This document shows, in pieces, positions 1 through 64,000 of a stretch of DNA of 64,000 nt. The stretch is from Thiobacillus sp. (lineage in GTDB: Bacteria; Pseudomonadota; Gammaproteobacteria; Burkholderiales; Thiobacillaceae), in NCBI GenBank assembly GCA_019459055.1, contig JAIBEI010000010.1, forward strand, positions 1-64,000, given 5' to 3'. Positions within the stretch are counted from its first letter, which is position 1; each line of letters opens with the position of its first letter. The notes beneath the pieces were generated by a model. The model was not told the origin of the DNA, made no database searches, and saw nothing but the letters and a program-made list of their open reading frames with translations. Position numbers and translations under genes: made by a program.

Positions 1-256
1 GGCGGCGGCGAGGGTGTAGGGCTGCCAGCCGTGGAGTTTGCGCGGACTGAACAGGCTGGTCTGGAAGCCTTGTTCGGTTTCGATGGGTGCGCGGACCTTG
101 TTGCTGTGGGTGCCGAAGGGCAGCTTGTTGGGGTCGCCGGGAGTGTGGGTCTTTTTATTGGGGTGGGCGGCCATGAAGGCGGCGAGGGCACTTAGGGGGC
201 GGCGAGATCGGTTTTCCGGGCGTCGGCGTCGAGTATGGCTTGCATGAGCCGGGGCG
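1..256 (-). pseudogene. Fragment of a third transglutaminase-like gene copy (runs off window)
   Basis: Read on the minus strand, bases 1 to about 180 encode a peptide nearly identical to residues about 166-221 of the transglutaminase-like protein at 3644-5779, including the shared stretches KTHTP, LPFGT, VRAPIETEQGF and LFSPRKLHGWQPYTLAAA. The DNA match to 5114-5300 is obvious by eye. Upstream of base 180 the similarity decays: one frame reads RLMQAILDADARKTDLAAP and then a stop, and no signal peptide or start is present. The copy therefore lacks its first ~160 codons and begins flush against the small gene at 257-520. Its 3' part lies outside the window, so I cannot say whether it carries another C-terminal domain. 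It may be a relic, or the start of a further recombination cassette. Confidence 0.75.
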
Positions 257-520
257 TTAGCGACCCTCACTTGGGGCTTTCTTCGGGGGCGAGCCGTCCG
301 GCGACCAAAGATAATCTTCATATTCCTTGCGCAAAGAGGGACTTAATAACACTACCCGCTCCCCAATAAACTTTGAAATTTCTTCAAAACTCATGTTATC
401 CCTGGTGTCGCAAGCAATCACTACTGCCGGTTGCGTCAAATCACTATCCAAGGCAAGCATCTCCAGCTTGCCCGTGGATGGCTGAAACTTTATCAAGATT
501 GAATCAGAGAGTACGTTCAT
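257..520 (-). CDS. Hypothetical 87-residue protein, possible partner/immunity-like
   Basis: This is an 87-residue ORF beginning MNVLSDSILIKFQPSTG and ending KKAPSEGR. It is soluble in appearance: no membrane segment, no signal peptide, no Cys cluster, a mixed alpha/beta composition and an acidic middle (FEEISKFIGERVV). I do not recognise the family. It lies after the second small membrane-protein gene (610-1092), and its stop codon sits exactly where the third transglutaminase-like fragment begins. That is the position an immunity gene would occupy after a displaced cassette. Its base composition is more AT-rich than that of the neighbouring transglutaminase-like genes, as for the other small genes here. 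Its status as a real gene is supported by clean ORF boundaries and context only. Confidence 0.5.
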   Translation of the reverse strand: MNVLSDSILIKFQPSTGKLEMLALDSDLTQPAVVIACDTRDNMSFEEISKFIGERVVLLSPSLRKEYEDYLWSPDGSPPKKAPSEGR

Positions 521-609
521 ATTCCCGTAACTAAAGGGTAGCGTCCCCTTTATTTATATGACCCCTTGTCGGAGGAATTGGATCTCTTCCTTTCCCTCAT
601 TCATTCGTA

Positions 610-1092
610 TCAAGAACAAGAGTCTTGACCCGAAAGAATACTATTCATCCTTTCCCTGGCAGTCACAGCATCCTTGTGAGTCATACTTACGGTTGAGTAG
701 TTCTTGCCGTTAGCGAGCCATATTCTGACTACCCACGACCGTTGTCCTCTTGCAGAGGTCATGCCCAAGCGAATTTCGGCAACATCGCTCTTTGATACGG
801 TAACCGGCTTGTCCGCAATTGGCCTCCAAAGCAAGAGCTTATTTTCGATGCAGTCGAATTGGTAAATTTCTTCCAGATAGTGAAAGCCCCACCATATTCC
901 AAGTACGGCAAACACACTTCCCCATATAACAAATCTCTTCGCGAGAAATCGAAACTTTAAATCTGTTCCGAACTTTTCCTGCGCAAAGATCCCTCCCAAC
1001 AGAACCCCGACCGCAACCGCTATTCCTACGGATAAGAAGAAGGAATCTCTTTGGGCTTCAGGTAGCGCCAGCACCACACCTATTGCTTGCAT
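610..1092 (-). CDS. Small membrane protein, candidate immunity partner of the orphan module
   Basis: This 160-residue protein has two likely membrane segments, around residues 18-36 (FFLSVGIAVAVGVLLGGIF) and 53-70 (RFVIWGSVFAVLGIWWG), and then a soluble beta-rich C-terminal half (residues 75-155) that ends in CS. The ATG lies inside the last codons of the upstream orphan C-terminal ORF (stop at 1080-1082), giving a 13-base overlap, so translation is probably coupled to it. I do not recognise a named family; the C-terminal half vaguely resembles a bacterial PH-like domain. Its position directly behind a hydrophobic C-terminal module, and the coupling, suggest a dedicated partner such as an immunity protein. 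That is inference from layout, not homology. Confidence 0.65.
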   Translation of the reverse strand: MQAIGVVLALPEAQRDSFFLSVGIAVAVGVLLGGIFAQEKFGTDLKFRFLAKRFVIWGSVFAVLGIWWGFHYLEEIYQFDCIENKLLLWRPIADKPVTVSKSDVAEIRLGMTSARGQRSWVVRIWLANGKNYSTVSMTHKDAVTARERMNSILSGQDSCS

Positions 1093-2357
1093 ATAGCTAC
1101 GTTATTGAATGTTGATCTAATTGCCCCATCCGCTAAGAACCCAAAGAACCAAAATACCCAAGCAGCCAACGCTAACGAGCCAAAAAGGGCCCCCAAAGCT
1201 AGGGCAACGATTCCTAGTGCAACATATGCAGCTAGTGCACCTGCATCGCAAGGTCCCCCATCAAGTGAATCAAGGAACAAGATCAGGCCCACAGTAAACA
1301 ACGCAGCCGCTATCGTGAAAGCCAGCAGAGGTACCAGGAAAGGTAGGAGACCTGAAGTCACTGGAATTGAACCAATCATGGCTGCCACTAATCCAATCAC
1401 ACCTGCGTTGCTATCAAGAAAATTTAGCGTCCCGCCGTTGGCTCCGCCTGATATCTTATACGCCCCCGCCCCGCTGTCCGGATCAAGAATGATGTAACCA
1501 ATTCCCTTCCAGCCATAGGCAGTGATATCCGACTGATGCACCGTCACTTCCTTGCCTGCATAGAGGGCGTTTGATATCTCCGCCTTAGAGTCCGCGTCGG
1601 TGGCCAGGCTGGCAACGATGGATGCATGGTAAGCCTGATTCTTGTTGTTGAGGGTGTAGATCTTCTGTCCTTGGCTTGCTGCGATGGCGAGCGCCTTGAC
1701 CGCGCTCACGCCCTGTGGCTGGCTTGGGTCGGTGGTCGGCTTGCTGGGGTCGGCAAACAACTGCTCGGGTACGGCGTGCTCGAAGGCGCTGGCGGCCGAG
1801 CCGATCTGCCGGATGTAGGCAATCCGCTTCTGGTTGTCGGCGTCCTTGGCCTCGGTGTGGATGGTGATCCGGTCCACGTCCATGGTAACGCCGGGGAAGC
1901 TGACATTCCTGACGATGCCGAACCAGTAGTGCGGCTGCGCTGTGGCCATGAACACGCCATAGCTGGGCAGACGATAGGCGACGACTTGTTTGCCGGTTTT
2001 CGCAGCCAGTTGGTCGCTGCTGTCGACACTGGCGAAATAACCCAGTATCCCGGCGTACATGAGATCACCCGACAGGTCTTCCTTGGTGAGGTTCTCGATA
2101 GGTGACGGGTCGTTGGGGTTTTGCTGGAATTGTTCCAGCTTCGTTTTCGTTTTTTCGAGCCTGGCCTTAAGCGCAGCCAACTGACTGGCTGATATGCCTT
2201 GCAGGTCCAGCCCGATGGCCTGGTACTCCCCGGCGATGGGGTGGTTTGGCTCGCCCTCGCTCCAACCGCGGCTTCGGGTTTGGTGACGCCGCCGACCCAG
2301 TTCATGACCTGCTCGGCGGGCATTTGCACGGTGCCGTAGGCGTATCGCGCGGGGATC
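1080..2357 (-). pseudogene. Orphan C-terminal module of the transglutaminase-like protein
   Basis: Two blocks of the full-length gene are joined here. Bases 2268-2357 match 4749-4838 almost exactly (the block encoding IPARYAYGTVQMPAEQ and onward). From about 2265 down to 1080 the sequence matches the full-length protein from GWGYGGDNQPVAGE to the C-terminus. About 850 bases between them are missing, and the two blocks are in different frames. An open frame with a TTG start at 2453 runs through all of it (457 codons), so a product remains possible. The C-terminal part keeps the shared pre-tip region (QVVAYRLPSYG, MDVD, GVSA, AGKEVTV, ILDPDSGAGAYKISGG). It then carries its own ~117-residue hydrophobic tip with three or four membrane segments and Cys near the end (AICKQ). 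No signal peptide or promoter is visible. This is the form expected of a displaced toxin cassette. Confidence 0.7.
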
Positions 2358-2415
2358 AGTATCTCGTCTGGCTGGATCGGCAGGCGGCAGCACATGAATG
2401 TAGATCAGATCATGA

Positions 2416-2766
2416 TCAAGTAGGAGCAGAGTCGGAATGAGTATTTTTTCCAACTTCTCGCAAGGGCAGAAGTTCGTAGATCAGGACAAATGACATAAGA
2501 GCAATAACTATCACAATTCCCCAACCAACAAATAACCTGCTTAGCTCAAAGTTATTTCCATAGAGGGCCTTCATAATTATTCGTTCAACTAAAAAACCTA
2601 CTAGCATACCGATACCAACCAATCCCTGATATTTCTTCATAGGTCCAGAAATAGTCGAATTGCAATGCTTGCAAATCACCGGGCCGGCTTCAGTCGAGAA
2701 TCCAGGCCCAAGCAAATTTATTGGGGTAATCGTCTTTTTGCAGACAGGGCATTTTCTAAGCAACAT
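2416..2766 (-). CDS. Zinc-ribbon two-TM membrane protein, candidate immunity partner
   Basis: I chose the ATG at 2766 because an AGAGG ribosome-binding site sits eight bases upstream and overlaps the stop codon region of the preceding gene (stop at 2778). A longer frame to 2871 would overlap that gene. The 116-residue product starts with a zinc-ribbon-like pair, CPVC near residue 6 and CKHC near residue 32. Two membrane segments follow: YQGLVGIGMLVGFLVERII, then LFVGWGIVIVIALMSFVLIY. It ends in a short polar tail. I cannot name a family. The immediate coupling to a protein with a hydrophobic variable C-terminus makes an immunity or assembly role plausible. The DNA is visibly AT-richer than the transglutaminase-like gene, which fits a cassette of separate origin. 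Confidence 0.7.
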   Translation of the reverse strand: MLLRKCPVCKKTITPINLLGPGFSTEAGPVICKHCNSTISGPMKKYQGLVGIGMLVGFLVERIIMKALYGNNFELSRLFVGWGIVIVIALMSFVLIYELLPLREVGKNTHSDSAPT

Positions 2767-2777
2767 TTCATTGGCCT

Positions 2778-3652
2778 CTAGGGTTTTGTGCAAAGGGGCG
2801 CTTGCTTCACAAGGCCTGCCAAGTAAGTCAAAGTTTGGCTCAAAAGAATTCCTAGAAACCAGCCAAGCCATAGCCCAGCAAACGAAAGGATCGCAAAAAT
2901 CATGACCGAGGCAACAATAAATATCGCTGCCATGTACATGGCAAACTCCTTATCCCCGCACGAATACCAGAGATCAATGAGCTGCAACTCCAATGAAATC
3001 ACTGCACCGAGAACTCCATAAAATTTAAAGATAGAGGTCTCGGCGGCCCCCGCCAAAATCATCAAAGCTGACTTGTAACCGAAGTACCCCTCGAACACAT
3101 TGCCCAGAATTTCGGCGAACCCCCCATTCAGTCCTCCGCCGATTTTATACGCTCCCGCACCCGTATCCGGGTCAAGGATGAGATAACCCGTTCCTACCCA
3201 GGACCCCACGGTCAGATTGCCCTGCGGCACCGTGACCTCCTTGCCTGCCGCAACCGCATTGGCGATTTCTGACTTGATATCCGGGCTTACCGTCAGCAAA
3301 CCCAGCACCGCGTTCACGTTGCTCTGGGTGATCTGGTATATCTTCATTCCCTGTTGCGCGGCCAGCGTCAGCAAATTCATGGCGGAAACACCGTTGACTT
3401 GGGATGTTGGCGTCGAGTAGATCATTTCCGGCACACCATTTTCCATCAGTGAACTGAGTGCGCCTGTCGACAGGACAAAACTTTTTCTCGTTGCTGCGTC
3501 AGCATTCTTGGCCTCGACCATTTGCGATGACCAGTCCACGTCCATGATCAAGCCGCCCGACTGCACCGACCTGGGCAGTCCAAACCAGTAGTTGGTTTTC
3601 ATGCCAAGAATGGTCTGGCCAAACGATGGCATACGGTAGCTCACTACCTGGG
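2778..3652 (-). CDS. Frameshifted C-terminal part of the transglutaminase-like protein with hydrophobic tip
   Basis: This is the continuation of the gene at 3644-5779 in another frame, entered at the run of four C (minus strand) at 3650-3653. One extra C would join SGS directly to PQVVSYRMPSFG, which is the sequence expected from the orphan copy. The segment has about 180 residues of pre-tip region shared with the orphan module (MDVD, GVSAMN, AAGKEVTVPQG, ILDPDTGAGAYKIGGG). A ~113-residue tip follows, with strongly hydrophobic stretches (SALMILAGA, FYGVLGAVISLELQLI, MYMAAIFIVASVMIFAIL, LWLGWFLGILLSQTLTYLAG) and Cys residues at WYSCGDK and PLCTKP. Tip and orphan tip align only loosely but share Cys placement. 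An internal start in the overlap is not obvious, so production depends on frameshifting, an assembly error, or the gene being broken. Confidence 0.7.
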
Positions 3653-5779
3653 GCTGCCTGACTGGGCGATGTTGTTCATGCCATCCAGCATGCCAAAGTA
3701 ACTGAGGATCGTTGCATAGAGCATGTTGCCCGACAGATCCTCGGCCTTGAGATCTGACGCCTTCTGGTCTATGCGCTGGCTGGTAGCTTGTAATGCCATC
3801 TTGATCTGATCCAGTTGCGGCCTGGATATGCCTGCCACGTCGACAAGAATGGCGGCCAGTTCGCCCGCAACAGGCTGATTGTCGCCGCCGTACCCCCATC
3901 CCCTGCCCGGCTGGAGCAGTCCCATGCTGCTGACCAACTCAGTTCCCATGGTAAAGACGCCGCCTGATGCAACTGGCTGTCCGTTGACTCTAAGCTCGGC
4001 TTTGAGCCTTATCAGGTAGCCAGGCAAACTGGCGGGCATTTCACTCAGTTGAATCGGGGTGCCATCCGGGTGCGGGTCGGGCAAGTAGGAAGCGATCAAG
4101 TCCGCGTCTGTTTGAGCGGCTGGCACGAATGCGAGGGTGATCTTTTTGTCGCCAAGCTCTACCAGTGAGCGGGTAAACGAGAATACGGGACTGTCCAACG
4201 CGCGATCCAATTGGCTTACGTACAGGTTGAATTGGAATTTGTGCCTCAGGTTATCCGGCATGGCGGCGAATCTAGCGCCGGTGACGATGGTCTTGTACGG
4301 CAGGGTGCCCAGGAGGATCGACGGACTCTGCTGTTGAATGGTCTTGCTGCCGAGCACGTCGCCGACGGTGGCGTCGGGCTGGGTGCTGTCGATGTAGGTC
4401 TTGACCTGGGCCTGGTAGCTGGTGAGCGCGGTTTGCAGGTTGGCCTGGTTGAGGTTCTGCACCCAGCCTTCGGTTTCGTTGACGGTGGCGCCTTGTTTGC
4501 TCTGGTCAAGCAGGGTCTGGGCATCCAGCGGGACGGCGGTCTTGAGGTCCATGCCTTGGGTGTACTGGTATTGCTTGAAGCTGGGGTCGAGCTGGATCCA
4601 GGTGTCGCCGGCCTTGTTGACGGCGCCGCGGCTGGGGACGTAGTCGACGTAGGCTTCGACCCAGACGTGTTCGAGCTTGAAGGCAATAACCTTGCCGCCG
4701 GAGACGAGGGCGACGTTGGGGATGCCGCCCTGCCCCAAGAGGCTTTGCGCGGCTTCGGGTTTGGTGACGCCGCCGACCCAGTTCATGACCTGCTCGGCGG
4801 GCATTTGCACAGTGCCGTAGGCGTATCTCGCGGGAATGCCGGCGGCGCGCAAGAGGGCGATTTCTAGGCTGGCGGTGTCGAAGGCGTTGCCGCGTTTGGA
4901 TTGCAGGGTGAGATCGGCGCCCTGGATGGATCCGTAACTGGGGATGAACTCAATGTTGTTGCGAACCCAGTTGTGGATCTGGACGGGGTTGTTGTTGAGC
5001 GCGGCGGCCTGGGCGCGGATGGCGGGGGTGAGCTGGACGTCTTCGGTCTCGGCCAGATCGGCGGCGGTGGGGGTGGGGCCGGCACTTGCGGGCAGGCTGA
5101 TGCCGGTGAGGCTGCCGGCGGCGGCGAGGGTGTAGGGCTGCCAGCCGTGGAGTTTGCGCGGACTGAACAGGCTGGTCTTGAAGCCTTGTTCGGTTTCGAT
5201 GGGTGCGCGGACTTTTCCGTCCGGTGTGCCGAACGGGAGGTTGTTCGGGTCGGTGGGGGTGTGGGTTTTGCTCTTCTGGTTTTGTTCCATGGAGGTGGAG
5301 AAGTCTTGCATGGCGCTGCCGCGCCGGGTTTCGTCTTCGCTGTCGTCGGCGTCGACGAGGGCTTTGATCTTTTGCTTGAATTCGGCCTGCTTGGCCTTGT
5401 AGTCCGCCACGGCGGCTCGGTGGCGGGCGAGGATTTCGGCGGGGAGGTTCTTGGAGATCAGGTCTTGCTCGGTGGCAGCGAAGGCGTCGTCCACTTTGGC
5501 TTCGAGGGCTTCGAGCTGGGCCTTCTGGGAGCGCAGGGTTTTAGTGTCGTCGCGAGTGCTTTGGCCCTTGCCGGCTTTGTCGGCGCCTTTTCGGGCGCTT
5601 TCCTTGATGTCGCCGAGGAGTTTGGCGTATTGCTCGTCGTCGCTCGGGGCCGTGGTTTGCGTTGCCTGTGCTTGGGCGAGCTTGACCTGGGCCACCGCCT
5701 GCAGGGGCTGCAGGGTGAGGCTGGTAAAGGTGAGGAGGACGAGGGCCGAGATGTGGCGCTTGAAGGGGGTGATGTGCAT
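3644..5779 (-). CDS. Secreted transglutaminase-fold protein lacking the catalytic Cys (N-terminal 711 residues)
   Basis: The product starts with a Sec signal peptide (residues 1-30, HISALVLLTFTSLTLQPLQA). A charged helical, probably coiled-coil region follows at about 45-165, and then a Pro/Thr-rich linker. A transglutaminase-like core lies at about 255-405: NNNPVQIHNWVRNNIEF, then RGNAFDTASLEIALLRAAG with IPARY, then HVWVEAY and TWIQLDPS. His371 and Asp398 of the papain-like triad are present. The position normally held by Cys in the G-x-C-x-D/E motif is Ala299, and no Cys lies nearby, so the fold is probably non-catalytic. Residues 405-711 are of unknown fold. The frame stops early at 3644; the homologous C-terminus continues in another frame. 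The gene follows the NIDO protein by 24 bases and appears to be the third gene of the operon. Confidence 0.8.
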   Translation of the reverse strand: MHITPFKRHISALVLLTFTSLTLQPLQAVAQVKLAQAQATQTTAPSDDEQYAKLLGDIKESARKGADKAGKGQSTRDDTKTLRSQKAQLEALEAKVDDAFAATEQDLISKNLPAEILARHRAAVADYKAKQAEFKQKIKALVDADDSEDETRRGSAMQDFSTSMEQNQKSKTHTPTDPNNLPFGTPDGKVRAPIETEQGFKTSLFSPRKLHGWQPYTLAAAGSLTGISLPASAGPTPTAADLAETEDVQLTPAIRAQAAALNNNPVQIHNWVRNNIEFIPSYGSIQGADLTLQSKRGNAFDTASLEIALLRAAGIPARYAYGTVQMPAEQVMNWVGGVTKPEAAQSLLGQGGIPNVALVSGGKVIAFKLEHVWVEAYVDYVPSRGAVNKAGDTWIQLDPSFKQYQYTQGMDLKTAVPLDAQTLLDQSKQGATVNETEGWVQNLNQANLQTALTSYQAQVKTYIDSTQPDATVGDVLGSKTIQQQSPSILLGTLPYKTIVTGARFAAMPDNLRHKFQFNLYVSQLDRALDSPVFSFTRSLVELGDKKITLAFVPAAQTDADLIASYLPDPHPDGTPIQLSEMPASLPGYLIRLKAELRVNGQPVASGGVFTMGTELVSSMGLLQPGRGWGYGGDNQPVAGELAAILVDVAGISRPQLDQIKMALQATSQRIDQKASDLKAEDLSGNMLYATILSYFGMLDGMNNIAQSGSPR

Positions 5780-5803
5780 GGTGATTCCCTTGTTGTCCTG
5801 TTT

Positions 5804-8800
5804 TTATTCGCCGAGCGCTTGGTTGAGCGGTTGGGCTAACAGCCATTCCAGTTCGAGCTCCTGCAGCCAGCGATCAACGGCAAGCCGGTAAGCGCTCATG
5901 TCCATACCGGTGACACGGTTTAGCTTGTCGATGGCGTCGAGCAGATTCCCGATGGCGTCCTCGTACTTGCCCTGAGCGGTCTTGGCCACCGCATCCTGTA
6001 ACGCCTTGATGGCCTGGTCGCGGGCCTCGCGCGCACTGCTGGCGCTGAAGCTCAATGCCTGGAGTTCGGCGATGAGATGGGAGGTGGCGGCAGGTTCCAT
6101 GGCGGATGCAACGTTGATCGCCAGGGGGTAGCTGCCGTAGAGCATGTCCTGGCCGTTCCAGGTGCTGTTGACCGTGGTGGCGAGGGTGTGGCTGCCGCTG
6201 GCCATGGGCATGATCAGAGCGAGGGTGAGGTCGGCGCCTTGTCCAGTCGCGAGGCTGAGGTTCCATTTGGCCTGGGTGTTGCCGGGGTCCACGCTGGCTT
6301 GCGGCCTGGTGTAGTACACGGTGGCGCCTAGCGGAAGAATATCGGTGACGTCCAATGCGACCGCTGGACCCTGGTTGGTGATGGTAGTCCTGACCACGGC
6401 GAAGGCGCCGGCAGTGAGGGGGTCTGGTGTCTGGGGCATGAGGAAGTCGAATGTCGTCCGCATGATGTCCTGCCAGTGGGGACTGACAGGCTGAGTTTGC
6501 GCCAGACTGCCGACGAGGTCGAAGGCCATGATCATGCCGTGCCCCTGGCCGTAGACGTTGGCGACAATGGCGGGGGTGTCGCCAGATGCGGCGCCGTCCT
6601 TGTCGCGCTTGTCCGTACAGTCGTCACATTTGAGCCCGGCGGGGAATTGGGCCTGTTGCGTGCCGTCGCCCAGGGCGAGCTTGAGGGGGCGGCCAACAGT
6701 GGCGAGGGTGCCGGGGGCGAACAAGGGGCCGGTGAGGGTGATGGACTTGTCCACCGGGGAAAGTTTGCCGCGGTAGAGCACCCCCGCAACTTCGTCCAGG
6801 AGGCCGTTGCGTTCATCGTGGATGCCGTCGAGCAGCAAGCCGTCGCCGCGATTGATGGCTTCGCGCACTTCTTGTGCCAGGCCATTATTGAGCTTCAGGG
6901 CACCGCCGCTGATCCAGTAGACGTTGTATATGCCGCTACGGAAGGCGGAACGGAAGTCCTCGCGAGTGACAGTCACCAAATGCCCGATTCCAAGGTTGGC
7001 CAGGGTGGCGTCGAGGAGCTGGGTGCGGGTGGCAATACATTCTTCATCGTCGCCGTTGCCTTCGTTGTTATTGCAACTGAGTAGCACCAGCACCCGGCTC
7101 TCGTTGCTTAGCGCTTGCTTGATGTCGAGCTTGAGCACCGTGAAGGACGTCTGTGCCAGGGTGATGGTCTTGCCGCCGATGGTGGCGCTGAGCAAGGCAA
7201 TATAGGTGGCGCCGTTGCCGCCGCCTGAGACCCAGTCGGTGCTCCCGTTGTGGCTATCGCCGATTGCCAGCGTAGTCGAATAGGGGTATTCGACTACAAG
7301 CTGCTGTTTTTCCGGGTCGACGATGCTGACCTTCAGTGGGAGATTGGCGAGCGCGCTGTTGCCATTATTGGCGGCGCTAAACGCCAAGTTGACGGTCTGG
7401 CCAAAACCGACCAAGGTGGGTGCCGCCGTGATTGTACCGGTCAAGCCGGCACCGGTTTCCGCAGTGGAGACAACCGTGAATTGTGTACTGGCTTGGGCCA
7501 GTTGTGTGCCATCGGCCTTGTTGACCATAAGCGACGCCGTGTACTGCCCTGCGGCAGAGGAAGCCAGCGGTACGTCGTACGAATAATCCGTCAGCGCGCC
7601 CGGCGACAACTGTGGCAATATTTCGGCCTTGCTGAACCATTCGTCGCCATCTGGACTCGTCACGGTAGTGACGATACGCAAATCGTCCAGCATCGCATTG
7701 GAAAGCAAATTGGTGACGCGGTCGCTGATGCGCACCGTATCGAACGGCTTGTAGATCTGCTTGTCGGTGGTGATCGTTGCCATGGCGCTCTGCCCGCTGG
7801 GCGCTGCGATCACAAACGGTGCCGTGCCGGATGCGATCACATCACCGGTGTTGTCCACCAACTCGGCTAGCACCTTATAGTTTCCCACGTAGGTATTGCC
7901 GGTTTGGAAGTTCAATCCGGTGAATATGCCCGTTGCGCCGGCTGCAACCGTTTGGGCGGCGGTCGTGCCCAATGCGACAACTGGTGCATTGCCCGCATCC
8001 TGAATCGACAGCCTGACTGCTGCCGCACCCGAAAAGTCGGTCAGATTCTTCATTGTGCTGCTGATCTGCACGACTTCGTTGGGACCGTAACTGGCCTTGT
8101 CGGTCGACGGCGTGATCTGATAAATGGACGGATAGACATTTACGTATTCCGAACCCAACTCGGTTTTGACCGGATTGCCGTTGATGTCGTTGTACAGCAG
8201 TTCCAGCTTCGAGACGAGCAGCCGGTTTTCACCGGCAAGCGGATTCTTGAAGATGACGTCGAAGCTCAAATCCTTGGTGATGTTTGCCGGGAAGGCGTCG
8301 AAACGCCATTCGACGAGGGTCTGGCCATTTGCGCTGGTGACGCTGTATGGCGCAACTTGAAACGAGGCGGGGTCAATATCGATGTTGTCGGCATTGAGCG
8401 TCTCGATCAGGCGCACATTGACCAGATTCGGCGTCTTGACCGGATTGGGCGTTCCTCCCCTGACTTCGAAGCGCCATACACCCGGTTCGTCGACATTGCT
8501 GGTATCGGTCAGCTTGAGAATATTCGCTGTTTGCGAATCGGGATGCCGGTAATAGCTCTTTCCGTCTCCTGCGTCGTAGCCCATTTGCGCGGGTGTTCCG
8601 CCCAAACCGCCCGAGCCGCCACTGGCGCTGCCGGTAGTCCACTGCATTTGTTCATAGCGGTATTCGATGTCGAAATCGCCTTGCGCGATATCGTTACGGT
8701 CGGTAAGGATGAGCTGGAACGCATTCAACTTGTTGGTCGCGCCAGCGTAATAACCGACATAGTTCCAGGTGACGATGTATTTGCCAGGAATAGCCGTACT

Positions 8801-9268
8801 GTAATAGACGTTGTTCTGCAAGGGGTTGGCGGTGCCGCCGCGCGTATCGACATCGCCCCAATACGGCGCGAGCATGGGTAGGTTGGTGATTGGGAAAGGA
8901 ATCGGCGTATACGTTCCCAGCGGCGCTTTGAACGTGACATTGCCGTTGTTGTTGATGTAAAGGTTGGTGTAGTTGCCGGAGAAAAGTTTGATGCCGTATG
9001 GAAATCCCGCACCAAGCATCTTTACGCCGGATGAGCCGTCATCGTTACGCCCCATCGCCAGTGTCCCGAATCCTGATGTACCGCCTAGACCGTTGATCAA
9101 TGGGGCCGCTTCGGCGCGTTCAAATACAGGTCCGCTACAGAGAACAAGCACGACAAGAAGGATGCGCAGGACCGTTTTTACAGCACCGATGTTGAGCATT
9201 TTTGTATACCCGGCATGCAGAATATTGGTAGGGATTAGGGAATTCGTGCCACGATGCGTGGTCATCAT
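5804..9268 (-). CDS. Large secreted NIDO-domain, Ig-like repeat protein
   Basis: I set the start at the first ATG of an ATGATG at 9268, with GGAG five bases upstream and overlapping the stop of the preceding gene. The open frame continues much further upstream but only as an overlap of that gene. The 1154-residue product has a long n-region and signal peptide (about 24-54, LRILLVVLVLCSG). A NIDO-like domain occupies about 85-270 (LYINNNGNVTF, PMLAPYWGDVDTR, NAFQLILTDR, GDFDIEYRYEQ). Three Ig/CARDB-like modules follow at about 380-600 and 610-710, each near a K-x-x-Y/F-x-P-x-D/E type segment. A Rossmann-like segment resembling a class-I glutamine-amidotransferase fold lies at about 722-945 (RVLVLLSC, YWISGGA, GDGLLLDGIHDERNG). 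A DUF11-like domain (958-1052) and a helical C-terminus complete it. It is probably a cell-surface or periplasmic scaffold; function unknown. Confidence 0.75.
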   Translation of the reverse strand: MMTTHRGTNSLIPTNILHAGYTKMLNIGAVKTVLRILLVVLVLCSGPVFERAEAAPLINGLGGTSGFGTLAMGRNDDGSSGVKMLGAGFPYGIKLFSGNYTNLYINNNGNVTFKAPLGTYTPIPFPITNLPMLAPYWGDVDTRGGTANPLQNNVYYSTAIPGKYIVTWNYVGYYAGATNKLNAFQLILTDRNDIAQGDFDIEYRYEQMQWTTGSASGGSGGLGGTPAQMGYDAGDGKSYYRHPDSQTANILKLTDTSNVDEPGVWRFEVRGGTPNPVKTPNLVNVRLIETLNADNIDIDPASFQVAPYSVTSANGQTLVEWRFDAFPANITKDLSFDVIFKNPLAGENRLLVSKLELLYNDINGNPVKTELGSEYVNVYPSIYQITPSTDKASYGPNEVVQISSTMKNLTDFSGAAAVRLSIQDAGNAPVVALGTTAAQTVAAGATGIFTGLNFQTGNTYVGNYKVLAELVDNTGDVIASGTAPFVIAAPSGQSAMATITTDKQIYKPFDTVRISDRVTNLLSNAMLDDLRIVTTVTSPDGDEWFSKAEILPQLSPGALTDYSYDVPLASSAAGQYTASLMVNKADGTQLAQASTQFTVVSTAETGAGLTGTITAAPTLVGFGQTVNLAFSAANNGNSALANLPLKVSIVDPEKQQLVVEYPYSTTLAIGDSHNGSTDWVSGGGNGATYIALLSATIGGKTITLAQTSFTVLKLDIKQALSNESRVLVLLSCNNNEGNGDDEECIATRTQLLDATLANLGIGHLVTVTREDFRSAFRSGIYNVYWISGGALKLNNGLAQEVREAINRGDGLLLDGIHDERNGLLDEVAGVLYRGKLSPVDKSITLTGPLFAPGTLATVGRPLKLALGDGTQQAQFPAGLKCDDCTDKRDKDGAASGDTPAIVANVYGQGHGMIMAFDLVGSLAQTQPVSPHWQDIMRTTFDFLMPQTPDPLTAGAFAVVRTTITNQGPAVALDVTDILPLGATVYYTRPQASVDPGNTQAKWNLSLATGQGADLTLALIMPMASGSHTLATTVNSTWNGQDMLYGSYPLAINVASAMEPAATSHLIAELQALSFSASSAREARDQAIKALQDAVAKTAQGKYEDAIGNLLDAIDKLNRVTGMDMSAYRLAVDRWLQELELEWLLAQPLNQALGE

Positions 9269-12006
9269 TTTTGCTCCACCCCTTTCAGCTGCAACTGGAT
9301 CCGAATCCGCTTGTTGCCATCCGGCGTCACGATATTTGGCGCAACAATCTGCACAGGCTCGATGCGAATGCCGGGAGCGACTTGCACCTCGCCGCTTGCC
9401 ACGACTTGCGGCACGATGTCTCCCGTTGATGTCAGCACCACCGGGTAGGCGCCGCTTGCCGTAAAGTGATAAAGGAAGGGTCCGAGAATCACCGATCCGA
9501 CCACGTCGTTTGGCTGCAACGAAAGCGTCCCTTCTTCCTCTTTCAATACCGACCCGGCAGGCGTCTTGAACTGGTATTTGAACGCGGTCGTCACAGGCTG
9601 ATTCGACTGATGTGATGCCTCCACCTTGAAGTACATCTGCTCGGTCGCATCCAAGGTCGTGAATGCCGGCAGAGGCGTCACATTCAGGCGCAGAACCGTC
9701 TGGCTCGGCACGATGGTGAAGGCGACCGTACGCACCGCCAACACGGTACGAGTACCGGTGCTCACATCCTCCGTGAACACGCTTGCTTTGATCTGGTATG
9801 TGCCCGGCGCGTACGATTGTGTCGACCACTTCTCGTCGACTGCGGTCGTGATGTTTGGCGGGAACGTGAAATGGTTTTGCGCAACGCCGTTTGTGTCAAG
9901 CCGGATCGCATCCTGAGTACTCACGACCTGCCCTTGCGGGTCGAAAATCGTGATGTCGACCACCGCGTCATTGATGGATTGCGCACCATTGTTCACGATT
10001 TCCATTTGCACTGTTACCGGCGCATAGGCGGGATAGCTGGCCTGGCCTGTCGTCAGCGATATGAATTTAAGATTGGTGCTGTCATCCAGGGACAGGGTCT
10101 TATCGAGACGAAATTCGCCCACAGTGGTGAAGCTCGCGGCGACTGTCTCGCTGGTGTAGCCGGGTGCACTGAATCGCAACGTTGCTGGGCCCATTTCCAG
10201 CCCTTCGATCCGGTAGGCACCCGTATTATCGGTCACCGCGCTGAGCGGCGTTCCAAGTACGGTTACCGTTGCCTGGTTGATCGCCTTTCCGGAATTGATA
10301 TCGGTCACTTTGCCTTGTAACGCAACTGTATTCGTCGCCTTGTCAAGACCAACCATTTGGAAGTCCGTCGCGCTGCCAGCGCCGAGCAGCACGGCGGCAA
10401 AGGATTTCGTCGCGTAGCCGTCAAGCGAAAAGCTGACTGGATAGGTGCCTGCGGCGATCCCGGCGATGTTGAAATGGCCATCCGCGCCGCTGGTTGCCGA
10501 AATGCCTGTCGTCTCGACAGACACCGTAACCTCCGCCAACGGCACAAGCGATACCGCATCAACGACCTGGCCAAGAATGCTTCCGGTGGTGCCTGTTGAT
10601 TGCCCAGCCAGTGACAAGCTAGGGCTGTATACCAGAACCGATCCGGCCACAATCGTTCCGGTGCCCCCGGCACTCGCATACCCTGCCTTGCTTGCACTGA
10701 CCGTGACCGCGCCCGGTGCAAGTCCGATCAAGCTATATGAGCCATCGGATGACGTCACCGCAGTCGCGTTGGCGCTTCCCGTCACGGAAATGGTGACGTC
10801 GGCCAGGGCCGTTCCCGTTGAACCATTCTTGACAACCCCTTTGAGGATTCCGCTCACCGGCGCAATCGGCATTTTGACAACGCCGAGGTCAATTGTGGTG
10901 CCGGCCTGCAGTGTAAAATTCAGCGACTGTGTCGCATATCCCGCAGCACTGATAGCCATCGTATAGGTGCCTGCGGTAACCGCCGAGAATGAGATTTTCC
11001 CGGAAATATCGCTAACCGAAGGTGCGTTGGCTGTACCTTGGATGATCGCACTAGCACCAGCCAGCGCTTGCCCCGTGGAGCCGTCTACAACGTGCAGCAC
11101 AACATTGCCGGTGGTGGGTGCGGGCTTCGGCTGGGCGGACAGCGCACGCAATGCCAGCGTAGTGACATAGGGATCGCCGTCCCAACTGCCGTCTATTCCC
11201 TGCTGCGATACCAGATATGCTGTCACACCAGATTGCAAGCCCGAATCACTAATCGAGCCAAGCAATGCCAGATAAACGACGCTTGTCTCCGCAGCATCAC
11301 CCCAGCTTCCATCGGCACTCTGATGTGATAAAACCCAAGTGTTTGCTTTGTTCAGCGCGTTTGCCGTTGCGGGGCTATTGGAGCTGACTTGCAACGCAGT
11401 CGCAGCAATTGCCGTGATGTAGAGATGAGAGCTATTCCCCGACACTGAATATCCCCCGCCCGCGTCCTGTGATGCCAGCAGATAATTAGTAATTGCCAAT
11501 ATCGCGGGGCTGTTATTACTGTTTGCTGCATTCAGCGCGAGCATCGCCCAAGCGGTATCCAGTGGGTTGCTTTCGTAGCCCAAGGCGCCGCCAAAGCCGC
11601 CGTCGGCATTCTGACGCGCCAAGAGCGTGGTTATGCTGGTGTCAGTATTCTGGCCGGCAAAGCTTAATGAAATGGCTTGGCGCGCCAGGTATTCGGTGTT
11701 GTCTTCAGTGTCCCCCGCGATGGCATTAACCAGCGGCGCAGGAATGGTTGCCAGCAGCTTGAGGGATGCCAGCGTTTCCGTGCGGCCTTGCATGGGAGTA
11801 GCGAGGGAGGTGGATTCGCCGGCAAGGCTGCCATCTGCCTGGACCTGGGCTTGCAGCCAGTCCAGCCCTTTCTGGATTTCAGGGGAGGGCGCGGCTTGAG
11901 CCAGCGCGCTGGCGAACACAAGAAGGAAAACAAATAGCCTCGTGGCCACGCGGCGACATGCGCGAATGGACTTCACGCCTTCTGGAATCAAACGCATGAC
12001 CTTCAT
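9265..12006 (-). CDS. Secreted alpha/alpha-toroid protein with four carboxypeptidase-regulatory-like repeats
   Basis: The 913-residue product begins with a signal peptide (VATRLFVFLLVFASALAQAA). Residues about 40-300 form a prenyltransferase/squalene-cyclase-like or thioester-domain-like helical toroid, shown by recurring QW-type motifs (QNADGGFG, QDAGGGYS, QSADGSWGD, QGIDGSWDGD). Four beta-sandwich repeats of the CarboxypepD_reg type follow at about 305-650, each with a G-x-V.. start and a GTY/GxxT turn followed by GY. The last ~260 residues look Ig-like. There is no DxDD cyclase motif, so a binding or structural role is more likely than catalysis. The first ATG (12006) has GGGAG touching it; the ATG at 11997 has better spacing (nine bases) and may be the true start. 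It is the first gene of the putative operon with the NIDO and transglutaminase-like proteins. Confidence 0.75.
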   Translation of the reverse strand: MKVMRLIPEGVKSIRACRRVATRLFVFLLVFASALAQAAPSPEIQKGLDWLQAQVQADGSLAGESTSLATPMQGRTETLASLKLLATIPAPLVNAIAGDTEDNTEYLARQAISLSFAGQNTDTSITTLLARQNADGGFGGALGYESNPLDTAWAMLALNAANSNNSPAILAITNYLLASQDAGGGYSVSGNSSHLYITAIAATALQVSSNSPATANALNKANTWVLSHQSADGSWGDAAETSVVYLALLGSISDSGLQSGVTAYLVSQQGIDGSWDGDPYVTTLALRALSAQPKPAPTTGNVVLHVVDGSTGQALAGASAIIQGTANAPSVSDISGKISFSAVTAGTYTMAISAAGYATQSLNFTLQAGTTIDLGVVKMPIAPVSGILKGVVKNGSTGTALADVTISVTGSANATAVTSSDGSYSLIGLAPGAVTVSASKAGYASAGGTGTIVAGSVLVYSPSLSLAGQSTGTTGSILGQVVDAVSLVPLAEVTVSVETTGISATSGADGHFNIAGIAAGTYPVSFSLDGYATKSFAAVLLGAGSATDFQMVGLDKATNTVALQGKVTDINSGKAINQATVTVLGTPLSAVTDNTGAYRIEGLEMGPATLRFSAPGYTSETVAASFTTVGEFRLDKTLSLDDSTNLKFISLTTGQASYPAYAPVTVQMEIVNNGAQSINDAVVDITIFDPQGQVVSTQDAIRLDTNGVAQNHFTFPPNITTAVDEKWSTQSYAPGTYQIKASVFTEDVSTGTRTVLAVRTVAFTIVPSQTVLRLNVTPLPAFTTLDATEQMYFKVEASHQSNQPVTTAFKYQFKTPAGSVLKEEEGTLSLQPNDVVGSVILGPFLYHFTASGAYPVVLTSTGDIVPQVVASGEVQVAPGIRIEPVQIVAPNIVTPDGNKRIRIQLQLKGVEQK

Positions 12007-12224
12007 CTCCCATTTATTGTTTGTTTATTTTTATAATGTGTGCATTATTATTTTTATAATGCGGGCTTTAGGGTACCAAAAGGTCAACAAGGCAACAATA
12101 ATTATTTCATCGGGTTTATTGGTTCACATCCGGGAATACTCAATGTTGGCTATGCGTTGTCTGATCAGTGACTGCCCAAGAACCGAACAGCGGACGTGCG
12201 TGGCGCGCTCGCCGGCAAGCGTGC
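12007..12224 (-). promoter_or_regulatory. AT-rich leader of the accessory operon with two 14-bp direct repeats and a dyad
   Basis: This is the only AT-rich stretch between glgP and the accessory operon. A perfect 14-bp direct repeat (TTATTTTTATAATG on the plus strand) occurs at 12025-12038 and 12048-12061, 23 bp apart, about two helical turns. The second copy lies within a dyad, GCATTAT at 12042-12048 and ATAATGC at 12056-12062. On the minus strand each repeat contains a TATAAA-like -10. I could not pair either with a well-spaced -35. It probably holds the operon promoter and a regulator site. Confidence 0.45.
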
Positions 12225-14713
<2,489 letters not shown>

Positions 14714-14717
<4 letters not shown>

Positions 14718-16186
14718 AGGGAATAGAGTGCAAGGTAGTGATCGGCGCTTTCCGACCAGTCGAATGACTGGCGCATGCCGGTCTGCTGCAGCCGCCGCCA
14801 CTGCGTGGGCTGGCGATACAGCGCGAGCGCACGCCGGATGGCGTCCAGAAAGGACGCCACATCCGGGGTATCGAACGCGAAACCGGTGGCGCTGGCGTCT
14901 TCCAGCGTGGCTTCATTCGTATCGACCACGGTGTCGGCCAGCCCGCCGGTCTTGAAGACGACGGGCGGCGTGCCGTAGCGCAGGCTGTACATCTGGTTCA
15001 GGCCGCACGGCTCGAAGCGCGACGGCATCAGGAACATATCCGCGCCGGCTTCGATCAGGTGTGCCAGCGGCTCATCGTACCCGATCTCGACGAACACCCG
15101 CTCCGGGTGCTGTTTGGCCAGCCGCGTAAGTTTCTGCTCGTACGCCACCTGGCCGCTGCCGAGCAGCACGAAGCACACGTCGGTCTCGGCGAGCAGCACC
15201 GGCATGGCCGCCAGCACCCAGTCGATACCCTTCTGCTCGACCAGCCGGGTCACCAGCCCCAGCAGCGGGGCCTGCATCACCGCCTCATCGGCGTGCGGCA
15301 GAAAACGTTCGAGCAAGGCCTGCTTGTTGCGCCGCTTGCCGGGGAGGATGCGGCTCATCGAATAATGCGCGGGCAAGTAGACGTCGGTGGATGGATTCCA
15401 GATTGTCGTATCAATGCCGTTCAGAATGCCGTGCAGCTTGGATTGCATCGAAAGCAGCAGGCCGTCGAGTCCGTAGCCGAACGCCGGCGTGCAGATTTCG
15501 GCGGCATAGGTGGGGCTCACCGTGGTGACGGCGTCGGCATACACGATGCCGGCCTTCAGCATCGAGAAGCCGCCGTGGAACTCCGCGCCCTCGGACGACC
15601 ACCAGTGGCCGGGCAGCTGCAAACGCAGGAAATCGCTGTGCGAGAAATAGCCGCCGTAGGCCAGGTTGTGAATGGTGAACACGGTTTTCGGACGCAGCGG
15701 CTGGTCGGCCAGAAACGCCGCGACCAGCCCGGTCTGCCAGTCGTGCGTGTGCACCACCGCCGGCTGCCAGCCCAGGTCCAGCGCGTCCTGCGCCAACAGC
15801 GCCGCCACCCGCGCAAACACCGCGAAGCGTTCGGCATTGTCCGGCCAGTCCTGGCCGCTGGCACTGACATAGGGGTTGCCTGCGCGATCGAACAGCGGCG
15901 GACAGTCAATTATCCACAAGGGAAACGCATAGTCGGGATGGCGCGTTTCCAGAATGCGCGCGCTGACGATGCCTTCGGCCCCGCGCACGTCGAGCCAGCC
16001 GAGAATGCGCACCTGTTCGAGCTGGCGCAACAGCGCGCGATAACCCGGCAACACCAGGCGGATGTCGGCCCCGCGGTGATGCAGGGCATGCGGCAGGCTG
16101 TAGAGCACGTCGCCCAGCCCGCCGGTTTTCACCAGGGGATAGGCCTCGCTGGCCACAAACAGAATTTTTATTGCTCCGCGTTTCAT
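14714..16186 (-). CDS. glgA: Glycogen synthase (ADP-glucose)
   Basis: This GT5 glycosyltransferase extends alpha-1,4-glucan from ADP-glucose. The 490-residue protein opens with [32 protein letters not shown] binds the nucleotide-sugar phosphate. It contains [17 protein letters not shown] and the C-terminal [18 protein letters not shown] block of the GT-B fold, where the Glu is catalytic. Length is typical (about 480-490). The glgP start overlaps its stop by four bases, which implies coupled translation. It is separated from glgB by a 147-base junction full of TCAGGG repeats, the largest gap but one in the cluster. Confidence 0.95.
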
Positions 16187-16333
16187 TTTTTCTTAGGGGT
16201 CAGGGATCAGGTGTCAGGGATCAGGGGGCTTTGTGCGTCGCGCCTTTGGCTTTGTGCGTCGCGCCTTTGAATAGGGGTGGTCGAGGCCACACAAACCCTG
16301 ACCCCTGACTCCTGACCCCTGACCCCTTGCTCT
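16187..16333. repeat. TCAGGG-type intergenic inverted repeat with a 21-bp tandem duplication
   Basis: The glgB-glgA junction has several GGGGTCAGGG/ATCAGGG units near the glgA side and several CCCTGACCCC units near the glgB side, so the two ends are inverted with respect to each other. Between them GGCTTTGTGCGTCGCGCCTTT occurs twice in perfect tandem (16227-16247 and 16248-16268). Similar TCAGGG inverted elements occur at 31544-31605, 38760-38826 and 61978-62077, with a more divergent one at 28703-28785. No coding potential. Confidence 0.7.
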
Positions 16334-18541
16334 TCAACATGGTTTGAGAAAAATCGCACCCAGTGGCGGCAGGATCACTTCGACGGAGTGCTCGTACCCC
16401 ATCCACGGCAGGTTTTGCGGCTGCAGCGGCCGGCCGTTGCCGAGGTTGCTGCCGCCGTAATACATCGAATCGGTGTTCAGCACTTCGCACCACGCCGAAC
16501 CCGATGGCACGCCGATGCGATAAGCGCGGCGCGGCACCGGGGTGAAGTTGAACAGCACCACCATCTGTGCGGTCGCGTCCTGCCCCTGACGCACGAAGCT
16601 CAGCACCGACTGGTCGGCATCGTGGCAGTCGATCCAGCGAAACCCGCGCGGGTCGAAGTCGAACGCGTGCAGTGCCGCTTCGTTGCGATACAGGTGGTTG
16701 AGATCGCGCAGCAGCGCGCGAATGCTGTCGTGTGCGGGGAAGTCGAGCAGCGCCCAGTCGAGCTGGCCGGATTCCTTCCATTCATTCCACTGGCCGAACT
16801 CGCTGCCCATGAACAGCAGCTTCTTGCCCGGGTGCGCGTAGTGCCAGGCGTAAAACAGGCGCAGGTTGGCAAACCGCTGCCAGGTGTCGCCCGGCATCTT
16901 GTCGAGCAGGCTTTTCTTCAGGTGCACCACTTCGTCGTGCGACAGCGGCAGCACGAAGTTCTCGGTCCACGCATACATCTGGCTGAAGGTCAGCTGGTTG
17001 TGCTGGTACTTGCGGTAGATCGGTTCCTTCTCGATGTAATCGAGGCTGTCGTTCATCCAGCCCATGTTCCACTTCATCGAAAACCCGAGGCCGCCGAGCT
17101 CGATCGGGCGCGACACCGCCGGCCAGGCGGTCGATTCCTCGGCGATGGTGAGCACGCCGGGAAAACGGCCGTGCACCTCGATGTTCATTTCGCGCAGGAA
17201 ATGGACCGCCTCGATATTCTCGCGCCCGCCGTACTGGTTCGGTACCCATTCGCCCGGCTTGCGCGAATAATCGAGATACAGCATCGAGGCGACGGCATCG
17301 ACACGCAGACCGTCGATGTGAAATTCGTCCAGCCAGTACAGCGCGTTGGCCACCAGGAAATTGCGCACCTCGTTGCGGCCAAAGTCGAAGACCAGCGTGC
17401 CCCATTCCTGATGCTCGCCGCGACGCGGATCGGCATGCTCGTACACCGGCTCTCCGGTGAAGCGCGCCAGTGCCCAGTCGTCCTTGGGAAAGTGCGCGGG
17501 CACCCAGTCGAGCAGTACGCCGATATTCGCCTGGTGGCAGGCGTCGATGAAGGCGCGGAAATCGTCCGGCGAACCGAAGCGTGCCGTCGGCGCGTAATAG
17601 CCCGACACCTGATAGCCCCACGAGGCGTCGAGCGGATGCTCGGCCACCGGCATCAGTTCGATATGGGTGTAGCCGAGGTCCTGCACGTAGGGGATCAGCT
17701 CGGCGACGAGTTCGTCCCAGCTGTAATAGCTGCCATCGTCGTGGCGCCGCCACGAGCCGGGATGCAGTTCGTAGATGCTGATCGGCTGGTGCTGCCAGTC
17801 GAAGTGGGCGCGCGCGGCCATCCAGGCGCTGTCCTCCCAGGCATACACGGTTTCCTCGGGCACGCGGCTGGTGGTCTCGGGGCGCATGAACATCTGCCGC
17901 GCATACGGGTCGGTCTTTCTCACCAGCTGGCCGTGGCGGCCGAGGATTTCGTATTTGTAGGCCGGTCCGGCGGAAAGGCCAGGGATGAACAATTCCCAGA
18001 TGCCCGAGGTGCCGCGGCAGCGCATCGGGTTGCGGCGACCATCCCATTCGTTGAAGTCGCCGATCACGCTGACGCGCTGCACCGCGGGCGCCCACACGGC
18101 AAACAGGCAGCCCGCCACGCCGTCGACGGTCTTCAGGCGCGCGCCGAGCACTTTCCAGGCTTCGAAATGGCGCCCCTCGCCGAGCAGGTAGAGGTCCATT
18201 TCACCCAGCTGCGGATCGAAGCTGTAGGGGCATTGCATGGTGTGCCAGGCGCCCGCGGCCTTGTCCTGCCAGCGCAGGACCGGATGCGGCTCGACCGCGC
18301 TGCCCGGCGGCAGCAGCCGCTCGAAGCAGTCGGTGCCGGCCACCCGCATCATGCGGCCGCCCGCCACCTCGACCGCTTCGGCAGCGGGAAGAAAAGTGCG
18401 GATCAGGGTGCTGCCGTCGGGCTGGGGATGCACACCCAGCACCTCGAACGGATCGTGATGCGTGCCGGTCTGCACGCGCAGGATCGACGGAGCGATCACC
18501 GGCAGGCTGGTGCCGAGCGGGGCTTGTGGGGACGCCTTCAT
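16334..18541 (-). CDS. glgB: 1,4-alpha-glucan branching enzyme
   Basis: This GH13 enzyme cuts alpha-1,4-glucan and re-attaches the piece by an alpha-1,6 bond. From the ATG at 18541 (four-base overlap with the malQ stop) the product is 735 residues, close to the E. coli length. An N-terminal CBM48 pair is followed by the catalytic barrel: PVAEHPLDASWGYQ, DWVPAHFPKD, the nucleophile Asp in GLRVDAVASMLY, the acid Glu in TIAEES, and LPLSHDEVVH. An in-frame ATG at 18562 (MRDKIQ) is possible but would overlap malQ more. The longer open frame to 18838 is a shadow over malQ. Confidence 0.95.
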   Translation of the reverse strand: MKASPQAPLGTSLPVIAPSILRVQTGTHHDPFEVLGVHPQPDGSTLIRTFLPAAEAVEVAGGRMMRVAGTDCFERLLPPGSAVEPHPVLRWQDKAAGAWHTMQCPYSFDPQLGEMDLYLLGEGRHFEAWKVLGARLKTVDGVAGCLFAVWAPAVQRVSVIGDFNEWDGRRNPMRCRGTSGIWELFIPGLSAGPAYKYEILGRHGQLVRKTDPYARQMFMRPETTSRVPEETVYAWEDSAWMAARAHFDWQHQPISIYELHPGSWRRHDDGSYYSWDELVAELIPYVQDLGYTHIELMPVAEHPLDASWGYQVSGYYAPTARFGSPDDFRAFIDACHQANIGVLLDWVPAHFPKDDWALARFTGEPVYEHADPRRGEHQEWGTLVFDFGRNEVRNFLVANALYWLDEFHIDGLRVDAVASMLYLDYSRKPGEWVPNQYGGRENIEAVHFLREMNIEVHGRFPGVLTIAEESTAWPAVSRPIELGGLGFSMKWNMGWMNDSLDYIEKEPIYRKYQHNQLTFSQMYAWTENFVLPLSHDEVVHLKKSLLDKMPGDTWQRFANLRLFYAWHYAHPGKKLLFMGSEFGQWNEWKESGQLDWALLDFPAHDSIRALLRDLNHLYRNEAALHAFDFDPRGFRWIDCHDADQSVLSFVRQGQDATAQMVVLFNFTPVPRRAYRIGVPSGSAWCEVLNTDSMYYGGSNLGNGRPLQPQNLPWMGYEHSVEVILPPLGAIFLKPC

Positions 18542-19890
18542 GGTTTGGATTTTGTCTCGCATCGATGGGCTTTCTGTAATTGTTCCAGCAAATTTGATGC
18601 CAGATTGGGCGGCAGCGCATCCCAGGCAAACCGCCAGGTCCAGTTGCCGTTGTCGGTACCCGGCGTGTTCATGCGTGCCTCGGAGCCCAACCGCAGCACA
18701 TCCTGCAGCGGCAGAATCGCCAGCGCAGCACGGCTTTCCAGCACCGTGCCGATCATCGTATCCGGCACCGCATCGGGATCGTCGACGTTTAGTTGCCGCA
18801 TCACCTCCTGGCGCGCCTCGCCGGGCAGCGCGCGCCACCAGCCCAGCGTGGTGTCGTTATCGTGGGTGCCGGTGTAATAGACGGTGTCGGGGTGCACGTT
18901 TTCGGGCTTGTGCGGATTGTCGGCATGATGGTCGAAACCGAATTGCAGCACAGCCATGCCGGGCAAGCCGAACCGGTGGCGCAGCGCGGTGACCTCCGGG
19001 GTGATGATGCCGAGATCCTCGGCCACCAACGGCAACTCGCCCATTTCGTCGGCAATTGCCTGCAGCAGCGCCGCACCCGGCGCCTCGACCCACTCGCCGT
19101 GGATGGCGGTGGGTTCATGGGCGGGGATCACCCAGGCTGCCGCCAGCCCGCGGAAGTGATCGATGCGCACCAGGTCGAACCACTCGAAATGCGCGGCGAG
19201 CCGCGCCCGCCACCAGGCAAAGCCGTCGGCCTGCATCGCCGCCCAGTTGTAGTGCGGGTTGCCCCAGCGCTGCCCGGTTTCGGAAAAGTAGTCCGGCGGC
19301 ACCCCGGTCACCACCGCGGGATGCCCCACGTCATCCAGCAGGAACAGGCCGCGTTGCGCCCATACGTCCGCACTGTCGTGGGCGACGAAAATCGGCATGT
19401 CGCCGAACAGCAGGATGCCGTGCGCCGCCGCGTGCGCGTGAATGCGCCGCCATTGCATGGCCGCGCCGTACTGTTCGACCATCACCGCTTCCAGCTTGTC
19501 GGCGTGGGCAGCGTCGAACCCGGCCAGCGTCTGCGCATCGCGGTCGCGCAGCGCTGCCGGCCATTCGGTCCAGGGCGCATTGCCCTGCTCCGCCTTGATC
19601 GCCATGAAACGCGCAAAATCCTCCAGCCAGTGCGCCTGCCTGCGGCGCCAGTCGGCAAAGCCTTGCATGTCGACCGGTTCAGCGGGAAACAGCCCGGGAT
19701 GGACCGCGAAGGCCGACGCGCACTGATAGGGCGACAAGCCGGTGAGCGGAATCCCCAGTGGCAGCATCTGCCACACGCCGAAGCCCGCCGCCTGCAGGAA
19801 ATCCAGCCAGCGCTCGGCATCGGCCAGGGTGCCGGAAGGCAGCGAGGTCGGATGCAGCAGCAGGCCGGCGCAATGAGTGTCAAAGTTCAT
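18538..19890 (-). CDS. malQ: 4-alpha-glucanotransferase (amylomaltase)
   Basis: This GH77 enzyme disproportionates malto-oligosaccharides and recovers primers for glycogen metabolism. The 450-residue product is a little shorter than the ~500 typical of bacterial MalQ. It has GLLLHPTSLPSG, the 'SPYQCASAFA' substrate loop, the nucleophile Asp in LVRIDHFRGL, the Glu in LVAEDLGIITPEV, and GTHDNDTTLGWW near the C-terminus. It starts MNFDTH and lies 160 bases downstream of the GH57 gene. Its stop overlaps the glgB start (ATGA), placing it firmly in the glycogen cluster. Confidence 0.93.
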   Translation of the reverse strand: MNFDTHCAGLLLHPTSLPSGTLADAERWLDFLQAAGFGVWQMLPLGIPLTGLSPYQCASAFAVHPGLFPAEPVDMQGFADWRRRQAHWLEDFARFMAIKAEQGNAPWTEWPAALRDRDAQTLAGFDAAHADKLEAVMVEQYGAAMQWRRIHAHAAAHGILLFGDMPIFVAHDSADVWAQRGLFLLDDVGHPAVVTGVPPDYFSETGQRWGNPHYNWAAMQADGFAWWRARLAAHFEWFDLVRIDHFRGLAAAWVIPAHEPTAIHGEWVEAPGAALLQAIADEMGELPLVAEDLGIITPEVTALRHRFGLPGMAVLQFGFDHHADNPHKPENVHPDTVYYTGTHDNDTTLGWWRALPGEARQEVMRQLNVDDPDAVPDTMIGTVLESRAALAILPLQDVLRLGSEARMNTPGTDNGNWTWRFAWDALPPNLASNLLEQLQKAHRCETKSKP

Positions 19891-20050
19891 TCGGGGAATC
19901 CAGCGGCGATCCGCGAAGAAGCGCGAAGAAAAGCAAAAGCTTGTGTTTGTTTGTGCCTGCGCAGCAGCCGGTACGAAAACACATGCCCTGGTATGGGTTT
20001 ACTTCGCGCGCCTTCGCGTCCTTCGCGGATAAAGGTTTTTACTCCGTTCA
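19891..20050. repeat. Intergenic inverted repeat (CGCGAAG / CTTCGCG type)
   Basis: The GH57-malQ junction has GATCCGCGAAGAAGCGCGAAG at one end (about 19908-19930) and CGCGCCTTCGCGTCCTTCGCGGAT at the other (about 20007-20030), an inverted pair about 100 bp apart. CCTTCGCGGATGAAGATTTT at the recO-era junction (about 42168) looks like one half of the same element. There is no credible ORF. It could form a long hairpin in the transcript. Confidence 0.55.
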
Positions 20051-21772
20051 TCAGGCATTCCTGCGCATGGTGCCGGCGTTTTCCGCCCAGCCGCCGCCGG
20101 CGGACAGCGGCACGTCGAGCAACGCCGGCGGCGCCACGCCGAGAAGACGGTACAGTTCGCGCAGCTGGGTGCGATACAGCTGCTCGAAGTCGCTGACGCT
20201 GCCCGCCGGGTTGTAATCGCCGAACCACCAGAACCAGTCCGAGCCTTCGCACACGGCGAGCTGACGGGTGGCCAGCGCGAGCTGGTCGGCGTTCAGCTTG
20301 CCGGCGGCCGCCACGCTGTCGTAAGCCTGCTTGGCGGCGACCAGGTAATCCCAGCCGCGGTTCTTGTCGGCCGATCCGATCCAGGTCGAAAAGCTGCCGT
20401 AGACCCAGCTGCCGGCCGCCAGCCGCTTCATGGGCTTGGCGGGCGCATGCGCGGCCTGCTCGGCGAAGGTGCTGACCTGGAAGGCGGGATGGCTGGACAG
20501 CGTCGCATAGAGCGCGTCCAGGAAATGGTGGCCGTTGTCGGGGTAATACTCCCAGGCGTTTTCGCCGTCGAGAATGACCGATACCACATGATGGCCGGCC
20601 TCCTTGCCGAAGAACGTGGAGATGTTTTCCAGGTGCCGGACGAAGTCGGCCACCGCGTCGTCGGCGTGCCAGTCGCTGTACTTGAAGCCGATCAGGTCGG
20701 ACAGGCCGTCGTCACGGAAAAACACCCGCGCCTTGAAGCCGTCGACGCGTGCCGGCGAGAACAGCGCCTGCCTGCTTTGCACCTCTTCCACCGGACAGCC
20801 CGACTTGGCGCAGCTGTTGCGCCATACGCCCTCACCCGAGGCGGTCCAGGAAAACTCCATTTCGTCGAGTTGGGCCAGCGCATCCTCGCTCACCCCGCCT
20901 TCGGACAGCCAAACGCCCGCCGGCTTGATGCCGAAGTAGCGCTCAAACACCTCGACGCCATGCTGCAGATGCCAGCGTGAGCGCTCCGCGCCCCCCGGGT
21001 AGGCGGGTGCATCGGGAACGGGGACGTCGGGCAGCGCATCGCGCAGGTTGCCGAAGTCGTTCAAGAGCGGCACGATGGGGTGGCCGTAGGGCGTCATCGA
21101 CAGCTCGACCTGGCCGCGCTCGGCGAGCGCGCGGTAACGCGGAATCAACCCGGCCATGGAGCTCTGCATCAGATGCAGCAGCTCGTGGCGGTCGGCGGCG
21201 GAAAAGCCCTTTTCCTGGGCCATCAGCCGCTGCACCAGCGGCAGCTGGCGCAGCGAGTTTCCCAGCCAGGCGAGGTGATACCAGGTCAAGAGATCAAGAA
21301 AATACTGCTCGGACAGGTAGCCCAGGTGCGCATGCAGATCGGCGCCGTCTTCGGTGGCGGCATCGTTGGTCCCTATCATGCGCAGCAGACGATGAAACGC
21401 GGGATACGGATGGATCATGCGCGGCGCATGGCAGCGCTGGCAATCCTGCGCGATGCGCAGGCGGCTGGCGACATCCGACGGAATGCGCTCGACGCCGGAC
21501 AACAGGTTCAGCATGTGGTCCTGGGTGGGCTTGCCCTGCTTCAGCAGCGCATCGAGCTGCTGCGCGTAGTCGTCCAGCTGCTCCAAAAGCACCGGTGCGA
21601 AATTCACCACCGCGCGCATCAAGGGGTAGCGCTCCAGATGCGCGGCCATGTCGCTGTAGTCCTTGATGCCGTGGAGGTACACCCAGGGCAGGTGGTAGGC
21701 GCCCTTGAGACCTTCGCGGTAATACGGCTGGTGCATGTGCCAGCACAGCACCACGTTCAACTTAGCCGTCAT
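20051..21772 (-). CDS. Glycoside hydrolase family 57 alpha-glucan enzyme
   Basis: The 573-residue product begins LNVVLCWHMHQPYYRE, the first conserved GH57 motif (HQPY). It also contains MTPYGHPIVPLL, the GVWLSEGGVSEDAL block holding the probable nucleophile Glu, and VILDGENAWEYYP with the likely acid/base Asp. GH57 enzymes act on alpha-1,4- or alpha-1,6-glucans as amylase, amylopullulanase or branching enzyme; the exact activity cannot be told from sequence alone. Its start overlaps the glgC stop by 11 bases. Being embedded between glgC and malQ, it probably trims or debranches glycogen inside the cell. No signal peptide is present, which agrees with a cytoplasmic role. Confidence 0.88.
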   Translation of the reverse strand: MTAKLNVVLCWHMHQPYYREGLKGAYHLPWVYLHGIKDYSDMAAHLERYPLMRAVVNFAPVLLEQLDDYAQQLDALLKQGKPTQDHMLNLLSGVERIPSDVASRLRIAQDCQRCHAPRMIHPYPAFHRLLRMIGTNDAATEDGADLHAHLGYLSEQYFLDLLTWYHLAWLGNSLRQLPLVQRLMAQEKGFSAADRHELLHLMQSSMAGLIPRYRALAERGQVELSMTPYGHPIVPLLNDFGNLRDALPDVPVPDAPAYPGGAERSRWHLQHGVEVFERYFGIKPAGVWLSEGGVSEDALAQLDEMEFSWTASGEGVWRNSCAKSGCPVEEVQSRQALFSPARVDGFKARVFFRDDGLSDLIGFKYSDWHADDAVADFVRHLENISTFFGKEAGHHVVSVILDGENAWEYYPDNGHHFLDALYATLSSHPAFQVSTFAEQAAHAPAKPMKRLAAGSWVYGSFSTWIGSADKNRGWDYLVAAKQAYDSVAAAGKLNADQLALATRQLAVCEGSDWFWWFGDYNPAGSVSDFEQLYRTQLRELYRLLGVAPPALLDVPLSAGGGWAENAGTMRRNA

Positions 21773-23081
21773 AGTCGTTCTGCAGTCTCGCGTACAGGTT
21801 CTGCCCGAGCATCGCCGGGGTCACCAGGGTGATGCCTTCCTTGGTCACGTGGAAGCGCTTGGCGTCCTCGACCGGATCTTCTCCGATCACCGTGCCGTCT
21901 TCGATCACGCACCCCTTGTCGATGATGGCGCGGCTGATGCGGCAATGGCTGCCGATGCTGACCTTGGGCAGGATCACGCTGTCCTTGATCAGGCTGTAGT
22001 TTTCCACCGTGGTGGCGAAGAACACCACCGAGCGCTTGACCCGCGCCCCCGACAGGATGCAGCCGCCGGCGATCAGCGAATCGATCGCCTCGCCGCGCCG
22101 GCCTTCGTCGTCGAGGATGAATTTGGCGGGCGGATATTGCGGCTGGTAGGTCCAGATCGGCCAGTCGCGGTTGTACAGGTTGAGCTCGGGTTCGACCGAG
22201 CACAGTTCCATATTGGTCTGCCAGTAGGAATACAGCGTCCCGACGTCACGCCAATAGGCCGGCAGGCCTTCCTTGTTGCGGAAGGGGAAGGCCATCGCAC
22301 GGGCCTCGGCGATGCTGTCGGGAATGATGTTCTTGCCGAAATCATGCGCGGAATGGGGGTCGCCGGCATCGGCGATCAGCGTCTTGTAGAGAAAGTCCTT
22401 GGAGAAAATATAAATCCCCATCGACACCAGCGTGGTGCCGGGCTTGCCTGGAATGCTGTCGGGGTTTGCCGGCTTTTCGGTGAAGCGGGTGATGCGCATG
22501 TCCTCATCGACCGACATCACGCCGAATCCGCTCGCCTCGGACACCGGCACCTCGATGCTGCCGACGGTGAAGTCCGCGCCGGACTGCACGTGATACAGCA
22601 GCATCTCCGAATAATCCATGGTGTAGACGTGGTCGCCGCCCAGCACCAGCACATACTCCGGGTGGTGGCGCTGCATGATGTCGATGTTCTGGAACAGCGC
22701 ATCGGCGGTGCCCTGGTACCACTCTTTCTTGTTGGTGCGCTGCTGCGCCGGCAGGATCTCGACGAACTCGCCGATCTCGGCGCGCATGAAGCCCCAGGCG
22801 CGCTGCAGGTGGCGGATCAGTGAATGTGACTTGTACTGGGTGAGCACGCCGATACGGCGGATGCCCGAGTTGACGCAGTTCGACAGCGTGAAGTCGATGA
22901 TGCGGTACTTGCCACCGATCGGCACAGCAGGCTTGGCGCGCCAGGCCGTCAGGTCCATCAGCCGCGACCCTTCGCCGCCTGCCAGCACCAGCGCCAGCGT
23001 CCGGCGCGTGAGGTCGGTCGCGACCTTGGGCTCGGTGTAATAGCGATAAAGCCGTGTCTGTTCGTCCTTGGAAATGGTCAT
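21762..23081 (-). CDS. glgC: Glucose-1-phosphate adenylyltransferase
   Basis: This enzyme makes ADP-glucose, the committed step of bacterial glycogen synthesis. I chose the ATG at 23081 because CAGGAG lies five bases upstream; the longer frame overlaps glk. The 439-residue product has [15 protein letters not shown] (nucleotide binding), [34 protein letters not shown] and FTEKPANP in the nucleotidyltransferase domain. A left-handed beta-helix C-terminal domain follows ([20 protein letters not shown]). Length fits the family (about 420-440). It follows glk by 52 bases. Confidence 0.95.
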
Positions 23082-23133
23082 GCCCGCTCCTGGTTGCGCT
23101 GGTTTGGAATGAAATGCGATTGGATACGATTGA

Positions 23134-24102
23134 TCAAAACATGGCAAACCCGGTCGCGATCGCGCCCTGGACGCCCAGCCGGTTGTTGGTGACCAGAAGA
23201 ATCGGGGTGCGCTCGACCACACCGCGCATGCGGCCCTTGTCGCCGGCTGCGGCCATGAAACGTGGCGACTGCATGCGTGCCTGAAGATGGCCGGCAATGC
23301 CACCCGCGACATACAGCCCGCCACGCGGCTGGAACAGCAGCGCCACATTGCCGACCCATGATCCATACAGATCGATGAACAGGTCGAGCGCCGCCTCGGC
23401 CACCGCATCGCCGGCTGCGGCGCGCGCGACCACCGTGGCGCAGTCGACCGGCTCGTCGGGCGGCGCGGCGTTTTGCTCGGCGCAGCAGAAACGATACAGG
23501 TCGTTCATCGCCAGCCCCGACACCGCACGCTCCCACGACACGTGGCCATAGGCGGCGCGCAGGCGTTCCAGCAGACGCAACTGCAGCGCATTGGCCGGCG
23601 CGAAGTCGATATGCCCGCCTTCGCTGGCGTAATGTCGATAGCAGCCGCCGGCATCGGCCAGCATGAAGGCCAGCCCCAACCCGGTGCCGGCGCCGGTGAT
23701 GACACGTAGCCCACCCGTCTGGGCCGGCTGCAGATTGAGCGCGACCACGTCGGCGGCAGTCAGCGTCGCCACGCCGGCGGCGGCGGCCTGGAAGTCGTTG
23801 ATGAAGCGCACGCGGGCAATGCCAAGCGATGCCGCCATGTCCGCGGCATCGAGCGTCCAGTCCAGGTTGGTGAGCGTGGTGTGCTGGGCGTGCAAGGGTC
23901 CCGGCAGCGCCAGCAGCAGGCAATCAGGCGCCGTTGTCAGCGTCGAATCGGCAATGAACTGGCGAATCAGATCGTCCGCCGTCGCGAACGCCGCGCTCGC
24001 ATACGTCTGCTCGAAACGCAGCAGCGGCACCCCGTCCGTCTCGCCCGTCACCCAGGCCAGCCAGCACTTGGTTCCGCCAATGTCGCCCGCAATCAACTCC
24101 AT
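23134..24102 (-). CDS. glk: Glucokinase
   Basis: This ROK/Glk-type ATP-dependent kinase phosphorylates glucose to glucose-6-phosphate. The start at 24102 (MELIAGDIGGTKCWLAW) follows the pgi stop by two bases and gives 322 residues, matching the E. coli enzyme. GDIGGTK is the phosphate-1 loop. INDFQAAAAGV, TGAGTGLGLAF and ASEGGHIDFAP mark the sugar- and ATP-binding sites. A longer frame to 24249 lies over pgi. In this cluster it would channel free glucose, for example from the GH57 and MalQ reactions, back into the hexose-phosphate pool. Confidence 0.93.
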   Translation of the reverse strand: MELIAGDIGGTKCWLAWVTGETDGVPLLRFEQTYASAAFATADDLIRQFIADSTLTTAPDCLLLALPGPLHAQHTTLTNLDWTLDAADMAASLGIARVRFINDFQAAAAGVATLTAADVVALNLQPAQTGGLRVITGAGTGLGLAFMLADAGGCYRHYASEGGHIDFAPANALQLRLLERLRAAYGHVSWERAVSGLAMNDLYRFCCAEQNAAPPDEPVDCATVVARAAAGDAVAEAALDLFIDLYGSWVGNVALLFQPRGGLYVAGGIAGHLQARMQSPRFMAAAGDKGRMRGVVERTPILLVTNNRLGVQGAIATGFAMF

Positions 24103-24104
24103 GA

Positions 24105-25772
24105 TTATTGGCCAGCGATATGCCGACTCATGTGCCGGCAACGATTGATGAGTGCATTGGTCGAGGCATCGTGGCTGTCCACCGGCGCATCGGCGTGCAA
24201 TTCGGGCAGGATGCAGCGAGCGAGCTGCTTGCCGAGTTCCACCCCCCACTGGTCGTAGGAATTCAGCTTCCAGATCACGCCCTGCACGAAGATCTTGTGT
24301 TCGTAGAGCGCGATCAGCATGCCCAGCGCGTGCGGCGTCAGCTTCTGCAGCAGGATGGCATTGCTGGGGTGGTTGCCTTCGAATACCTTGTGCTGCACGA
24401 ATTGACTGGTCTGCGACTGCGTCTCTTCGCGCGTGCGCCCGCGCATCAGCGCCTCGGTCTGCGCCAGGAAATTGGCGAGCAGAAGGTCGTGGTGGTCCTG
24501 CAGATCGTCATGCGGCTCGACCGAGACGATGAAATCGGCCGGGACCAGCCGGGTGCCCTGGTGCAGCAGCTGATAGAAGGCATGCTGGCCATTGATGCCG
24601 GTCGCCCCCCAGATGATGGGGCCGGTATCGTAGTCCACCGCCTTGCCGTCGCGGTCTACCGACTTGCCGTTGCTTTCCATGTCGGCCTGCTGCAGATAGG
24701 CGGGCAGGCTGCGCAGGGCATGGTCGTAGGGCAGGATGGCCTGCGCTTCCGCACCGAAGAAGTTGTTGTACCAGACGCCCAGCAGCGCCAGGATCACCGG
24801 CATGTTCCGGTCGAGCGGCGCATCGCGGAAGTGCGCATCCATCGCATGCGCGCCGTCCAGAAGTTCGTCGAAGCGCTCCGCCCCCACCGCCAGCATGATC
24901 GACAGCCCGATCGCCGACCACAGCGAATAACGCCCCCCCACCCAGTCCCAGAATTCGAACATATTGTCGGGGTCGATGCCGAATGCCGTCACCGCCTCGC
25001 GATTGGTCGACACCGCGACAAAATGCCCGGCAATGTGGCGGTCATCCCGCGCCTGCGCCAGAAACCAGGTGCGCGCATGGTGCGCGTTGGTCATCGTTTC
25101 CTGCGTGGTGAAGGTTTTCGACGCCACGATGAACAGCGTCGTTGCGGGGTTCAGCGATTCCAGCGCCTCCTTCACGTGGGCGCCGTCGACATTGGAAATG
25201 AAATGCACCTTCAGCTGCGGGTGACGGTAAGGCGCCAGCGCCTGAACCACCATCTGCGGCCCCAGGTCCGAACCGCCGATTCCGATGTTCACCACATCGG
25301 TGATGCGCTCGCCGCTGTAGCCGCGCCGCGCGCCGCTGCGCACCTGTTCGGCGAACGCGGCCATCTTTCCGATCACCGCGTTCACCTTCGGCATCACGTC
25401 CTCGCCGTCGACCATGATCGGGCGATTGCCGCGGTTGCGCAGCGCCACGTGCAGCACCGCACGGCCTTCGGTGTTGTTGATCGCCTCACCGCTGAACATG
25501 CGTTCGCGCCAACCCGCCACATCCGCCTCTTCGGCCAGCCGCACCAACAGCGCCATGGTCTCGCTGGTGACGCGGTTCTTCGAATAGTCCAGCAGCACAT
25601 CGCCCACCTGCAGCGAAAACCGCTCGGTGCGCGCCGGATCGGCGGCGAACAGGTCGCGCATATGCGACGTCGCCATCCGCGACCGGTGCGCCTGCAGCAG
25701 GCGGCAGGCCGCCCAAGGCAACGCGCCTGTTTTGCCCATTTCACCTCGAAGCGTCTCTTCAGATAAAGGCAT
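24105..25772 (-). CDS. pgi: Glucose-6-phosphate isomerase
   Basis: This enzyme interconverts glucose-6-phosphate and fructose-6-phosphate, linking gluconeogenesis to glycogen. The 555-residue product has [30 protein letters not shown] and [12 protein letters not shown], together with the C-terminal [21 protein letters not shown] signature. The ATG at 25772 has GGGAG eight bases upstream; an in-frame ATG at about 25739 (MGKTGALPW) is a weaker alternative. It is the first clear gene of the glycogen cluster, only two bases upstream of glk. Confidence 0.95.
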
Positions 25773-25777
25773 TCCCT

Positions 25778-26020
25778 TTACTCCCGTTCAACAACAGCCT
25801 TGACCGTCGCCCCTCTGTCATCAAGCAACGCCTGTGCCACGCATCCGGCACCGTGCCTGCCATCACAAACCCTATATAAAGCCGGTGAGCCCTTGATGAC
25901 AAGGCCGTGAAGTACACCTGACAATACAAATTTATCTTTTAAGCGTAGGGCAGAAATGCACACAATGCACCCCAATAGTGCCGCAAAACAGGGGGGTGCC
26001 CATAGCCCCGGAATGAGCAT
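25778..26020 (-). CDS. Possible small protein upstream of pgi
   Basis: This 80-codon frame starts [21 protein letters not shown] and ends five bases before pgi. Its N-terminus is hydrophobic and could be a membrane anchor or signal peptide. The rest ([20 protein letters not shown] onwards) has no recognised motif. No convincing ribosome-binding site precedes the ATG, and the longer frame to 26068 simply reads through the tRNA. The segment is more AT-rich than its neighbours. It may be only the leader region of the glycogen cluster. Confidence 0.25.
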
Positions 26021-26036
26021 CTTAAAAAAATTTAAC

Positions 26037-26123
26037 TGGTGCCGGGAGGGGGACTCGAACCCCCACACTGTTACCAGCGGCGGATTTTGAATCCGCTGCG
26101 TCTACCGATTCCGCCATCCCGGC
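26037..26123 (-). tRNA. tRNA-Leu (anticodon CAA)
   Basis: The 87-base sequence folds as a class II tRNA: acceptor GCCGGGA pairing with TCCCGGC, a D-arm with GGCGGAATCGGTAGACG, an anticodon stem GCGGA/TCCGC with loop TTCAAAA (anticodon CAA), a long variable arm, a T-arm with GGTTCGAGTCC, and an encoded CCA end. The long variable arm and anticodon identify it as leucine. It sits upstream of the glycogen cluster and diverges from queA. Confidence 0.95.
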
Positions 26124-26129
26124 AAAGGG

Positions 26130-26151
26130 GCCGGACGCGAGCGCGTCCGGC
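26130..26151. repeat. Perfect 10-bp-arm dyad in the tRNA-Leu leader
   Basis: GCCGGACGCG and its exact complement CGCGTCCGGC are separated by two bases, six bases before the mature 5' end of the tRNA. Transcribed with the tRNA it would form a very stable hairpin. No U-run follows, so it is not a typical terminator. A TATAAT at 26205-26210 lies just before queA. Confidence 0.6.
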
Positions 26152-26218
26152 GACAGAAGCCGCGTATTATCGCCGAATCGGGCGTGCTGCGGCAAGGCGG
26201 CGGCTATAATCGCGCCCC

Positions 26219-28344
<2,126 letters not shown>

Positions 28345-28384
28345 AATCTCCCGGTTTTATTAATCCGCATTCGGAGCGCCAACC

Positions 28385-28702
28385 ATGATTTCTCTCGCCC
28401 ACGCACAAGCCGCCGCGCCTGCCGCCCCCGGCTTTACACAGTTCCTGCCGCTCATCATCATCTTCATCCTGTTCTGGTTCATGCTCATCCGCCCGCAGAT
28501 GAAGCGCGCCAAGGAACAGAAGAAAATGCTGTCGGAACTGACCAAAGGTGACGAAGTCATCACCGCCAGCGGCCAGGTCGGCAAGATCGTCAAGATCGGC
28601 GAACAGTTCATTTCGCTGGAAATCGCCGACGGCGTGATCACCCACGTACAGAAACAGTCGATCCAGACCCTGCTGCCCAAGGGCACGATCAAAGGCCTGT
28701 GA
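28385..28702 (+). CDS. yajC: Preprotein translocase subunit YajC
   Basis: This is a single-pass membrane protein of the SecDF-YajC accessory complex. The 105-residue product has a short periplasmic start, one membrane span (FLPLIIIFILFWFMLIRPQ, about 20-40), and a cytoplasmic domain with the family block KRAKEQKKMLSELTKGDEV and GIVGKI-like ASGQVGKIVKIGEQF. Length is as expected (about 105-110). It lies between tgt and secD. Confidence 0.93.
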   Translation: MISLAHAQAAAPAAPGFTQFLPLIIIFILFWFMLIRPQMKRAKEQKKMLSELTKGDEVITASGQVGKIVKIGEQFISLEIADGVITHVQKQSIQTLLPKGTIKGL

Positions 28703-28785
28703 GGTGAAAGGAGTGAGGTGTTAGGCATCCGCGCCCACCATCGCTCCCATCTCACCCCTCTTCCCTAACGCCTAACCCTTAAAAA
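28703..28785. repeat. Intergenic inverted repeat, yajC-secD junction
   Basis: GAGTGAGGTGTTAGGC near the yajC end is mirrored by CCCTAACGCCTAACCC just before secD. It looks like a divergent member of the TCAGGG inverted-repeat family found at other gene junctions in this window. The secD start follows after a run of A. Confidence 0.5.
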
Positions 28786-30600
28786 ATGAATCGCTTCCCG
28801 CTCTGGAAATATGTGCTCATCGGCTTCACGCTGGTGGCCGCCTTTCTCTATGCCCTGCCCAACTTTTTTGGCCAGGTTCCTGCGGTACAGGTGTCGCCGG
28901 TACGCACCACCGAAAAGGTCGATACCGCGCTGCTGGCGCAGATGGAGTCGCTGCTCAAAGCATCCAGCCTGGCCACCAGCGGAATGGAACTGACGGAGAA
29001 CAGCATCAAGGCGCGCTTTGCCAGCACCGATCTGCAGATCAAGGCCAAGGACGTGCTGGAAAACGGCCTGGGCGAGCGCTACACGGTTGCGCTGAATCTG
29101 CTGCCGGCCTCGCCTGCATGGCTGTCCACGATCGGCGCGCTGCCGATGAACCTCGGCCTCGACCTGCGCGGTGGCGTGCACTTCCTGCTCGAAGTCGACA
29201 TGAAGACCGCGCTGGAAAAAGCCGCCATCCGCTATCAGAACGATTTCCGTACCGAGCTGCGCAGCGACAAGATCCGCTATGGACGCATCAGCCGCGAAGG
29301 CGATGCCGTCACCGTACATTTTTCCACCCGCGACCAGCGCGACGCTGCCGTCAACAAACTGGGGACGGCGTTCACCGATCTGGTCTACACCACCGAAGAC
29401 CAGGCAGAAGCCTTCACCCTAACCGCGCGGCTTAAGCCGGAAGCCGAAAAACAGGTACAGGAATTTGCCCTGCAGCAGAACATCACCACCCTGCGCAACC
29501 GCGTCAACGAGCTCGGCGTGGCCGAACCGGTGATCCAGCAGCAGGGCGCCAACCGCGTCGTGGTGCAACTGCCCGGCGTGCAGGACACCGCCAAGGCCAA
29601 GGACATTCTCGGCCGCACCGCCACCCTGGAAATCCGCATGGTCGACGAACTTGCCGACCCACTGGCGCTGGCGCAGGGCCAGGCGCCGTTCGGCACGGAA
29701 ATCGTTCCCACCCGCGAAGGCGCGCCGATCGCGGTCAAGAAGGATGTGGTGCTGACCGGCGACTCGATCACCAACGCCACGCCGGGCTTCGACAACACCA
29801 GCGGCCAGGCCGCGGTGCACATCAACCTGGACGGCAAGGGCGCGCGCATCTTCAAGGACGTGACGCGCGAAAACGTCAACAAGCGCATGGCCATCCTGCT
29901 GATCGAAAAAGGCCGCGCCGAAGCCATCACCTCGCCGGTGATCCGCGAGGAAATCGGCGGCGGCCGGGTGCAGATCACCGGCATGGAATCCGCGCAGGAG
30001 GCGTCCGACGTGGCCCTGCTGCTGCGCGCCGGCGCGCTCGCCGCGCCGATGCAGATCGTCGAGGAACGCACCGTCGGCCCCAGCATGGGCGCCGAGAACA
30101 TCGAAAAAGGCTTCCACTCCAACCTCTGGGGTTTTCTGGCCGTCACCCTGTTCATGGTCATCTACTACCGCGTATTCGGGCTGTTCTCATCGGTCGCCCT
30201 CGCCATCAACGGCTTCTTCCTGATTGCCTTGTTGTCGATGATGCAGGCCACGCTCACCCTGCCCGGCATGGCGGCAATCGCGCTCACCCTCGGCATGGCG
30301 ATCGACGCCAACGTGCTGATCAACGAGCGCATCCGTGAAGAAATCCGCGCTGGCGCCACGCCGCAGGCCGCCATCCACGCCGGCTACGACCGCGCCTGGG
30401 GCACCATTCTCGACTCCAACCTCACCACGCTGATCGCCGGCATCGCCCTGTTCTGGCTAGGCTCCGGCCCGGTGCGCGGCTTTGCGGTGGTGTTGTGCCT
30501 GGGCATCCTCACCTCCATGTTCAGCGCCGTCACCGTGTCGCGTGCCATGGTCAACCTCACCTATGGCCGCCAAGCGCGGCTGACCAATGTCTCGATCTAA
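28786..30600 (+). CDS. secD: Protein translocase subunit SecD
   Basis: This inner-membrane protein uses the proton gradient to pull secreted proteins out of SecYEG. The 604-residue product has an N-terminal span (YVLIGFTLVAAFLYALPNFF) and a large periplasmic region with NLGLDLRGGVHFLLEVD and TLRNRVNELGVAEPVIQQQG. Five more spans follow in the C-terminal half, carrying the family motifs ALTLGMAIDANVLINERIREE and FWLGSGPVRGFAVVLCLGI. Length agrees with E. coli SecD (615). It is followed 10 bases later by secF. Confidence 0.96.
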   Translation: MNRFPLWKYVLIGFTLVAAFLYALPNFFGQVPAVQVSPVRTTEKVDTALLAQMESLLKASSLATSGMELTENSIKARFASTDLQIKAKDVLENGLGERYTVALNLLPASPAWLSTIGALPMNLGLDLRGGVHFLLEVDMKTALEKAAIRYQNDFRTELRSDKIRYGRISREGDAVTVHFSTRDQRDAAVNKLGTAFTDLVYTTEDQAEAFTLTARLKPEAEKQVQEFALQQNITTLRNRVNELGVAEPVIQQQGANRVVVQLPGVQDTAKAKDILGRTATLEIRMVDELADPLALAQGQAPFGTEIVPTREGAPIAVKKDVVLTGDSITNATPGFDNTSGQAAVHINLDGKGARIFKDVTRENVNKRMAILLIEKGRAEAITSPVIREEIGGGRVQITGMESAQEASDVALLLRAGALAAPMQIVEERTVGPSMGAENIEKGFHSNLWGFLAVTLFMVIYYRVFGLFSSVALAINGFFLIALLSMMQATLTLPGMAAIALTLGMAIDANVLINERIREEIRAGATPQAAIHAGYDRAWGTILDSNLTTLIAGIALFWLGSGPVRGFAVVLCLGILTSMFSAVTVSRAMVNLTYGRQARLTNVSI

Positions 30601-30610
30601 GGATCACGCC

Positions 30611-31543
30611 ATGCTGGAATTTTTCCCGTTTAAGAAAACCATCCCCTTCATGAGTTGGGGGAAGGTGACCACCGCGATTTCGCTGCTCACCTTTATCTTT
30701 GCGGTCTGGTCGCTGTGGCACCAGGGCCTGAATCTAGGTGTCGATTTCACCGGTGGCACGCTGATGGAAGTACGCACAAGCCAGCCGGCCGACCTGCACA
30801 CAATCCGGACTGCGCTGGAAAAAACCGGCCTGCCCGAGGTGTCGGTACAGAATTTTGGCACCAGCCACGACGTGCTGATCCGCCTGCCGGTGAAGCAGGA
30901 CGCCAATGCTGCAGAAACCAGCAACATCGTGATGTCTGCATTGCAAACCGTCGACCCAACAGTCGAGTTAAAGCGCGTCGATTTCGTCGGCCCGCAGGTC
31001 GGCAAGGAGCTTTACGACAGTGGCGCGCTGGCGCTGCTGGTGGTCTCCTTCGGCATCATGGCCTACCTGGCGCTGCGCTTCGAATGGCGCTTCGCAGTGG
31101 CGGGCATGCTCGCCAACATGCACGACATCATCATCATCCTCGGCGTGTTCGCCTTCTTCCAGTGGGAGTTCACCCTCACCGTGCTGGCCGGCGTGCTGGC
31201 GGTCCTGGGCTATTCGGTCAACGAATCGGTGGTGGTGTTCGACCGGATCCGCGAGAACATCCGCAAAATGCGCGGCGCAACCATCCCGCACATCATCGAC
31301 GACGCCATCACCCGCACCATGAGCCGCACCATCATTACCCACGGCGCGACCCAGATCATGGTGCTGTCGATGCTGCTCTTCGGCGGCGAGGCGCTGCACA
31401 ACTTCGCCCTCGCGCTCACCATCGGAATCATGTTCGGCATCTACTCCTCGGTGCTGGTCGCCAGCCCCCTGCTGCTGATGTTCGGCGTCAAGCGCGAGCA
31501 CTTCATCAAACCGGTGGAGAAGAAGGAAGAAGCAGTCGTTTGA
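30611..31543 (+). CDS. secF: Protein translocase subunit SecF
   Basis: SecF is the partner of SecD. I chose the ATG at 30611 (MLEFFPFKKTIPFM) because AAGGA lies seven bases upstream and SecF proteins usually begin this way; an in-frame ATG at 30587 overlaps secD. The 310-residue product has the first span followed by NLGVDFTGGTLMEV, then five further spans with VLGYSVNESVVVFDRIREN and ALTIGIMFGIYSSVLVASP. The charged C-terminus ends KKEEAVV. Confidence 0.95.
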   Translation: MLEFFPFKKTIPFMSWGKVTTAISLLTFIFAVWSLWHQGLNLGVDFTGGTLMEVRTSQPADLHTIRTALEKTGLPEVSVQNFGTSHDVLIRLPVKQDANAAETSNIVMSALQTVDPTVELKRVDFVGPQVGKELYDSGALALLVVSFGIMAYLALRFEWRFAVAGMLANMHDIIIILGVFAFFQWEFTLTVLAGVLAVLGYSVNESVVVFDRIRENIRKMRGATIPHIIDDAITRTMSRTIITHGATQIMVLSMLLFGGEALHNFALALTIGIMFGIYSSVLVASPLLLMFGVKREHFIKPVEKKEEAVV

Positions 31544-31605
31544 GGGCTCAGGGGTAATGCGGCTAAAGCCACAAACCCTAAATACCTGATCCCTGACCCC
31601 TAACC
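31544..31605. repeat. TCAGGG-type intergenic inverted repeat, secF-dedA junction
   Basis: CTCAGGGGTAATG near the secF stop is mirrored by CTGATCCCTGACCCCTAACC just before the DedA ATG. The right half recurs almost unchanged before the DedA fragment at 38827, so it travelled with that duplication. Confidence 0.6.
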
Positions 31606-32202
31606 ATGCTCCACGACTTCATTACCTGGATCCTCGCCACGGTCCACGACTGGGGCTACAGCGGAATTTTTATTCTGATGGCGCTGGAATCCACGGTGCT
31701 GCCAGTGCCGAGCGAACTGGTGCTGATTCCGGCAGGCTACCTGGCGCACCAGGGGGAGATGAATTTCTGGCTGATCGTGCTCGCCTCCACCGCCGGCAGC
31801 CTGGTCGGTGCATCGTTCAACTACGTGGTGTCGATGTGGCTGGGACGCCCGTTCCTCGAACGCTGGGGACGCTATTTCTTCGCGCGTCCCGAACTGCTGC
31901 ACAAGACCGATGCGTTCTTCCTTAAGCACGGAGCAGTCTCCACCTTCACCGGCCGACTCATCCCAGGTATCCGCCACCTTATCTCCATCCCGGCCGGACT
32001 CACCCGCATGAACCCCGGCGCGTTCGCCTTCTACACCTGCCTCGGTGCCGGGCTGTGGTCGCTCATCCTCACCCTGTTCGGCTACTTCCTCGGCGGCAAT
32101 GAAGCGCTCATCACGCAATACCAGCATCACATCACCATCGGCGTGATTGTGTTTGTTGCGCTGATTATTGGTGGGTATGTGTGGTGGCAGAAGCGGCGCT
32201 GA
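31606..32202 (+). CDS. DedA family membrane protein
   Basis: This 198-residue inner-membrane protein of the DedA/VTT (SNARE-associated) family is probably a lipid flippase-like or proton-dependent transporter. It shows the family pattern: ALESTVLPVPSELVLIPAGYLA near residue 25, GRPFLERWGRYF, then FTGRLIPGIRHLISIPAGLTRM with the conserved F/G-R-x-x-P-x-x-R motif. Two C-terminal spans follow (LGAGLWSLILTLFGYFLG and ITIGVIVFVALIIGGYVWW). It converges with kup. A damaged second copy lies at 38827-38985. Confidence 0.88.
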   Translation: MLHDFITWILATVHDWGYSGIFILMALESTVLPVPSELVLIPAGYLAHQGEMNFWLIVLASTAGSLVGASFNYVVSMWLGRPFLERWGRYFFARPELLHKTDAFFLKHGAVSTFTGRLIPGIRHLISIPAGLTRMNPGAFAFYTCLGAGLWSLILTLFGYFLGGNEALITQYQHHITIGVIVFVALIIGGYVWWQKRR

Positions 32203-32235
32203 GATTCCACGAAAGTCCGGGGCCAACCCGTTTCG

Positions 32236-32292
32236 GACACCTCAATAAGGTGTCTAGCTGACGGGCTGGTCTTCGGTGCGGAACGCACCTTT
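32236..32292 (+). terminator. Hairpins between dedA and kup
   Basis: GACACCT/AGGTGTC (32236-32242 and 32248-32254, five-base loop) is followed by GGTGCG-GAA-CGCACC-TTT (32275-32292). The second is a GC-rich stem with a short T run and could end the plus-strand transcript; the pair could also act on kup from the other side. The T run is short, so efficiency is uncertain. Confidence 0.45.
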
Positions 32293-32362
32293 CACCAAGA
32301 TTGAAAATGGTTGTTCAGGGATGTGTGCTTTCACCATGCGCCATCCCCCTCAGAGAAAAGCC

Positions 32363-34237
32363 TCAAATCTCAAGCTGCGCACCGAGTTCGACCACCCGGT
32401 TGGCGGGGATTTGGAAAAAAATCATGGGGCTGGCGGCGTTGCGTGCCATGGCGGCGAAAATGTGCTCGCGCCAGAGCGACATGCCTTCGCCGCGGGTGGG
32501 GATCAGGTTTTCCCGACTGAAAAAGAAAGTGGTGTCCATCATGTCGAACTGCATGCCACAGGGACACTCCGACAGGGCCTTTGGGATGTCGATGTCGTCC
32601 ATGAATCCGTAGCGGACGACGACGTGGTAGAAGCCTTCGGCCAGTTTTTCCAATTCAAGCCGTAAGTCGGCAGGAACATAGGGAACTTCGGCATAGCGCA
32701 CGTTCAGGATGACCACGCGTTCGTGCAGCACTTTGTTGTGCTTGATGTTGTGCAGGAGCGCTGAGGGAACAGTCTTCGATTCCGCGGTCATGAACACGGC
32801 GGTTCCTGAAACGCGAATCGGTGGGTCCTCCAGCAGACTCTTCACGAAGGGGCGAAGGGGCAATACCTTTTCGCCCAGACGCAGCCTAACAATCTCCCGG
32901 CCGCGCTTCCAGGTCACCAGCAGAGTGAAAATCGTCAGCGCTGCCACCAAGGGGAACCAGCCGCCGTCCGGGATCTTGACCACATTCGCGCCGAAAAAGG
33001 CAAGGTCGACAGTGAGGAAAGCCAGCATGGCGGTCAAGGTCACACCGCGGCCAAAACCCCAGATCACACGCATGACGAGGCCCACCAACAGGGTATCGAT
33101 GGCGAAGGTGGCGGTCACGGCAATACCGTAGGCGGCAGCCAGATTGCTCGAACTCTGGAAACCCAGCACCAGCAGGGCGACGCCGATTGCCAGGGTCCAG
33201 TTTACGAAAGGGATATAGATCTGCCCCACCTCGGAAGCAGACGTGTGGCGAATGATCAGACGCGGGGCATACCCCATCTGGATAGCCTGACGGGTCACCG
33301 AGAACGCGCCCGAGATGACGGCCTGCGAGGCAATCACGGTCGCCGCTGTGGCCAAACCGATCATGGGGTAGAGCGCCCATCCGGGTGCGAGCATATAAAA
33401 CGGGTTGCGCACGGCCTCCGGGTTGGTGAGCAGCAATGCCCCCTGCCCGAAGTAGTTGAGCACTAACGCCGGCAGTACAAAGGCGAACCAGATCAACTGG
33501 ATGGGCTGGCGGCCGAAATGCCCCATATCGGCATACAGGGCCTCCGCACCGGTAATCGCCAACACGACCGCGCCGAGGATGAGGAAACTGGCCGTGCCGT
33601 GCGCCGCAAAGAAATGCAAGGCATGGATAGGCAGGAGTGCAGCGAGAACCTGGGGATGCTGGAAGATGCTGAGCGTTCCGAGAAGTCCAAGCACGCCGAA
33701 CCAGATCAGCATGACCGGACCGAACAGCTTGCCAATGGAGGCGGTGCCGTGTCGCTGAATAATGAACAGCCCCACCAGAATGCCGAGTGCAAGCGGCACG
33801 ATGAAGGGGTGCAAGGCCGGAGCGCCCATTTCCAGCCCCTCAACGGCAGAAAGCACGGAGATGGCCGGGGTAATCAGGGTGTCGCCGAAAAACAAAGACG
33901 CTCCGAGGAAGCCCAGCGACATCAGCAACCAACGGGTCCGCGACCCCAGCGGGGCGTGACCTTGAAGAAGGGAGAGCAAAGCCAGAATGCCGCCCTCCCC
34001 CTTGTTGTCGGCTCGCATCATGACGCTGACGTACTTCAGGGACACCACTAGCATCAGTGACCAAAAAATCAGGGAGAGGATGCCCAGCACGTTGTCCTGA
34101 TTAAGTGCCAGGTGATGGCCGCCAAACACCTCCTTCATGGTGTAAAGGGGGCTGGTGCCGATGTCGCCGAAGACGACGCCGAGTGCCCCAAGGGCGAGGG
34201 CGCGAGTGGTGCTATTTTCCTGATGGGGCTGGTTCAT
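32363..34237 (-). CDS. kup: Low-affinity potassium transporter Kup
   Basis: This is a proton/K+ symporter of the KUP/HAK/KT family. From the ATG at 34237 (MNQPHQENSTTRALALGALG) it has 624 residues, like E. coli Kup (622); the open frame to 34321 adds a non-family tail. GVVFGDIGTSPLYTMKEVFGG is the family's first-span signature. About twelve spans follow, with ADNKGEGGILALLSL, GASLFFGDTLITPAISVLSA and ITGAEALYADMGHFG. A soluble C-terminal domain (RVSGTAVFMTA, CGMQFDMMDTTFFFSRE) completes it. It is monocistronic and converges with dedA. Confidence 0.95.
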   Translation of the reverse strand: MNQPHQENSTTRALALGALGVVFGDIGTSPLYTMKEVFGGHHLALNQDNVLGILSLIFWSLMLVVSLKYVSVMMRADNKGEGGILALLSLLQGHAPLGSRTRWLLMSLGFLGASLFFGDTLITPAISVLSAVEGLEMGAPALHPFIVPLALGILVGLFIIQRHGTASIGKLFGPVMLIWFGVLGLLGTLSIFQHPQVLAALLPIHALHFFAAHGTASFLILGAVVLAITGAEALYADMGHFGRQPIQLIWFAFVLPALVLNYFGQGALLLTNPEAVRNPFYMLAPGWALYPMIGLATAATVIASQAVISGAFSVTRQAIQMGYAPRLIIRHTSASEVGQIYIPFVNWTLAIGVALLVLGFQSSSNLAAAYGIAVTATFAIDTLLVGLVMRVIWGFGRGVTLTAMLAFLTVDLAFFGANVVKIPDGGWFPLVAALTIFTLLVTWKRGREIVRLRLGEKVLPLRPFVKSLLEDPPIRVSGTAVFMTAESKTVPSALLHNIKHNKVLHERVVILNVRYAEVPYVPADLRLELEKLAEGFYHVVVRYGFMDDIDIPKALSECPCGMQFDMMDTTFFFSRENLIPTRGEGMSLWREHIFAAMARNAASPMIFFQIPANRVVELGAQLEI

Positions 34238-34413
34238 TATTTTTTTCTGGCCACAACGTTCGTCAAGTTTGCAGGGGATGCAGAAACGCGGAAATAGTTC
34301 CAACCGACATTTGTGAAACACGTCGCGGATGATACGGCTTCAAACTTTAAAAGTCGGGCTAATCCCCGTCAAACGTATCCCAAACTTGGGTCCTTGGATT
34401 TGCTTGGGGTTTC

Positions 34414-35208
34414 CTACTTTTCCACGAAAGCGCGTTCAATTACGTAGGCACCCGGTTCACCGCTGCGCGGCGAAATTTTTAAACCACACTGATCGAGCAT
34501 AAGCATGGTGTCTTTCAGCATTTGGGGGCTACCGCAAACCATGGCACGATCTTTCTCGGGATCTAATGGGGGCAAGCCAATGTCACTGAATATCTTCCCA
34601 TTACCGATCAAATCGGTCAGGCGGCCCTGATTACGGAAGGGCTCACGCGTGACGGTGGGGTAATAAATCAACTTTTCGCGTACCTGATCACCGAAAAATT
34701 CGTTTTGTGGCAGTTCTTTGGTGATGAAATCGGCGTAGGCCAGTTCGCTAACCTGGCGAACGCCATGGACCAGTACAACCTTTTCAAAAAGTTCGTAAAC
34801 TTCCGGATCCTGAATCAGGCTTATGAATGGCGCCATGCCTGTGCCGCTGGAAAGCAGGTAAAGGTTACGTCCCGGCAGCAAATCCCGTACAACCAGTGTG
34901 CCAGTGGGTTTGCGCGAAATCAGCACCTCGTCACCCACCTTCAAGTGTTGCAAGCGCGAGGTCAGCGGGCCGTCTTGCACTTTGATGCTGAAAAACTCCA
35001 GGTGCTCTTCGTAATTGGGACTGGCAATACTGTATGCGCGCATCAGCGGTTTCCCGTCAACCAGTAAGCCGATCATGACAAACTGGCCATTTTCAAAGCG
35101 TAAACCGGGGTCGCGTGTGGTTGTGAAACTGAATAACGTGTCGTTCCAGTGATGCACGCTCAAGACGCGTGTGGTCGTGGTGTTGCTTGAGGGTTTTTCA
35201 GCAGACAT
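34414..35208 (-). CDS. fpr: Ferredoxin-NADP reductase
   Basis: This 264-residue FAD-dependent reductase of the bacterial Fpr subclass moves electrons between NADPH and ferredoxin or flavodoxin. FAD-binding RAYSIASPNYEEHLEFF, then GPLTSRLQHLKVGDEV, and the NADP pocket LSSGTGMAPFISLIQDPEVYE with AMVCGSPQMLKDT near the C-terminus all fit. It ends AYVIERAFVEK, where the subclass has an aromatic-containing end, and begins 25 bases after etfA ends. Co-location with etfBA suggests joint electron-transfer duty. Confidence 0.92.
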   Translation of the reverse strand: MSAEKPSSNTTTTRVLSVHHWNDTLFSFTTTRDPGLRFENGQFVMIGLLVDGKPLMRAYSIASPNYEEHLEFFSIKVQDGPLTSRLQHLKVGDEVLISRKPTGTLVVRDLLPGRNLYLLSSGTGMAPFISLIQDPEVYELFEKVVLVHGVRQVSELAYADFITKELPQNEFFGDQVREKLIYYPTVTREPFRNQGRLTDLIGNGKIFSDIGLPPLDPEKDRAMVCGSPQMLKDTMLMLDQCGLKISPRSGEPGAYVIERAFVEK

Positions 35209-35232
35209 GGCAGATTCGGTGATTTTTTGTGT

Positions 35233-36165
35233 TCAGGGAAGGGTCGCAGTCAGGGCGGGAACGGCTTCAAACAGGTCTGCTACCAGACCATAATCCGCCA
35301 TCTGGAAAATTGTGGCGTCGGTATCGTGATTGATGGCAACGACGATCTTGCTGTCTTGCATGCCCGCTGTGTGTTGCACGGCGCCGGATATGCCAACCGC
35401 GATATAAAGCTCGGGGGCAACCACAGTGCCCGTTTGTCCTATCTGGATATCGTTGGGCGCAAATCCGGCATCCACTGCGGAACGGGTGGCCCCCAGTGCG
35501 CCATGGAGTTTGTCCGCCAGTGGTGCCAGCACAGATTCAAAATTTTCTGCACTGCCCAACGAACGTCCACCTGAAACCACAACGCTCGCTGAACCCAGCT
35601 CAGGTCGATCAGACTGGTTTCGTATTTCGCTCAACCAGCGTGTTTTAGCTGAGGCAGGCGGTGGCGCGAGCTTGACTATTTCAGCGTTATTGCCTGTACC
35701 GGCCATATCAAACCGGCTGGCACGCAGCGTGACCACTTGAATCGGGTCATTGCTGCGCACGGTCGCAAAGACATTGCCGACATAGATTGGCCGCACATAG
35801 GTTGAAGGCGCTTGTATCTCCACAACATTGCCAACCATTTCCACATCCAGAAGCGCCGCAACGCGCGGTAATGCATTTCGGCCAAAGGCGCTATGCGCGG
35901 CCAGAATCACTGAATATTCGCGGCCCATGCCTGCAATAATGTTGGCGACGTCTTCGGCGAGCGGGTGTTGCAGATGCTGTGCCTCGACACACATCACGCT
36001 GGCAACGCCGGTGATGTCCGCAGCACCCTGGGCTGCGGCAGCGAGGTCGTTGCCGACCAGTAACACATGCACAGTCTGTTTCCAGCATTGCGCCGCGCTG
36101 ACTAGTTGGGCAACAGAAGGCTTCAGCTTCTGATTTTCGTGTTCTGCCAGAATCAAAACACTCAT
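35233..36165 (-). CDS. etfA: Electron transfer flavoprotein, alpha subunit
   Basis: EtfA with EtfB accepts electrons from acyl-CoA and related dehydrogenases. The 310-residue product starts MSVLILAEHENQKLKPS. It has the FAD-binding C-terminal domain blocks VVSGGRSLGSAENFE, GATRSAVDAGFAPNDIQIGQTG and AVGISGAVQHTAGMQDSK, then VAINHDTDATIFQMADYGLV. Length is typical (about 310). Its start overlaps the etfB stop by four bases. Confidence 0.95.
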   Translation of the reverse strand: MSVLILAEHENQKLKPSVAQLVSAAQCWKQTVHVLLVGNDLAAAAQGAADITGVASVMCVEAQHLQHPLAEDVANIIAGMGREYSVILAAHSAFGRNALPRVAALLDVEMVGNVVEIQAPSTYVRPIYVGNVFATVRSNDPIQVVTLRASRFDMAGTGNNAEIVKLAPPPASAKTRWLSEIRNQSDRPELGSASVVVSGGRSLGSAENFESVLAPLADKLHGALGATRSAVDAGFAPNDIQIGQTGTVVAPELYIAVGISGAVQHTAGMQDSKIVVAINHDTDATIFQMADYGLVADLFEAVPALTATLP

Positions 36166-36914
36166 GGCAATACCCTCGCCTCAGAGCGTAATTTTTCAAC
36201 CAGCTCCTGCACGTTGTTGACCATGACACATGCTTTGCGAGCAGGGGGGTCTGCAACTTTGACCAAGGCCAGTCTCGGTGAGACATCAATTCCGAATTCT
36301 GACGCGCTGATGGTCTGGATCGGTTTTTTCTTGGCCATCATCAAATTGGGAAGTTTTACGTAGCGCGGTTCATTGAGCCGCAGGTCGGCAGTCAATACGG
36401 CGGGCAATGTCACCGCAATCTTTTCGGTGCCACCTTCTATTTCGCGCGTGACTACAGCTTCGCCATTTTCTATGTTCAGCGCGGAAATAAATGTGCCTTG
36501 CCCATAGTCCAGTAGCGCGGCCAACATCTGGCCTGTCTGGCAGCTATCGTCATCGATCGACTGCTTGCCGAGAAGTACCAGGCCGGGTTGTTCGCGTTCA
36601 ACCAACACCTTGAGCAAGCGGGCTACCCCCAAAGGCTGAACTGCCTCGCTACTTTCCAGCAGGATGGCTCGGTCCGCACCCATGGCCAGCGCATGTCTCA
36701 ATACATCCTGCGCCGCTGTCGTGCCTACTGTTACCGCAACAACCTCGGTTGCCACGCCGCTCTCTTTGAGACGCATGGCAGCTTCCATGGCGTTTTCATC
36801 AAACGGATTGATGCTCATGCGGGCGCCGGCCAATTCCACATTGGAGCCATCAGGTTTGATATGTACCTTGATGTTGTGATCGACCACTCTTTTTACAGCC
36901 ACCAATAGCTTCAT
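36162..36914 (-). CDS. etfB: Electron transfer flavoprotein, beta subunit
   Basis: This is the AMP-binding partner of EtfA. The ATG at 36914 (MKLLVAVKRVVDHNIK) gives 250 residues, the usual size, and GGTGGGG lies just upstream; an ATG six codons earlier is possible. Family blocks are SINPFDENAMEAAMRLKE, HALAMGADRAILL, LLGKQSIDDDSCQTGQMLA, and LPAVLTADLRLNEPRYVKLP. It is divergent from the ETF-ubiquinone oxidoreductase gene, with a sigma-70 promoter between them. Confidence 0.95.
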   Translation of the reverse strand: MKLLVAVKRVVDHNIKVHIKPDGSNVELAGARMSINPFDENAMEAAMRLKESGVATEVVAVTVGTTAAQDVLRHALAMGADRAILLESSEAVQPLGVARLLKVLVEREQPGLVLLGKQSIDDDSCQTGQMLAALLDYGQGTFISALNIENGEAVVTREIEGGTEKIAVTLPAVLTADLRLNEPRYVKLPNLMMAKKKPIQTISASEFGIDVSPRLALVKVADPPARKACVMVNNVQELVEKLRSEARVLP

Positions 36915-36943
36915 CTTCCCCACCTGGCTCAAATCGAGGGCAT

Positions 36944-36972
36944 ATTATAATGTCCTGAATTGTTAATGTAAC
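36944..36972 (-). promoter_or_regulatory. Sigma-70 type promoter for etfBA-fpr
   Basis: On the minus strand GTTACA (36967-36972) and a perfect TATAAT (36944-36949) are separated by exactly 17 bases, about 30 bases upstream of the etfB ATG. The divergent ETF-QO gene starts only 13 bases beyond the -35, so its own promoter must overlap this site. Confidence 0.7.
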
Positions 36973-36984
36973 GGTGCACCTGAT

Positions 36985-38634
36985 ATGTCGCGGGATGTCA
37001 TGTCGTATGACGTGTTGGTTGTCGGTGCGGGTCCAGCCGGGCTTGCGGCGGCGCTGCGCCTGAAACAGATGGCGCAGAAAACCGGACGGGAAATAAGTGT
37101 TTGCGTGTTGGAGAAAGGTGCGCAGCTTGGGGCGCATATCCTTTCCGGTGCGGTGCTTGATCCCGTTTCATTGAATGAATTGCTGCCTGACTGGGATGTG
37201 CTGGGAGCACCGCTGATTACGCCTGTAAGTAAAGACGAATTTGTTGTGCTGGGTGAACGGGGTAGCTGGCGTATCCCGGTCGCTTTATTGCCGCCATTGA
37301 TGGCCAATCATGGGGCGTACATCATCAGCCTGGGCGAGTTTTGCCAATGGCTGGGGAGTCAGGCAGAAGCGGCAGGAGTGGAAATTTATGCGGGTTACGC
37401 AGCGCAGGAAATCCTGTATGGCGAGCAGGGCGAGGTTGCTGGAATCATAACCGGCGACATGGGGCGCACCGCAAAGGGCGAGGAAGGCCCGCAGTTTGCG
37501 CCGGGCATTGAAATTCACGCCCGTTATACGCTCATCGCTGAAGGCGTTCGCGGCTCGCTTACCCGCGACCTGGAGCAGCGGTTTCAACTTCGTAAAAATT
37601 CGTCGCCACAAAAGTTCGGCCTCGGGATCAAAGAGGTCTGGCGGGTCGCGGCGGAGAAGCATCGCCCCGGACTGGTGCAACACAGCCTTGGTTGGCCGCT
37701 TGCCTCGGATACCGGGGGCGGCTCGTTTATTTACCATTATGGTGATGGCCTGGTCTCGGTCGGCTTTGTGGTTCACCTCGATTACGCCAACCCGCACCTG
37801 TCACCCTTCGACGAGTTTCAGCGATTCAAACAACATCCGGCCATTCGTCCGCTGCTTGAAGGCGGCAAGCGTTTGTCGTATGGCGCACGCGCCATCACCG
37901 AAGGTGGTTTGCAATCCTGGCCCGAACTGGTATTTCCTGGCGGTGCGCTGATCGGATGTAGTGCCGGGATGGTCAATGTGCCGCGCATCAAGGGCATTCA
38001 CAATGCGATGAAATCCGGGATGCTTGCAGCCGAAGCCGTGATGTCTGCCCTGGCAGCAAATCGCAGCCATGATTGTCTCGGTGAATACCCGACTACACTG
38101 CGTAACTCAAGGGTCTGGCGTGACTTGCATGCCGTGCGCAACGTCAAGCCTATGCTATCCCGTTTCGGCACCATCCTCGGCACGCTGTTTGGCGGGGTTG
38201 AAATGTGGCTGGCCGCTGCCGGGGTGCGATTGCCCTGGACACTGCGCCATCACCAGGCTGATCACGAGTGCACACGTCCTGCATCGGAAATGCCGACAAT
38301 CGACTACCCCAATCCGGATGGGAAAATCAGCTTCGACAAGCTTAACTCCGTCGCGCTCAGCAATATCACGCATGATCGCGATCAGCCCTGCCACTTGCAC
38401 CTGCTCGATAAAGCGGAATCCGTTTCCATCAGCATAGAAAAATTCGACGCGCCGGAACAACATTACTGCCCTGCCGGGGTTTATGAAATCGTGGTCACGG
38501 ATGAAAAGCGCCATCTGCAAATCAATGCACAAAATTGCATTCACTGCAAAACCTGCGACATCAAGGATGCCCTGCAGAACATTGTGTGGAAACCACCGGA
38601 AGGTGGCAGCGGGCCCGTGTATTCCGCAATGTAG
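36985..38634 (+). CDS. Electron transfer flavoprotein-ubiquinone oxidoreductase
   Basis: This membrane-associated flavoprotein passes ETF electrons to the quinone pool. The 549-residue product begins with VLVVGAGPAGLAAALRLKQ (FAD). It has LEKGAQLGAHILSGAVLDP, the ubiquinone-binding region around GGLQSWPELVFPGGALIGC with GMVNVPRIKGIHNAMKSGM, and a C-terminal 4Fe-4S site: Cys in HYCPAGVYE and the cluster CIHCKTCDIKDALQNI. Length matches bacterial ETF-QO (about 550). It is divergent from etfBA, completing the ETF pathway. Confidence 0.95.
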   Translation: MSRDVMSYDVLVVGAGPAGLAAALRLKQMAQKTGREISVCVLEKGAQLGAHILSGAVLDPVSLNELLPDWDVLGAPLITPVSKDEFVVLGERGSWRIPVALLPPLMANHGAYIISLGEFCQWLGSQAEAAGVEIYAGYAAQEILYGEQGEVAGIITGDMGRTAKGEEGPQFAPGIEIHARYTLIAEGVRGSLTRDLEQRFQLRKNSSPQKFGLGIKEVWRVAAEKHRPGLVQHSLGWPLASDTGGGSFIYHYGDGLVSVGFVVHLDYANPHLSPFDEFQRFKQHPAIRPLLEGGKRLSYGARAITEGGLQSWPELVFPGGALIGCSAGMVNVPRIKGIHNAMKSGMLAAEAVMSALAANRSHDCLGEYPTTLRNSRVWRDLHAVRNVKPMLSRFGTILGTLFGGVEMWLAAAGVRLPWTLRHHQADHECTRPASEMPTIDYPNPDGKISFDKLNSVALSNITHDRDQPCHLHLLDKAESVSISIEKFDAPEQHYCPAGVYEIVVTDEKRHLQINAQNCIHCKTCDIKDALQNIVWKPPEGGSGPVYSAM

Positions 38635-38759
38635 TGGGGTACGGTGATCTTCTAAACGTCCGCTTTGCTTATGCGGATTCAACCGGTGGATGCAACGGAT
38701 TGGTGAAATCGTTCGGTGTCAAATGCGAAAATCAAGGCGGTCGAGGGAGAGGCGGTCGT

Positions 38760-38826
38760 GTGAGGGATCAGGGCCTTTTCTGATTTCCCTGCGCGGCAAA
38801 GCCGCACCTCTCCTGACCCCTAACAA
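38760..38826. repeat. TCAGGG-type element before the DedA fragment
   Basis: GAGGGATCAGGGCC near 38761 is mirrored by CTCCTGACCCCTAACA just before the fragment ATG. The right arm matches the sequence in front of the intact dedA (31590-31605). Confidence 0.55.
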
Positions 38827-38985
38827 ATGCTCCACAACTTCACTACCTGGATCCTCGCCACGGTCCAACCGGGCGGCTGATTCCCGCCGTGATGCAATAC
38901 ATCGCGCTGCCGGCCGGCCTCTCGCGCATGAATCTTCCCGTCATCTGCTTTTACACCAGCCTCGGCGCCGGCATCCGGGTAACCA
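38827..38985 (+). pseudogene. Degraded second copy of dedA
   Basis: The first 48 bases encode [15 protein letters not shown], nearly the same as the start of the intact DedA at 31606. An internal deletion of about 270 bases then jumps to the GRLIP region, followed by a stop and frame change. The remaining part still reads [20 protein letters not shown] in another frame, aligning with the intact IPAGLTRMNPGAFAFYTCLG. The upstream repeat arm is duplicated as well. Confidence 0.8.
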
Positions 38986-39027
38986 TCCTGCGCTCATGGA
39001 AATACCACGTGCGCGGCCTGCCCATCA

Positions 39028-39192
39028 CTACTTGCGCGTGGCGATCAGGCTTGCGATGACGCTGGCGCCAATCAGCATTGCGATCACCACCAGCGAGGCC
39101 ACCACCGGCAGGTGGACCCAGTGTGCGATGAGCATCTTGGTGCCGATGAAGGTGAGCACCATGGCGAGGCCGTATTTGAACTTGCTGCAGCG
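39028..39192 (-). pseudogene. C-terminal remnant of a TerC-like membrane protein
   Basis: The minus strand reads KFKYGLAMVLTFIGTKMLI, then HWVHLPVVASLVVIAML and [14 protein letters not shown] with a stop. This is the pattern of the last two membrane segments of TerC/Alx-family proteins. No start or upstream portion exists; the frame opens abruptly near 39192. Together with the DedA fragment it makes this 645-base stretch (38635-39279) a small graveyard. I see no intact gene in it. Confidence 0.6.
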
Positions 39193-39279
39193 TAAAGGCG
39201 GTGCTCAAAGAGGTTTTCAGGCAAAATGCCGCCTTCACTACACCCGAGTCGCGTGCCCACGGGCAAGGGCGACTTGCAT

Positions 39280-40596
39280 ATGGATATAGCGTTACTCCTG
39301 TTCCTCATCCTGCTCAACGGCGTTTTCGCCATGTCGGAGATCGCCGTAGTGTCCTCGCGCAAGTCCCGCCTGCAGCGGCTGGCCGACGACGGCAGCCCCG
39401 GCGCACACTCGGCGCTTGCCCTCCACGCCGAACCTTCGACCTTCCTCTCCACCATTCAAGTAGGTATCACGTCAATCGGCATTCTCAGCGGCGCCATCGG
39501 CGAAGCCGCGCTGGCCGACCCTCTGGCTGTCTGGCTAGCGCAGTTCGCTCTGATCGAATCCTATGCCAGGGGTATCGCGCTCACGATAGTGGTACTCGGC
39601 CTGACCTATTTTTCCGTTGTGGTCGGCGAATTGGTTCCCAAACGGTTGGGCCTACTGGCGCCGGAAGGCACCGCCTCCCTGATCGCACGGCCCATGAACA
39701 TGTTGTCGCGCCTCACGCGGCCTGTGGTGTGGCTCCTGTCTGCGTCCTCCAGTTTGCTGTTGCGAATGATGGGTGCGCGCCGCAAGGAAGAACCGCCGGT
39801 GACCGACGATGAAATCAACGTGCTGATGGGTCAGGGTACCGAGGCTGGGGTATTCCATCAAAGCGAACAGGAGATCGTCTCCAATGTGCTGCGCCTGGAC
39901 GAGCAGCGCATCGGCGCGATCATGACCCATCGCAGCGATATTTATCTGATCGATCTCGACGATCCCGAAGACGAGATTCGCCGCCTGATCGCAGAAAGCC
40001 CGTATGAGCGCATCGTGGTCTGTCGCGACGGACTCGACCATGTTACCGGGATCCTGCGCACATCCGACCTGCTCAAACCTGCGCTGACCGGCGGCCCGCT
40101 GAATATCGAAGCGGTCTTGCGAGCCCCCCTGTATGTGCCGGACAGCGTTACGACGACCCGGTTGCTCGAAAGTTTCCGCAAGGCGCGCATGCAGTTCGCG
40201 CTGATCGTCGATGAATACGGCGACCTGGAGGGCCTGGTGACGCTGACCGACGTGCTGACCTCCATCGTGGGTGAACTGCCTTCCTACGATTCGTCCGACG
40301 AGCAGGACGTGGTCGAACGCGAAGATGGTTCCTGGTTGGTGGATGGCAGCGTGACCATCGAACGACTCAAGTCAGCCCTGGAGTTCGACGATGACCTGCC
40401 GGGCGAGGAAGAGAATGCGTTCAACACCCTGGGCGGATTCGTCATGCACATGCTGGGACATATCCCTGCCGTGGCCGATCATTTCGAATGGGAGAACTGG
40501 CGTTTCGAAGTGGTGGACATGGACCGAAACCGGGTGGACAAGATGCTGATCGCCAACCTCGCGCCGCCGCAGAATGCAGCAGAGACGAAATCATGA
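39280..40596 (+). CDS. CNNM/HlyC-CorC family protein with CBS domains
   Basis: This 438-residue membrane protein has a DUF21/CNNM transmembrane domain (MDIALLLFLILLNGVFAMSE, GITSIGILSGAIGEAAL, GELVPKRLGLLAPEG), then a CBS pair (IMTHRSDIYLIDLDDPEDE; PLYVPDSVTTTRLLESFRKA with FALIVDEYGDLEGLVTLTDVL), then a CorC_HlyC domain (GSWLVDGSVTIERL onward). Homologues are implicated in Mg2+/Co2+ efflux, although often labelled hemolysins. I placed the start at 39280, with AAGGG about ten bases upstream; the frame to 39226 adds no conserved residues. It converges with pdxJ. Confidence 0.88.
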   Translation: MDIALLLFLILLNGVFAMSEIAVVSSRKSRLQRLADDGSPGAHSALALHAEPSTFLSTIQVGITSIGILSGAIGEAALADPLAVWLAQFALIESYARGIALTIVVLGLTYFSVVVGELVPKRLGLLAPEGTASLIARPMNMLSRLTRPVVWLLSASSSLLLRMMGARRKEEPPVTDDEINVLMGQGTEAGVFHQSEQEIVSNVLRLDEQRIGAIMTHRSDIYLIDLDDPEDEIRRLIAESPYERIVVCRDGLDHVTGILRTSDLLKPALTGGPLNIEAVLRAPLYVPDSVTTTRLLESFRKARMQFALIVDEYGDLEGLVTLTDVLTSIVGELPSYDSSDEQDVVEREDGSWLVDGSVTIERLKSALEFDDDLPGEEENAFNTLGGFVMHMLGHIPAVADHFEWENWRFEVVDMDRNRVDKMLIANLAPPQNAAETKS

Positions 40597-40681
40597 CAGT
40601 GGCCGTCGAGCTTTACTGAGTCCCGATCAGGTCAAACCCACGGACCGGGCGCGTAACGCGCGAGACGTCCGGCCAGTCGGT

Positions 40682-41413
40682 TTATCCAGATGCTGCTTCC
40701 ACCATCGTCCGCTTCATCTCCGCCACCGCCTCTTTCCAGCCCACGAACAAGGCTTGCGCAACAATGGCGTGGCCGATGTTGAGTTCATGGATACCCGGCA
40801 GCGCCGCAATCGGCTGTATATTGTGGTAGGTCAGGCCATGCCCGGCATTCACCGTGAGGCCGAGGCTGCGGCCATAGGCCACCGCTTTGCGAATGCGCTC
40901 GAATTCAGCAACACGCGCCGTGTCGCTTAGTGCGTCGGCATACGCCCCGGTATGAATTTCGACCACCGGCGCGCCGGCCGCATGCGCCGCATCGAGCTGC
41001 GCAAAATCGGCGTCGATGAAGAGCGAGACCCGGATCCCGGCATCCGCCAGCCGCGTGCAGGCTGCCTGCATTTTTGGCAGCTGGGCGGCCACATCGAGCC
41101 CGCCCTCGGTGGTGAGTTCCTCGCGCTTTTCCGGCACCAGGCAGACGTCCTGCGGCCGCGTGGCGCAGGCGATGGCGAGCATTTCATCGGTCACCGCCAT
41201 TTCCAGGTTCATTTTGGTTTTCAGGACCTGGCGCAGGATCGCCACGTCGGCATCCTGGATGTGGCGGCGGTCTTCCCTGAGGTGCAGGGTGATCGAATCG
41301 GCGCCGGCGGTTTCCGCGGCGAGCGCTGCCTCGACCGGACAGGGATAGCGGGTCTTGCGCGCCTGGCGCAGGGTGGCGATATGGTCGATGTTGACGCCGA
41401 GATAGATGCTCAT
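40682..41413 (-). CDS. pdxJ: Pyridoxine 5'-phosphate synthase
   Basis: PdxJ condenses 1-deoxyxylulose-5-phosphate with 3-amino-2-oxopropyl phosphate to form pyridoxine 5'-phosphate. The 243-residue TIM-barrel begins [17 protein letters not shown]. It has [67 protein letters not shown] and [16 protein letters not shown]. Length is typical. It follows recO by three bases and ends the long lepA-lepB-rnc-era-recO-pdxJ run; acpS, often next, is absent here. Confidence 0.96.
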
Positions 41414-41416
41414 GAT

Positions 41417-42154
41417 TCAGCCGGGTGGGTTCAATTCTGTGAGTTCGCGTAACAGCTGGCGAGTATAAAGCGGCTTTGCGCCCAGGGTGTGGTTGATCAG
41501 GGTCCGCATCAAGATCTTGGCCTCGACCAGCGTCGCCGGCTGTTCGAAGCGGCCGGCTGCCAGATCGATCAGCGTCTGGCCCGAAACCGGACAACCCGGC
41601 TGCCCGCTCGCACGCAGCGCGCCGCGTTCGGGCTGGAACACGTAGCGGACACCGGCTTCGATCGGCATCCCGCTGTCGGCATCGACATCGAAGGTGGCGC
41701 CATAGCCGATTTCGCTTAACAGATTTTTTTCAAAATGCCGCAGGATGCGCTCGTATTCGGTGCCGCGAGCCTCGCCCGCCAGCTGGTCGAGCGTGTCGGC
41801 ATAGCGGTCATACAGCAACTCGTGCGCATCGCCGCGCGCCAGCAGACGCAGCAGCAGTTCGTTCAGATAAAACCCGCACATCAGCGCGCGCCCCTGCGGC
41901 GCCGTCAGGCCGCCCTGCCATTCGGCGGCGTGCAGGGTTTTCAGCTCGGATTTGCCGAACCACGACAGCAGCAGCGGGGTGAACGGCTGCATCAGCCCGC
42001 GCAGGGCCGAGGTCGGTCGGCGCGCGCCGCGTGCGATCAGCGCCGTGCGCCCGTGGCTGCGGGTGAATACCTCCGCCACCACGCTGGTTTCCTTGAAGGG
42101 ATAGGTGTGGAGGATGAAGCCGGGCTCGTTGTTGATGCGGGCGTCAGACGACAT
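41417..42154 (-). CDS. recO: DNA repair protein RecO
   Basis: RecO mediates RecA loading with RecF and RecR. The 245-residue product has an N-terminal OB fold (EPGFILHTYPFKETSVVAEV, HGRTALIARGARRPTSALRG), then helical FYLNELLLRLLARGDAHELLYD and LLSEIGYGATFDVD. Most RecO proteins carry Cys zinc ligands here; this one has few Cys. It is 31 bases downstream of era and directly upstream of pdxJ, the standard betaproteobacterial order. Confidence 0.93.
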   Translation of the reverse strand: MSSDARINNEPGFILHTYPFKETSVVAEVFTRSHGRTALIARGARRPTSALRGLMQPFTPLLLSWFGKSELKTLHAAEWQGGLTAPQGRALMCGFYLNELLLRLLARGDAHELLYDRYADTLDQLAGEARGTEYERILRHFEKNLLSEIGYGATFDVDADSGMPIEAGVRYVFQPERGALRASGQPGCPVSGQTLIDLAAGRFEQPATLVEAKILMRTLINHTLGAKPLYTRQLLRELTELNPPG

Positions 42155-42185
42155 GCTTCTTTTTGTCCTTCGCGGATGAAGATTT

Positions 42186-43070
42186 TCAATCCAGCCCCAG
42201 CGATTTCAGCATGCGCACATCGTCGGCCCAGCCGCCCTTGACCTTGACCCAGACTTCCAGATAGACCTTGCTGTCGAACGCGCGCTCCATGTCGAGGCGC
42301 GCCTGGGTGGAAATGGTCTTGAGCTTTTCGCCGCCCTTGCCGATGAGGATGGGCTTGTGGCTGTCGCGGTCGACCAGGATGGTGGCGAAGATGCGGCGCA
42401 GGTTGCCTTCTTCCTCGAACTTGTCGATGCTCACCGCAACCGCATAGGGGATTTCCTCGCCGCACAGACGGAAGACTTTTTCGCGAATGAGTTCGGCGGC
42501 CAGCTGACGTTCGGTCTGGTCGGTGACGTCGTCCGCGTCGTACAGCGGCGCATTTTCCGGCAAGTGGGTTTGCAGGGTTTTCAGCAGTTCTTCGAGGTTG
42601 TTGCCCTGCTTGGCCGATACCGGGACGATCTCGGTAAACGCATGGGCTGCTGTGACTTCCTGCAGATAGGCCATCAGCTCGGCGCGATCCTTGACCTGGT
42701 CGATCTTGTTCACCACCAGGATCAGCGGGCGATCCTTGGGCAGCAACTCCATCACCTGACGATCCTCGTTCTTCAGCCGCCCGGCTTCCACCAGCATCAT
42801 CACCACGTCGGTATCCGACAGCGTTTCGCGCACCCGCTTGTTCATCGCGCGGTTCATGGTGCCGGTATAGCGCGTCTGGAAGCCGGGCGTATCGACGAAC
42901 ACGAACTGCGCCTCGTCGGTGGTGTGAATGCCCATCACCCGGTGGCGCGTGGTCTGTGCCTTGCGCGAGGTGATGCTGACTTTCTGCCCGACAATCCGGT
43001 TGAGCAGGGTCGACTTGCCGACGTTGGGGCGCCCGACGATGGCGATGAGACCACACTTGAATTCACTCAT
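42186..43070 (-). CDS. era: GTPase Era
   Basis: This essential GTPase works in 16S rRNA maturation and 30S assembly. The 294-residue product has IVGRPNVGKSTLLNRIVGQK (G1), the G3 block DTPGFQTR, NKIDQVKD (G4) and VSAKQGNN (G5). The C-terminal KH domain includes PILIGKGGEKLKTISTQARLDME. Its start overlaps the rnc stop by four bases (ATGA). Confidence 0.96.
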   Translation of the reverse strand: MSEFKCGLIAIVGRPNVGKSTLLNRIVGQKVSITSRKAQTTRHRVMGIHTTDEAQFVFVDTPGFQTRYTGTMNRAMNKRVRETLSDTDVVMMLVEAGRLKNEDRQVMELLPKDRPLILVVNKIDQVKDRAELMAYLQEVTAAHAFTEIVPVSAKQGNNLEELLKTLQTHLPENAPLYDADDVTDQTERQLAAELIREKVFRLCGEEIPYAVAVSIDKFEEEGNLRRIFATILVDRDSHKPILIGKGGEKLKTISTQARLDMERAFDSKVYLEVWVKVKGGWADDVRMLKSLGLD

Positions 43071-43780
43071 TTTCGCACTTCGCTCTTCTTTGCTGCCTGT
43101 TCATTTCGTAACGCGTCGCACGCCTGGCGTGCGGCCTCCTGTTCGGCGGCACGGCGGCTTTTGCCGACGCCGCGCGTGCTGATTGCGGGCCTGGTCAACA
43201 CGCAGTCGACGATGAAGCTCTGGTCGTGCGCCTCGCCCTCGGTGTCGACCAGCCGGTAATCCGGCAGCGGCAGACGGCGTGACTGCAGCATTTCCTGCAA
43301 CTCCGTCTTGGGATCCTTGCCCGAGGCTGTGGGGTCGATCTGCGCCACCAGCGGTGCGAACAGGCCGTTCACCACGCGCTGCGCCTCGTCAAACCCCGCT
43401 TCGAGAAAGATCGCGCCAAAGAGCGATTCGAGCGCATCGGCCAGAATCGAGGGGCGGCGGAATCCGCCGCTCTTGAGTTCGCCCTCGCCCAGCCGCAGGC
43501 TCTCGCCCAGCCTCAGGGTCGCGGCAATCTCGGCCAGGGTTTCCTGCCGCACCAGATTGGCACGCAACCGCGAAAGACTGCCCTCGGGCAAATCGGGGAA
43601 TGTATCGTAGAGCGCGCGGGCGACCGAGCAGTTCAGAACCGAGTCGCCTAGGAATTCGAGCCGCTCGTTGTTGACCGCCCCGTAGCTGCGGTGCGTCAGC
43701 GCCTGGGTCAGCAGGTCGGCGCGGATAAAGGTATAACCCAGCGCCTGCTGCAGGCGCTGGTTCAGCAAGGCATTATTCAA
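43067..43780 (-). CDS. rnc: Ribonuclease III
   Basis: This double-strand-specific RNase acts in rRNA processing and mRNA control. I set a TTG start at 43780 (LNNALLNQRLQQALGY), overlapping the stop of the upstream gene by eight bases; no ATG or GTG fits, and a TTG three codons later is possible. The 237-residue product has the catalytic signature NNERLEFLGDSVL and the second acidic site LADALESLFGAIFLEAGF. A dsRNA-binding domain follows at about 160-230 (DPKTELQEMLQ, GVGKSRRAAEQEAARQA). Confidence 0.94.
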   Translation of the reverse strand: MNNALLNQRLQQALGYTFIRADLLTQALTHRSYGAVNNERLEFLGDSVLNCSVARALYDTFPDLPEGSLSRLRANLVRQETLAEIAATLRLGESLRLGEGELKSGGFRRPSILADALESLFGAIFLEAGFDEAQRVVNGLFAPLVAQIDPTASGKDPKTELQEMLQSRRLPLPDYRLVDTEGEAHDQSFIVDCVLTRPAISTRGVGKSRRAAEQEAARQACDALRNEQAAKKSEVRK

Positions 43781-44174
43781 TCTGGGCGGGCGCGGCGTTG
43801 GGGTTGGTGCTGGCGCTGAAGTCGACCACCAGGCTGGCATTGCCGAAAAGCGTGGTGCGGAATTCGTAATCGGCAGACACGACTGGCACGCCGCCGCTGC
43901 GGTCGATCGTGAGATTTTCCGGCTTGACCACCGTGACATAGCCGACGTTGGCACGATTTGCGAAATCATTGCGGAGCTCGGCATTGCTTTTCGACCTGAA
44001 ACCGGATTCCTGCCCCATCGTGGCGAGAATCTTCTTCACCGAGAAAAACTCGATGTAGGCCGGCACCAGCTTCATTGCCAGCATGGCAATCATCACCAGA
44101 ACGGCGGCAACGAACAGGAATCCGATCATGCTCAGACCGCGTTGCCGGGATTGCAGGGGATGTGTGCGGGTCAT
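43773..44174 (-). CDS. DUF4845 membrane protein
   Basis: This 133-residue protein has one N-terminal span (SMIGFLFVAAVLVMIAMLAM) after a short positive segment, like a type IV pilin-style anchor (QRGLSMIGFL). A periplasmic domain follows (FFSVKKILATMGQE, FANRANVGYVTVVKPENL, VVSADYEFRTTLFGNASLVVDF). It belongs to the DUF4845 family, whose genes commonly lie between lepB and rnc in beta- and gammaproteobacteria, as here. Function unknown; position suggests an envelope role linked to secretion. Confidence 0.85.
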   Translation of the reverse strand: MTRTHPLQSRQRGLSMIGFLFVAAVLVMIAMLAMKLVPAYIEFFSVKKILATMGQESGFRSKSNAELRNDFANRANVGYVTVVKPENLTIDRSGGVPVVSADYEFRTTLFGNASLVVDFSASTNPNAAPAQIE

Positions 44175-44185
44175 GGTGTCTCCTA

Positions 44186-44995
44186 TTATTTAATGGTAGT
44201 GCCGATGCGGCCAAAGTCGTCGAAATTCATCCAGATGAAAAAGGCCTTGCCGACGATATGCCTGTCCGGGACGAAGCCCCAGTAGCGGCTGTCATTGCTG
44301 GCGTCGCGGTTGTCGCCCATCATGAAATACTGCCCTTCCGGGACCTTGCAAACGAAGCCTTCGCCCTCGGCATTGTAGGAGCAGTTTTCGCGATAGGGGA
44401 AGTCCACCACCTGCGGCGGATAGACCGCGGGCTTGCCCGGCTCGGTCATCATGGTGTGGCCAACGCCGTTGAGATGCTCCTGATACACCATGGCGGTGAT
44501 GTAATTGAGGCCGTTTCCGACATAGCTGTAGGTACCGGTGTTGGCCGTACGCACCGACTGGCCGTTGATACTGAGCCGCTTGTCGCGGTATTCGACCACG
44601 TCGCCCGGCACACCGATCACGCGCTTGATGTAATCGAGGCCGGGGTCGGCCGGATAACGGAACACCATGACGTCGCCGCGCTCGGGATTGTTGAGTTGCA
44701 CCACTTTCTTGTTGAGCACCGGCAGGCGGATGCCGTAGGTGTATTTGTTGACCAGGATGAAGTCGCCGATCAGCAGCGTCGGCATCATCGAGCCGGACGG
44801 AATCTTGAAAGGCTCGACCAGGAAGGAGCGCAGCGCAAACACCACCAGGATCACCGGGAAAAAGCTCTTGGCGTATTCGACCAGCAGCGGTTCGCGGGCG
44901 CCCCGGTCGCGGCCGCGCTTGAGCAGCAGCGCGTCGAGCAGCCAGATGCCGCCGGTGACGGCCAGCGCGATGAAAAGGATGAGGGCGAAGTTCAT
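44186..44995 (-). CDS. lepB: Signal peptidase I
   Basis: LepB cleaves signal peptides from secreted preproteins. The ATG at 44995 follows the lepA stop by two bases and gives 269 residues; the long frame to 45136 overlaps lepA. Two N-terminal spans are followed by KIPSGSMMPTLLIGD with the nucleophile Ser, and YIKRVIGVPGD with the general-base Lys. GQYFMMGDNRDASNDSRYWG is the SPase box E. Confidence 0.95.
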   Translation of the reverse strand: MNFALILFIALAVTGGIWLLDALLLKRGRDRGAREPLLVEYAKSFFPVILVVFALRSFLVEPFKIPSGSMMPTLLIGDFILVNKYTYGIRLPVLNKKVVQLNNPERGDVMVFRYPADPGLDYIKRVIGVPGDVVEYRDKRLSINGQSVRTANTGTYSYVGNGLNYITAMVYQEHLNGVGHTMMTEPGKPAVYPPQVVDFPYRENCSYNAEGEGFVCKVPEGQYFMMGDNRDASNDSRYWGFVPDRHIVGKAFFIWMNFDDFGRIGTTIK

Positions 44996-44997
44996 GT

Positions 44998-46797
44998 TTA
45001 CTTGTCCGAGACCTGGAGGATCGCAAGAAAGGCTTCCTGCGGGATTTCGACGTTGCCGACCTGCTTCATGCGGCGTTTGCCGGCCTTCTGCTTTTCCAGC
45101 AGCTTCTTCTTGCGCGAGATGTCGCCGCCGTAGCACTTGGCGAGCACGTTCTTGCGCAGCGCCTTGACGTTCTCGCGCGCGATGATGTTGGCGCCGATCG
45201 CCGCCTGCACCGCGACGTCGAACATCTGGCGCGGAATCAGTTCACGCATCTTGGAAGCGAGTTCGCGCCCGCGATACACGCTGGTGGCGCGGTGCACGAT
45301 CAGGGACAGCGCATCGACCTTTTCGTTGTTGACCAGGATGTCGAGCTTGACCAGATCGCCCGGCCGGTATTCCTTGAACTCATAGTCGAGCGAGGCGTAG
45401 CCGCGGCTGGTCGACTTCAGCTTGTCGAAGAAATCCATCACCACTTCGTTCATCGGCAGGTCATAGCGCAGCATCACCTGCCGGCCGTGGTACTGCATGT
45501 CGAGCTGCATGCCGCGCTTCTGGTTGCACAGGGTGATGACGTTGCCGACGAACTCTTCCGGCACGAAGATGGTCGCGGTGATGATGGGCTCGCGGATTTC
45601 CTCGATCTTCGACAACTCGGGCAGCTTGGACGGATTCTCGACCTTGACCAGGGAGCCGTCTTTGAGCACCACTTCGTACACCACCGTCGGCGCGGTGGTG
45701 ATGAGGTCCATGTTGTATTCGCGCTCGAGCCGCTCCTGCACGATGTCCATGTGCAAAAGGCCGAGGAAGCCGCAGCGGAAGCCGAAACCTAGCGCCTGCG
45801 AGACTTCGGGCTCGAACTGCAGCGCCGCGTCATTCAGCTGCAGCTTGGTCAACGCGTCGCGCAGCGCCTCGAAATCGTGCGACTCGATCGGATAGAGGCC
45901 GGCAAAGACCTGCGACTGCACCTTCTTGAAGCCGGGCAGCGCCTCGGCCGCGGGCCGGTCGAGCAGGGTGATGGTGTCGCCCACCTGGGCCGATTTGAGT
46001 TCCTTGATACCCGCAATCACAAAGCCGACCTCGCCTGCCGACAGGCTGGGCCGGTCGACCGATTTCGGCGTGAACACGCCGACGTGCTCGGTCAGGTGCT
46101 GCGCGCCGGACGCCATGAAACGGATCTTGTCCTTGGGACACAAGACGCCGTCGACCACCCGCACCAGCATCACCACGCCGACGTAGTTGTCGAACCACGA
46201 GTCGATGATCAGCGCCTTCAGCGGCGCGTCCACATTGCCGCGCGGCGGCGGCACCTGCTTCACCACCACTTCGAGGATTTCGGCAATGCCGATCCCGGTC
46301 TTGGCCGATGCGCGCACCGCCTCGCTCGCGTCCAGCCCGACGATGTCCTCGATCTCTTCCGCCACCCGGTCCGAGTCGGCGGCAGGCAGGTCGATCTTGT
46401 TCAGCACCGGGATCACCTCGACACCGAGGTCGATCGCGGTGTAGCAGTTGGCCACCGTCTGCGCTTCCACCCCCTGCGAGGCATCGACCACCAGCAGCGC
46501 GCCCTCGCACGCAGACAGGGAACGCGACACTTCATAGGAAAAATCGACGTGGCCGGGGGTGTCGATCAGATTCAGGCGGTAGACCTTGCCGTCCTGCGCC
46601 TTGTAGCTCAGCGCAGCGGTCTGCGCCTTGATGGTGATGCCGCGCTCCTTTTCCAGGTCCATGGAATCGAGCACCTGGGCCTCCATTTCGCGATCGGACA
46701 GTCCGCCGCAAAACTGGATGAGGCGGTCGGCCAGCGTGGACTTGCCGTGGTCGATGTGGGCGATGATGGAGAAATTGCGGATCAGACTCTGGGACAC
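44998..46797 (-). CDS. lepA: Elongation factor 4
   Basis: LepA is a ribosome-associated back-translocating GTPase. The 599-residue product has [18 protein letters not shown] (G1), RGITIKAQ (G2), [12 protein letters not shown] (G3), NKIDLPAAD (G4) and the LepA C-terminal domain ending [20 protein letters not shown]. Length is exactly that of E. coli LepA. It is followed directly by lepB, the common pairing, and preceded by a small glutaredoxin-like gene. Confidence 0.97.
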
Positions 46798-46861
46798 AGC
46801 AAAACGGGCACGTTTCCGTGCCCGGCTAGGGATGCGATAACACCCAGAATTTTAACGGATT

Positions 46862-47140
46862 TCAGGGCCGTCGGCGCAGCCATTCCTGAAGCGCATGCAG
46901 ATTAAGCTCATGACGGCAAATCTCGGTGGCGCCGTCGAACAGCAGCGGCACATCCCAACCGTAGCGCGTTTTGAGCAAGGGATCGACATCCACATCCACG
47001 GGCGTCAGGCGGTGGCCGGTTCCCGCGATCAGCGCGCCGACTTGTGCCGCCATCTCCTCGCACAGCGGACAGCCCGCCCTCGTGTAGAGCGTGAGTGTTG
47101 ACGCTTTAGCGTCTTTAGCGCGAGGTTGTTGCCGATTCAT
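46862..47140 (-). CDS. Glutaredoxin-like protein (DUF836)
   Basis: This 92-residue thioredoxin-fold protein begins with a short polar segment and then STLTLYTRAGCPLCEEMAAQV. CPLC is the redox-type CxxC. PVDVDVDPLLKTRYGWDVPLLF and the ICRHELNLHALQEWL end follow the family. Its first codons lie within a 31-bp tandem repeat (47114-47175), so the N-terminal extension (MNRQQPRAKDAKAS) may be repeat-derived, and the true start is uncertain. It lies between degP and lepA in the sigma-E operon continuation. Confidence 0.85.
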   Translation of the reverse strand: MNRQQPRAKDAKASTLTLYTRAGCPLCEEMAAQVGALIAGTGHRLTPVDVDVDPLLKTRYGWDVPLLFDGATEICRHELNLHALQEWLRRRP

Positions 47141-47175
47141 CGGCTTTAGTGCGTGGTTGTTGCCGATTGATCGGC
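47114..47175. repeat. 31-bp imperfect tandem repeat with dyads
   Basis: Two copies of a 31-base unit (47114-47144 and 47145-47175) differ at three positions. Each ends in the dyad GCCGAT-TC/TG-ATCGGC, an operator-like 14-bp palindrome. The first unit overlaps the start of the glutaredoxin-like gene. The following 95 bases up to degP are GC-rich and show nothing else certain. Confidence 0.7.
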
Positions 47176-47270
47176 TTTACAACCACGGCCTCCTCCTTGC
47201 GGGGACAGCCTCGGCCTGCCCCATGCAGGGACCGTCACGGCCTGCCCTTTGCGGGTGCAAAGTGAGCGTC

Positions 47271-48656
47271 TTACTCACCCGATATCTTCAGTGGAACGTA
47301 GAGCGAGCCTTCGCCGCGCCGCACCAGGAGCGCCGCGCTCTTGCCTTTGGGAACGACGGCGATCGCCTTGCGGAAGGCTTCGACCGTGGGCACCTTGCCG
47401 TTGTTGACCGCGAGGATCACGTCGCCGACGCGGATGCCCGCGCGCGCGGCGTCGCCGGTCACTTCCTCCACCAGCAGGCCATGGTCGATCCCGAGCTCGC
47501 GCCGCTGGTCGGCCGTCAGTTCGGACAGGGCCAACCCGCCCCGCGAATAGGTCTTTCCGTTCTTGCCGGCGGGCACCTCTTCGCCCGGCAATTCGCCCAG
47601 CGTCACCGCCAGTTCCTGCGCCTTGCCGCGGCGCCACACCTGCAGCGGAATTTTCGTTCCTGGCTTGGCCATGCCGACCATGCGCGGCAGATCGCCCGAG
47701 TTCTCCACCGGCCTGCCGCCAAACATGAGGATCACATCGGCCGCCTGCAAGCCGGCCCGGGCCGCAGGGCTATCCGCCTGCACCTGTGCGATCAGCGCGC
47801 CGCGCGGGCGATCCATGCCGAAGGACTCGGCGAGATCGGCGGTCACTTCCTGCACCACCACCCCAAGCCAGCCGCGCGAGACCTTGCCGCTGTTTTTCAG
47901 CTGCTCGGCAACCTCCATCGCCACATCGATCGGAATCGCGAACGACACCCCCTGATAGCCGCCACTGCGGCTGTATATCTGCGAGTTGATGCCGACCACT
48001 TCGCCCTTCATGTTGAACAGCGGCCCGCCCGAGTTGCCCGGATTGATCGGCACGTCCGTCTGGATGTAGGGCACGTAACTTTCCGAGGGCAGCGAGCGTC
48101 CCTTGGCAGAAACGATGCCGGCGGTGACCGAATTCTCGAAGCCGAACGGCGAACCGATGGCCGCAACGGCCTCGCCCACCCGCAGCCTGGCGGGGTCACC
48201 CAGCTTGACCGCCGGCAGGTTGTTGGCGGTGATCTTGATGACGGCAACATCGGTGCGGCTATCGGCGCCGATGACTTTCGCACTGAACGTGCGCTTGTCG
48301 ATGAGTTTGACCTCGACTTCGTCGGCGCCGCGCACCACATGGGCGTTGGTCAGGATGTAGCCGTCGTTGCTGACGATGAAGCCGGAGCCGGCGCCGCGTG
48401 CGGGGATTTCCTGCATCGGCCCGTGTCCGGGGACGCCAGGCGGGAAGAAGCGGCGGAAGAACTCCTGCATGGCTTCCTCGTCAGGCACCGCGAAAGGGAA
48501 GCCCTCGGCGCCACGCTTCACCAGCCTGGTGGTGCTGATGTTGACCACAGCCGGGCCGTGTGCTTCGACCAGTTCGGCCACATCCATCGCTTCTTTTGCC
48601 AACGCCGGTGCAGACAAGGTAAACACCAGTGCTGTCGCGGCCAATGCCACTCTCAT
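47271..48656 (-). CDS. degP: Periplasmic serine protease, DegP/HtrA (MucD) type
   Basis: This is an envelope quality-control protease and chaperone. The 461-residue product has a signal peptide (VALAATALVFTLSAPALA). The S1 triad is visible in ILTNAHVVRGA (His), SRTDVAVIKI (Asp) and INPGNSGGPLFN (Ser). Two PDZ domains follow (about 255-345: GWLGVVVQEVT; about 365-455: GLLVEEVTGDAARAGIRVGD). It overlaps rseC by four bases and is part of the sigma-E operon, so it is likely induced by envelope stress. Confidence 0.95.
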   Translation of the reverse strand: MRVALAATALVFTLSAPALAKEAMDVAELVEAHGPAVVNISTTRLVKRGAEGFPFAVPDEEAMQEFFRRFFPPGVPGHGPMQEIPARGAGSGFIVSNDGYILTNAHVVRGADEVEVKLIDKRTFSAKVIGADSRTDVAVIKITANNLPAVKLGDPARLRVGEAVAAIGSPFGFENSVTAGIVSAKGRSLPSESYVPYIQTDVPINPGNSGGPLFNMKGEVVGINSQIYSRSGGYQGVSFAIPIDVAMEVAEQLKNSGKVSRGWLGVVVQEVTADLAESFGMDRPRGALIAQVQADSPAARAGLQAADVILMFGGRPVENSGDLPRMVGMAKPGTKIPLQVWRRGKAQELAVTLGELPGEEVPAGKNGKTYSRGGLALSELTADQRRELGIDHGLLVEEVTGDAARAGIRVGDVILAVNNGKVPTVEAFRKAIAVVPKGKSAALLVRRGEGSLYVPLKISGE

Positions 48657-49096
48657 CGCGGTTCTCCTTTCCTCATATGAAACAGCTTGACGTCTTCACG
48701 CCTGAGCACGACCGGGCGCGCCGCCCGACCGCCGCGCGCGGCCAGCCAGCCCGCCACGCCCCCGAGCAGCATGCCAACCACTGCGGGGCCATCGCCGGGC
48801 TGCACCGCCTGTGCCAGCAACGCGCCCGCCAGCATCAGCCCCAACGGCAGCCCGTAGGCGCGCAATGCACTCCTGAGCACGCTACCACGGGCGATGCCGA
48901 CGACAACGCGGTCGCCAGGGGAAAGCGACAAATCGCAGTCGACCAGAAAATGTCGGGGTTTGCGCTGGAACATCTCGGTGATGCGGCGCGACGCACAGCC
49001 CTGCCCGCCGCAAGTACCGCAACCGGACGGCTCGACCGCCTGCACCCAGATGCCATCCGCTGCGGTTTTGACGACTTCGGCGGTTTGCTCCAGCAT
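48653..49096 (-). CDS. rseC: RseC/MucC family sigma-E regulatory protein
   Basis: This 147-residue inner-membrane protein has an N-terminal Cys cluster (SGCGTCGGQGCAS) characteristic of RseC and two adjacent spans (YGLPLGLMLAGALLAQAV and AVVGMLLGGVAGWLAA). The cytoplasmic tail follows. RseC modulates sigma-E activity and, in other bacteria, SoxR reduction. It sits between rseB and degP as in many betaproteobacteria. Confidence 0.9.
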   Translation of the reverse strand: MLEQTAEVVKTAADGIWVQAVEPSGCGTCGGQGCASRRITEMFQRKPRHFLVDCDLSLSPGDRVVVGIARGSVLRSALRAYGLPLGLMLAGALLAQAVQPGDGPAVVGMLLGGVAGWLAARGGRAARPVVLRREDVKLFHMRKGEPR

Positions 49097-49107
49097 GGCG
49101 CTGCTTA

Positions 49108-50064
49108 CTACTTCCGCTTTACCGAGTTGCCTGTTTCGATCAATGCCATGTTCGGCACTTCGCCCAGGGTAGTCACGGTGTGGCCGTCGACCTCACGCGC
49201 ATAGATGCCGATCACGCCTTCAGCCGACAGGCCGCGCAGGCTTTGCCCCCGGGGATCGACGCGTTCCACGAACATCGAGAGCACGGAGAGTCCGTCTGAA
49301 AAAACCAGATGGGTGACAGGCTCCGACTTGCCCGGCAGTGCGCGCACAGCCTCCTGCACCCGCTTGAATCCCGGCGGCGGGGTTACGTCCCAGGCCACCT
49401 CGGCCGGTTTGTCGAGACTGGCTTGCTGGACGCGTTTGCCCGCCAGATCGTTGTGAAACGACCCGACATCGGGCGCCTTGCCAATCTGGATTTCGGAGAA
49501 TACGAACATCGACACCACCACGCCACTGTCGTTGACGACGCGCGACTTGAGCGGCAGTCCGGTTTGTTTATCCAGCCACAAATTGTAGCTGTAACGATAG
49601 CCGTCGCGCGGCTCCAGCATCACCACCTGACAGGGCCGGCCCGCCACCCGCTCGACGCCGCCGAGCTTCGCCTCGTAATAGTCGAGCAGGCCGGCCGGCT
49701 GGGCTGGCAGCAAGGCGGGGAAGAACCGGCGCAGAGCATTGCGCTCAAGCCGCACACTCTTGCCATCCGGCAAATGGCAATAGACATCGTTGTTGACGCG
49801 CAGGAACTTGCGCGGCGTGCCGTCCAGCACCTCGACCTTTTCCAGTTCGCCGGTCGCATCGGTGCGATGCAGCACACGCAGCACTTCGACGTGTTCGCCG
49901 TGGTGATACACATAAACACCGCTGTAGTTCTGCTGCTTGGCGGCGGCAGCGGCGCGGGTGAGCCAATCGAGCGCGGCGTCGGCGCGCGCCGTGCCGGACA
50001 ACAGCATCAGTGCGGCAAACCCCACCGCCAGCCAGTCTTGCCGCCACACAACGCCCGCCCGCAT
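49108..50064 (-). CDS. rseB: Periplasmic sigma-E regulator RseB/MucB
   Basis: RseB binds the periplasmic part of RseA and protects it from cleavage until lipoproteins or LPS accumulate. I chose the ATG at 50064, overlapping the rseA stop in TGATG; a TTG one codon upstream is also in frame. The 318-residue product has a signal peptide (WLAVGFAALMLLSGTARA). MucB/RseB blocks follow: ALDWLTRAAAAAKQQNYSG, VYHHGEHVEVLRVLHR, YRYSYNLWLDKQTGLPLKS and the C-terminal PVTHLVFSDGLSVLSMFVE. Confidence 0.93.
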   Translation of the reverse strand: MRAGVVWRQDWLAVGFAALMLLSGTARADAALDWLTRAAAAAKQQNYSGVYVYHHGEHVEVLRVLHRTDATGELEKVEVLDGTPRKFLRVNNDVYCHLPDGKSVRLERNALRRFFPALLPAQPAGLLDYYEAKLGGVERVAGRPCQVVMLEPRDGYRYSYNLWLDKQTGLPLKSRVVNDSGVVVSMFVFSEIQIGKAPDVGSFHNDLAGKRVQQASLDKPAEVAWDVTPPPGFKRVQEAVRALPGKSEPVTHLVFSDGLSVLSMFVERVDPRGQSLRGLSAEGVIGIYAREVDGHTVTTLGEVPNMALIETGNSVKRK

Positions 50065-50603
50065 CAACGCGGCTCCACCGCAACCGCCATCACGCGCTGG
50101 TAGGGCGAAGCCACCGCCATCGGGGAAAATTCCTGATGCGCCACCAGATAGGAAGCGAAACGGTCGTCATCACGCGGATCCGAAGCCAGTCCGGCCTGCT
50201 GGAAGCCCGGCGCCACCGCCATCGGTGCCGTGGCAGGGGCATCCGACAGCAGCCCGGTCAGCGCAATCACGCCCCATACCGCAACCGAAGCGAACGATGC
50301 CACCGCCAGCCGCTGCGGCCACACACTACGGCGCGGCGCCAGCACGGTAGGTTCGGCTGCCAACTGCTCCGAAAAGCGTGCCATGAAATCGCCCTGTGCC
50401 GGTGCCATGCCACGCATCAGGTCGCCGACCATGTGGTATTCAGACCACTTGTGCCGCAAGACTTCATCATGTTTCATCGCCGTGATGCAGGCCTCGGTTT
50501 CGGCGCGTGCCGTTTCACCGTCGAGCGCGGCGGACAGGATCAACAACCGGTCGTCGGCCTGCTCTGCCTGGGGAAGGGTATCGGGTTTGCGAAGTGCTGA
50601 CAT
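50064..50603 (-). CDS. rseA: Anti-sigma-E factor RseA
   Basis: RseA holds sigma-E inactive. The ATG at 50603 has AGGTGG upstream and lies two bases after the rpoE stop, giving 179 residues. The cytoplasmic sigma-binding part has [20 protein letters not shown] and [16 protein letters not shown] single span ([19 protein letters not shown]) leads to a periplasmic tail with [22 protein letters not shown] that would bind RseB. An in-frame ATG three codons upstream overlaps rpoE. Confidence 0.93.
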
Positions 50604-50605
50604 GG

Positions 50606-51202
50606 TTACCACCTTTTATCCTGACTGGTGCCCAGCATCGGGCGTATCTTTTCGGCAATCGCCTCACGCGCACGGAATATTCGTGAACGCACGGTGCCAA
50701 TCGGACATTCCATCATCTGCGCAATGTCCTCGTAGCTCATGCCTTCGATTTCACGCAGCGTGATGGCCGTCCGCAATTCCTCGGGCAACGCATCGACGGC
50801 CTCATTCACTGCTTGGGCGATCTGCTTGGTATGAAGTTCCGCTTCCGGCGTCGCGATGTCGCGCAACAGGTCACCTTCCTCATAATTCTCGGCATCTTCC
50901 GCCTGCACATCGCTCGATACCGGCTGGCGTTTGTACGCCACCAGGTAATTCTTGGCGGTATTGACGGCGATGCGGTACAGCCAGGTGTAAAACGCGCTTT
51001 CGCCGCGAAATCCCGGCAATGCGCGATAGGCCTTGATAAAAGCTTCCTGCGTAATATCTTCCACCTCCGCCGCGTCTCGCACCATGCGCGACAACAGACG
51101 CCCGACCTTGCGGTGATACTTGATCACCAACAACTCGAATGCGCGCTTGTCGCCCTGCTGAGCACGTTCAACCAACACCTGATCCAGTTCGCGGTCTGAC
51201 AT
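50606..51202 (-). CDS. rpoE: RNA polymerase sigma factor RpoE (sigma-24)
   Basis: This group IV ECF sigma factor governs envelope stress genes. The ATG at 51202 ([18 protein letters not shown]), with GGGAG just upstream, gives 198 residues; the frame to 51289 adds a non-family tail. Region 2 shows [20 protein letters not shown] and [16 protein letters not shown]. Region 4 shows [19 protein letters not shown] and [14 protein letters not shown]. Upstream lies a good sigma-E promoter, indicating autoregulation. Confidence 0.96.
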
Positions 51203-51260
51203 ATCTCCCTGCTGCTTTATGTTTATGCTGAAAGTATACGTGACCGCAGCTTCCAAAAGA

Positions 51261-51288
51261 TGAGAGGATGCTCGGGCCAAAAAGTTCA
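51261..51288 (-). promoter_or_regulatory. Sigma-E type promoter upstream of rpoE
   Basis: On the minus strand TGAACTT (51282-51288) and TCTCA (51261-51265) are separated by exactly 16 bases, matching the GAACTT-N16-TCTGA consensus closely. It lies about 60 bases before the rpoE ATG and overlaps the leader of divergent nadB. Confidence 0.8.
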
Positions 51289-51354
51289 CCCCATCAGCTT
51301 CGATGCAGCAGGGTGATTCTGACCAGGCCCAAGCCTGCTATCATCGCCCGATTC

Positions 51355-52980
51355 ATGCATAGACACGACGTCCTCATCCTCGGCAGCGGCCTCGCCGCGC
51401 TGACCACCGCGCTCAGGCTTGCCGACCGGCGCCGCGTCGCCATTGTCACCAAGCGGCAGATGATCGACGGCGCCAGCGACTGGGCGCAAGGCGGGATTGC
51501 GGCGGCAATCGACAGCGGCGACTCGGTGGAGTCGCATGTGCGCGACACCCAGGTCGCCGGCGCCGGCCTGTGCGACGAAGCGGTCACGCGCATGGTGGCC
51601 AGCCAGGCGCGCGAGATGATCAGCTGGCTGACCGCCAACGGCGTCGCCTTCACGCCCGATCCGCAGGCGCCCGGCGGCCTGCATCTGGCGCGCGAGGGCG
51701 GCCATTCCAGGCGCCGCGTGGTGCATGCGGCCGATGCCACCGGCCACGCTGTGCAGACCAGCCTGCTCGACCGCGTGCGCGCCCACCCCAATATCGAGAC
51801 CTTCGAGCAGCACGTCGCCATCGACCTCATCACCGGCAAGCGCGCCGGCGGCGAGGAGCGACAGATCCACGGCGCCTATGCGCTGAACAAGGACAGCGGC
51901 GAGGTCGAGACCTTCGCCGCAGGCCACACCGTGCTGGCCACCGGCGGTGCCGGCAAGGTCTATCTCTATACGTCCAATCCCGACACGGCGACCGGCGACG
52001 GCATTGCCATGGCGTGGCGCGCCGGCTGCCGGGTCGCCAACCTGGAATTCGTGCAGTTCCACCCGACCTGCCTGTATCACCCGCACGCCAAGTCCTTCCT
52101 CATCAGCGAGGCGGTGCGCGGCGAGGGCGGACGGCTGCTGCTGCCCGACGGCAGCCGCTTCATGCAGTTTCACGACGAACGCGCCGAACTCGCCCCGCGC
52201 GACGTGGTGGCGCGCGCGATCGACTTCGAGATGAAAAAACGCGGCATCGACTGCGTCTATCTCGACATCAGCCACATGCCGGCCGACTTCGTGCGCGAGC
52301 ATTTTCCGACCATCCACCGCCGCTGCCTGGAACTCGGCATCGACATCACGCGCCAGCCGATCCCGGTGGTGCCGGCCGCGCACTATACCTGCGGCGGCGT
52401 GGTCACCGACATGGACGCGCGCACCGACCTGTGCAACCTGCATGCGGTAGGCGAAGTCACGTTCACCGGCCTGCACGGCGCCAACCGGCTGGCGTCGAAC
52501 TCGCTGCTCGAATGCCTGGTGTTCGGCCATGCCGCCGCGCGCGACATCCTTGCCACCCCGCCCGCCCCAGCGCTCGATCTGCCGCCGTGGGACGCCTCGC
52601 GCGTCACCGATCCCGACGAGGAAGTGGTGATCTCGCACAACTGGGACGAGCTGCGCCGCTTCATGTGGGACTACGTCGGCATCGTGCGCACCAACAAACG
52701 GCTGACGCGCGCGTCGCACCGCATCCGCCTGCTGCGCGACGAAATCGACGAGTTCTACCGCAACTTCCGCGTCAGCAACGACCTGATCGAGCTGCGCAAC
52801 CTGGTGCAAAGCGCCGACCTCATCATCCGCTCGGCCCAGTTGCGGCAGGAAAGCCGCGGCCTGCACTACAGCCGCGACTACCCGGAGACGCTGCCGATCG
52901 CCGGCAACACGGTGCTCAACCCGCGCCCCGGGACGCTGTGTCCGAGCGTATGCGGCGTGTCCAGCGAAGCGACACCCTGA
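51355..52980 (+). CDS. nadB: L-aspartate oxidase
   Basis: NadB oxidises aspartate to iminoaspartate, the first step of NAD synthesis. The ATG at 51355 ([20 protein letters not shown]) gives 541 residues, like E. coli. FAD and active-site blocks are [80 protein letters not shown] and [20 protein letters not shown]. It diverges from rpoE, and its last 65 bases overlap the convergent ygfX-like gene. Confidence 0.96.
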
Positions 52981-53347
52981 GGCGGCGCAGGTCGTCGGCA
53001 GCCGCGCTGTCGGACAGCAGCGTCAGGGTCCGCACCGGTTCGCCTGCCAGCCGGTAGCGCAGCACGATCAAGGCGGTCGAAACAAAACTGTCGCCCAATA
53101 TTTCGGCTTCGCGCCATTCAGCCGCGTCATCCAGGCATTGCAAGCGGCCGTCCGCCGCAACACGCAGGCTGGCCGGCGGGCGCGCGCGCTGCCAACCCCA
53201 CACGACCAGGCCCGTTACCGTCATGCCCAGCAGCAGCTGCAGGGTGCCCGGCAGCGCCGCGAGATAGAGGGCGACCAGCGCCAGCAGCAGCATGCCCGCC
53301 AGCAACAGCCCCAGTCGCTGTGAGGGCTTGAGCTCAATCTCGCGCAT
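52916..53347 (-). CDS. YgfX/CptA-like membrane protein
   Basis: From the ATG at 53347 ([20 protein letters not shown]) the product is 143 residues, with two close spans ([21 protein letters not shown] and [17 protein letters not shown]). A soluble domain follows ([58 protein letters not shown]). This is the YgfX architecture: a small membrane protein, in E. coli reported as CptA toxin paired with SdhE. No sdhE is adjacent here; ygfZ lies divergently 51 bases away. The last codons overlap nadB on the opposite strand. Confidence 0.75.
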
Positions 53348-53398
53348 CAGCGTGTACACTTTTGGCCTTCATTTCATTCCCCTTAACTGGAACGCATC

Positions 53399-54427
53399 GT
53401 GATCGATTCCTGGAAAACCTTTCTGCAATCCCAAGGCGCAGCAATCGAAGCCGACAGCGTGCTGCATTATGGCGACCCCGCCGCCGAACGCGCGGCCGCC
53501 ACGGACGGCACCATTGTGGCGGATCTGTCGCAACTCGGCGTCATCGCGCTGCGCGGCGAGGACACTCCCGCTTTCCTGCAGGGCCAACTCAGCAACGACG
53601 TGCGCGCGCTGCACGCCGACAGCGCGCAGTGGAGCGGTTATTGCAACCCCAAGGGGCGCCTGCTCGGCAATTTCCTGGCGTGGCGGCAGGGCGAGGATTA
53701 TTGCCTGCAGCTTTCGGGCGACATTCTTGCCGGCGTGCTGAAGCGCCTGTCCATGTTCATCCTGCGCGCCAAGGTGCAGGCGCGCGATGCCAGCGACGAA
53801 AACGTGCGGCTGGTCGTCGCCGGCAGGCAGGCGCTGGCGGCGGTGACCGCCGCGATGGGCGCCGTGCCGGAAGCTGCGATGCGCTCGGTCGCCGGCGAGG
53901 CCGGCCAGGTGATCCGCCTGGGCGACGACAAATTCGTGCTGTCGATCGCGCCCGAACGTGCCGCCGCCGTGTGGCAGGCGCTGCGCCAGTCGGCCACCCC
54001 GGTCGGGGTGCCCGTATGGGACTGGCTGCGGCTCAACGCCGGCATTCCGATGATCGTCGCCGCCACCCAGGAGCTGTTCGTGCCGCAGATGGTCAACCTC
54101 GAAGTCATCGGCGGGGTCAGCTTCCAGAAGGGCTGCTACCCGGGCCAGGAAATCGTTGCGCGCAGCCAGTATCTGGGCAAGCTCAAGCGCCGCATGTTTT
54201 TGGCGCATGTGGACGCCGAAGCCGCGCCGGGCGACCCTTTATACAGTGCCGACATGGGCGGCCAGGCCACCGGAACCGTGGTCAACGCAGCGCCGGCGCC
54301 GGCCGGCGGCTTCGATGTGCTGGCCGTCGCCCAGGTCGAAAGTGCGAATACGCAGATCCTGCATCTGAAAGCCGCCGACGGCGCGGCCTTGACCCTGAAG
54401 CCCCTGCCCTATGCGCTGCCCGAGTAG
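53399..54427 (+). CDS. ygfZ: Folate-binding YgfZ-family protein
   Basis: This tetrahydrofolate-dependent protein supports Fe-S cluster assembly and repair. The 342-residue product starts at a GTG (53399) and resembles the aminomethyltransferase fold. It has TIVADLSQLGVIALRGED, FLQGQLSNDVRAL and GYCNPKGRLLGNFL, and the family's signature KGCYPGQEIVARSQYLGKLKR. The following DUF4936 gene starts directly after its stop codon. Confidence 0.93.
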   Translation: MIDSWKTFLQSQGAAIEADSVLHYGDPAAERAAATDGTIVADLSQLGVIALRGEDTPAFLQGQLSNDVRALHADSAQWSGYCNPKGRLLGNFLAWRQGEDYCLQLSGDILAGVLKRLSMFILRAKVQARDASDENVRLVVAGRQALAAVTAAMGAVPEAAMRSVAGEAGQVIRLGDDKFVLSIAPERAAAVWQALRQSATPVGVPVWDWLRLNAGIPMIVAATQELFVPQMVNLEVIGGVSFQKGCYPGQEIVARSQYLGKLKRRMFLAHVDAEAAPGDPLYSADMGGQATGTVVNAAPAPAGGFDVLAVAQVESANTQILHLKAADGAALTLKPLPYALPE

Positions 54428-54703
54428 GTGAAGCACGCCTATGTCTATTACCGCATCGATCCGGTGCAGGCTGGCCTGGCTGCTGTCCGGATCAATACGC
54501 TGCTGGAAACGATGTCCCCGCATTGCAGCCAGTTGCCGCGGCGGCTGAGCCGCTGTGACGATGCGACGACATGGATGGAGATTTATGAGGACATTGCCGA
54601 CTTTGCGGCATTTGTCGCTGCCTTGAACTCCGCTGTCCAGATGATCGGCTGCGCGGCATTCACCCAGGACGAACGCCATCTGGAATGTTTTTTCCTGGGC
54701 TGA
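54428..54703 (+). CDS. DUF4936 family protein
   Basis: This 91-residue protein begins with a GTG immediately after the ygfZ stop, so translation is coupled. It has MKHAYVYYRIDPVQAG, RINTLLETM, RLSRCDDATTWMEIYEDI and HLECFFLG at the C-terminus, a pattern I associate with DUF4936 of betaproteobacteria, usually behind ygfZ. No signal peptide or span. Function unknown; perhaps a ferredoxin-like-fold small protein. Confidence 0.75.
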   Translation: MKHAYVYYRIDPVQAGLAAVRINTLLETMSPHCSQLPRRLSRCDDATTWMEIYEDIADFAAFVAALNSAVQMIGCAAFTQDERHLECFFLG

Positions 54704-54740
54704 TTACGCGCCCGTTAAAGCGGCTCGGCTCGCTTCGCTT

Positions 54741-55808
54741 TCAGGCGATCTCCTCGACCGGAACGCGCGCAGCCAGGGCACACAGCAGTTCATAACTGCT
54801 GGTGCCCGCGGCTGCGGCCACCACATCCACCGACAGCCCCTCCCCCCACAGCACCACCGGACTGCCGATGCCGGCATCGGCGCATTCGCTCAGGTCCACG
54901 CACAGCATGTCCATCGAGACCCGTCCCAAGGTTCGACTGGCGCGGCCGTTGACCAGCACCGGGGTGCCCGTCAGCGCGTGGCGCGGATAACCGTCCGCAT
55001 AGCCGCAGGCCACCACGCCCACCCGCATCGTGCGTTCGGCGCGATACAACTGGCCGTAACCCACCCCCTCGCCTGCCTGCAGGGTCTGCACGCTGATGAT
55101 TTCCGATTGCAGCGTCATCGCCGGCCGCAACCCAAATTGCTCGGCCGGCACATCGGCAAAAGGCGAGGCGCCGTACAGCATGATGCCGGGGCGCGCCCAG
55201 GCCCCCAGGGTTTCCGGATAACGCAGCAGCGCCGCCGAGTTGGCGCTGCTCCACGGCAGGCCATAACCGGCGATCTCGCGCAGAAACGGCTGCAACTGCC
55301 AATCCACCCCCGCGGCCTCGTCTGCCTGGGCGAAGTGGGTCATCAGCGTGATGCCGGCCACTCCGGGCAGGCTTTGCGTTCGCGCGACGATGGCGGCGTG
55401 GTCGGCGAGCGGAAGCCCCAGCCGGTGCATGCCGCTGTCGAACTTGAGGAAGACCTGAATGGGGCGTGCAGGCGGCCGCTGCTGCAGCCAGTCGATATGC
55501 ACGGGATGATGCAGCACCGGCCACAGATCCAGTTCGGCGCAGGTAGCGATCTCGTCCGCACTGAAAACTCCTTCCAGCAGCAGGATCGGCTTCTCGACCC
55601 CCATCAGGCGCAGGTTTGCGGCCTCTTCCAGCGTCAGCACAGCGAAGCCGTCCGCTGCCGCCAAAGCGCGCAGCGCGCGCGACAGTCCGTGACCATAGGC
55701 GTTGGCCTTGACTACCGCAAACACGCACGCCGTCCCCGCGTGACGGCGCGCCACGCGCAGGTTGTGCGCCATCGCATCAATGGAAATGCGCGCTTTGATT
55801 GGGCGCAT
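54741..55808 (-). CDS. alr: Alanine racemase
   Basis: This PLP enzyme makes D-alanine for peptidoglycan. The 355-residue product has FAVVKANAYGHGLSRALR with the PLP-Lys, KFDSGMHRLGLPL and ARPGIMLYGASPFAD. ERTMRVGVVACGYADGYPRH and VSMDMLCVDLSECAD complete the family pattern, including the catalytic Tyr region GYGQLYRAE. Length is typical. It follows dnaB by five bases. Confidence 0.95.
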   Translation of the reverse strand: MRPIKARISIDAMAHNLRVARRHAGTACVFAVVKANAYGHGLSRALRALAAADGFAVLTLEEAANLRLMGVEKPILLLEGVFSADEIATCAELDLWPVLHHPVHIDWLQQRPPARPIQVFLKFDSGMHRLGLPLADHAAIVARTQSLPGVAGITLMTHFAQADEAAGVDWQLQPFLREIAGYGLPWSSANSAALLRYPETLGAWARPGIMLYGASPFADVPAEQFGLRPAMTLQSEIISVQTLQAGEGVGYGQLYRAERTMRVGVVACGYADGYPRHALTGTPVLVNGRASRTLGRVSMDMLCVDLSECADAGIGSPVVLWGEGLSVDVVAAAAGTSSYELLCALAARVPVEEIA

Positions 55809-55813
55809 CTGGA

Positions 55814-57205
55814 TTAGTAGGAGCCTGGCTGCGCCAGTGTTTCGAAGCGCGTGTATTCGCCGACGAAAGCCAGCCGCACGGTGCCGATGGGGCCATTACG
55901 CTGCTTGCTGATAATGATTTCTGCGGTGCCCTTGTCCTGAGTGTCGGGGTTGTAGACCTCGTCGCGATAGATGAACAGGATGACGTCGGCATCCTGTTCG
56001 ATGGCGCCCGATTCGCGCAGGTCGGACATCACCGGCCGCTTGTTGGGGCGCTGCTCGAGGCTGCGGTTCAGCTGCGACAGCGCGACCACCGGCACGTGCA
56101 GTTCTTTCGCCAGGCCCTTGAGGGCGCGCGAGATTTCCGAGATTTCGGTGGCGCGGTTTTCGCCCGAGCTGCTGGCAGACATCAGCTGGATGTAGTCGAT
56201 GATGATCAGGCCGAGCTTGCCGCACTGGCGCTGCAGGCGCCGGGCGCGGGCGCGCAGTTCCAGCACATTGAGCCCCGGTGTTTCGTCGATGAAGATGGGG
56301 GCGTCGTTGAGCTTGCCGAGGGCGTAGGTGAGGCGCTGCCAGTCGTCCTCGCCCAGCTTGCCGGTACGCAGGCGATGCTGGTCGAGCTTGCCGACCGAGC
56401 CGATCATCCGCATCACCAGCTGCTGGCCGCCCATTTCCATGGAAAAGACCGCCACCGGCAAGCCGGTATCGAGCGCGACGTTCTCGCCGATGTTGATCGA
56501 GAATGCGGTCTTGCCCATCGACGGGCGCCCGGCGACGATGATCAGATCGCCCGGCTGGAAACCCGAGGTCTTCTGGTCGAGATCGTGAAATCCGGTGGGC
56601 ACGCCGGTGATGCCGGAATCGTTGTCGCGGTGATACAGCTCGTCGATGCGCTCGACCACTTCTTTCAAAAGCGGCTTGATTTCAGTGAAGCCCGCCTGGC
56701 CACGGCTGCCCGACTCGGCAATCTCGAACACCTTGGCCTCGGCCTCGTCGAGCAACTGCGAAGCGCTGCGCCCGGCCGGAGCATAAGCGGTGTCGGCAAT
56801 CCCGGTCGCCACCTCGGCCAGACGGCGCATCACCGAACGCTCGCGCACAATTTCGGCATAGCGGCGGATGTTGGCGGCCGACGGTGTGTTACTCGCCAGC
56901 GCGACAATGTAGGCAAGCCCGCCGACGCTCTCGAGCTGACCCAGCGATTGCAGCGCCTCGGTTACCGTCACCGCGTCCGCCGGGCGATTTTCCGCAATCT
57001 GCCGCACGATCGCGCGCAGGATCTGGCGATGATCCTGGCGGTAGAAATCGCTTTCCGACACCACATCGCCAATACGATCCCATGCGCCGTTGTCGAGCAG
57101 CAAGCCGCCCAACACTGCCTGCTCGGCTTCCAGGGAATGCGGCGGCAGGCGCATTTGCGCCAGCTGGGGGTCGGAATTCGGAGTAAACGAGTGGATAGCG
57201 GCCAT
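55814..57205 (-). CDS. dnaB: Replicative DNA helicase
   Basis: DnaB is the hexameric helicase of the replication fork. The 463-residue product has an N-terminal helical domain (LRLPPHSLEAEQAVLGGLL-like start), then IIVAGRPSMGKTAFSINIGEN (Walker A) and AVFSMEMGGQQLVMRM. LGLIIIDYIQLMSA (Walker B), SRALKGLAKELHVPVVALSQL and SDLRESGAIEQDADVILFIYR follow. It is downstream of rplI, separated from it by a strong terminator. Confidence 0.96.
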   Translation of the reverse strand: MAAIHSFTPNSDPQLAQMRLPPHSLEAEQAVLGGLLLDNGAWDRIGDVVSESDFYRQDHRQILRAIVRQIAENRPADAVTVTEALQSLGQLESVGGLAYIVALASNTPSAANIRRYAEIVRERSVMRRLAEVATGIADTAYAPAGRSASQLLDEAEAKVFEIAESGSRGQAGFTEIKPLLKEVVERIDELYHRDNDSGITGVPTGFHDLDQKTSGFQPGDLIIVAGRPSMGKTAFSINIGENVALDTGLPVAVFSMEMGGQQLVMRMIGSVGKLDQHRLRTGKLGEDDWQRLTYALGKLNDAPIFIDETPGLNVLELRARARRLQRQCGKLGLIIIDYIQLMSASSSGENRATEISEISRALKGLAKELHVPVVALSQLNRSLEQRPNKRPVMSDLRESGAIEQDADVILFIYRDEVYNPDTQDKGTAEIIISKQRNGPIGTVRLAFVGEYTRFETLAQPGSY

Positions 57206-57295
57206 GGCCGGATTCTAGTCTTCCCCCCCCCCCACACAAAGGGATAAGGCTGTGGATAAAGCAGGTACAGCCGGGAATATCCTGAAGGCACACGT

Positions 57296-57318
57296 AAAAA
57301 AAGGGAGCCGAAGCCCCC
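57296..57318 (-). terminator. Rho-independent terminator after rplI
   Basis: On the minus strand GGGGGC-TTCG-GCTCCC (one G-T wobble) has a stable UUCG-type loop and is followed by a run of seven T. It lies 24 bases after the rplI stop and separates the ribosomal operon from dnaB. Confidence 0.85.
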
Positions 57319-57341
57319 CTTTTTCGACCTGCCCGGCAGCG

Positions 57342-57791
57342 TTACTGCTGGCCGGTCACCACCACCGTGATGTTGGCGGTAATGTCGGCGTGCAGCGCCA
57401 GCACCACCGGGTATTCGCCGAGGGTCTTGAACGGGCCTTCGGGCAAACGGATCTCCGACTTGGCCACTTCATGGCCTTGCGCTTTCAGCGCATCGGAAAT
57501 ATCGGCGTTGGTGATGGAGCCGAACAGGCGGCCATCGACGCCGGCTTTCTGGCTGATGGTCACGCTCGTGCCTTCGAGCTTTTCGGCACGGCGCTGGGCG
57601 TCGGCCAGTTTCTCGGCGGCAACGCGCTCCAATTCGGCCTTCTGCACGGCGAATGCTTCCATATTGGCTTGCGTGGCGCGACGCGCACGGCCGGTCGGAA
57701 TCAGATAGTTGCGAGCGTAGCCGTCTTTTACTTTGACCACATCACCCAGGTCGCCCAGTTTGCCGACTTTGTCGATCAGAATCACTTGCAT
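57342..57791 (-). CDS. rplI: 50S ribosomal protein L9
   Basis: This 149-residue protein (ATG at 57791) begins [25 protein letters not shown], then [19 protein letters not shown], the long connecting helix and the C-terminal domain [16 protein letters not shown]. Length equals E. coli L9. It is the last gene of rpsF-priB-rpsR-rplI. An ATG two codons upstream is in frame but unlikely. Confidence 0.97.
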
Positions 57792-57801
57792 GGTCATCTC
57801 C

Positions 57802-58092
57802 TCAATGCAGGTCGGTGTAAGGCATCAGCGCCAGGAAGCGCGCACGCTTGATCGCGGTGCCCAGCTGACGCTGGTAGTGCGCCTTGGTGCCCGTGATGCG
57901 CGCCGGGATGATGCGGCCATTTTCGGCTATGAATTCCTTCAGAACGTCAATGTCCTTGTAATCGATCTCAACCACTTTTTCAGCGGTGAAACGGCAGAAC
58001 TTGCGACGCTTGAAGAGACCACGATTGCCGCTGTCGCGGCCACCTTTTTTGGCGAACTTGCCGCCGGTTTTACCACCCATGGGACGTGCCAT
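57802..58092 (-). CDS. rpsR: 30S ribosomal protein S18
   Basis: This 96-residue protein has a basic N-terminal extension ([17 protein letters not shown]) followed by the core [40 protein letters not shown] and [19 protein letters not shown]. The core is about 75 residues as in E. coli; the longer N-terminus is common in betaproteobacteria. It follows priB by three bases. Confidence 0.96.
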
Positions 58093-58095
58093 GAT

Positions 58096-58386
58096 TCATT
58101 CCTTTTCGATTCGATTCAATATCAGGATCAGCTGACGGCTTTTCACGCTGCGCCGGTTCAACGCGCCTTCCAGTTTCACCTGCGTTCCAGTATTCAGTTG
58201 CGCCAACTGACTGGCAAGCGCTCCGCTCGCCTGTACCGTCAACTCGCATTCCACCTGCCGGACTTGCGTGGCCACTGTCTGACTGCTGCGGTGCAAAATC
58301 ACCGCTTCGGCAATCGGCACACCCGCCGGACTGTAACGCAAAGGGTCGACCTGGATGAGCGCTCCGCTGATGACCAGCCTATTCAC
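58096..58386 (-). CDS. priB: Primosomal replication protein N
   Basis: PriB is a single OB-fold, ssDNA-binding dimer that helps PriA restart forks. The 96-residue product starts MNRLVISGALIQVDPLRYSP. It contains GVPIAEAVILHRSSQTVATQ, then ECELTVQASGALASQLAQL and GTQVKLEGALNRRSVKSRQL. Position between rpsF and rpsR is the classic site. Length is close to the E. coli protein (104). Confidence 0.93.
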   Translation of the reverse strand: MNRLVISGALIQVDPLRYSPAGVPIAEAVILHRSSQTVATQVRQVECELTVQASGALASQLAQLNTGTQVKLEGALNRRSVKSRQLILILNRIEKE

Positions 58387-58403
58387 TCATTCAGACCACG
58401 CAC

Positions 58404-58820
58404 TCAGGCAGCGGCTGGCTGTTCGGCTGCCACTTCTTCTGTCTTGGCAGTTTCTGCCTTGGCGGTTTCTGCCTTGGCGCTGTCCAGGATGTCGCGCGAC
58501 TTTTCTTCCTTCATCATCGGCGAAGCCGTGGTCACGGCGGCCGCGTGCTTGATGGTCAGATGGCGCAGCACGGCATCGTTGAACTTGAAGCCATGTTCGA
58601 GTTCGTCCAGCGTTTCCTGATCGCACTCGATGTTCATCAGAACGTAGTGGGCCTTGTGGACTTTCTGGATCGGGTAGGCCATCTGGCGGCGGCCCCAGTC
58701 TTCCAGGCGGTGGACGCTGCCGCCGCGCGTGGTGATGTTGCTGCGATAGCGTTCGATCATGGCGGGCACCTGCTCGCTCTGATCGGGATGGACGATAAAT
58801 ACGATTTCGTAATGCCGCAT
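58404..58820 (-). CDS. rpsF: 30S ribosomal protein S6
   Basis: This 138-residue protein starts [21 protein letters not shown], then [40 protein letters not shown] and [14 protein letters not shown]. The C-terminus is an Ala/Glu-rich tail (about 105-138) with the repeated [15 protein letters not shown] unit, presumably flexible; such tails vary between species. It is the first gene of the ribosomal operon. Confidence 0.96.
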
Positions 58821-58901
58821 CGAGTTTCCTTTCGGTTCAGCCCCCCGCTGCGGTGCGGTGGGGCAAGGTTAAGTAGCCTTGGGCAATAAACAGCCAAGGT
58901 C

Positions 58902-58928
58902 AAAAAACAATCCCCGGCAAACCGGGGA
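58902..58928 (-). terminator. Rho-independent terminator after the amino-acid decarboxylase gene
   Basis: On the minus strand TCCCCGG-TTTG-CCGGGGA is a perfect seven-base stem followed by TTGTTTTTTG. It lies 60 bases past the decarboxylase stop and insulates the rpsF operon from readthrough. Confidence 0.9.
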
Positions 58929-58987
58929 CTGCGAATAATACGCTTTATTCCTGACGAATCAAGCCTGTCGCCGCGGCCGGCGGCCGT

Positions 58988-61231
58988 TCACATCACGCAA
59001 TCGACGTAATACGTGGCCTTTCCCTCGACCATATCCTCGACCAGTCCATGCACGTCGGTCTCGAATCCGGGGAATTTCACGTTGAAATCGCGGGTGAACT
59101 GCAGGTAGCGCACGATGGTGCTGTTAAAACGCTCGCCCGGGATCAGCAAGGGAATACCCGGCGGATAAGGCGTCACCAGCATGGCGGTGATGCGGCCTTC
59201 GAGCTGGTCGATCTCGACCCGCTCGATCTCGCGGTGCGCCATTTTGGCAAAGGCATCGGCCGGCTTCATCGCCGGCGCCATTTCCGACAGGTACATCTCG
59301 GTGGTCAGGCGCGCCACGTCGTTGGCCTTGTAGATGGTGTGGATCTGGTCGCACAGGTCCTTCAGCCCGGTTTTCTCGTAGCGCGAGTGCTTTTCGATGA
59401 ATTCGGGCAGCACGCGCCACAGCGGCTGGTTCTCGTCGTAGTCGGCCTTGAACTGCTGCAGTGCGGTCACCAGCGTGTTCCAGCGGCCCTTGGTGATGCC
59501 GATGGTGAACATGATGAAGAAGGAATACAGCCCGGTTTTTTCGACGATGACGCCGTGCTCGGCCAGGTATTTGGTGACGATCGCCGCCGGGATGCCCCAG
59601 TCGGCAAACGCGCCGTCCATGTCCAGGCCGGGCGTGATGACAGTCGCCTTGATCGGGTCGAGCAGGTTGAAGCCGGGCGCGATATTGCCGAATTCGTGCC
59701 AGCGCTCGCCGGCCTTCAACATCCAGTCCTCGCGGTCGCCCACGCCTTCGTCGGCCAACTTCTGCGGCCCCCACACCTTGAACCACCAGGAATCGCCGAA
59801 TTCCGCGTCGACCTTGCGCATGGCACGGCGGAAATCGAGCGCTTCCTTGATCGACTCCTCGACCAGCGCGGGGCCGCCGGGCGGCTCCATCATCGCCGCC
59901 GCCACGTCGCACGAGGCGATGATGGCGTACTGCGGCGAGGTCGAGGTGTGCATCAGGTAGGCTTCGTTGAAGCGGGTGAAGTCGAGCTTGCGCGTCTCCG
60001 AGTCCTGCACCAGGATCTGCGAGGCCTGCGAGAGGCCTGCCAGCAGCTTGTGCGTCGACTGGGTGGCGAACACCAGCGCATCCTTCGCCCGTGGGCGATC
60101 CTTGCCGATGGCGTGCATGCCACGATAGAAGTCGTGGAAGGTTGCATGCGGCAGCCAGGCCTCGTCGAAATGCAGGGTGTCGATGTAGTCGCCGAGCAAC
60201 TCCTTGATCATGTCGACGTTGTAGAGGATGCCATCGTAGGTCGACTGGGTGATGGTGAGGATGCGCGGCTTGCGCTTCACATCCTTGGCGAACGGATGCG
60301 CGGCGATTTTCTTCTGGATGTTCTCGGGACGGAACTCGTCCAGCGGAATCGGCCCGATGATGCCGTAATGGTTGCGCGTCGGCGTCAGGAAGATCGGGAT
60401 CGCACCGCACATGATGATCGCGTGCAGGATGGACTTGTGGCAATTGCGGTCGACCACCACGATGTCGCCCGGCGCGACGGTGGCGTGCCACACCATCTTG
60501 TTGGACGACGAGGTGCCGTTGGTGACGAAGAACAGGTGGTCGCAGTTGAAAATGCGCGCCGCGTTGCGCTCCGACGCCCCCACCGGGCCGGTGTGGTCAA
60601 GCAGCTGCCCGAGTTCGTCCACCGCATTGCAGACGTCGGCGCGCAGCAGGTTCTCGCCGAAAAACTGGTGGAACATCTGGCCGATCGGCGACTTCAGGAA
60701 GGCCACCCCGCCGGAGTGGCCGGGGCAGTGCCAGGAGTAGGAGCCGTCCGCCGCGTAGTGGGTGAGTGCACGGAAAAACGGCGGCACCAGCGATTCGAGG
60801 TAGGCCCGCGCTTCGCGGCCGATATAACGGGCGAGAAATTCCGGCGTGTCTTCCAGCATATGGATGAAGCCGTTGAGTTCGCGCAGGATGTCGTTCGGGA
60901 TATGGCGCGCGGTACGGGTTTCGCCATGCAGAAAAATCGGGATTTCGGCGTTGCGGAAGCGTACTTCCTCGACGAAGCTGCGCAGCTTCTGCAGCGCCTT
61001 GCTCGTATCCTCGTCGCTGCCGGCGAGTTCCTCGTCGTCGATCGACAGCACGAACGCCGAAGCGCGCGCCTGCTGCTGGGCGAACGAGGTCAGGTCACCA
61101 TAATTGGTGACGCCGAGCACTTCTATGCCTTCCTTCTCGATGGCGTCTGCAAGTGTGCGGATGCCGAGTCCCGAGGCGTTTTCGGAGCGGAAATCTTCGT
61201 CAATAATGACAACGGGAAAGCGGAAGCGCAT
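58988..61231 (-). CDS. Orn/Lys/Arg decarboxylase (inducible, PLP type)
   Basis: This fold-type I PLP decarboxylase of the AdiA/CadA/SpeF family removes CO2 from a basic amino acid. The 747-residue product has an N-terminal receiver-like wing (about 1-125), then SYSWHCPGHSGGVAFLKSP, NGTSSSNKMVWHATV and the PLP-Asp region TLHFDEAWLPHA. The Schiff-base Lys is in FATQSTHKLLAGLSQAS. A long C-terminal domain follows. I cannot decide between arginine, lysine and ornithine; size fits AdiA best (755). Upstream lies a strong dyad (61292-61315), downstream a terminator; it is monocistronic. Confidence 0.9.
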   Translation of the reverse strand: MRFRFPVVIIDEDFRSENASGLGIRTLADAIEKEGIEVLGVTNYGDLTSFAQQQARASAFVLSIDDEELAGSDEDTSKALQKLRSFVEEVRFRNAEIPIFLHGETRTARHIPNDILRELNGFIHMLEDTPEFLARYIGREARAYLESLVPPFFRALTHYAADGSYSWHCPGHSGGVAFLKSPIGQMFHQFFGENLLRADVCNAVDELGQLLDHTGPVGASERNAARIFNCDHLFFVTNGTSSSNKMVWHATVAPGDIVVVDRNCHKSILHAIIMCGAIPIFLTPTRNHYGIIGPIPLDEFRPENIQKKIAAHPFAKDVKRKPRILTITQSTYDGILYNVDMIKELLGDYIDTLHFDEAWLPHATFHDFYRGMHAIGKDRPRAKDALVFATQSTHKLLAGLSQASQILVQDSETRKLDFTRFNEAYLMHTSTSPQYAIIASCDVAAAMMEPPGGPALVEESIKEALDFRRAMRKVDAEFGDSWWFKVWGPQKLADEGVGDREDWMLKAGERWHEFGNIAPGFNLLDPIKATVITPGLDMDGAFADWGIPAAIVTKYLAEHGVIVEKTGLYSFFIMFTIGITKGRWNTLVTALQQFKADYDENQPLWRVLPEFIEKHSRYEKTGLKDLCDQIHTIYKANDVARLTTEMYLSEMAPAMKPADAFAKMAHREIERVEIDQLEGRITAMLVTPYPPGIPLLIPGERFNSTIVRYLQFTRDFNVKFPGFETDVHGLVEDMVEGKATYYVDCVM

Positions 61232-61291
61232 GGCCTGCTCCAGAGGGAAGCCTTGACCCGGATGTCATCAATTTGCATGCACTTAACCGGT

Positions 61292-61315
61292 ATTTTGTTC
61301 CAAAAGGAACAAAAT
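61292..61315. promoter_or_regulatory. Perfect 10-bp-arm dyad upstream of the decarboxylase gene
   Basis: ATTTTGTTCC and GGAACAAAAT are separated by AAAA, about 60 bases before the decarboxylase ATG. No U-run follows, so it looks like an operator more than a terminator. It lies between dcd (ends at 61411) and the decarboxylase start. Confidence 0.55.
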
Positions 61316-61410
61316 CCTCGGCAATCATCACGCGAATTGATGAGACATCCGGGCTAGAGGCGGACGGATTAAAAGAAGCGGATTATACGAATCCCGCGTG
61401 TCCCGCGGGA

Positions 61411-61977
61411 TTAAGTTTTCGGCAACGTCACGCCGACCTGGCCCTGGTATTTGCCGCCGCGATCGCGGTACGACACCTCGCACACCTCGTCGGATTCGAG
61501 GAAGAGCATTTGCGCCACGCCTTCGTTGGCGTAAATGCGTGCGGGTAGCGGGGTCGTGTTGGAAAACTCCAGCGTTACGTGGCCTTCCCACTCGGGCTCC
61601 AGCGGCGTCACGTTGACGATGATGCCGCAGCGCGCATACGTGCTTTTGCCCAGGCAAATCGTCAGCACACTGCGCGGAATGCGGAAATATTCCACCGTAC
61701 GCGCGAGTGCAAACGAGTTGGGCGGAATGATGCAGGAATCGCCCCTGACCTCAACGAAGGAGTTCGGATCGAACGCCTTGGGATCGACAATCGTCGTATT
61801 GATGTTGGTGAACAGCTTGAACTCGCTGGCGCAGCGCACGTCGTAGCCGTAGCTTGACGTGCCGTACGACACGATGGGGCGGCCATCAACCTGCTTGACC
61901 TGCCCCGGTTCGAACGGTTCGATCATGCCATGCTCCGCCGCCATGCGACGGATCCACTTGTCGGATTTGATAGACAT
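61411..61977 (-). CDS. dcd: dCTP deaminase
   Basis: Dcd converts dCTP to dUTP for thymidylate synthesis. The ATG at 61977 ([21 protein letters not shown]) gives 188 residues, like the bacterial enzyme. [57 protein letters not shown] and [20 protein letters not shown] with the catalytic Glu are the family blocks. The open frame to 62139 reads through a repeat region and is ignored. Confidence 0.96.
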
Positions 61978-62077
61978 GTTTAGGCCCGGCCAGGCGGCAG
62001 GGGATGGCAGGCGACAGGATGCGCGGCCAACGGCCGCTCGTTCCCTGACCCCTGACCCCTGGCCCCTGAATCCTCCA
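61978..62077. repeat. TCAGGG-type repeats, mrp-dcd junction
   Basis: Several CCCTGACCCC units near the mrp side face AGGGGATGGCAGG near the dcd side, the same family as at 16187-16333 and 31544-31605. A long GC-rich hairpin (GCGCGGCCAACGGCCGC) lies between them. Confidence 0.55.
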
Positions 62078-63166
62078 TCAGGTGTTGGAAATGACGATGT
62101 TGGGGAATTTGGCAGAGTGATCCACTGCAGTTTCGCCAATCTTCACCGCCACGCGGCGCGCGATCTGCTTGTAGATTTCGGTCACACGACCATCCGGGTC
62201 AGACACCACCGACGGCTTGCCTGCGTCGGTATCGGCACGGATCGCTCCATCCAGCGGCAACGCACCCAGAAATTCCACGTTGTAGTCCTTGCACATGCGC
62301 TCGCCGCCGCCTTCTCCGAAGATACGCTCTTCGTGGCCGCAGTTCGAACAGATATGCAGGCTCATGTTTTCGACCACGCCGAGGATGGGGATGCCGACCT
62401 TCTCGAACATCTTCAGTCCCTTGCGCGCGTCGATCAGCGCGATGTCCTGCGGGGTGGTGACGATGACCGCGCCGGTTACCGGCACGCGCTGCGCCAGCGT
62501 CAACTGGATATCGCCGGTGCCGGGAGGCAGGTCGACCACCAGATAGTCGAGCTCGCTCCAGTTGGTGTTGTTCAGCAGCTGTTCCAGCGCCTGGGTCACC
62601 ATCGGACCGCGCCACACCATGGGGGTTTCGACGTCGATCAGGAAGCCGATCGACATCGCCTGGATGCCATGGCCGATCAGCGGTTCGAGGTTCTTGCCGT
62701 CGGTCGATTCGGGCTTGTCGGTAATCCCGAGCATAGTCGGTTGCGACGGCCCGTAGATGTCGGCGTCGAGCATGCCGACGCGCGCGCCCTCGACGGCCAG
62801 TGCCAGCGCCAGATTGACGGCGGTGGTGGACTTGCCGACGCCGCCCTTGCCGGACGCCACGGCGATGATGTTTTTCACGTTGGGGATCAGTTTGACGCCG
62901 CGCTGCACGCCGTGCGAAACGATCTTGAAGCTCACATTCGCAGTGGCGCTGGTCACGCCATCGATGACGCCAAGCCTGTCTTCGATCTGCTTTTTGATGA
63001 GGGCCAACTGACTCTGCGCCGGGTAGCTCAGCAAGATGTCGACCGAAACAGCTCCGCCGTCGATCTTGATGTTGCGGGCGGATTTGGTCGAGACATAATC
63101 CTTGTGGGTGTTGGGATCAGTCAACTCTTTCAGTGCTGTCTGCACCTGAAGTTCAGAAACGGCCAT
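62078..63166 (-). CDS. apbC: Iron-sulfur cluster carrier protein ApbC/Mrp
   Basis: This P-loop ATPase binds and transfers Fe-S clusters. The 362-residue product has an N-terminal MIP18-like domain (about 1-85), then [20 protein letters not shown] (Walker A with the deviant Lys), [33 protein letters not shown] and [15 protein letters not shown]. The CxxC motif [19 protein letters not shown] would hold the cluster. It lies 100 bases upstream of dcd. Confidence 0.95.
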
Positions 63167-63339
63167 GTTTGCTCCAGCGGGTTAATTAGCAATCGCTCAT
63201 TTTAACGAATTCCACCGCTTTGGGTGAACGAAAACGCAGAAAGGACGTGGGTTCCCTTGCCACCCGAAGGGCTATCCAAGGCGCTTTGGAGGCATCGGAT
63301 GGCGAATCGACGACGTCCCCGACCGACATCGGGAACGCG

Positions 63340-63699
63340 CTAATGGGGTTCAGCGTAATGCGCCACCAACAACGCCTCGGGCACCCGCAGCCGGATCGCC
63401 GCGACCAACTCGCTGATCGCTCCCTGCCGCGGACGCAACGACACCCACAGCAGGTTCAGTTTCAGGTTGAGGTCGGCAAACACCACGTCAGGATGCAGCG
63501 TAAGAACTGCCTGGATCTCGCGCGAAGTGCGCTCGATCTCGGCAAGCGGCCGGCTGCGCAGGCGAGGAATCAGCATCATGAAATCGGTCAGCCGCTGTCC
63601 GGCGCTGTCGCGCGTGGGGGCGATCTGCCACAGTGGCAAACCCGGCATGGGCTCGATGGCAGTCGTCGGCATGGTTGAGGCATAGATCCGTACCTTCAT
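63340..63699 (-). CDS. Conserved hypothetical protein
   Basis: This 119-residue protein starts MKVRIYASTMPTTAIEPMPG and contains GLPLWQIAPTRDSAGQRLTD, RSRPLAEIERTSREIQAVL and LNLKLNLLWVSLRPRQG. No membrane segment. It sits 21 bases after rppH and 173 bases before mrp; that gap (63167-63339) shows no gene. I do not recognise the fold. Context and codon usage like its neighbours support a real gene. Confidence 0.6.
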   Translation of the reverse strand: MKVRIYASTMPTTAIEPMPGLPLWQIAPTRDSAGQRLTDFMMLIPRLRSRPLAEIERTSREIQAVLTLHPDVVFADLNLKLNLLWVSLRPRQGAISELVAAIRLRVPEALLVAHYAEPH

Positions 63700-63720
63700 C
63701 GCGCCTCCGCTGCCCGGTGT

Positions 63721-64000
63721 TCAGGGCTTCAACTGCAGATCCTGCGCCGCGCCGCGCCGGTCGCATGGAGGCCGCACGCGTTGCCGTAAATAACGGACGT
63801 CCTTGTGCAGATAACGCTCGAGCTCCTCGAGCGCGCGGCGATAGACCTCGCGTTTGAAGTCGACCACTACATCCATCGGCACCCAGTACTCGTTCCAGCG
63901 CCAGGCGTCGAATTCGGGATGACTGCTGGCCCGCAGCGAGACGTCGCAATCGCGCCCGGTCAGCCGCAGCAAAAACCAGATCTGCTTCTGGCCACGATAG
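63721..64000 (-). CDS. rppH: RNA pyrophosphohydrolase (3' part; gene continues off window)
   Basis: The visible part reads [20 protein letters not shown], then [20 protein letters not shown] and [17 protein letters not shown], which is the C-terminal half of RppH/NudH. This Nudix enzyme removes 5' pyrophosphate from mRNA. The Nudix box itself lies upstream, outside the window. The basic tail after the last helix ([15 protein letters not shown] to the end) is longer than in E. coli. Confidence 0.88.

What the first reader, a model, noticed from the sequence alone, without database searches (positions are those of the whole stretch)
5779..12006. Three secreted proteins of unusual domain make-up in one operon
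The toroid plus regulatory-repeat protein, the NIDO/Ig/amidotransferase-like protein and the dead transglutaminase protein all have signal peptides. The genes overlap by an ATGA or are spaced by a few bases. The first two may form a surface scaffold or secretion partner for the third. I know of no characterised complex of this composition.
Basis: partly seen in the sequence, partly recalled or inferred. Interest (0 to 1): 0.6.

Follow-up and report, generated by a model that had tools for sequence, protein, structure and literature searches.

The report
Secreted mix-and-match toxin with scaffold genes
The three genes look like a bacterial weapon: an exported toxin whose tail is swapped like a cartridge and paired with a protective neighbour gene, carried together with two exported scaffold-like proteins that often accompany such toxins but seem undescribed as their partners.

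Summary
The three secreted genes are real, but the stated interval covers only A and B; C runs on to 3644 and, after a one-base frame change, to 2778. C is the head of a polymorphic toxin: export signal, coil, dead transglutaminase, conserved middle, then a swapped tail. Among 75 complete relatives every head pair is similar (median 41% identity), but only 44 of 5550 ordered tail pairs are. Tails of up to 150 aa, mostly hydrophobic, are followed by a membrane gene (51 of 53), longer ones by a soluble gene (15 of 17). Two further tail cassettes follow. A (toroid plus regulatory repeats) and/or B (macroglobulin-like chain) lie upstream in 44 of 54 relatives; in five relatives a type II secretion-like cluster adjoins A. 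In the window genome the set is a ~13.4 kb insertion after glgP, absent from a sister species. Inactive-transglutaminase toxins were described in 2012, as always RHS-bearing; for the RHS-less form and its A/B partners I found no description in the searched library. Best reading: a variant polymorphic toxin system, probably type II-exported, mostly with membrane-attacking tails. No function was tested; the window's toxin gene is broken or misassembled.

The parts
9265..12006 (-). Gene A: secreted alpha/alpha-toroid (no thioester, no cyclase DXDD motif) + four CarboxypepD_reg repeats + C-terminal beta-rich part related to B by profile, 913 aa
   Evidence: no CxEQ and no DXDD in A, none in 48 homologous toroid segments
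5804..9268 (-). Gene B: secreted NIDO + string of macroglobulin/Ig-like domains + alpha/beta (amidotransferase-like) domain + beta domain + helical end, 1154 aa
   Evidence: best fold matches complement C5, CD109, alpha-2-macroglobulins, E about 1e-17 but TM-scores about 0.1; the NIDO part is found in 2 of 78 relatives
3644..5779 (-). Gene C, first part (711 aa): signal peptide, coiled coil, dead transglutaminase (Cys replaced by Ala), conserved middle; reading frame broken near 3650
2778..3643 (-). Gene C, continuation in another frame: conserved junction region ending ...DPDTGAGAYKIGGGLNGG, then a 113 aa hydrophobic variable tail (2781-3119)
   Evidence: handled as a separate piece, not joined
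2416..2766 (-). Candidate immunity gene I1: zinc-ribbon-like N-terminus + two hydrophobic segments, directly after the tail (start chosen by eye; the ORF can be read from 2871)
   Evidence: (below curated cut-offs); CxxC + membrane genes also follow tails in L088, L130, L135 (by eye)
1080..2356 (-). Orphan cassette: short C fragment (2258-2356, 91% identical to C residues 315-347), then a second junction region and a 116 aa hydrophobic tail (1083-1430)
610..1092 (-). Candidate immunity gene I2: 160 aa with one hydrophobic segment by the cut-off used
1..201 (-). Third C fragment (residues 155-221), runs off the contig; the first 141 bases are identical to the start of contig C5, where the fragment goes on to about residue 353 and is followed by a hydrophobic stretch and an 85 aa membrane-like ORF
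12226..12288 (-). 3' end of glgP; a 63-base copy (62 of 63 identical) lies at C5:1333-1395 at the other end of the insertion; the compared 430 bases of a sister genome have a single copy and no insertion

Best explanation
A-B-C is a polymorphic toxin system. C is a Sec-exported toxin carrier: its coil and catalytically dead transglutaminase domain are a docking head, and a conserved middle ends in a fixed glycine-rich junction (typically GAGAYxIxGGxNGG). After it a toxin tail is exchanged by recombination with spare cassettes kept downstream. Most tails are about 95-145 aa of multi-helix hydrophobic sequence that would insert into the inner membrane of a rival as a pore or ionophore; a minority look like soluble enzymes (nuclease, NlpC/P60, Ntox16, phospholipase). 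The small gene directly after each tail is its immunity protein: a membrane protein for membrane tails, a soluble one for longer tails. A (toroid + regulatory repeats) and B (macroglobulin-like chain, amidotransferase-like domain, changeable extra domains such as NIDO) are exported partners that hold or present C outside the inner membrane. Type II secretion is the most likely way across the outer membrane. Shown by sequence: tail variability, tail/neighbour matching, cassette remnants, co-occurrence, single insertion in this genome, loss of the catalytic cysteine. Inferred: toxicity, immunity, physical A-B-C contact, type II export, target. The window copy may be inactive or misassembled.
For:: 75 complete C ORFs (from 70 loci); head part similar in 5550 of 5550 ordered pairs (median 41%), tails in 44 of 5550 (56 clusters); tails of 150 aa or less are followed by a gene with a hydrophobic segment in 51 of 53, longer tails by one without in 15 of 17 (Fisher 2.4e-11); some tails carry known toxin-type domains (members matched of 74 at E up to 0.01: DUF6310 3, NucA/NucB 2, NlpC/P60 1, Ntox16 1, phospholipase A2 1; weak colicin pore 1); two further tail cassettes in the window genome; 20 partial copies in 14 of 78 loci. 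A/B co-occurrence; one ~13.4 kb insertion at glgP, empty site in a sister genome; no Cys at the catalytic position in 86 of 86 (pattern-biased) and in 24 of 24 class-search homologues that cover it. C protein of L063 folds with mean pLDDT 83; transglutaminase domain matches 3ISR at Z 13.2. T2SS pseudopilin G in the window genome and in 44 of 45 host genomes searched. T2SS-like clusters adjoining A in 5 relatives.
Against: No toxicity, immunity or secretion was measured. In one search the split by hydrophobic segments in the tail (2 or more) was not significant (p = 0.28), because long tails also contain hydrophobic stretches; the 150 aa split was chosen after seeing the data, and only ORFs starting from -60 to +150 of the tail's end were considered. 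BLAST may miss similarity between short hydrophobic tails, so the cluster count is an upper limit. Ten of 54 relatives have C without upstream A or B. The clusters beside A are in 5 relatives only; the two T2SS clusters seen in the window genome are of another type (secretins 26-27% identical over about 280 residues) and on other contigs; prevalence of T2SS in genomes without the system was not measured. The Mantel correlation of A or B with C distances is modest (0.37, 0.35) and host descent could cause it. Neither window tail has a recognised domain.
Confidence: 0.72

Rival explanations
1. C is a toxin carrier, but A and B are not its partners: they are adhesion or cell-surface genes that merely travel on the same islands.
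For: Ten of 54 relatives carry C without upstream A/B; A alone in G202 and B alone in G280; 5 of 13 giant C loci have no toroid gene in the fetched stretch.
Against: A or B upstream in 44 of 54 relatives, same strand, mostly close to C, fused to each other in 22; among ORFs of 80 aa or more no other gene recurs in more than 4 loci (the one six-locus cluster overlaps C on the other strand in L086 and occurs almost only where my caller missed C); 14 of 16 A-bearing genomes also have C (Fisher 3e-17).
Confidence: 0.15
2. Not toxins: C is a surface protein whose hydrophobic tail is a variable membrane anchor, and the small neighbour genes are cognate membrane partners of a signalling or recognition system.
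For: Most tails are multi-helix hydrophobic (49 of 57 short tails have two or more segments), which could anchor rather than kill; no enzyme domain is recognised in the window tails.
Against: Other tails on the same head match nuclease, NlpC/P60, Ntox16 and phospholipase families, and long tails are followed by soluble genes; displaced tail cassettes downstream are typical of toxin loci; CDI ionophores also are helical tails with polymorphic immunity proteins (PMC11630599, abstract read).
Confidence: 0.1
3. The system was acquired on an island and is decaying in this genome: C is a pseudogene, the cassettes are remnants.
For: Frame change near 3650, truncated C copies at 1-201, 2258-2356 and C5:1-537; 10 of 11 C-like hits in other genomes of the genus lie in giant ORFs of 1666-2544 aa, so the window type is not shared there.
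Against: No further stop in the continuation of C, and A and B are intact over about 2000 codons; the source is a draft assembly that breaks inside this repeat, so a one-base assembly error is possible. Compatible with the best explanation for the family.
Confidence: 0.45
4. A, B and C form a protease trap or envelope-defence complex like alpha-2-macroglobulin, and the tails are secondary.
For: MG2 domain in B and MG-chain fold matches; weak TED_complement hit in A, better one in L049.
Against: No thioester motif in 48 of 48 toroid segments; domain order differs; the variable part is the C tail.
Confidence: 0.04

Closest known systems
Polymorphic toxins with inactive transglutaminase domain (Zhang et al. 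2012, PMC3482391; section 19 and passages read)
   Same: N-terminal signal peptide, catalytically dead transglutaminase, varied C-terminal toxins; anchoring by peptide binding is proposed there for the dead domain
   Different: They are said to be 'always' followed by RHS repeats; the window type has none and its relatives are about 1000 aa. The held text (first 300,000 characters) has no hit for toroid, prenyltransferase, macroglobulin or carboxypeptidase regulatory
CDI ionophore toxins, CdiA-CT/CdiI (PMC11630599, abstract read)
   Same: helical membrane-active tails, highly polymorphic immunity proteins, modular tail
   Different: delivery there is by CdiA; no transglutaminase head and no toroid/macroglobulin partners are named in that abstract
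TANFOR polymorphic toxins of Bacteroidetes (PMC7073777, passages read)
   Same: mostly Sec-exported polymorphic toxins for which a second-step secretion system (T9SS) is hypothesised from neighbouring genes
   Different: different N-terminal domain, different phylum, T9SS instead of T2SS-like neighbours
Alpha-2-macroglobulin / complement family
   Same: MG-type domains and an alpha/alpha toroid
   Different: split over two genes or fused in another order, no thioester, plus regulatory repeats and an alpha/beta domain
VARTIG modules of Thermococcales (PMC8416519, passages read)
   Same: Ig-domain protein in a hypervariable locus organised like polymorphic toxin systems; archaeal macroglobulin homologues near toxin-system genes
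   Different: archaeal, no transglutaminase in the text, different architecture

Membership tests
Polymorphic toxin system | conserved N-terminal trafficking part with unrelated C-terminal tails | tested here: met
   heads 5550/5550 ordered pairs similar, tails 44/5550
Polymorphic toxin system | immunity gene directly downstream, matched to the tail | tested here: met
   gene present and matched by compartment class (51/53 and 15/17; other split p = 0.28); neutralisation itself not tested
Polymorphic toxin system | displaced stand-alone tail cassettes nearby | tested here: met
   window 1080-2356 and 1-201 plus C5; 20 partial copies in 14 of 78 loci (criterion: junction region, no coil, closed ORF under 900 aa)
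Polymorphic toxin system | recognised toxin domains as tails | tested here: met
   in some relatives only (8 matches to DUF6310, NucA/NucB, NlpC/P60, Ntox16, phospholipase A2 among 74 tails); none in the two window tails
Polymorphic toxin system | toxicity and neutralisation | not testable with these tools
   needs expression
Inactive-transglutaminase RHS toxins (Zhang 2012) | transglutaminase with lost catalytic residue(s) | tested here: met
Inactive-transglutaminase RHS toxins (Zhang 2012) | array of RHS repeats after the transglutaminase domain | tested here: not met
   no RHS in the window C by Pfam; RHS-like motif count 0 or 1 in the called main C ORFs of the 78 relatives except L139 with 12 (five loci had no called ORF). 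11 of 13 giant relatives have 3 or more
T6SS Rhs effector | T6SS in the genome | tested here: not met
   no VipB (PF05943) in the 99.98% complete genome; control rang in E. coli
CdiA / two-partner secretion toxin | TPS domain and TpsB porin | tested here: inconclusive
   no TPS domain reported in C by Pfam; the ShlB search rang nowhere, also not in the controls
Alpha-2-macroglobulin | thioester in the toroid | tested here: not met
   0 of 48 toroid segments, and not in A
Type II secretion substrate | Sec signal peptide and T2SS in the genome | tested here: met
   hydrophobic N-terminal stretch in C 56 of 60, A 39 of 42 (hydropathy only); GspG twice in the window genome, with E, F and secretin genes beside it
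Type II secretion substrate | T2SS-dependent export | not testable with these tools
   needs secretome of a gspE mutant

The most novel reading that the evidence does not exclude
A distinct class of polymorphic toxin delivery: an RHS-less carrier with a dead transglutaminase head is loaded on an exported toroid/macroglobulin-like scaffold (A-B) and sent out or displayed by type II secretion, in some lineages by a dedicated T2SS variant with a TPR-secretin protein encoded beside A. It would be a contact or diffusible weapon without RHS cocoon, T6SS or CDI, specialised in membrane-attacking tails.
Probability: 0.45. Interest if true: 0.82.

Novelty: new variant of a known kind. Interest (0 to 1): 0.68.

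Why it matters
It turns a description of odd secreted proteins into a testable toxin family; the scan found 334 related stretches in genome contigs, and the best 80 come from many proteobacterial and some Nitrospirae records. It offers a possible function for the dead transglutaminase domains noted in 2012 (docking to a conserved partner), names candidate partners (A, B) and a candidate export route (T2SS), and supplies dozens of small candidate membrane-toxin/immunity pairs. Type II secretion as a route for polymorphic toxins against bacteria would be worth testing directly.

Tried and rejected
T6SS as the route in this genome: rejected for lack of VipB. Two-partner secretion: inconclusive. 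NIDO as the defining part of B: rejected, 2 of 78 relatives have it; other B-type proteins carry integrin-like (L083, N-terminal) or IgGFc-binding-like (L049, internal) domains, and the hits of B in same-genus genomes cover only its NIDO part, in ORFs of 256-338 aa. Thioester or terpene-cyclase chemistry of A: no motif. NCBIfam gave nothing above a curated cut-off for A, B, C or the tails; PADLOC and PHROGs gave no hit at the limits used. Fold searches of the C model recognised the transglutaminase domain (Foldseek 3ISR, E 0.009, no match at E 0.001 or better; Z 13.2) and helical bundles; absence of a match for the rest shows nothing. Other conserved neighbours: none in more than 4 loci. Plasmids: 17 records with partial matches, most of the listed ones annotated as RHS proteins, none covering 80% of the query. 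Literature: nine searches. On inactive-transglutaminase polymorphic toxins they led only to PMC3482391; the two other papers mention the words in other contexts (passages read: PMC10318531, a human protein; PMC12886038, a vesiculation screen in Shewanella that also lists an Rhs protein). PMC12419801 and PMC3710099 (passages) have nothing on it. Nothing on A/B as partners was seen; most papers were seen as listings only and subscription papers are not held.

Weak points kept in view: the pattern scan was itself biased to Ala/Ser at the Cys position, so one search was used as a check (25 homologues, 24 with a residue there, none Cys; His is lost in one, Asp in two, and some rows have gaps). Only the best 80 of 334 relatives were kept, which favours the RHS-less type. 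My gene caller missed the C ORF in L086, L093, L112, L137, L138. Some loci are the same records as (L118, L126, L129). One of the 75 tails (3 aa, L119) was left out of the 74 scanned. The neighbour test dropped 5 of 75 (2 at contig ends, 3 without an ORF). One search was given 45 of the 78 loci, mainly those with A or B upstream.
Full report
WHAT IS THERE. On the minus strand A (9265-12006), B (5804-9268) and C (3644-5779) follow each other; A and B overlap by ATGA and C begins 24 bases after B. All have a hydrophobic N-terminal stretch. Pfam: A = toroid and four CarboxypepD_reg stretches; B = NIDO and MG2; C = Transglut_core. The catalytic Cys of C is Ala, His and Asp are kept. The reading frame of C breaks near 3650 and goes on in another frame to 2778; the two pieces were treated apart.

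DOWNSTREAM. The continuation of C ends in a glycine-rich junction and a 113 aa hydrophobic tail, followed by a zinc-ribbon-like membrane gene (I1). Then comes a 99-base C fragment (91% identical to residues 315-347), a second junction region with a different 116 aa hydrophobic tail, and a second small gene (I2). A third C fragment at 1-201 runs off the contig; its first 141 bases equal the start of contig C5, where the fragment goes on to about residue 353 and is followed by a hydrophobic stretch and an 85 aa membrane-like ORF. The third pair resembles the tail and neighbour of L064 by eye. G+C is 0.575, 0.586 and 0.618 in A, B and C but 0.41-0.48 in the tails and small genes.

RELATIVES. C homologues occur in 24 of 369 genomes of the class, the own one included. 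They are of two types: RHS-less proteins of about 1000-1170 aa, and giants; 11 of 13 giant loci fetched have three or more RHS-like motifs. A scan of genome contigs found 334 relatives; the best 80 gave 78 loci, by their titles from beta-, gamma- and deltaproteobacteria, myxobacteria, Nitrospirae and others.

TAILS. Of 86 C ORFs with a nearly whole transglutaminase domain, 75 (from 70 loci) had a stop, carried the junction region to its end and were under 1400 aa. Their heads are all alike (5550 of 5550 ordered pairs; median 41%), their tails hardly ever (44 of 5550; 56 clusters). 57 of 75 tails have 150 aa or less, 49 of these with two or more hydrophobic segments; same-length pieces of the heads had two or more in 0%. 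Of 70 tails with a usable downstream gene, short tails are followed by a gene with a hydrophobic segment in 51 of 53, long ones by a gene without in 15 of 17 (p = 2.4e-11). The split at 150 aa was made after seeing the data; a split by hydrophobic segments in the tail gave p = 0.28. Pfam families matched by tails, of 74: DUF6310 3, NucA/NucB 2, NlpC/P60 1, Ntox16 1, phospholipase A2 1, and seven weaker single matches (E 0.0015-0.0095), among them the colicin pore domain. 20 partial copies lie in 14 of the 78 loci.

DEAD TRANSGLUTAMINASE. In 86 of 86 domains the Cys is Ala (82), Asp (3) or Ser (1); His is kept in 85 and Asp in 86. Because the scan pattern favoured Ala/Ser, 25 homologues found without a pattern were checked: of the 24 with a residue at the position none has Cys. 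The C protein of L063 (63% identical to the window C in its best segment) folds with mean pLDDT 83; its transglutaminase domain matches 3ISR at Z 13.2 over 152 residues, rmsd 3.8, although Foldseek alone gave E 0.009.

A AND B. Of 54 loci with 9 kb or more upstream of the match, A is upstream in 41, B in 43, either in 44; the two are fused in 22. Without upstream A/B: L067, L079, L080, L081, L106, L123, L125, L133, L137, L139; of these L125 and L133 have a toroid gene elsewhere in the locus. In 369 genomes A and C share 14 (A only 2), B and C share 8 (B only 2); Fisher 3e-17 and 4e-9. G264, which has A and B but no C hit, shows a C-like start after A-B, cut by the contig end (read by eye). Toroid genes also lie on the same strand beside giant C genes in 7 of 13 loci (L050, L175/L176, L180, L182, L184, L185, L187), on the other strand in L178, and not in L179, L181, L183, L186, L188. 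B's best fold matches are complement and alpha-2-macroglobulins (E about 1e-17 but TM-scores of about 0.1, so a chain of similar domains rather than one matching structure). There is no thioester or cyclase motif in 48 toroids. Distances of A and of B correlate with C (Mantel 0.37 in 42 loci and 0.35 in 35), which shared descent could also give.

INSERTION. 63 bases at the 3' end of glgP recur (62 of 63) at C5:1333-1395. In sister genome G006 glgP (95%) is followed after about 260 bases by the gene that lies beyond the repeat in our genome (89%), and the compared 430 bases hold a single copy of the repeat; in G013 the same two genes lie about 0.9 kb apart. Of 40 other relatives searched, 6 have that gene, and glgP was seen beside it in these two. 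So, if C23 and C5 join as their 141-base overlap suggests, A, B, C and the cassettes form one insertion of about 13.4 kb. Of 55 other genomes of the genus 8 have a C-like hit; 10 of the 11 hits lie in ORFs of 1666-2544 aa, one in 695 aa.

SECRETION. No T6SS sheath gene in the 99.98% complete genome, with the control ringing. T2SS G pseudopilin is present twice and in 44 of the 45 host genomes of relatives that I gave; no background rate was measured. In five relatives (L068, L077, L087, L113, L131) a cluster with pseudopilin G, F, E, a TPR-secretin protein and a further pseudopilin lies next to A, divergent from it in four and in line with it in L077; of four small proteins between E and the secretin all are matched in L220 and L221, some in L217 and L219. 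A cohesin-like domain was found in the secretin protein of L218 and L220 but not of L217. Four of these five were visible among the 39 loci that show 1.5 kb or more upstream of A, L131 after extension; L076 shows only a GspF-like gene. So the cluster is seen in a minority. The two T2SS clusters of the window genome are of another type.

MECHANISM AND STATUS. Sequence shows a carrier with exchangeable tails, compartment-matched neighbour genes, spare cassettes, and a widely conserved pair of exported companions, here in one insertion. I infer Sec export, holding of C by A-B through the dead transglutaminase head or coil, type II export, delivery to rivals and, for most tails, membrane insertion. 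Zhang et al. 2012 (section 19 and passages read) described inactive-transglutaminase toxins, always with RHS repeats, and proposed peptide-binding anchoring; A/B would be natural partners for that. C therefore works like those toxins but fails their RHS criterion, hence 'new variant of a known kind'.

Noticed in passing
L217, L218, L219, L220, L221: A T2SS-like cluster whose secretin carries N-terminal TPR repeats and, in L218 and L220, a C-terminal cohesin-like domain, next to gene A in five relatives; possibly a dedicated exporter.
   Followed up: partly
L015:1296-1340 (contig C5): Just before the second glgP repeat there is a short reading frame starting MSRPLRLE, like the start of a REP-associated tyrosine transposase (recalled, not searched); may be a trace of how the insertion arrived.
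   Followed up: no
L047:13601-14612 and 18414-19425: Two copies of a transposase-like gene pair (IS110-like by recall, not searched) lie around an orphan C cassette, suggesting another way in which cassettes spread.
   Followed up: no
L065:9010-9900, L068:9018-9923, also L074 and L124: A secreted-looking protein of about 300 aa recurs in four loci, in L065 and L068 between the fused A-B gene and C; function unknown.
   Followed up: no
L049:9906-15501: A run of five junction-bearing ORFs with small genes between them, downstream of a C gene: a long cassette array.
   Followed up: partly
L174 and L175: Giant A/B-like ORFs of at least 4701 and 5847 aa; in L175 directly before an RHS-type C (L176).
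   Followed up: no
L074:14496-20588: A 2030 aa ORF that begins with the junction region and has a tail of over 1800 aa, downstream of a normal C gene.
   Followed up: no
PMC12886038 passage: A review lists an 'inactive transglutaminase' and an Rhs-family protein among hits of a vesiculation screen in Shewanella vesiculosa; whether they belong to this family was not checked.
   Followed up: no
window 12225-23408: Glycogen genes (phosphorylase, synthase, branching enzyme, 4-alpha-glucanotransferase, GH57-like, glgC; named by recall from the translations) border the insertion and look ordinary.
   Followed up: no
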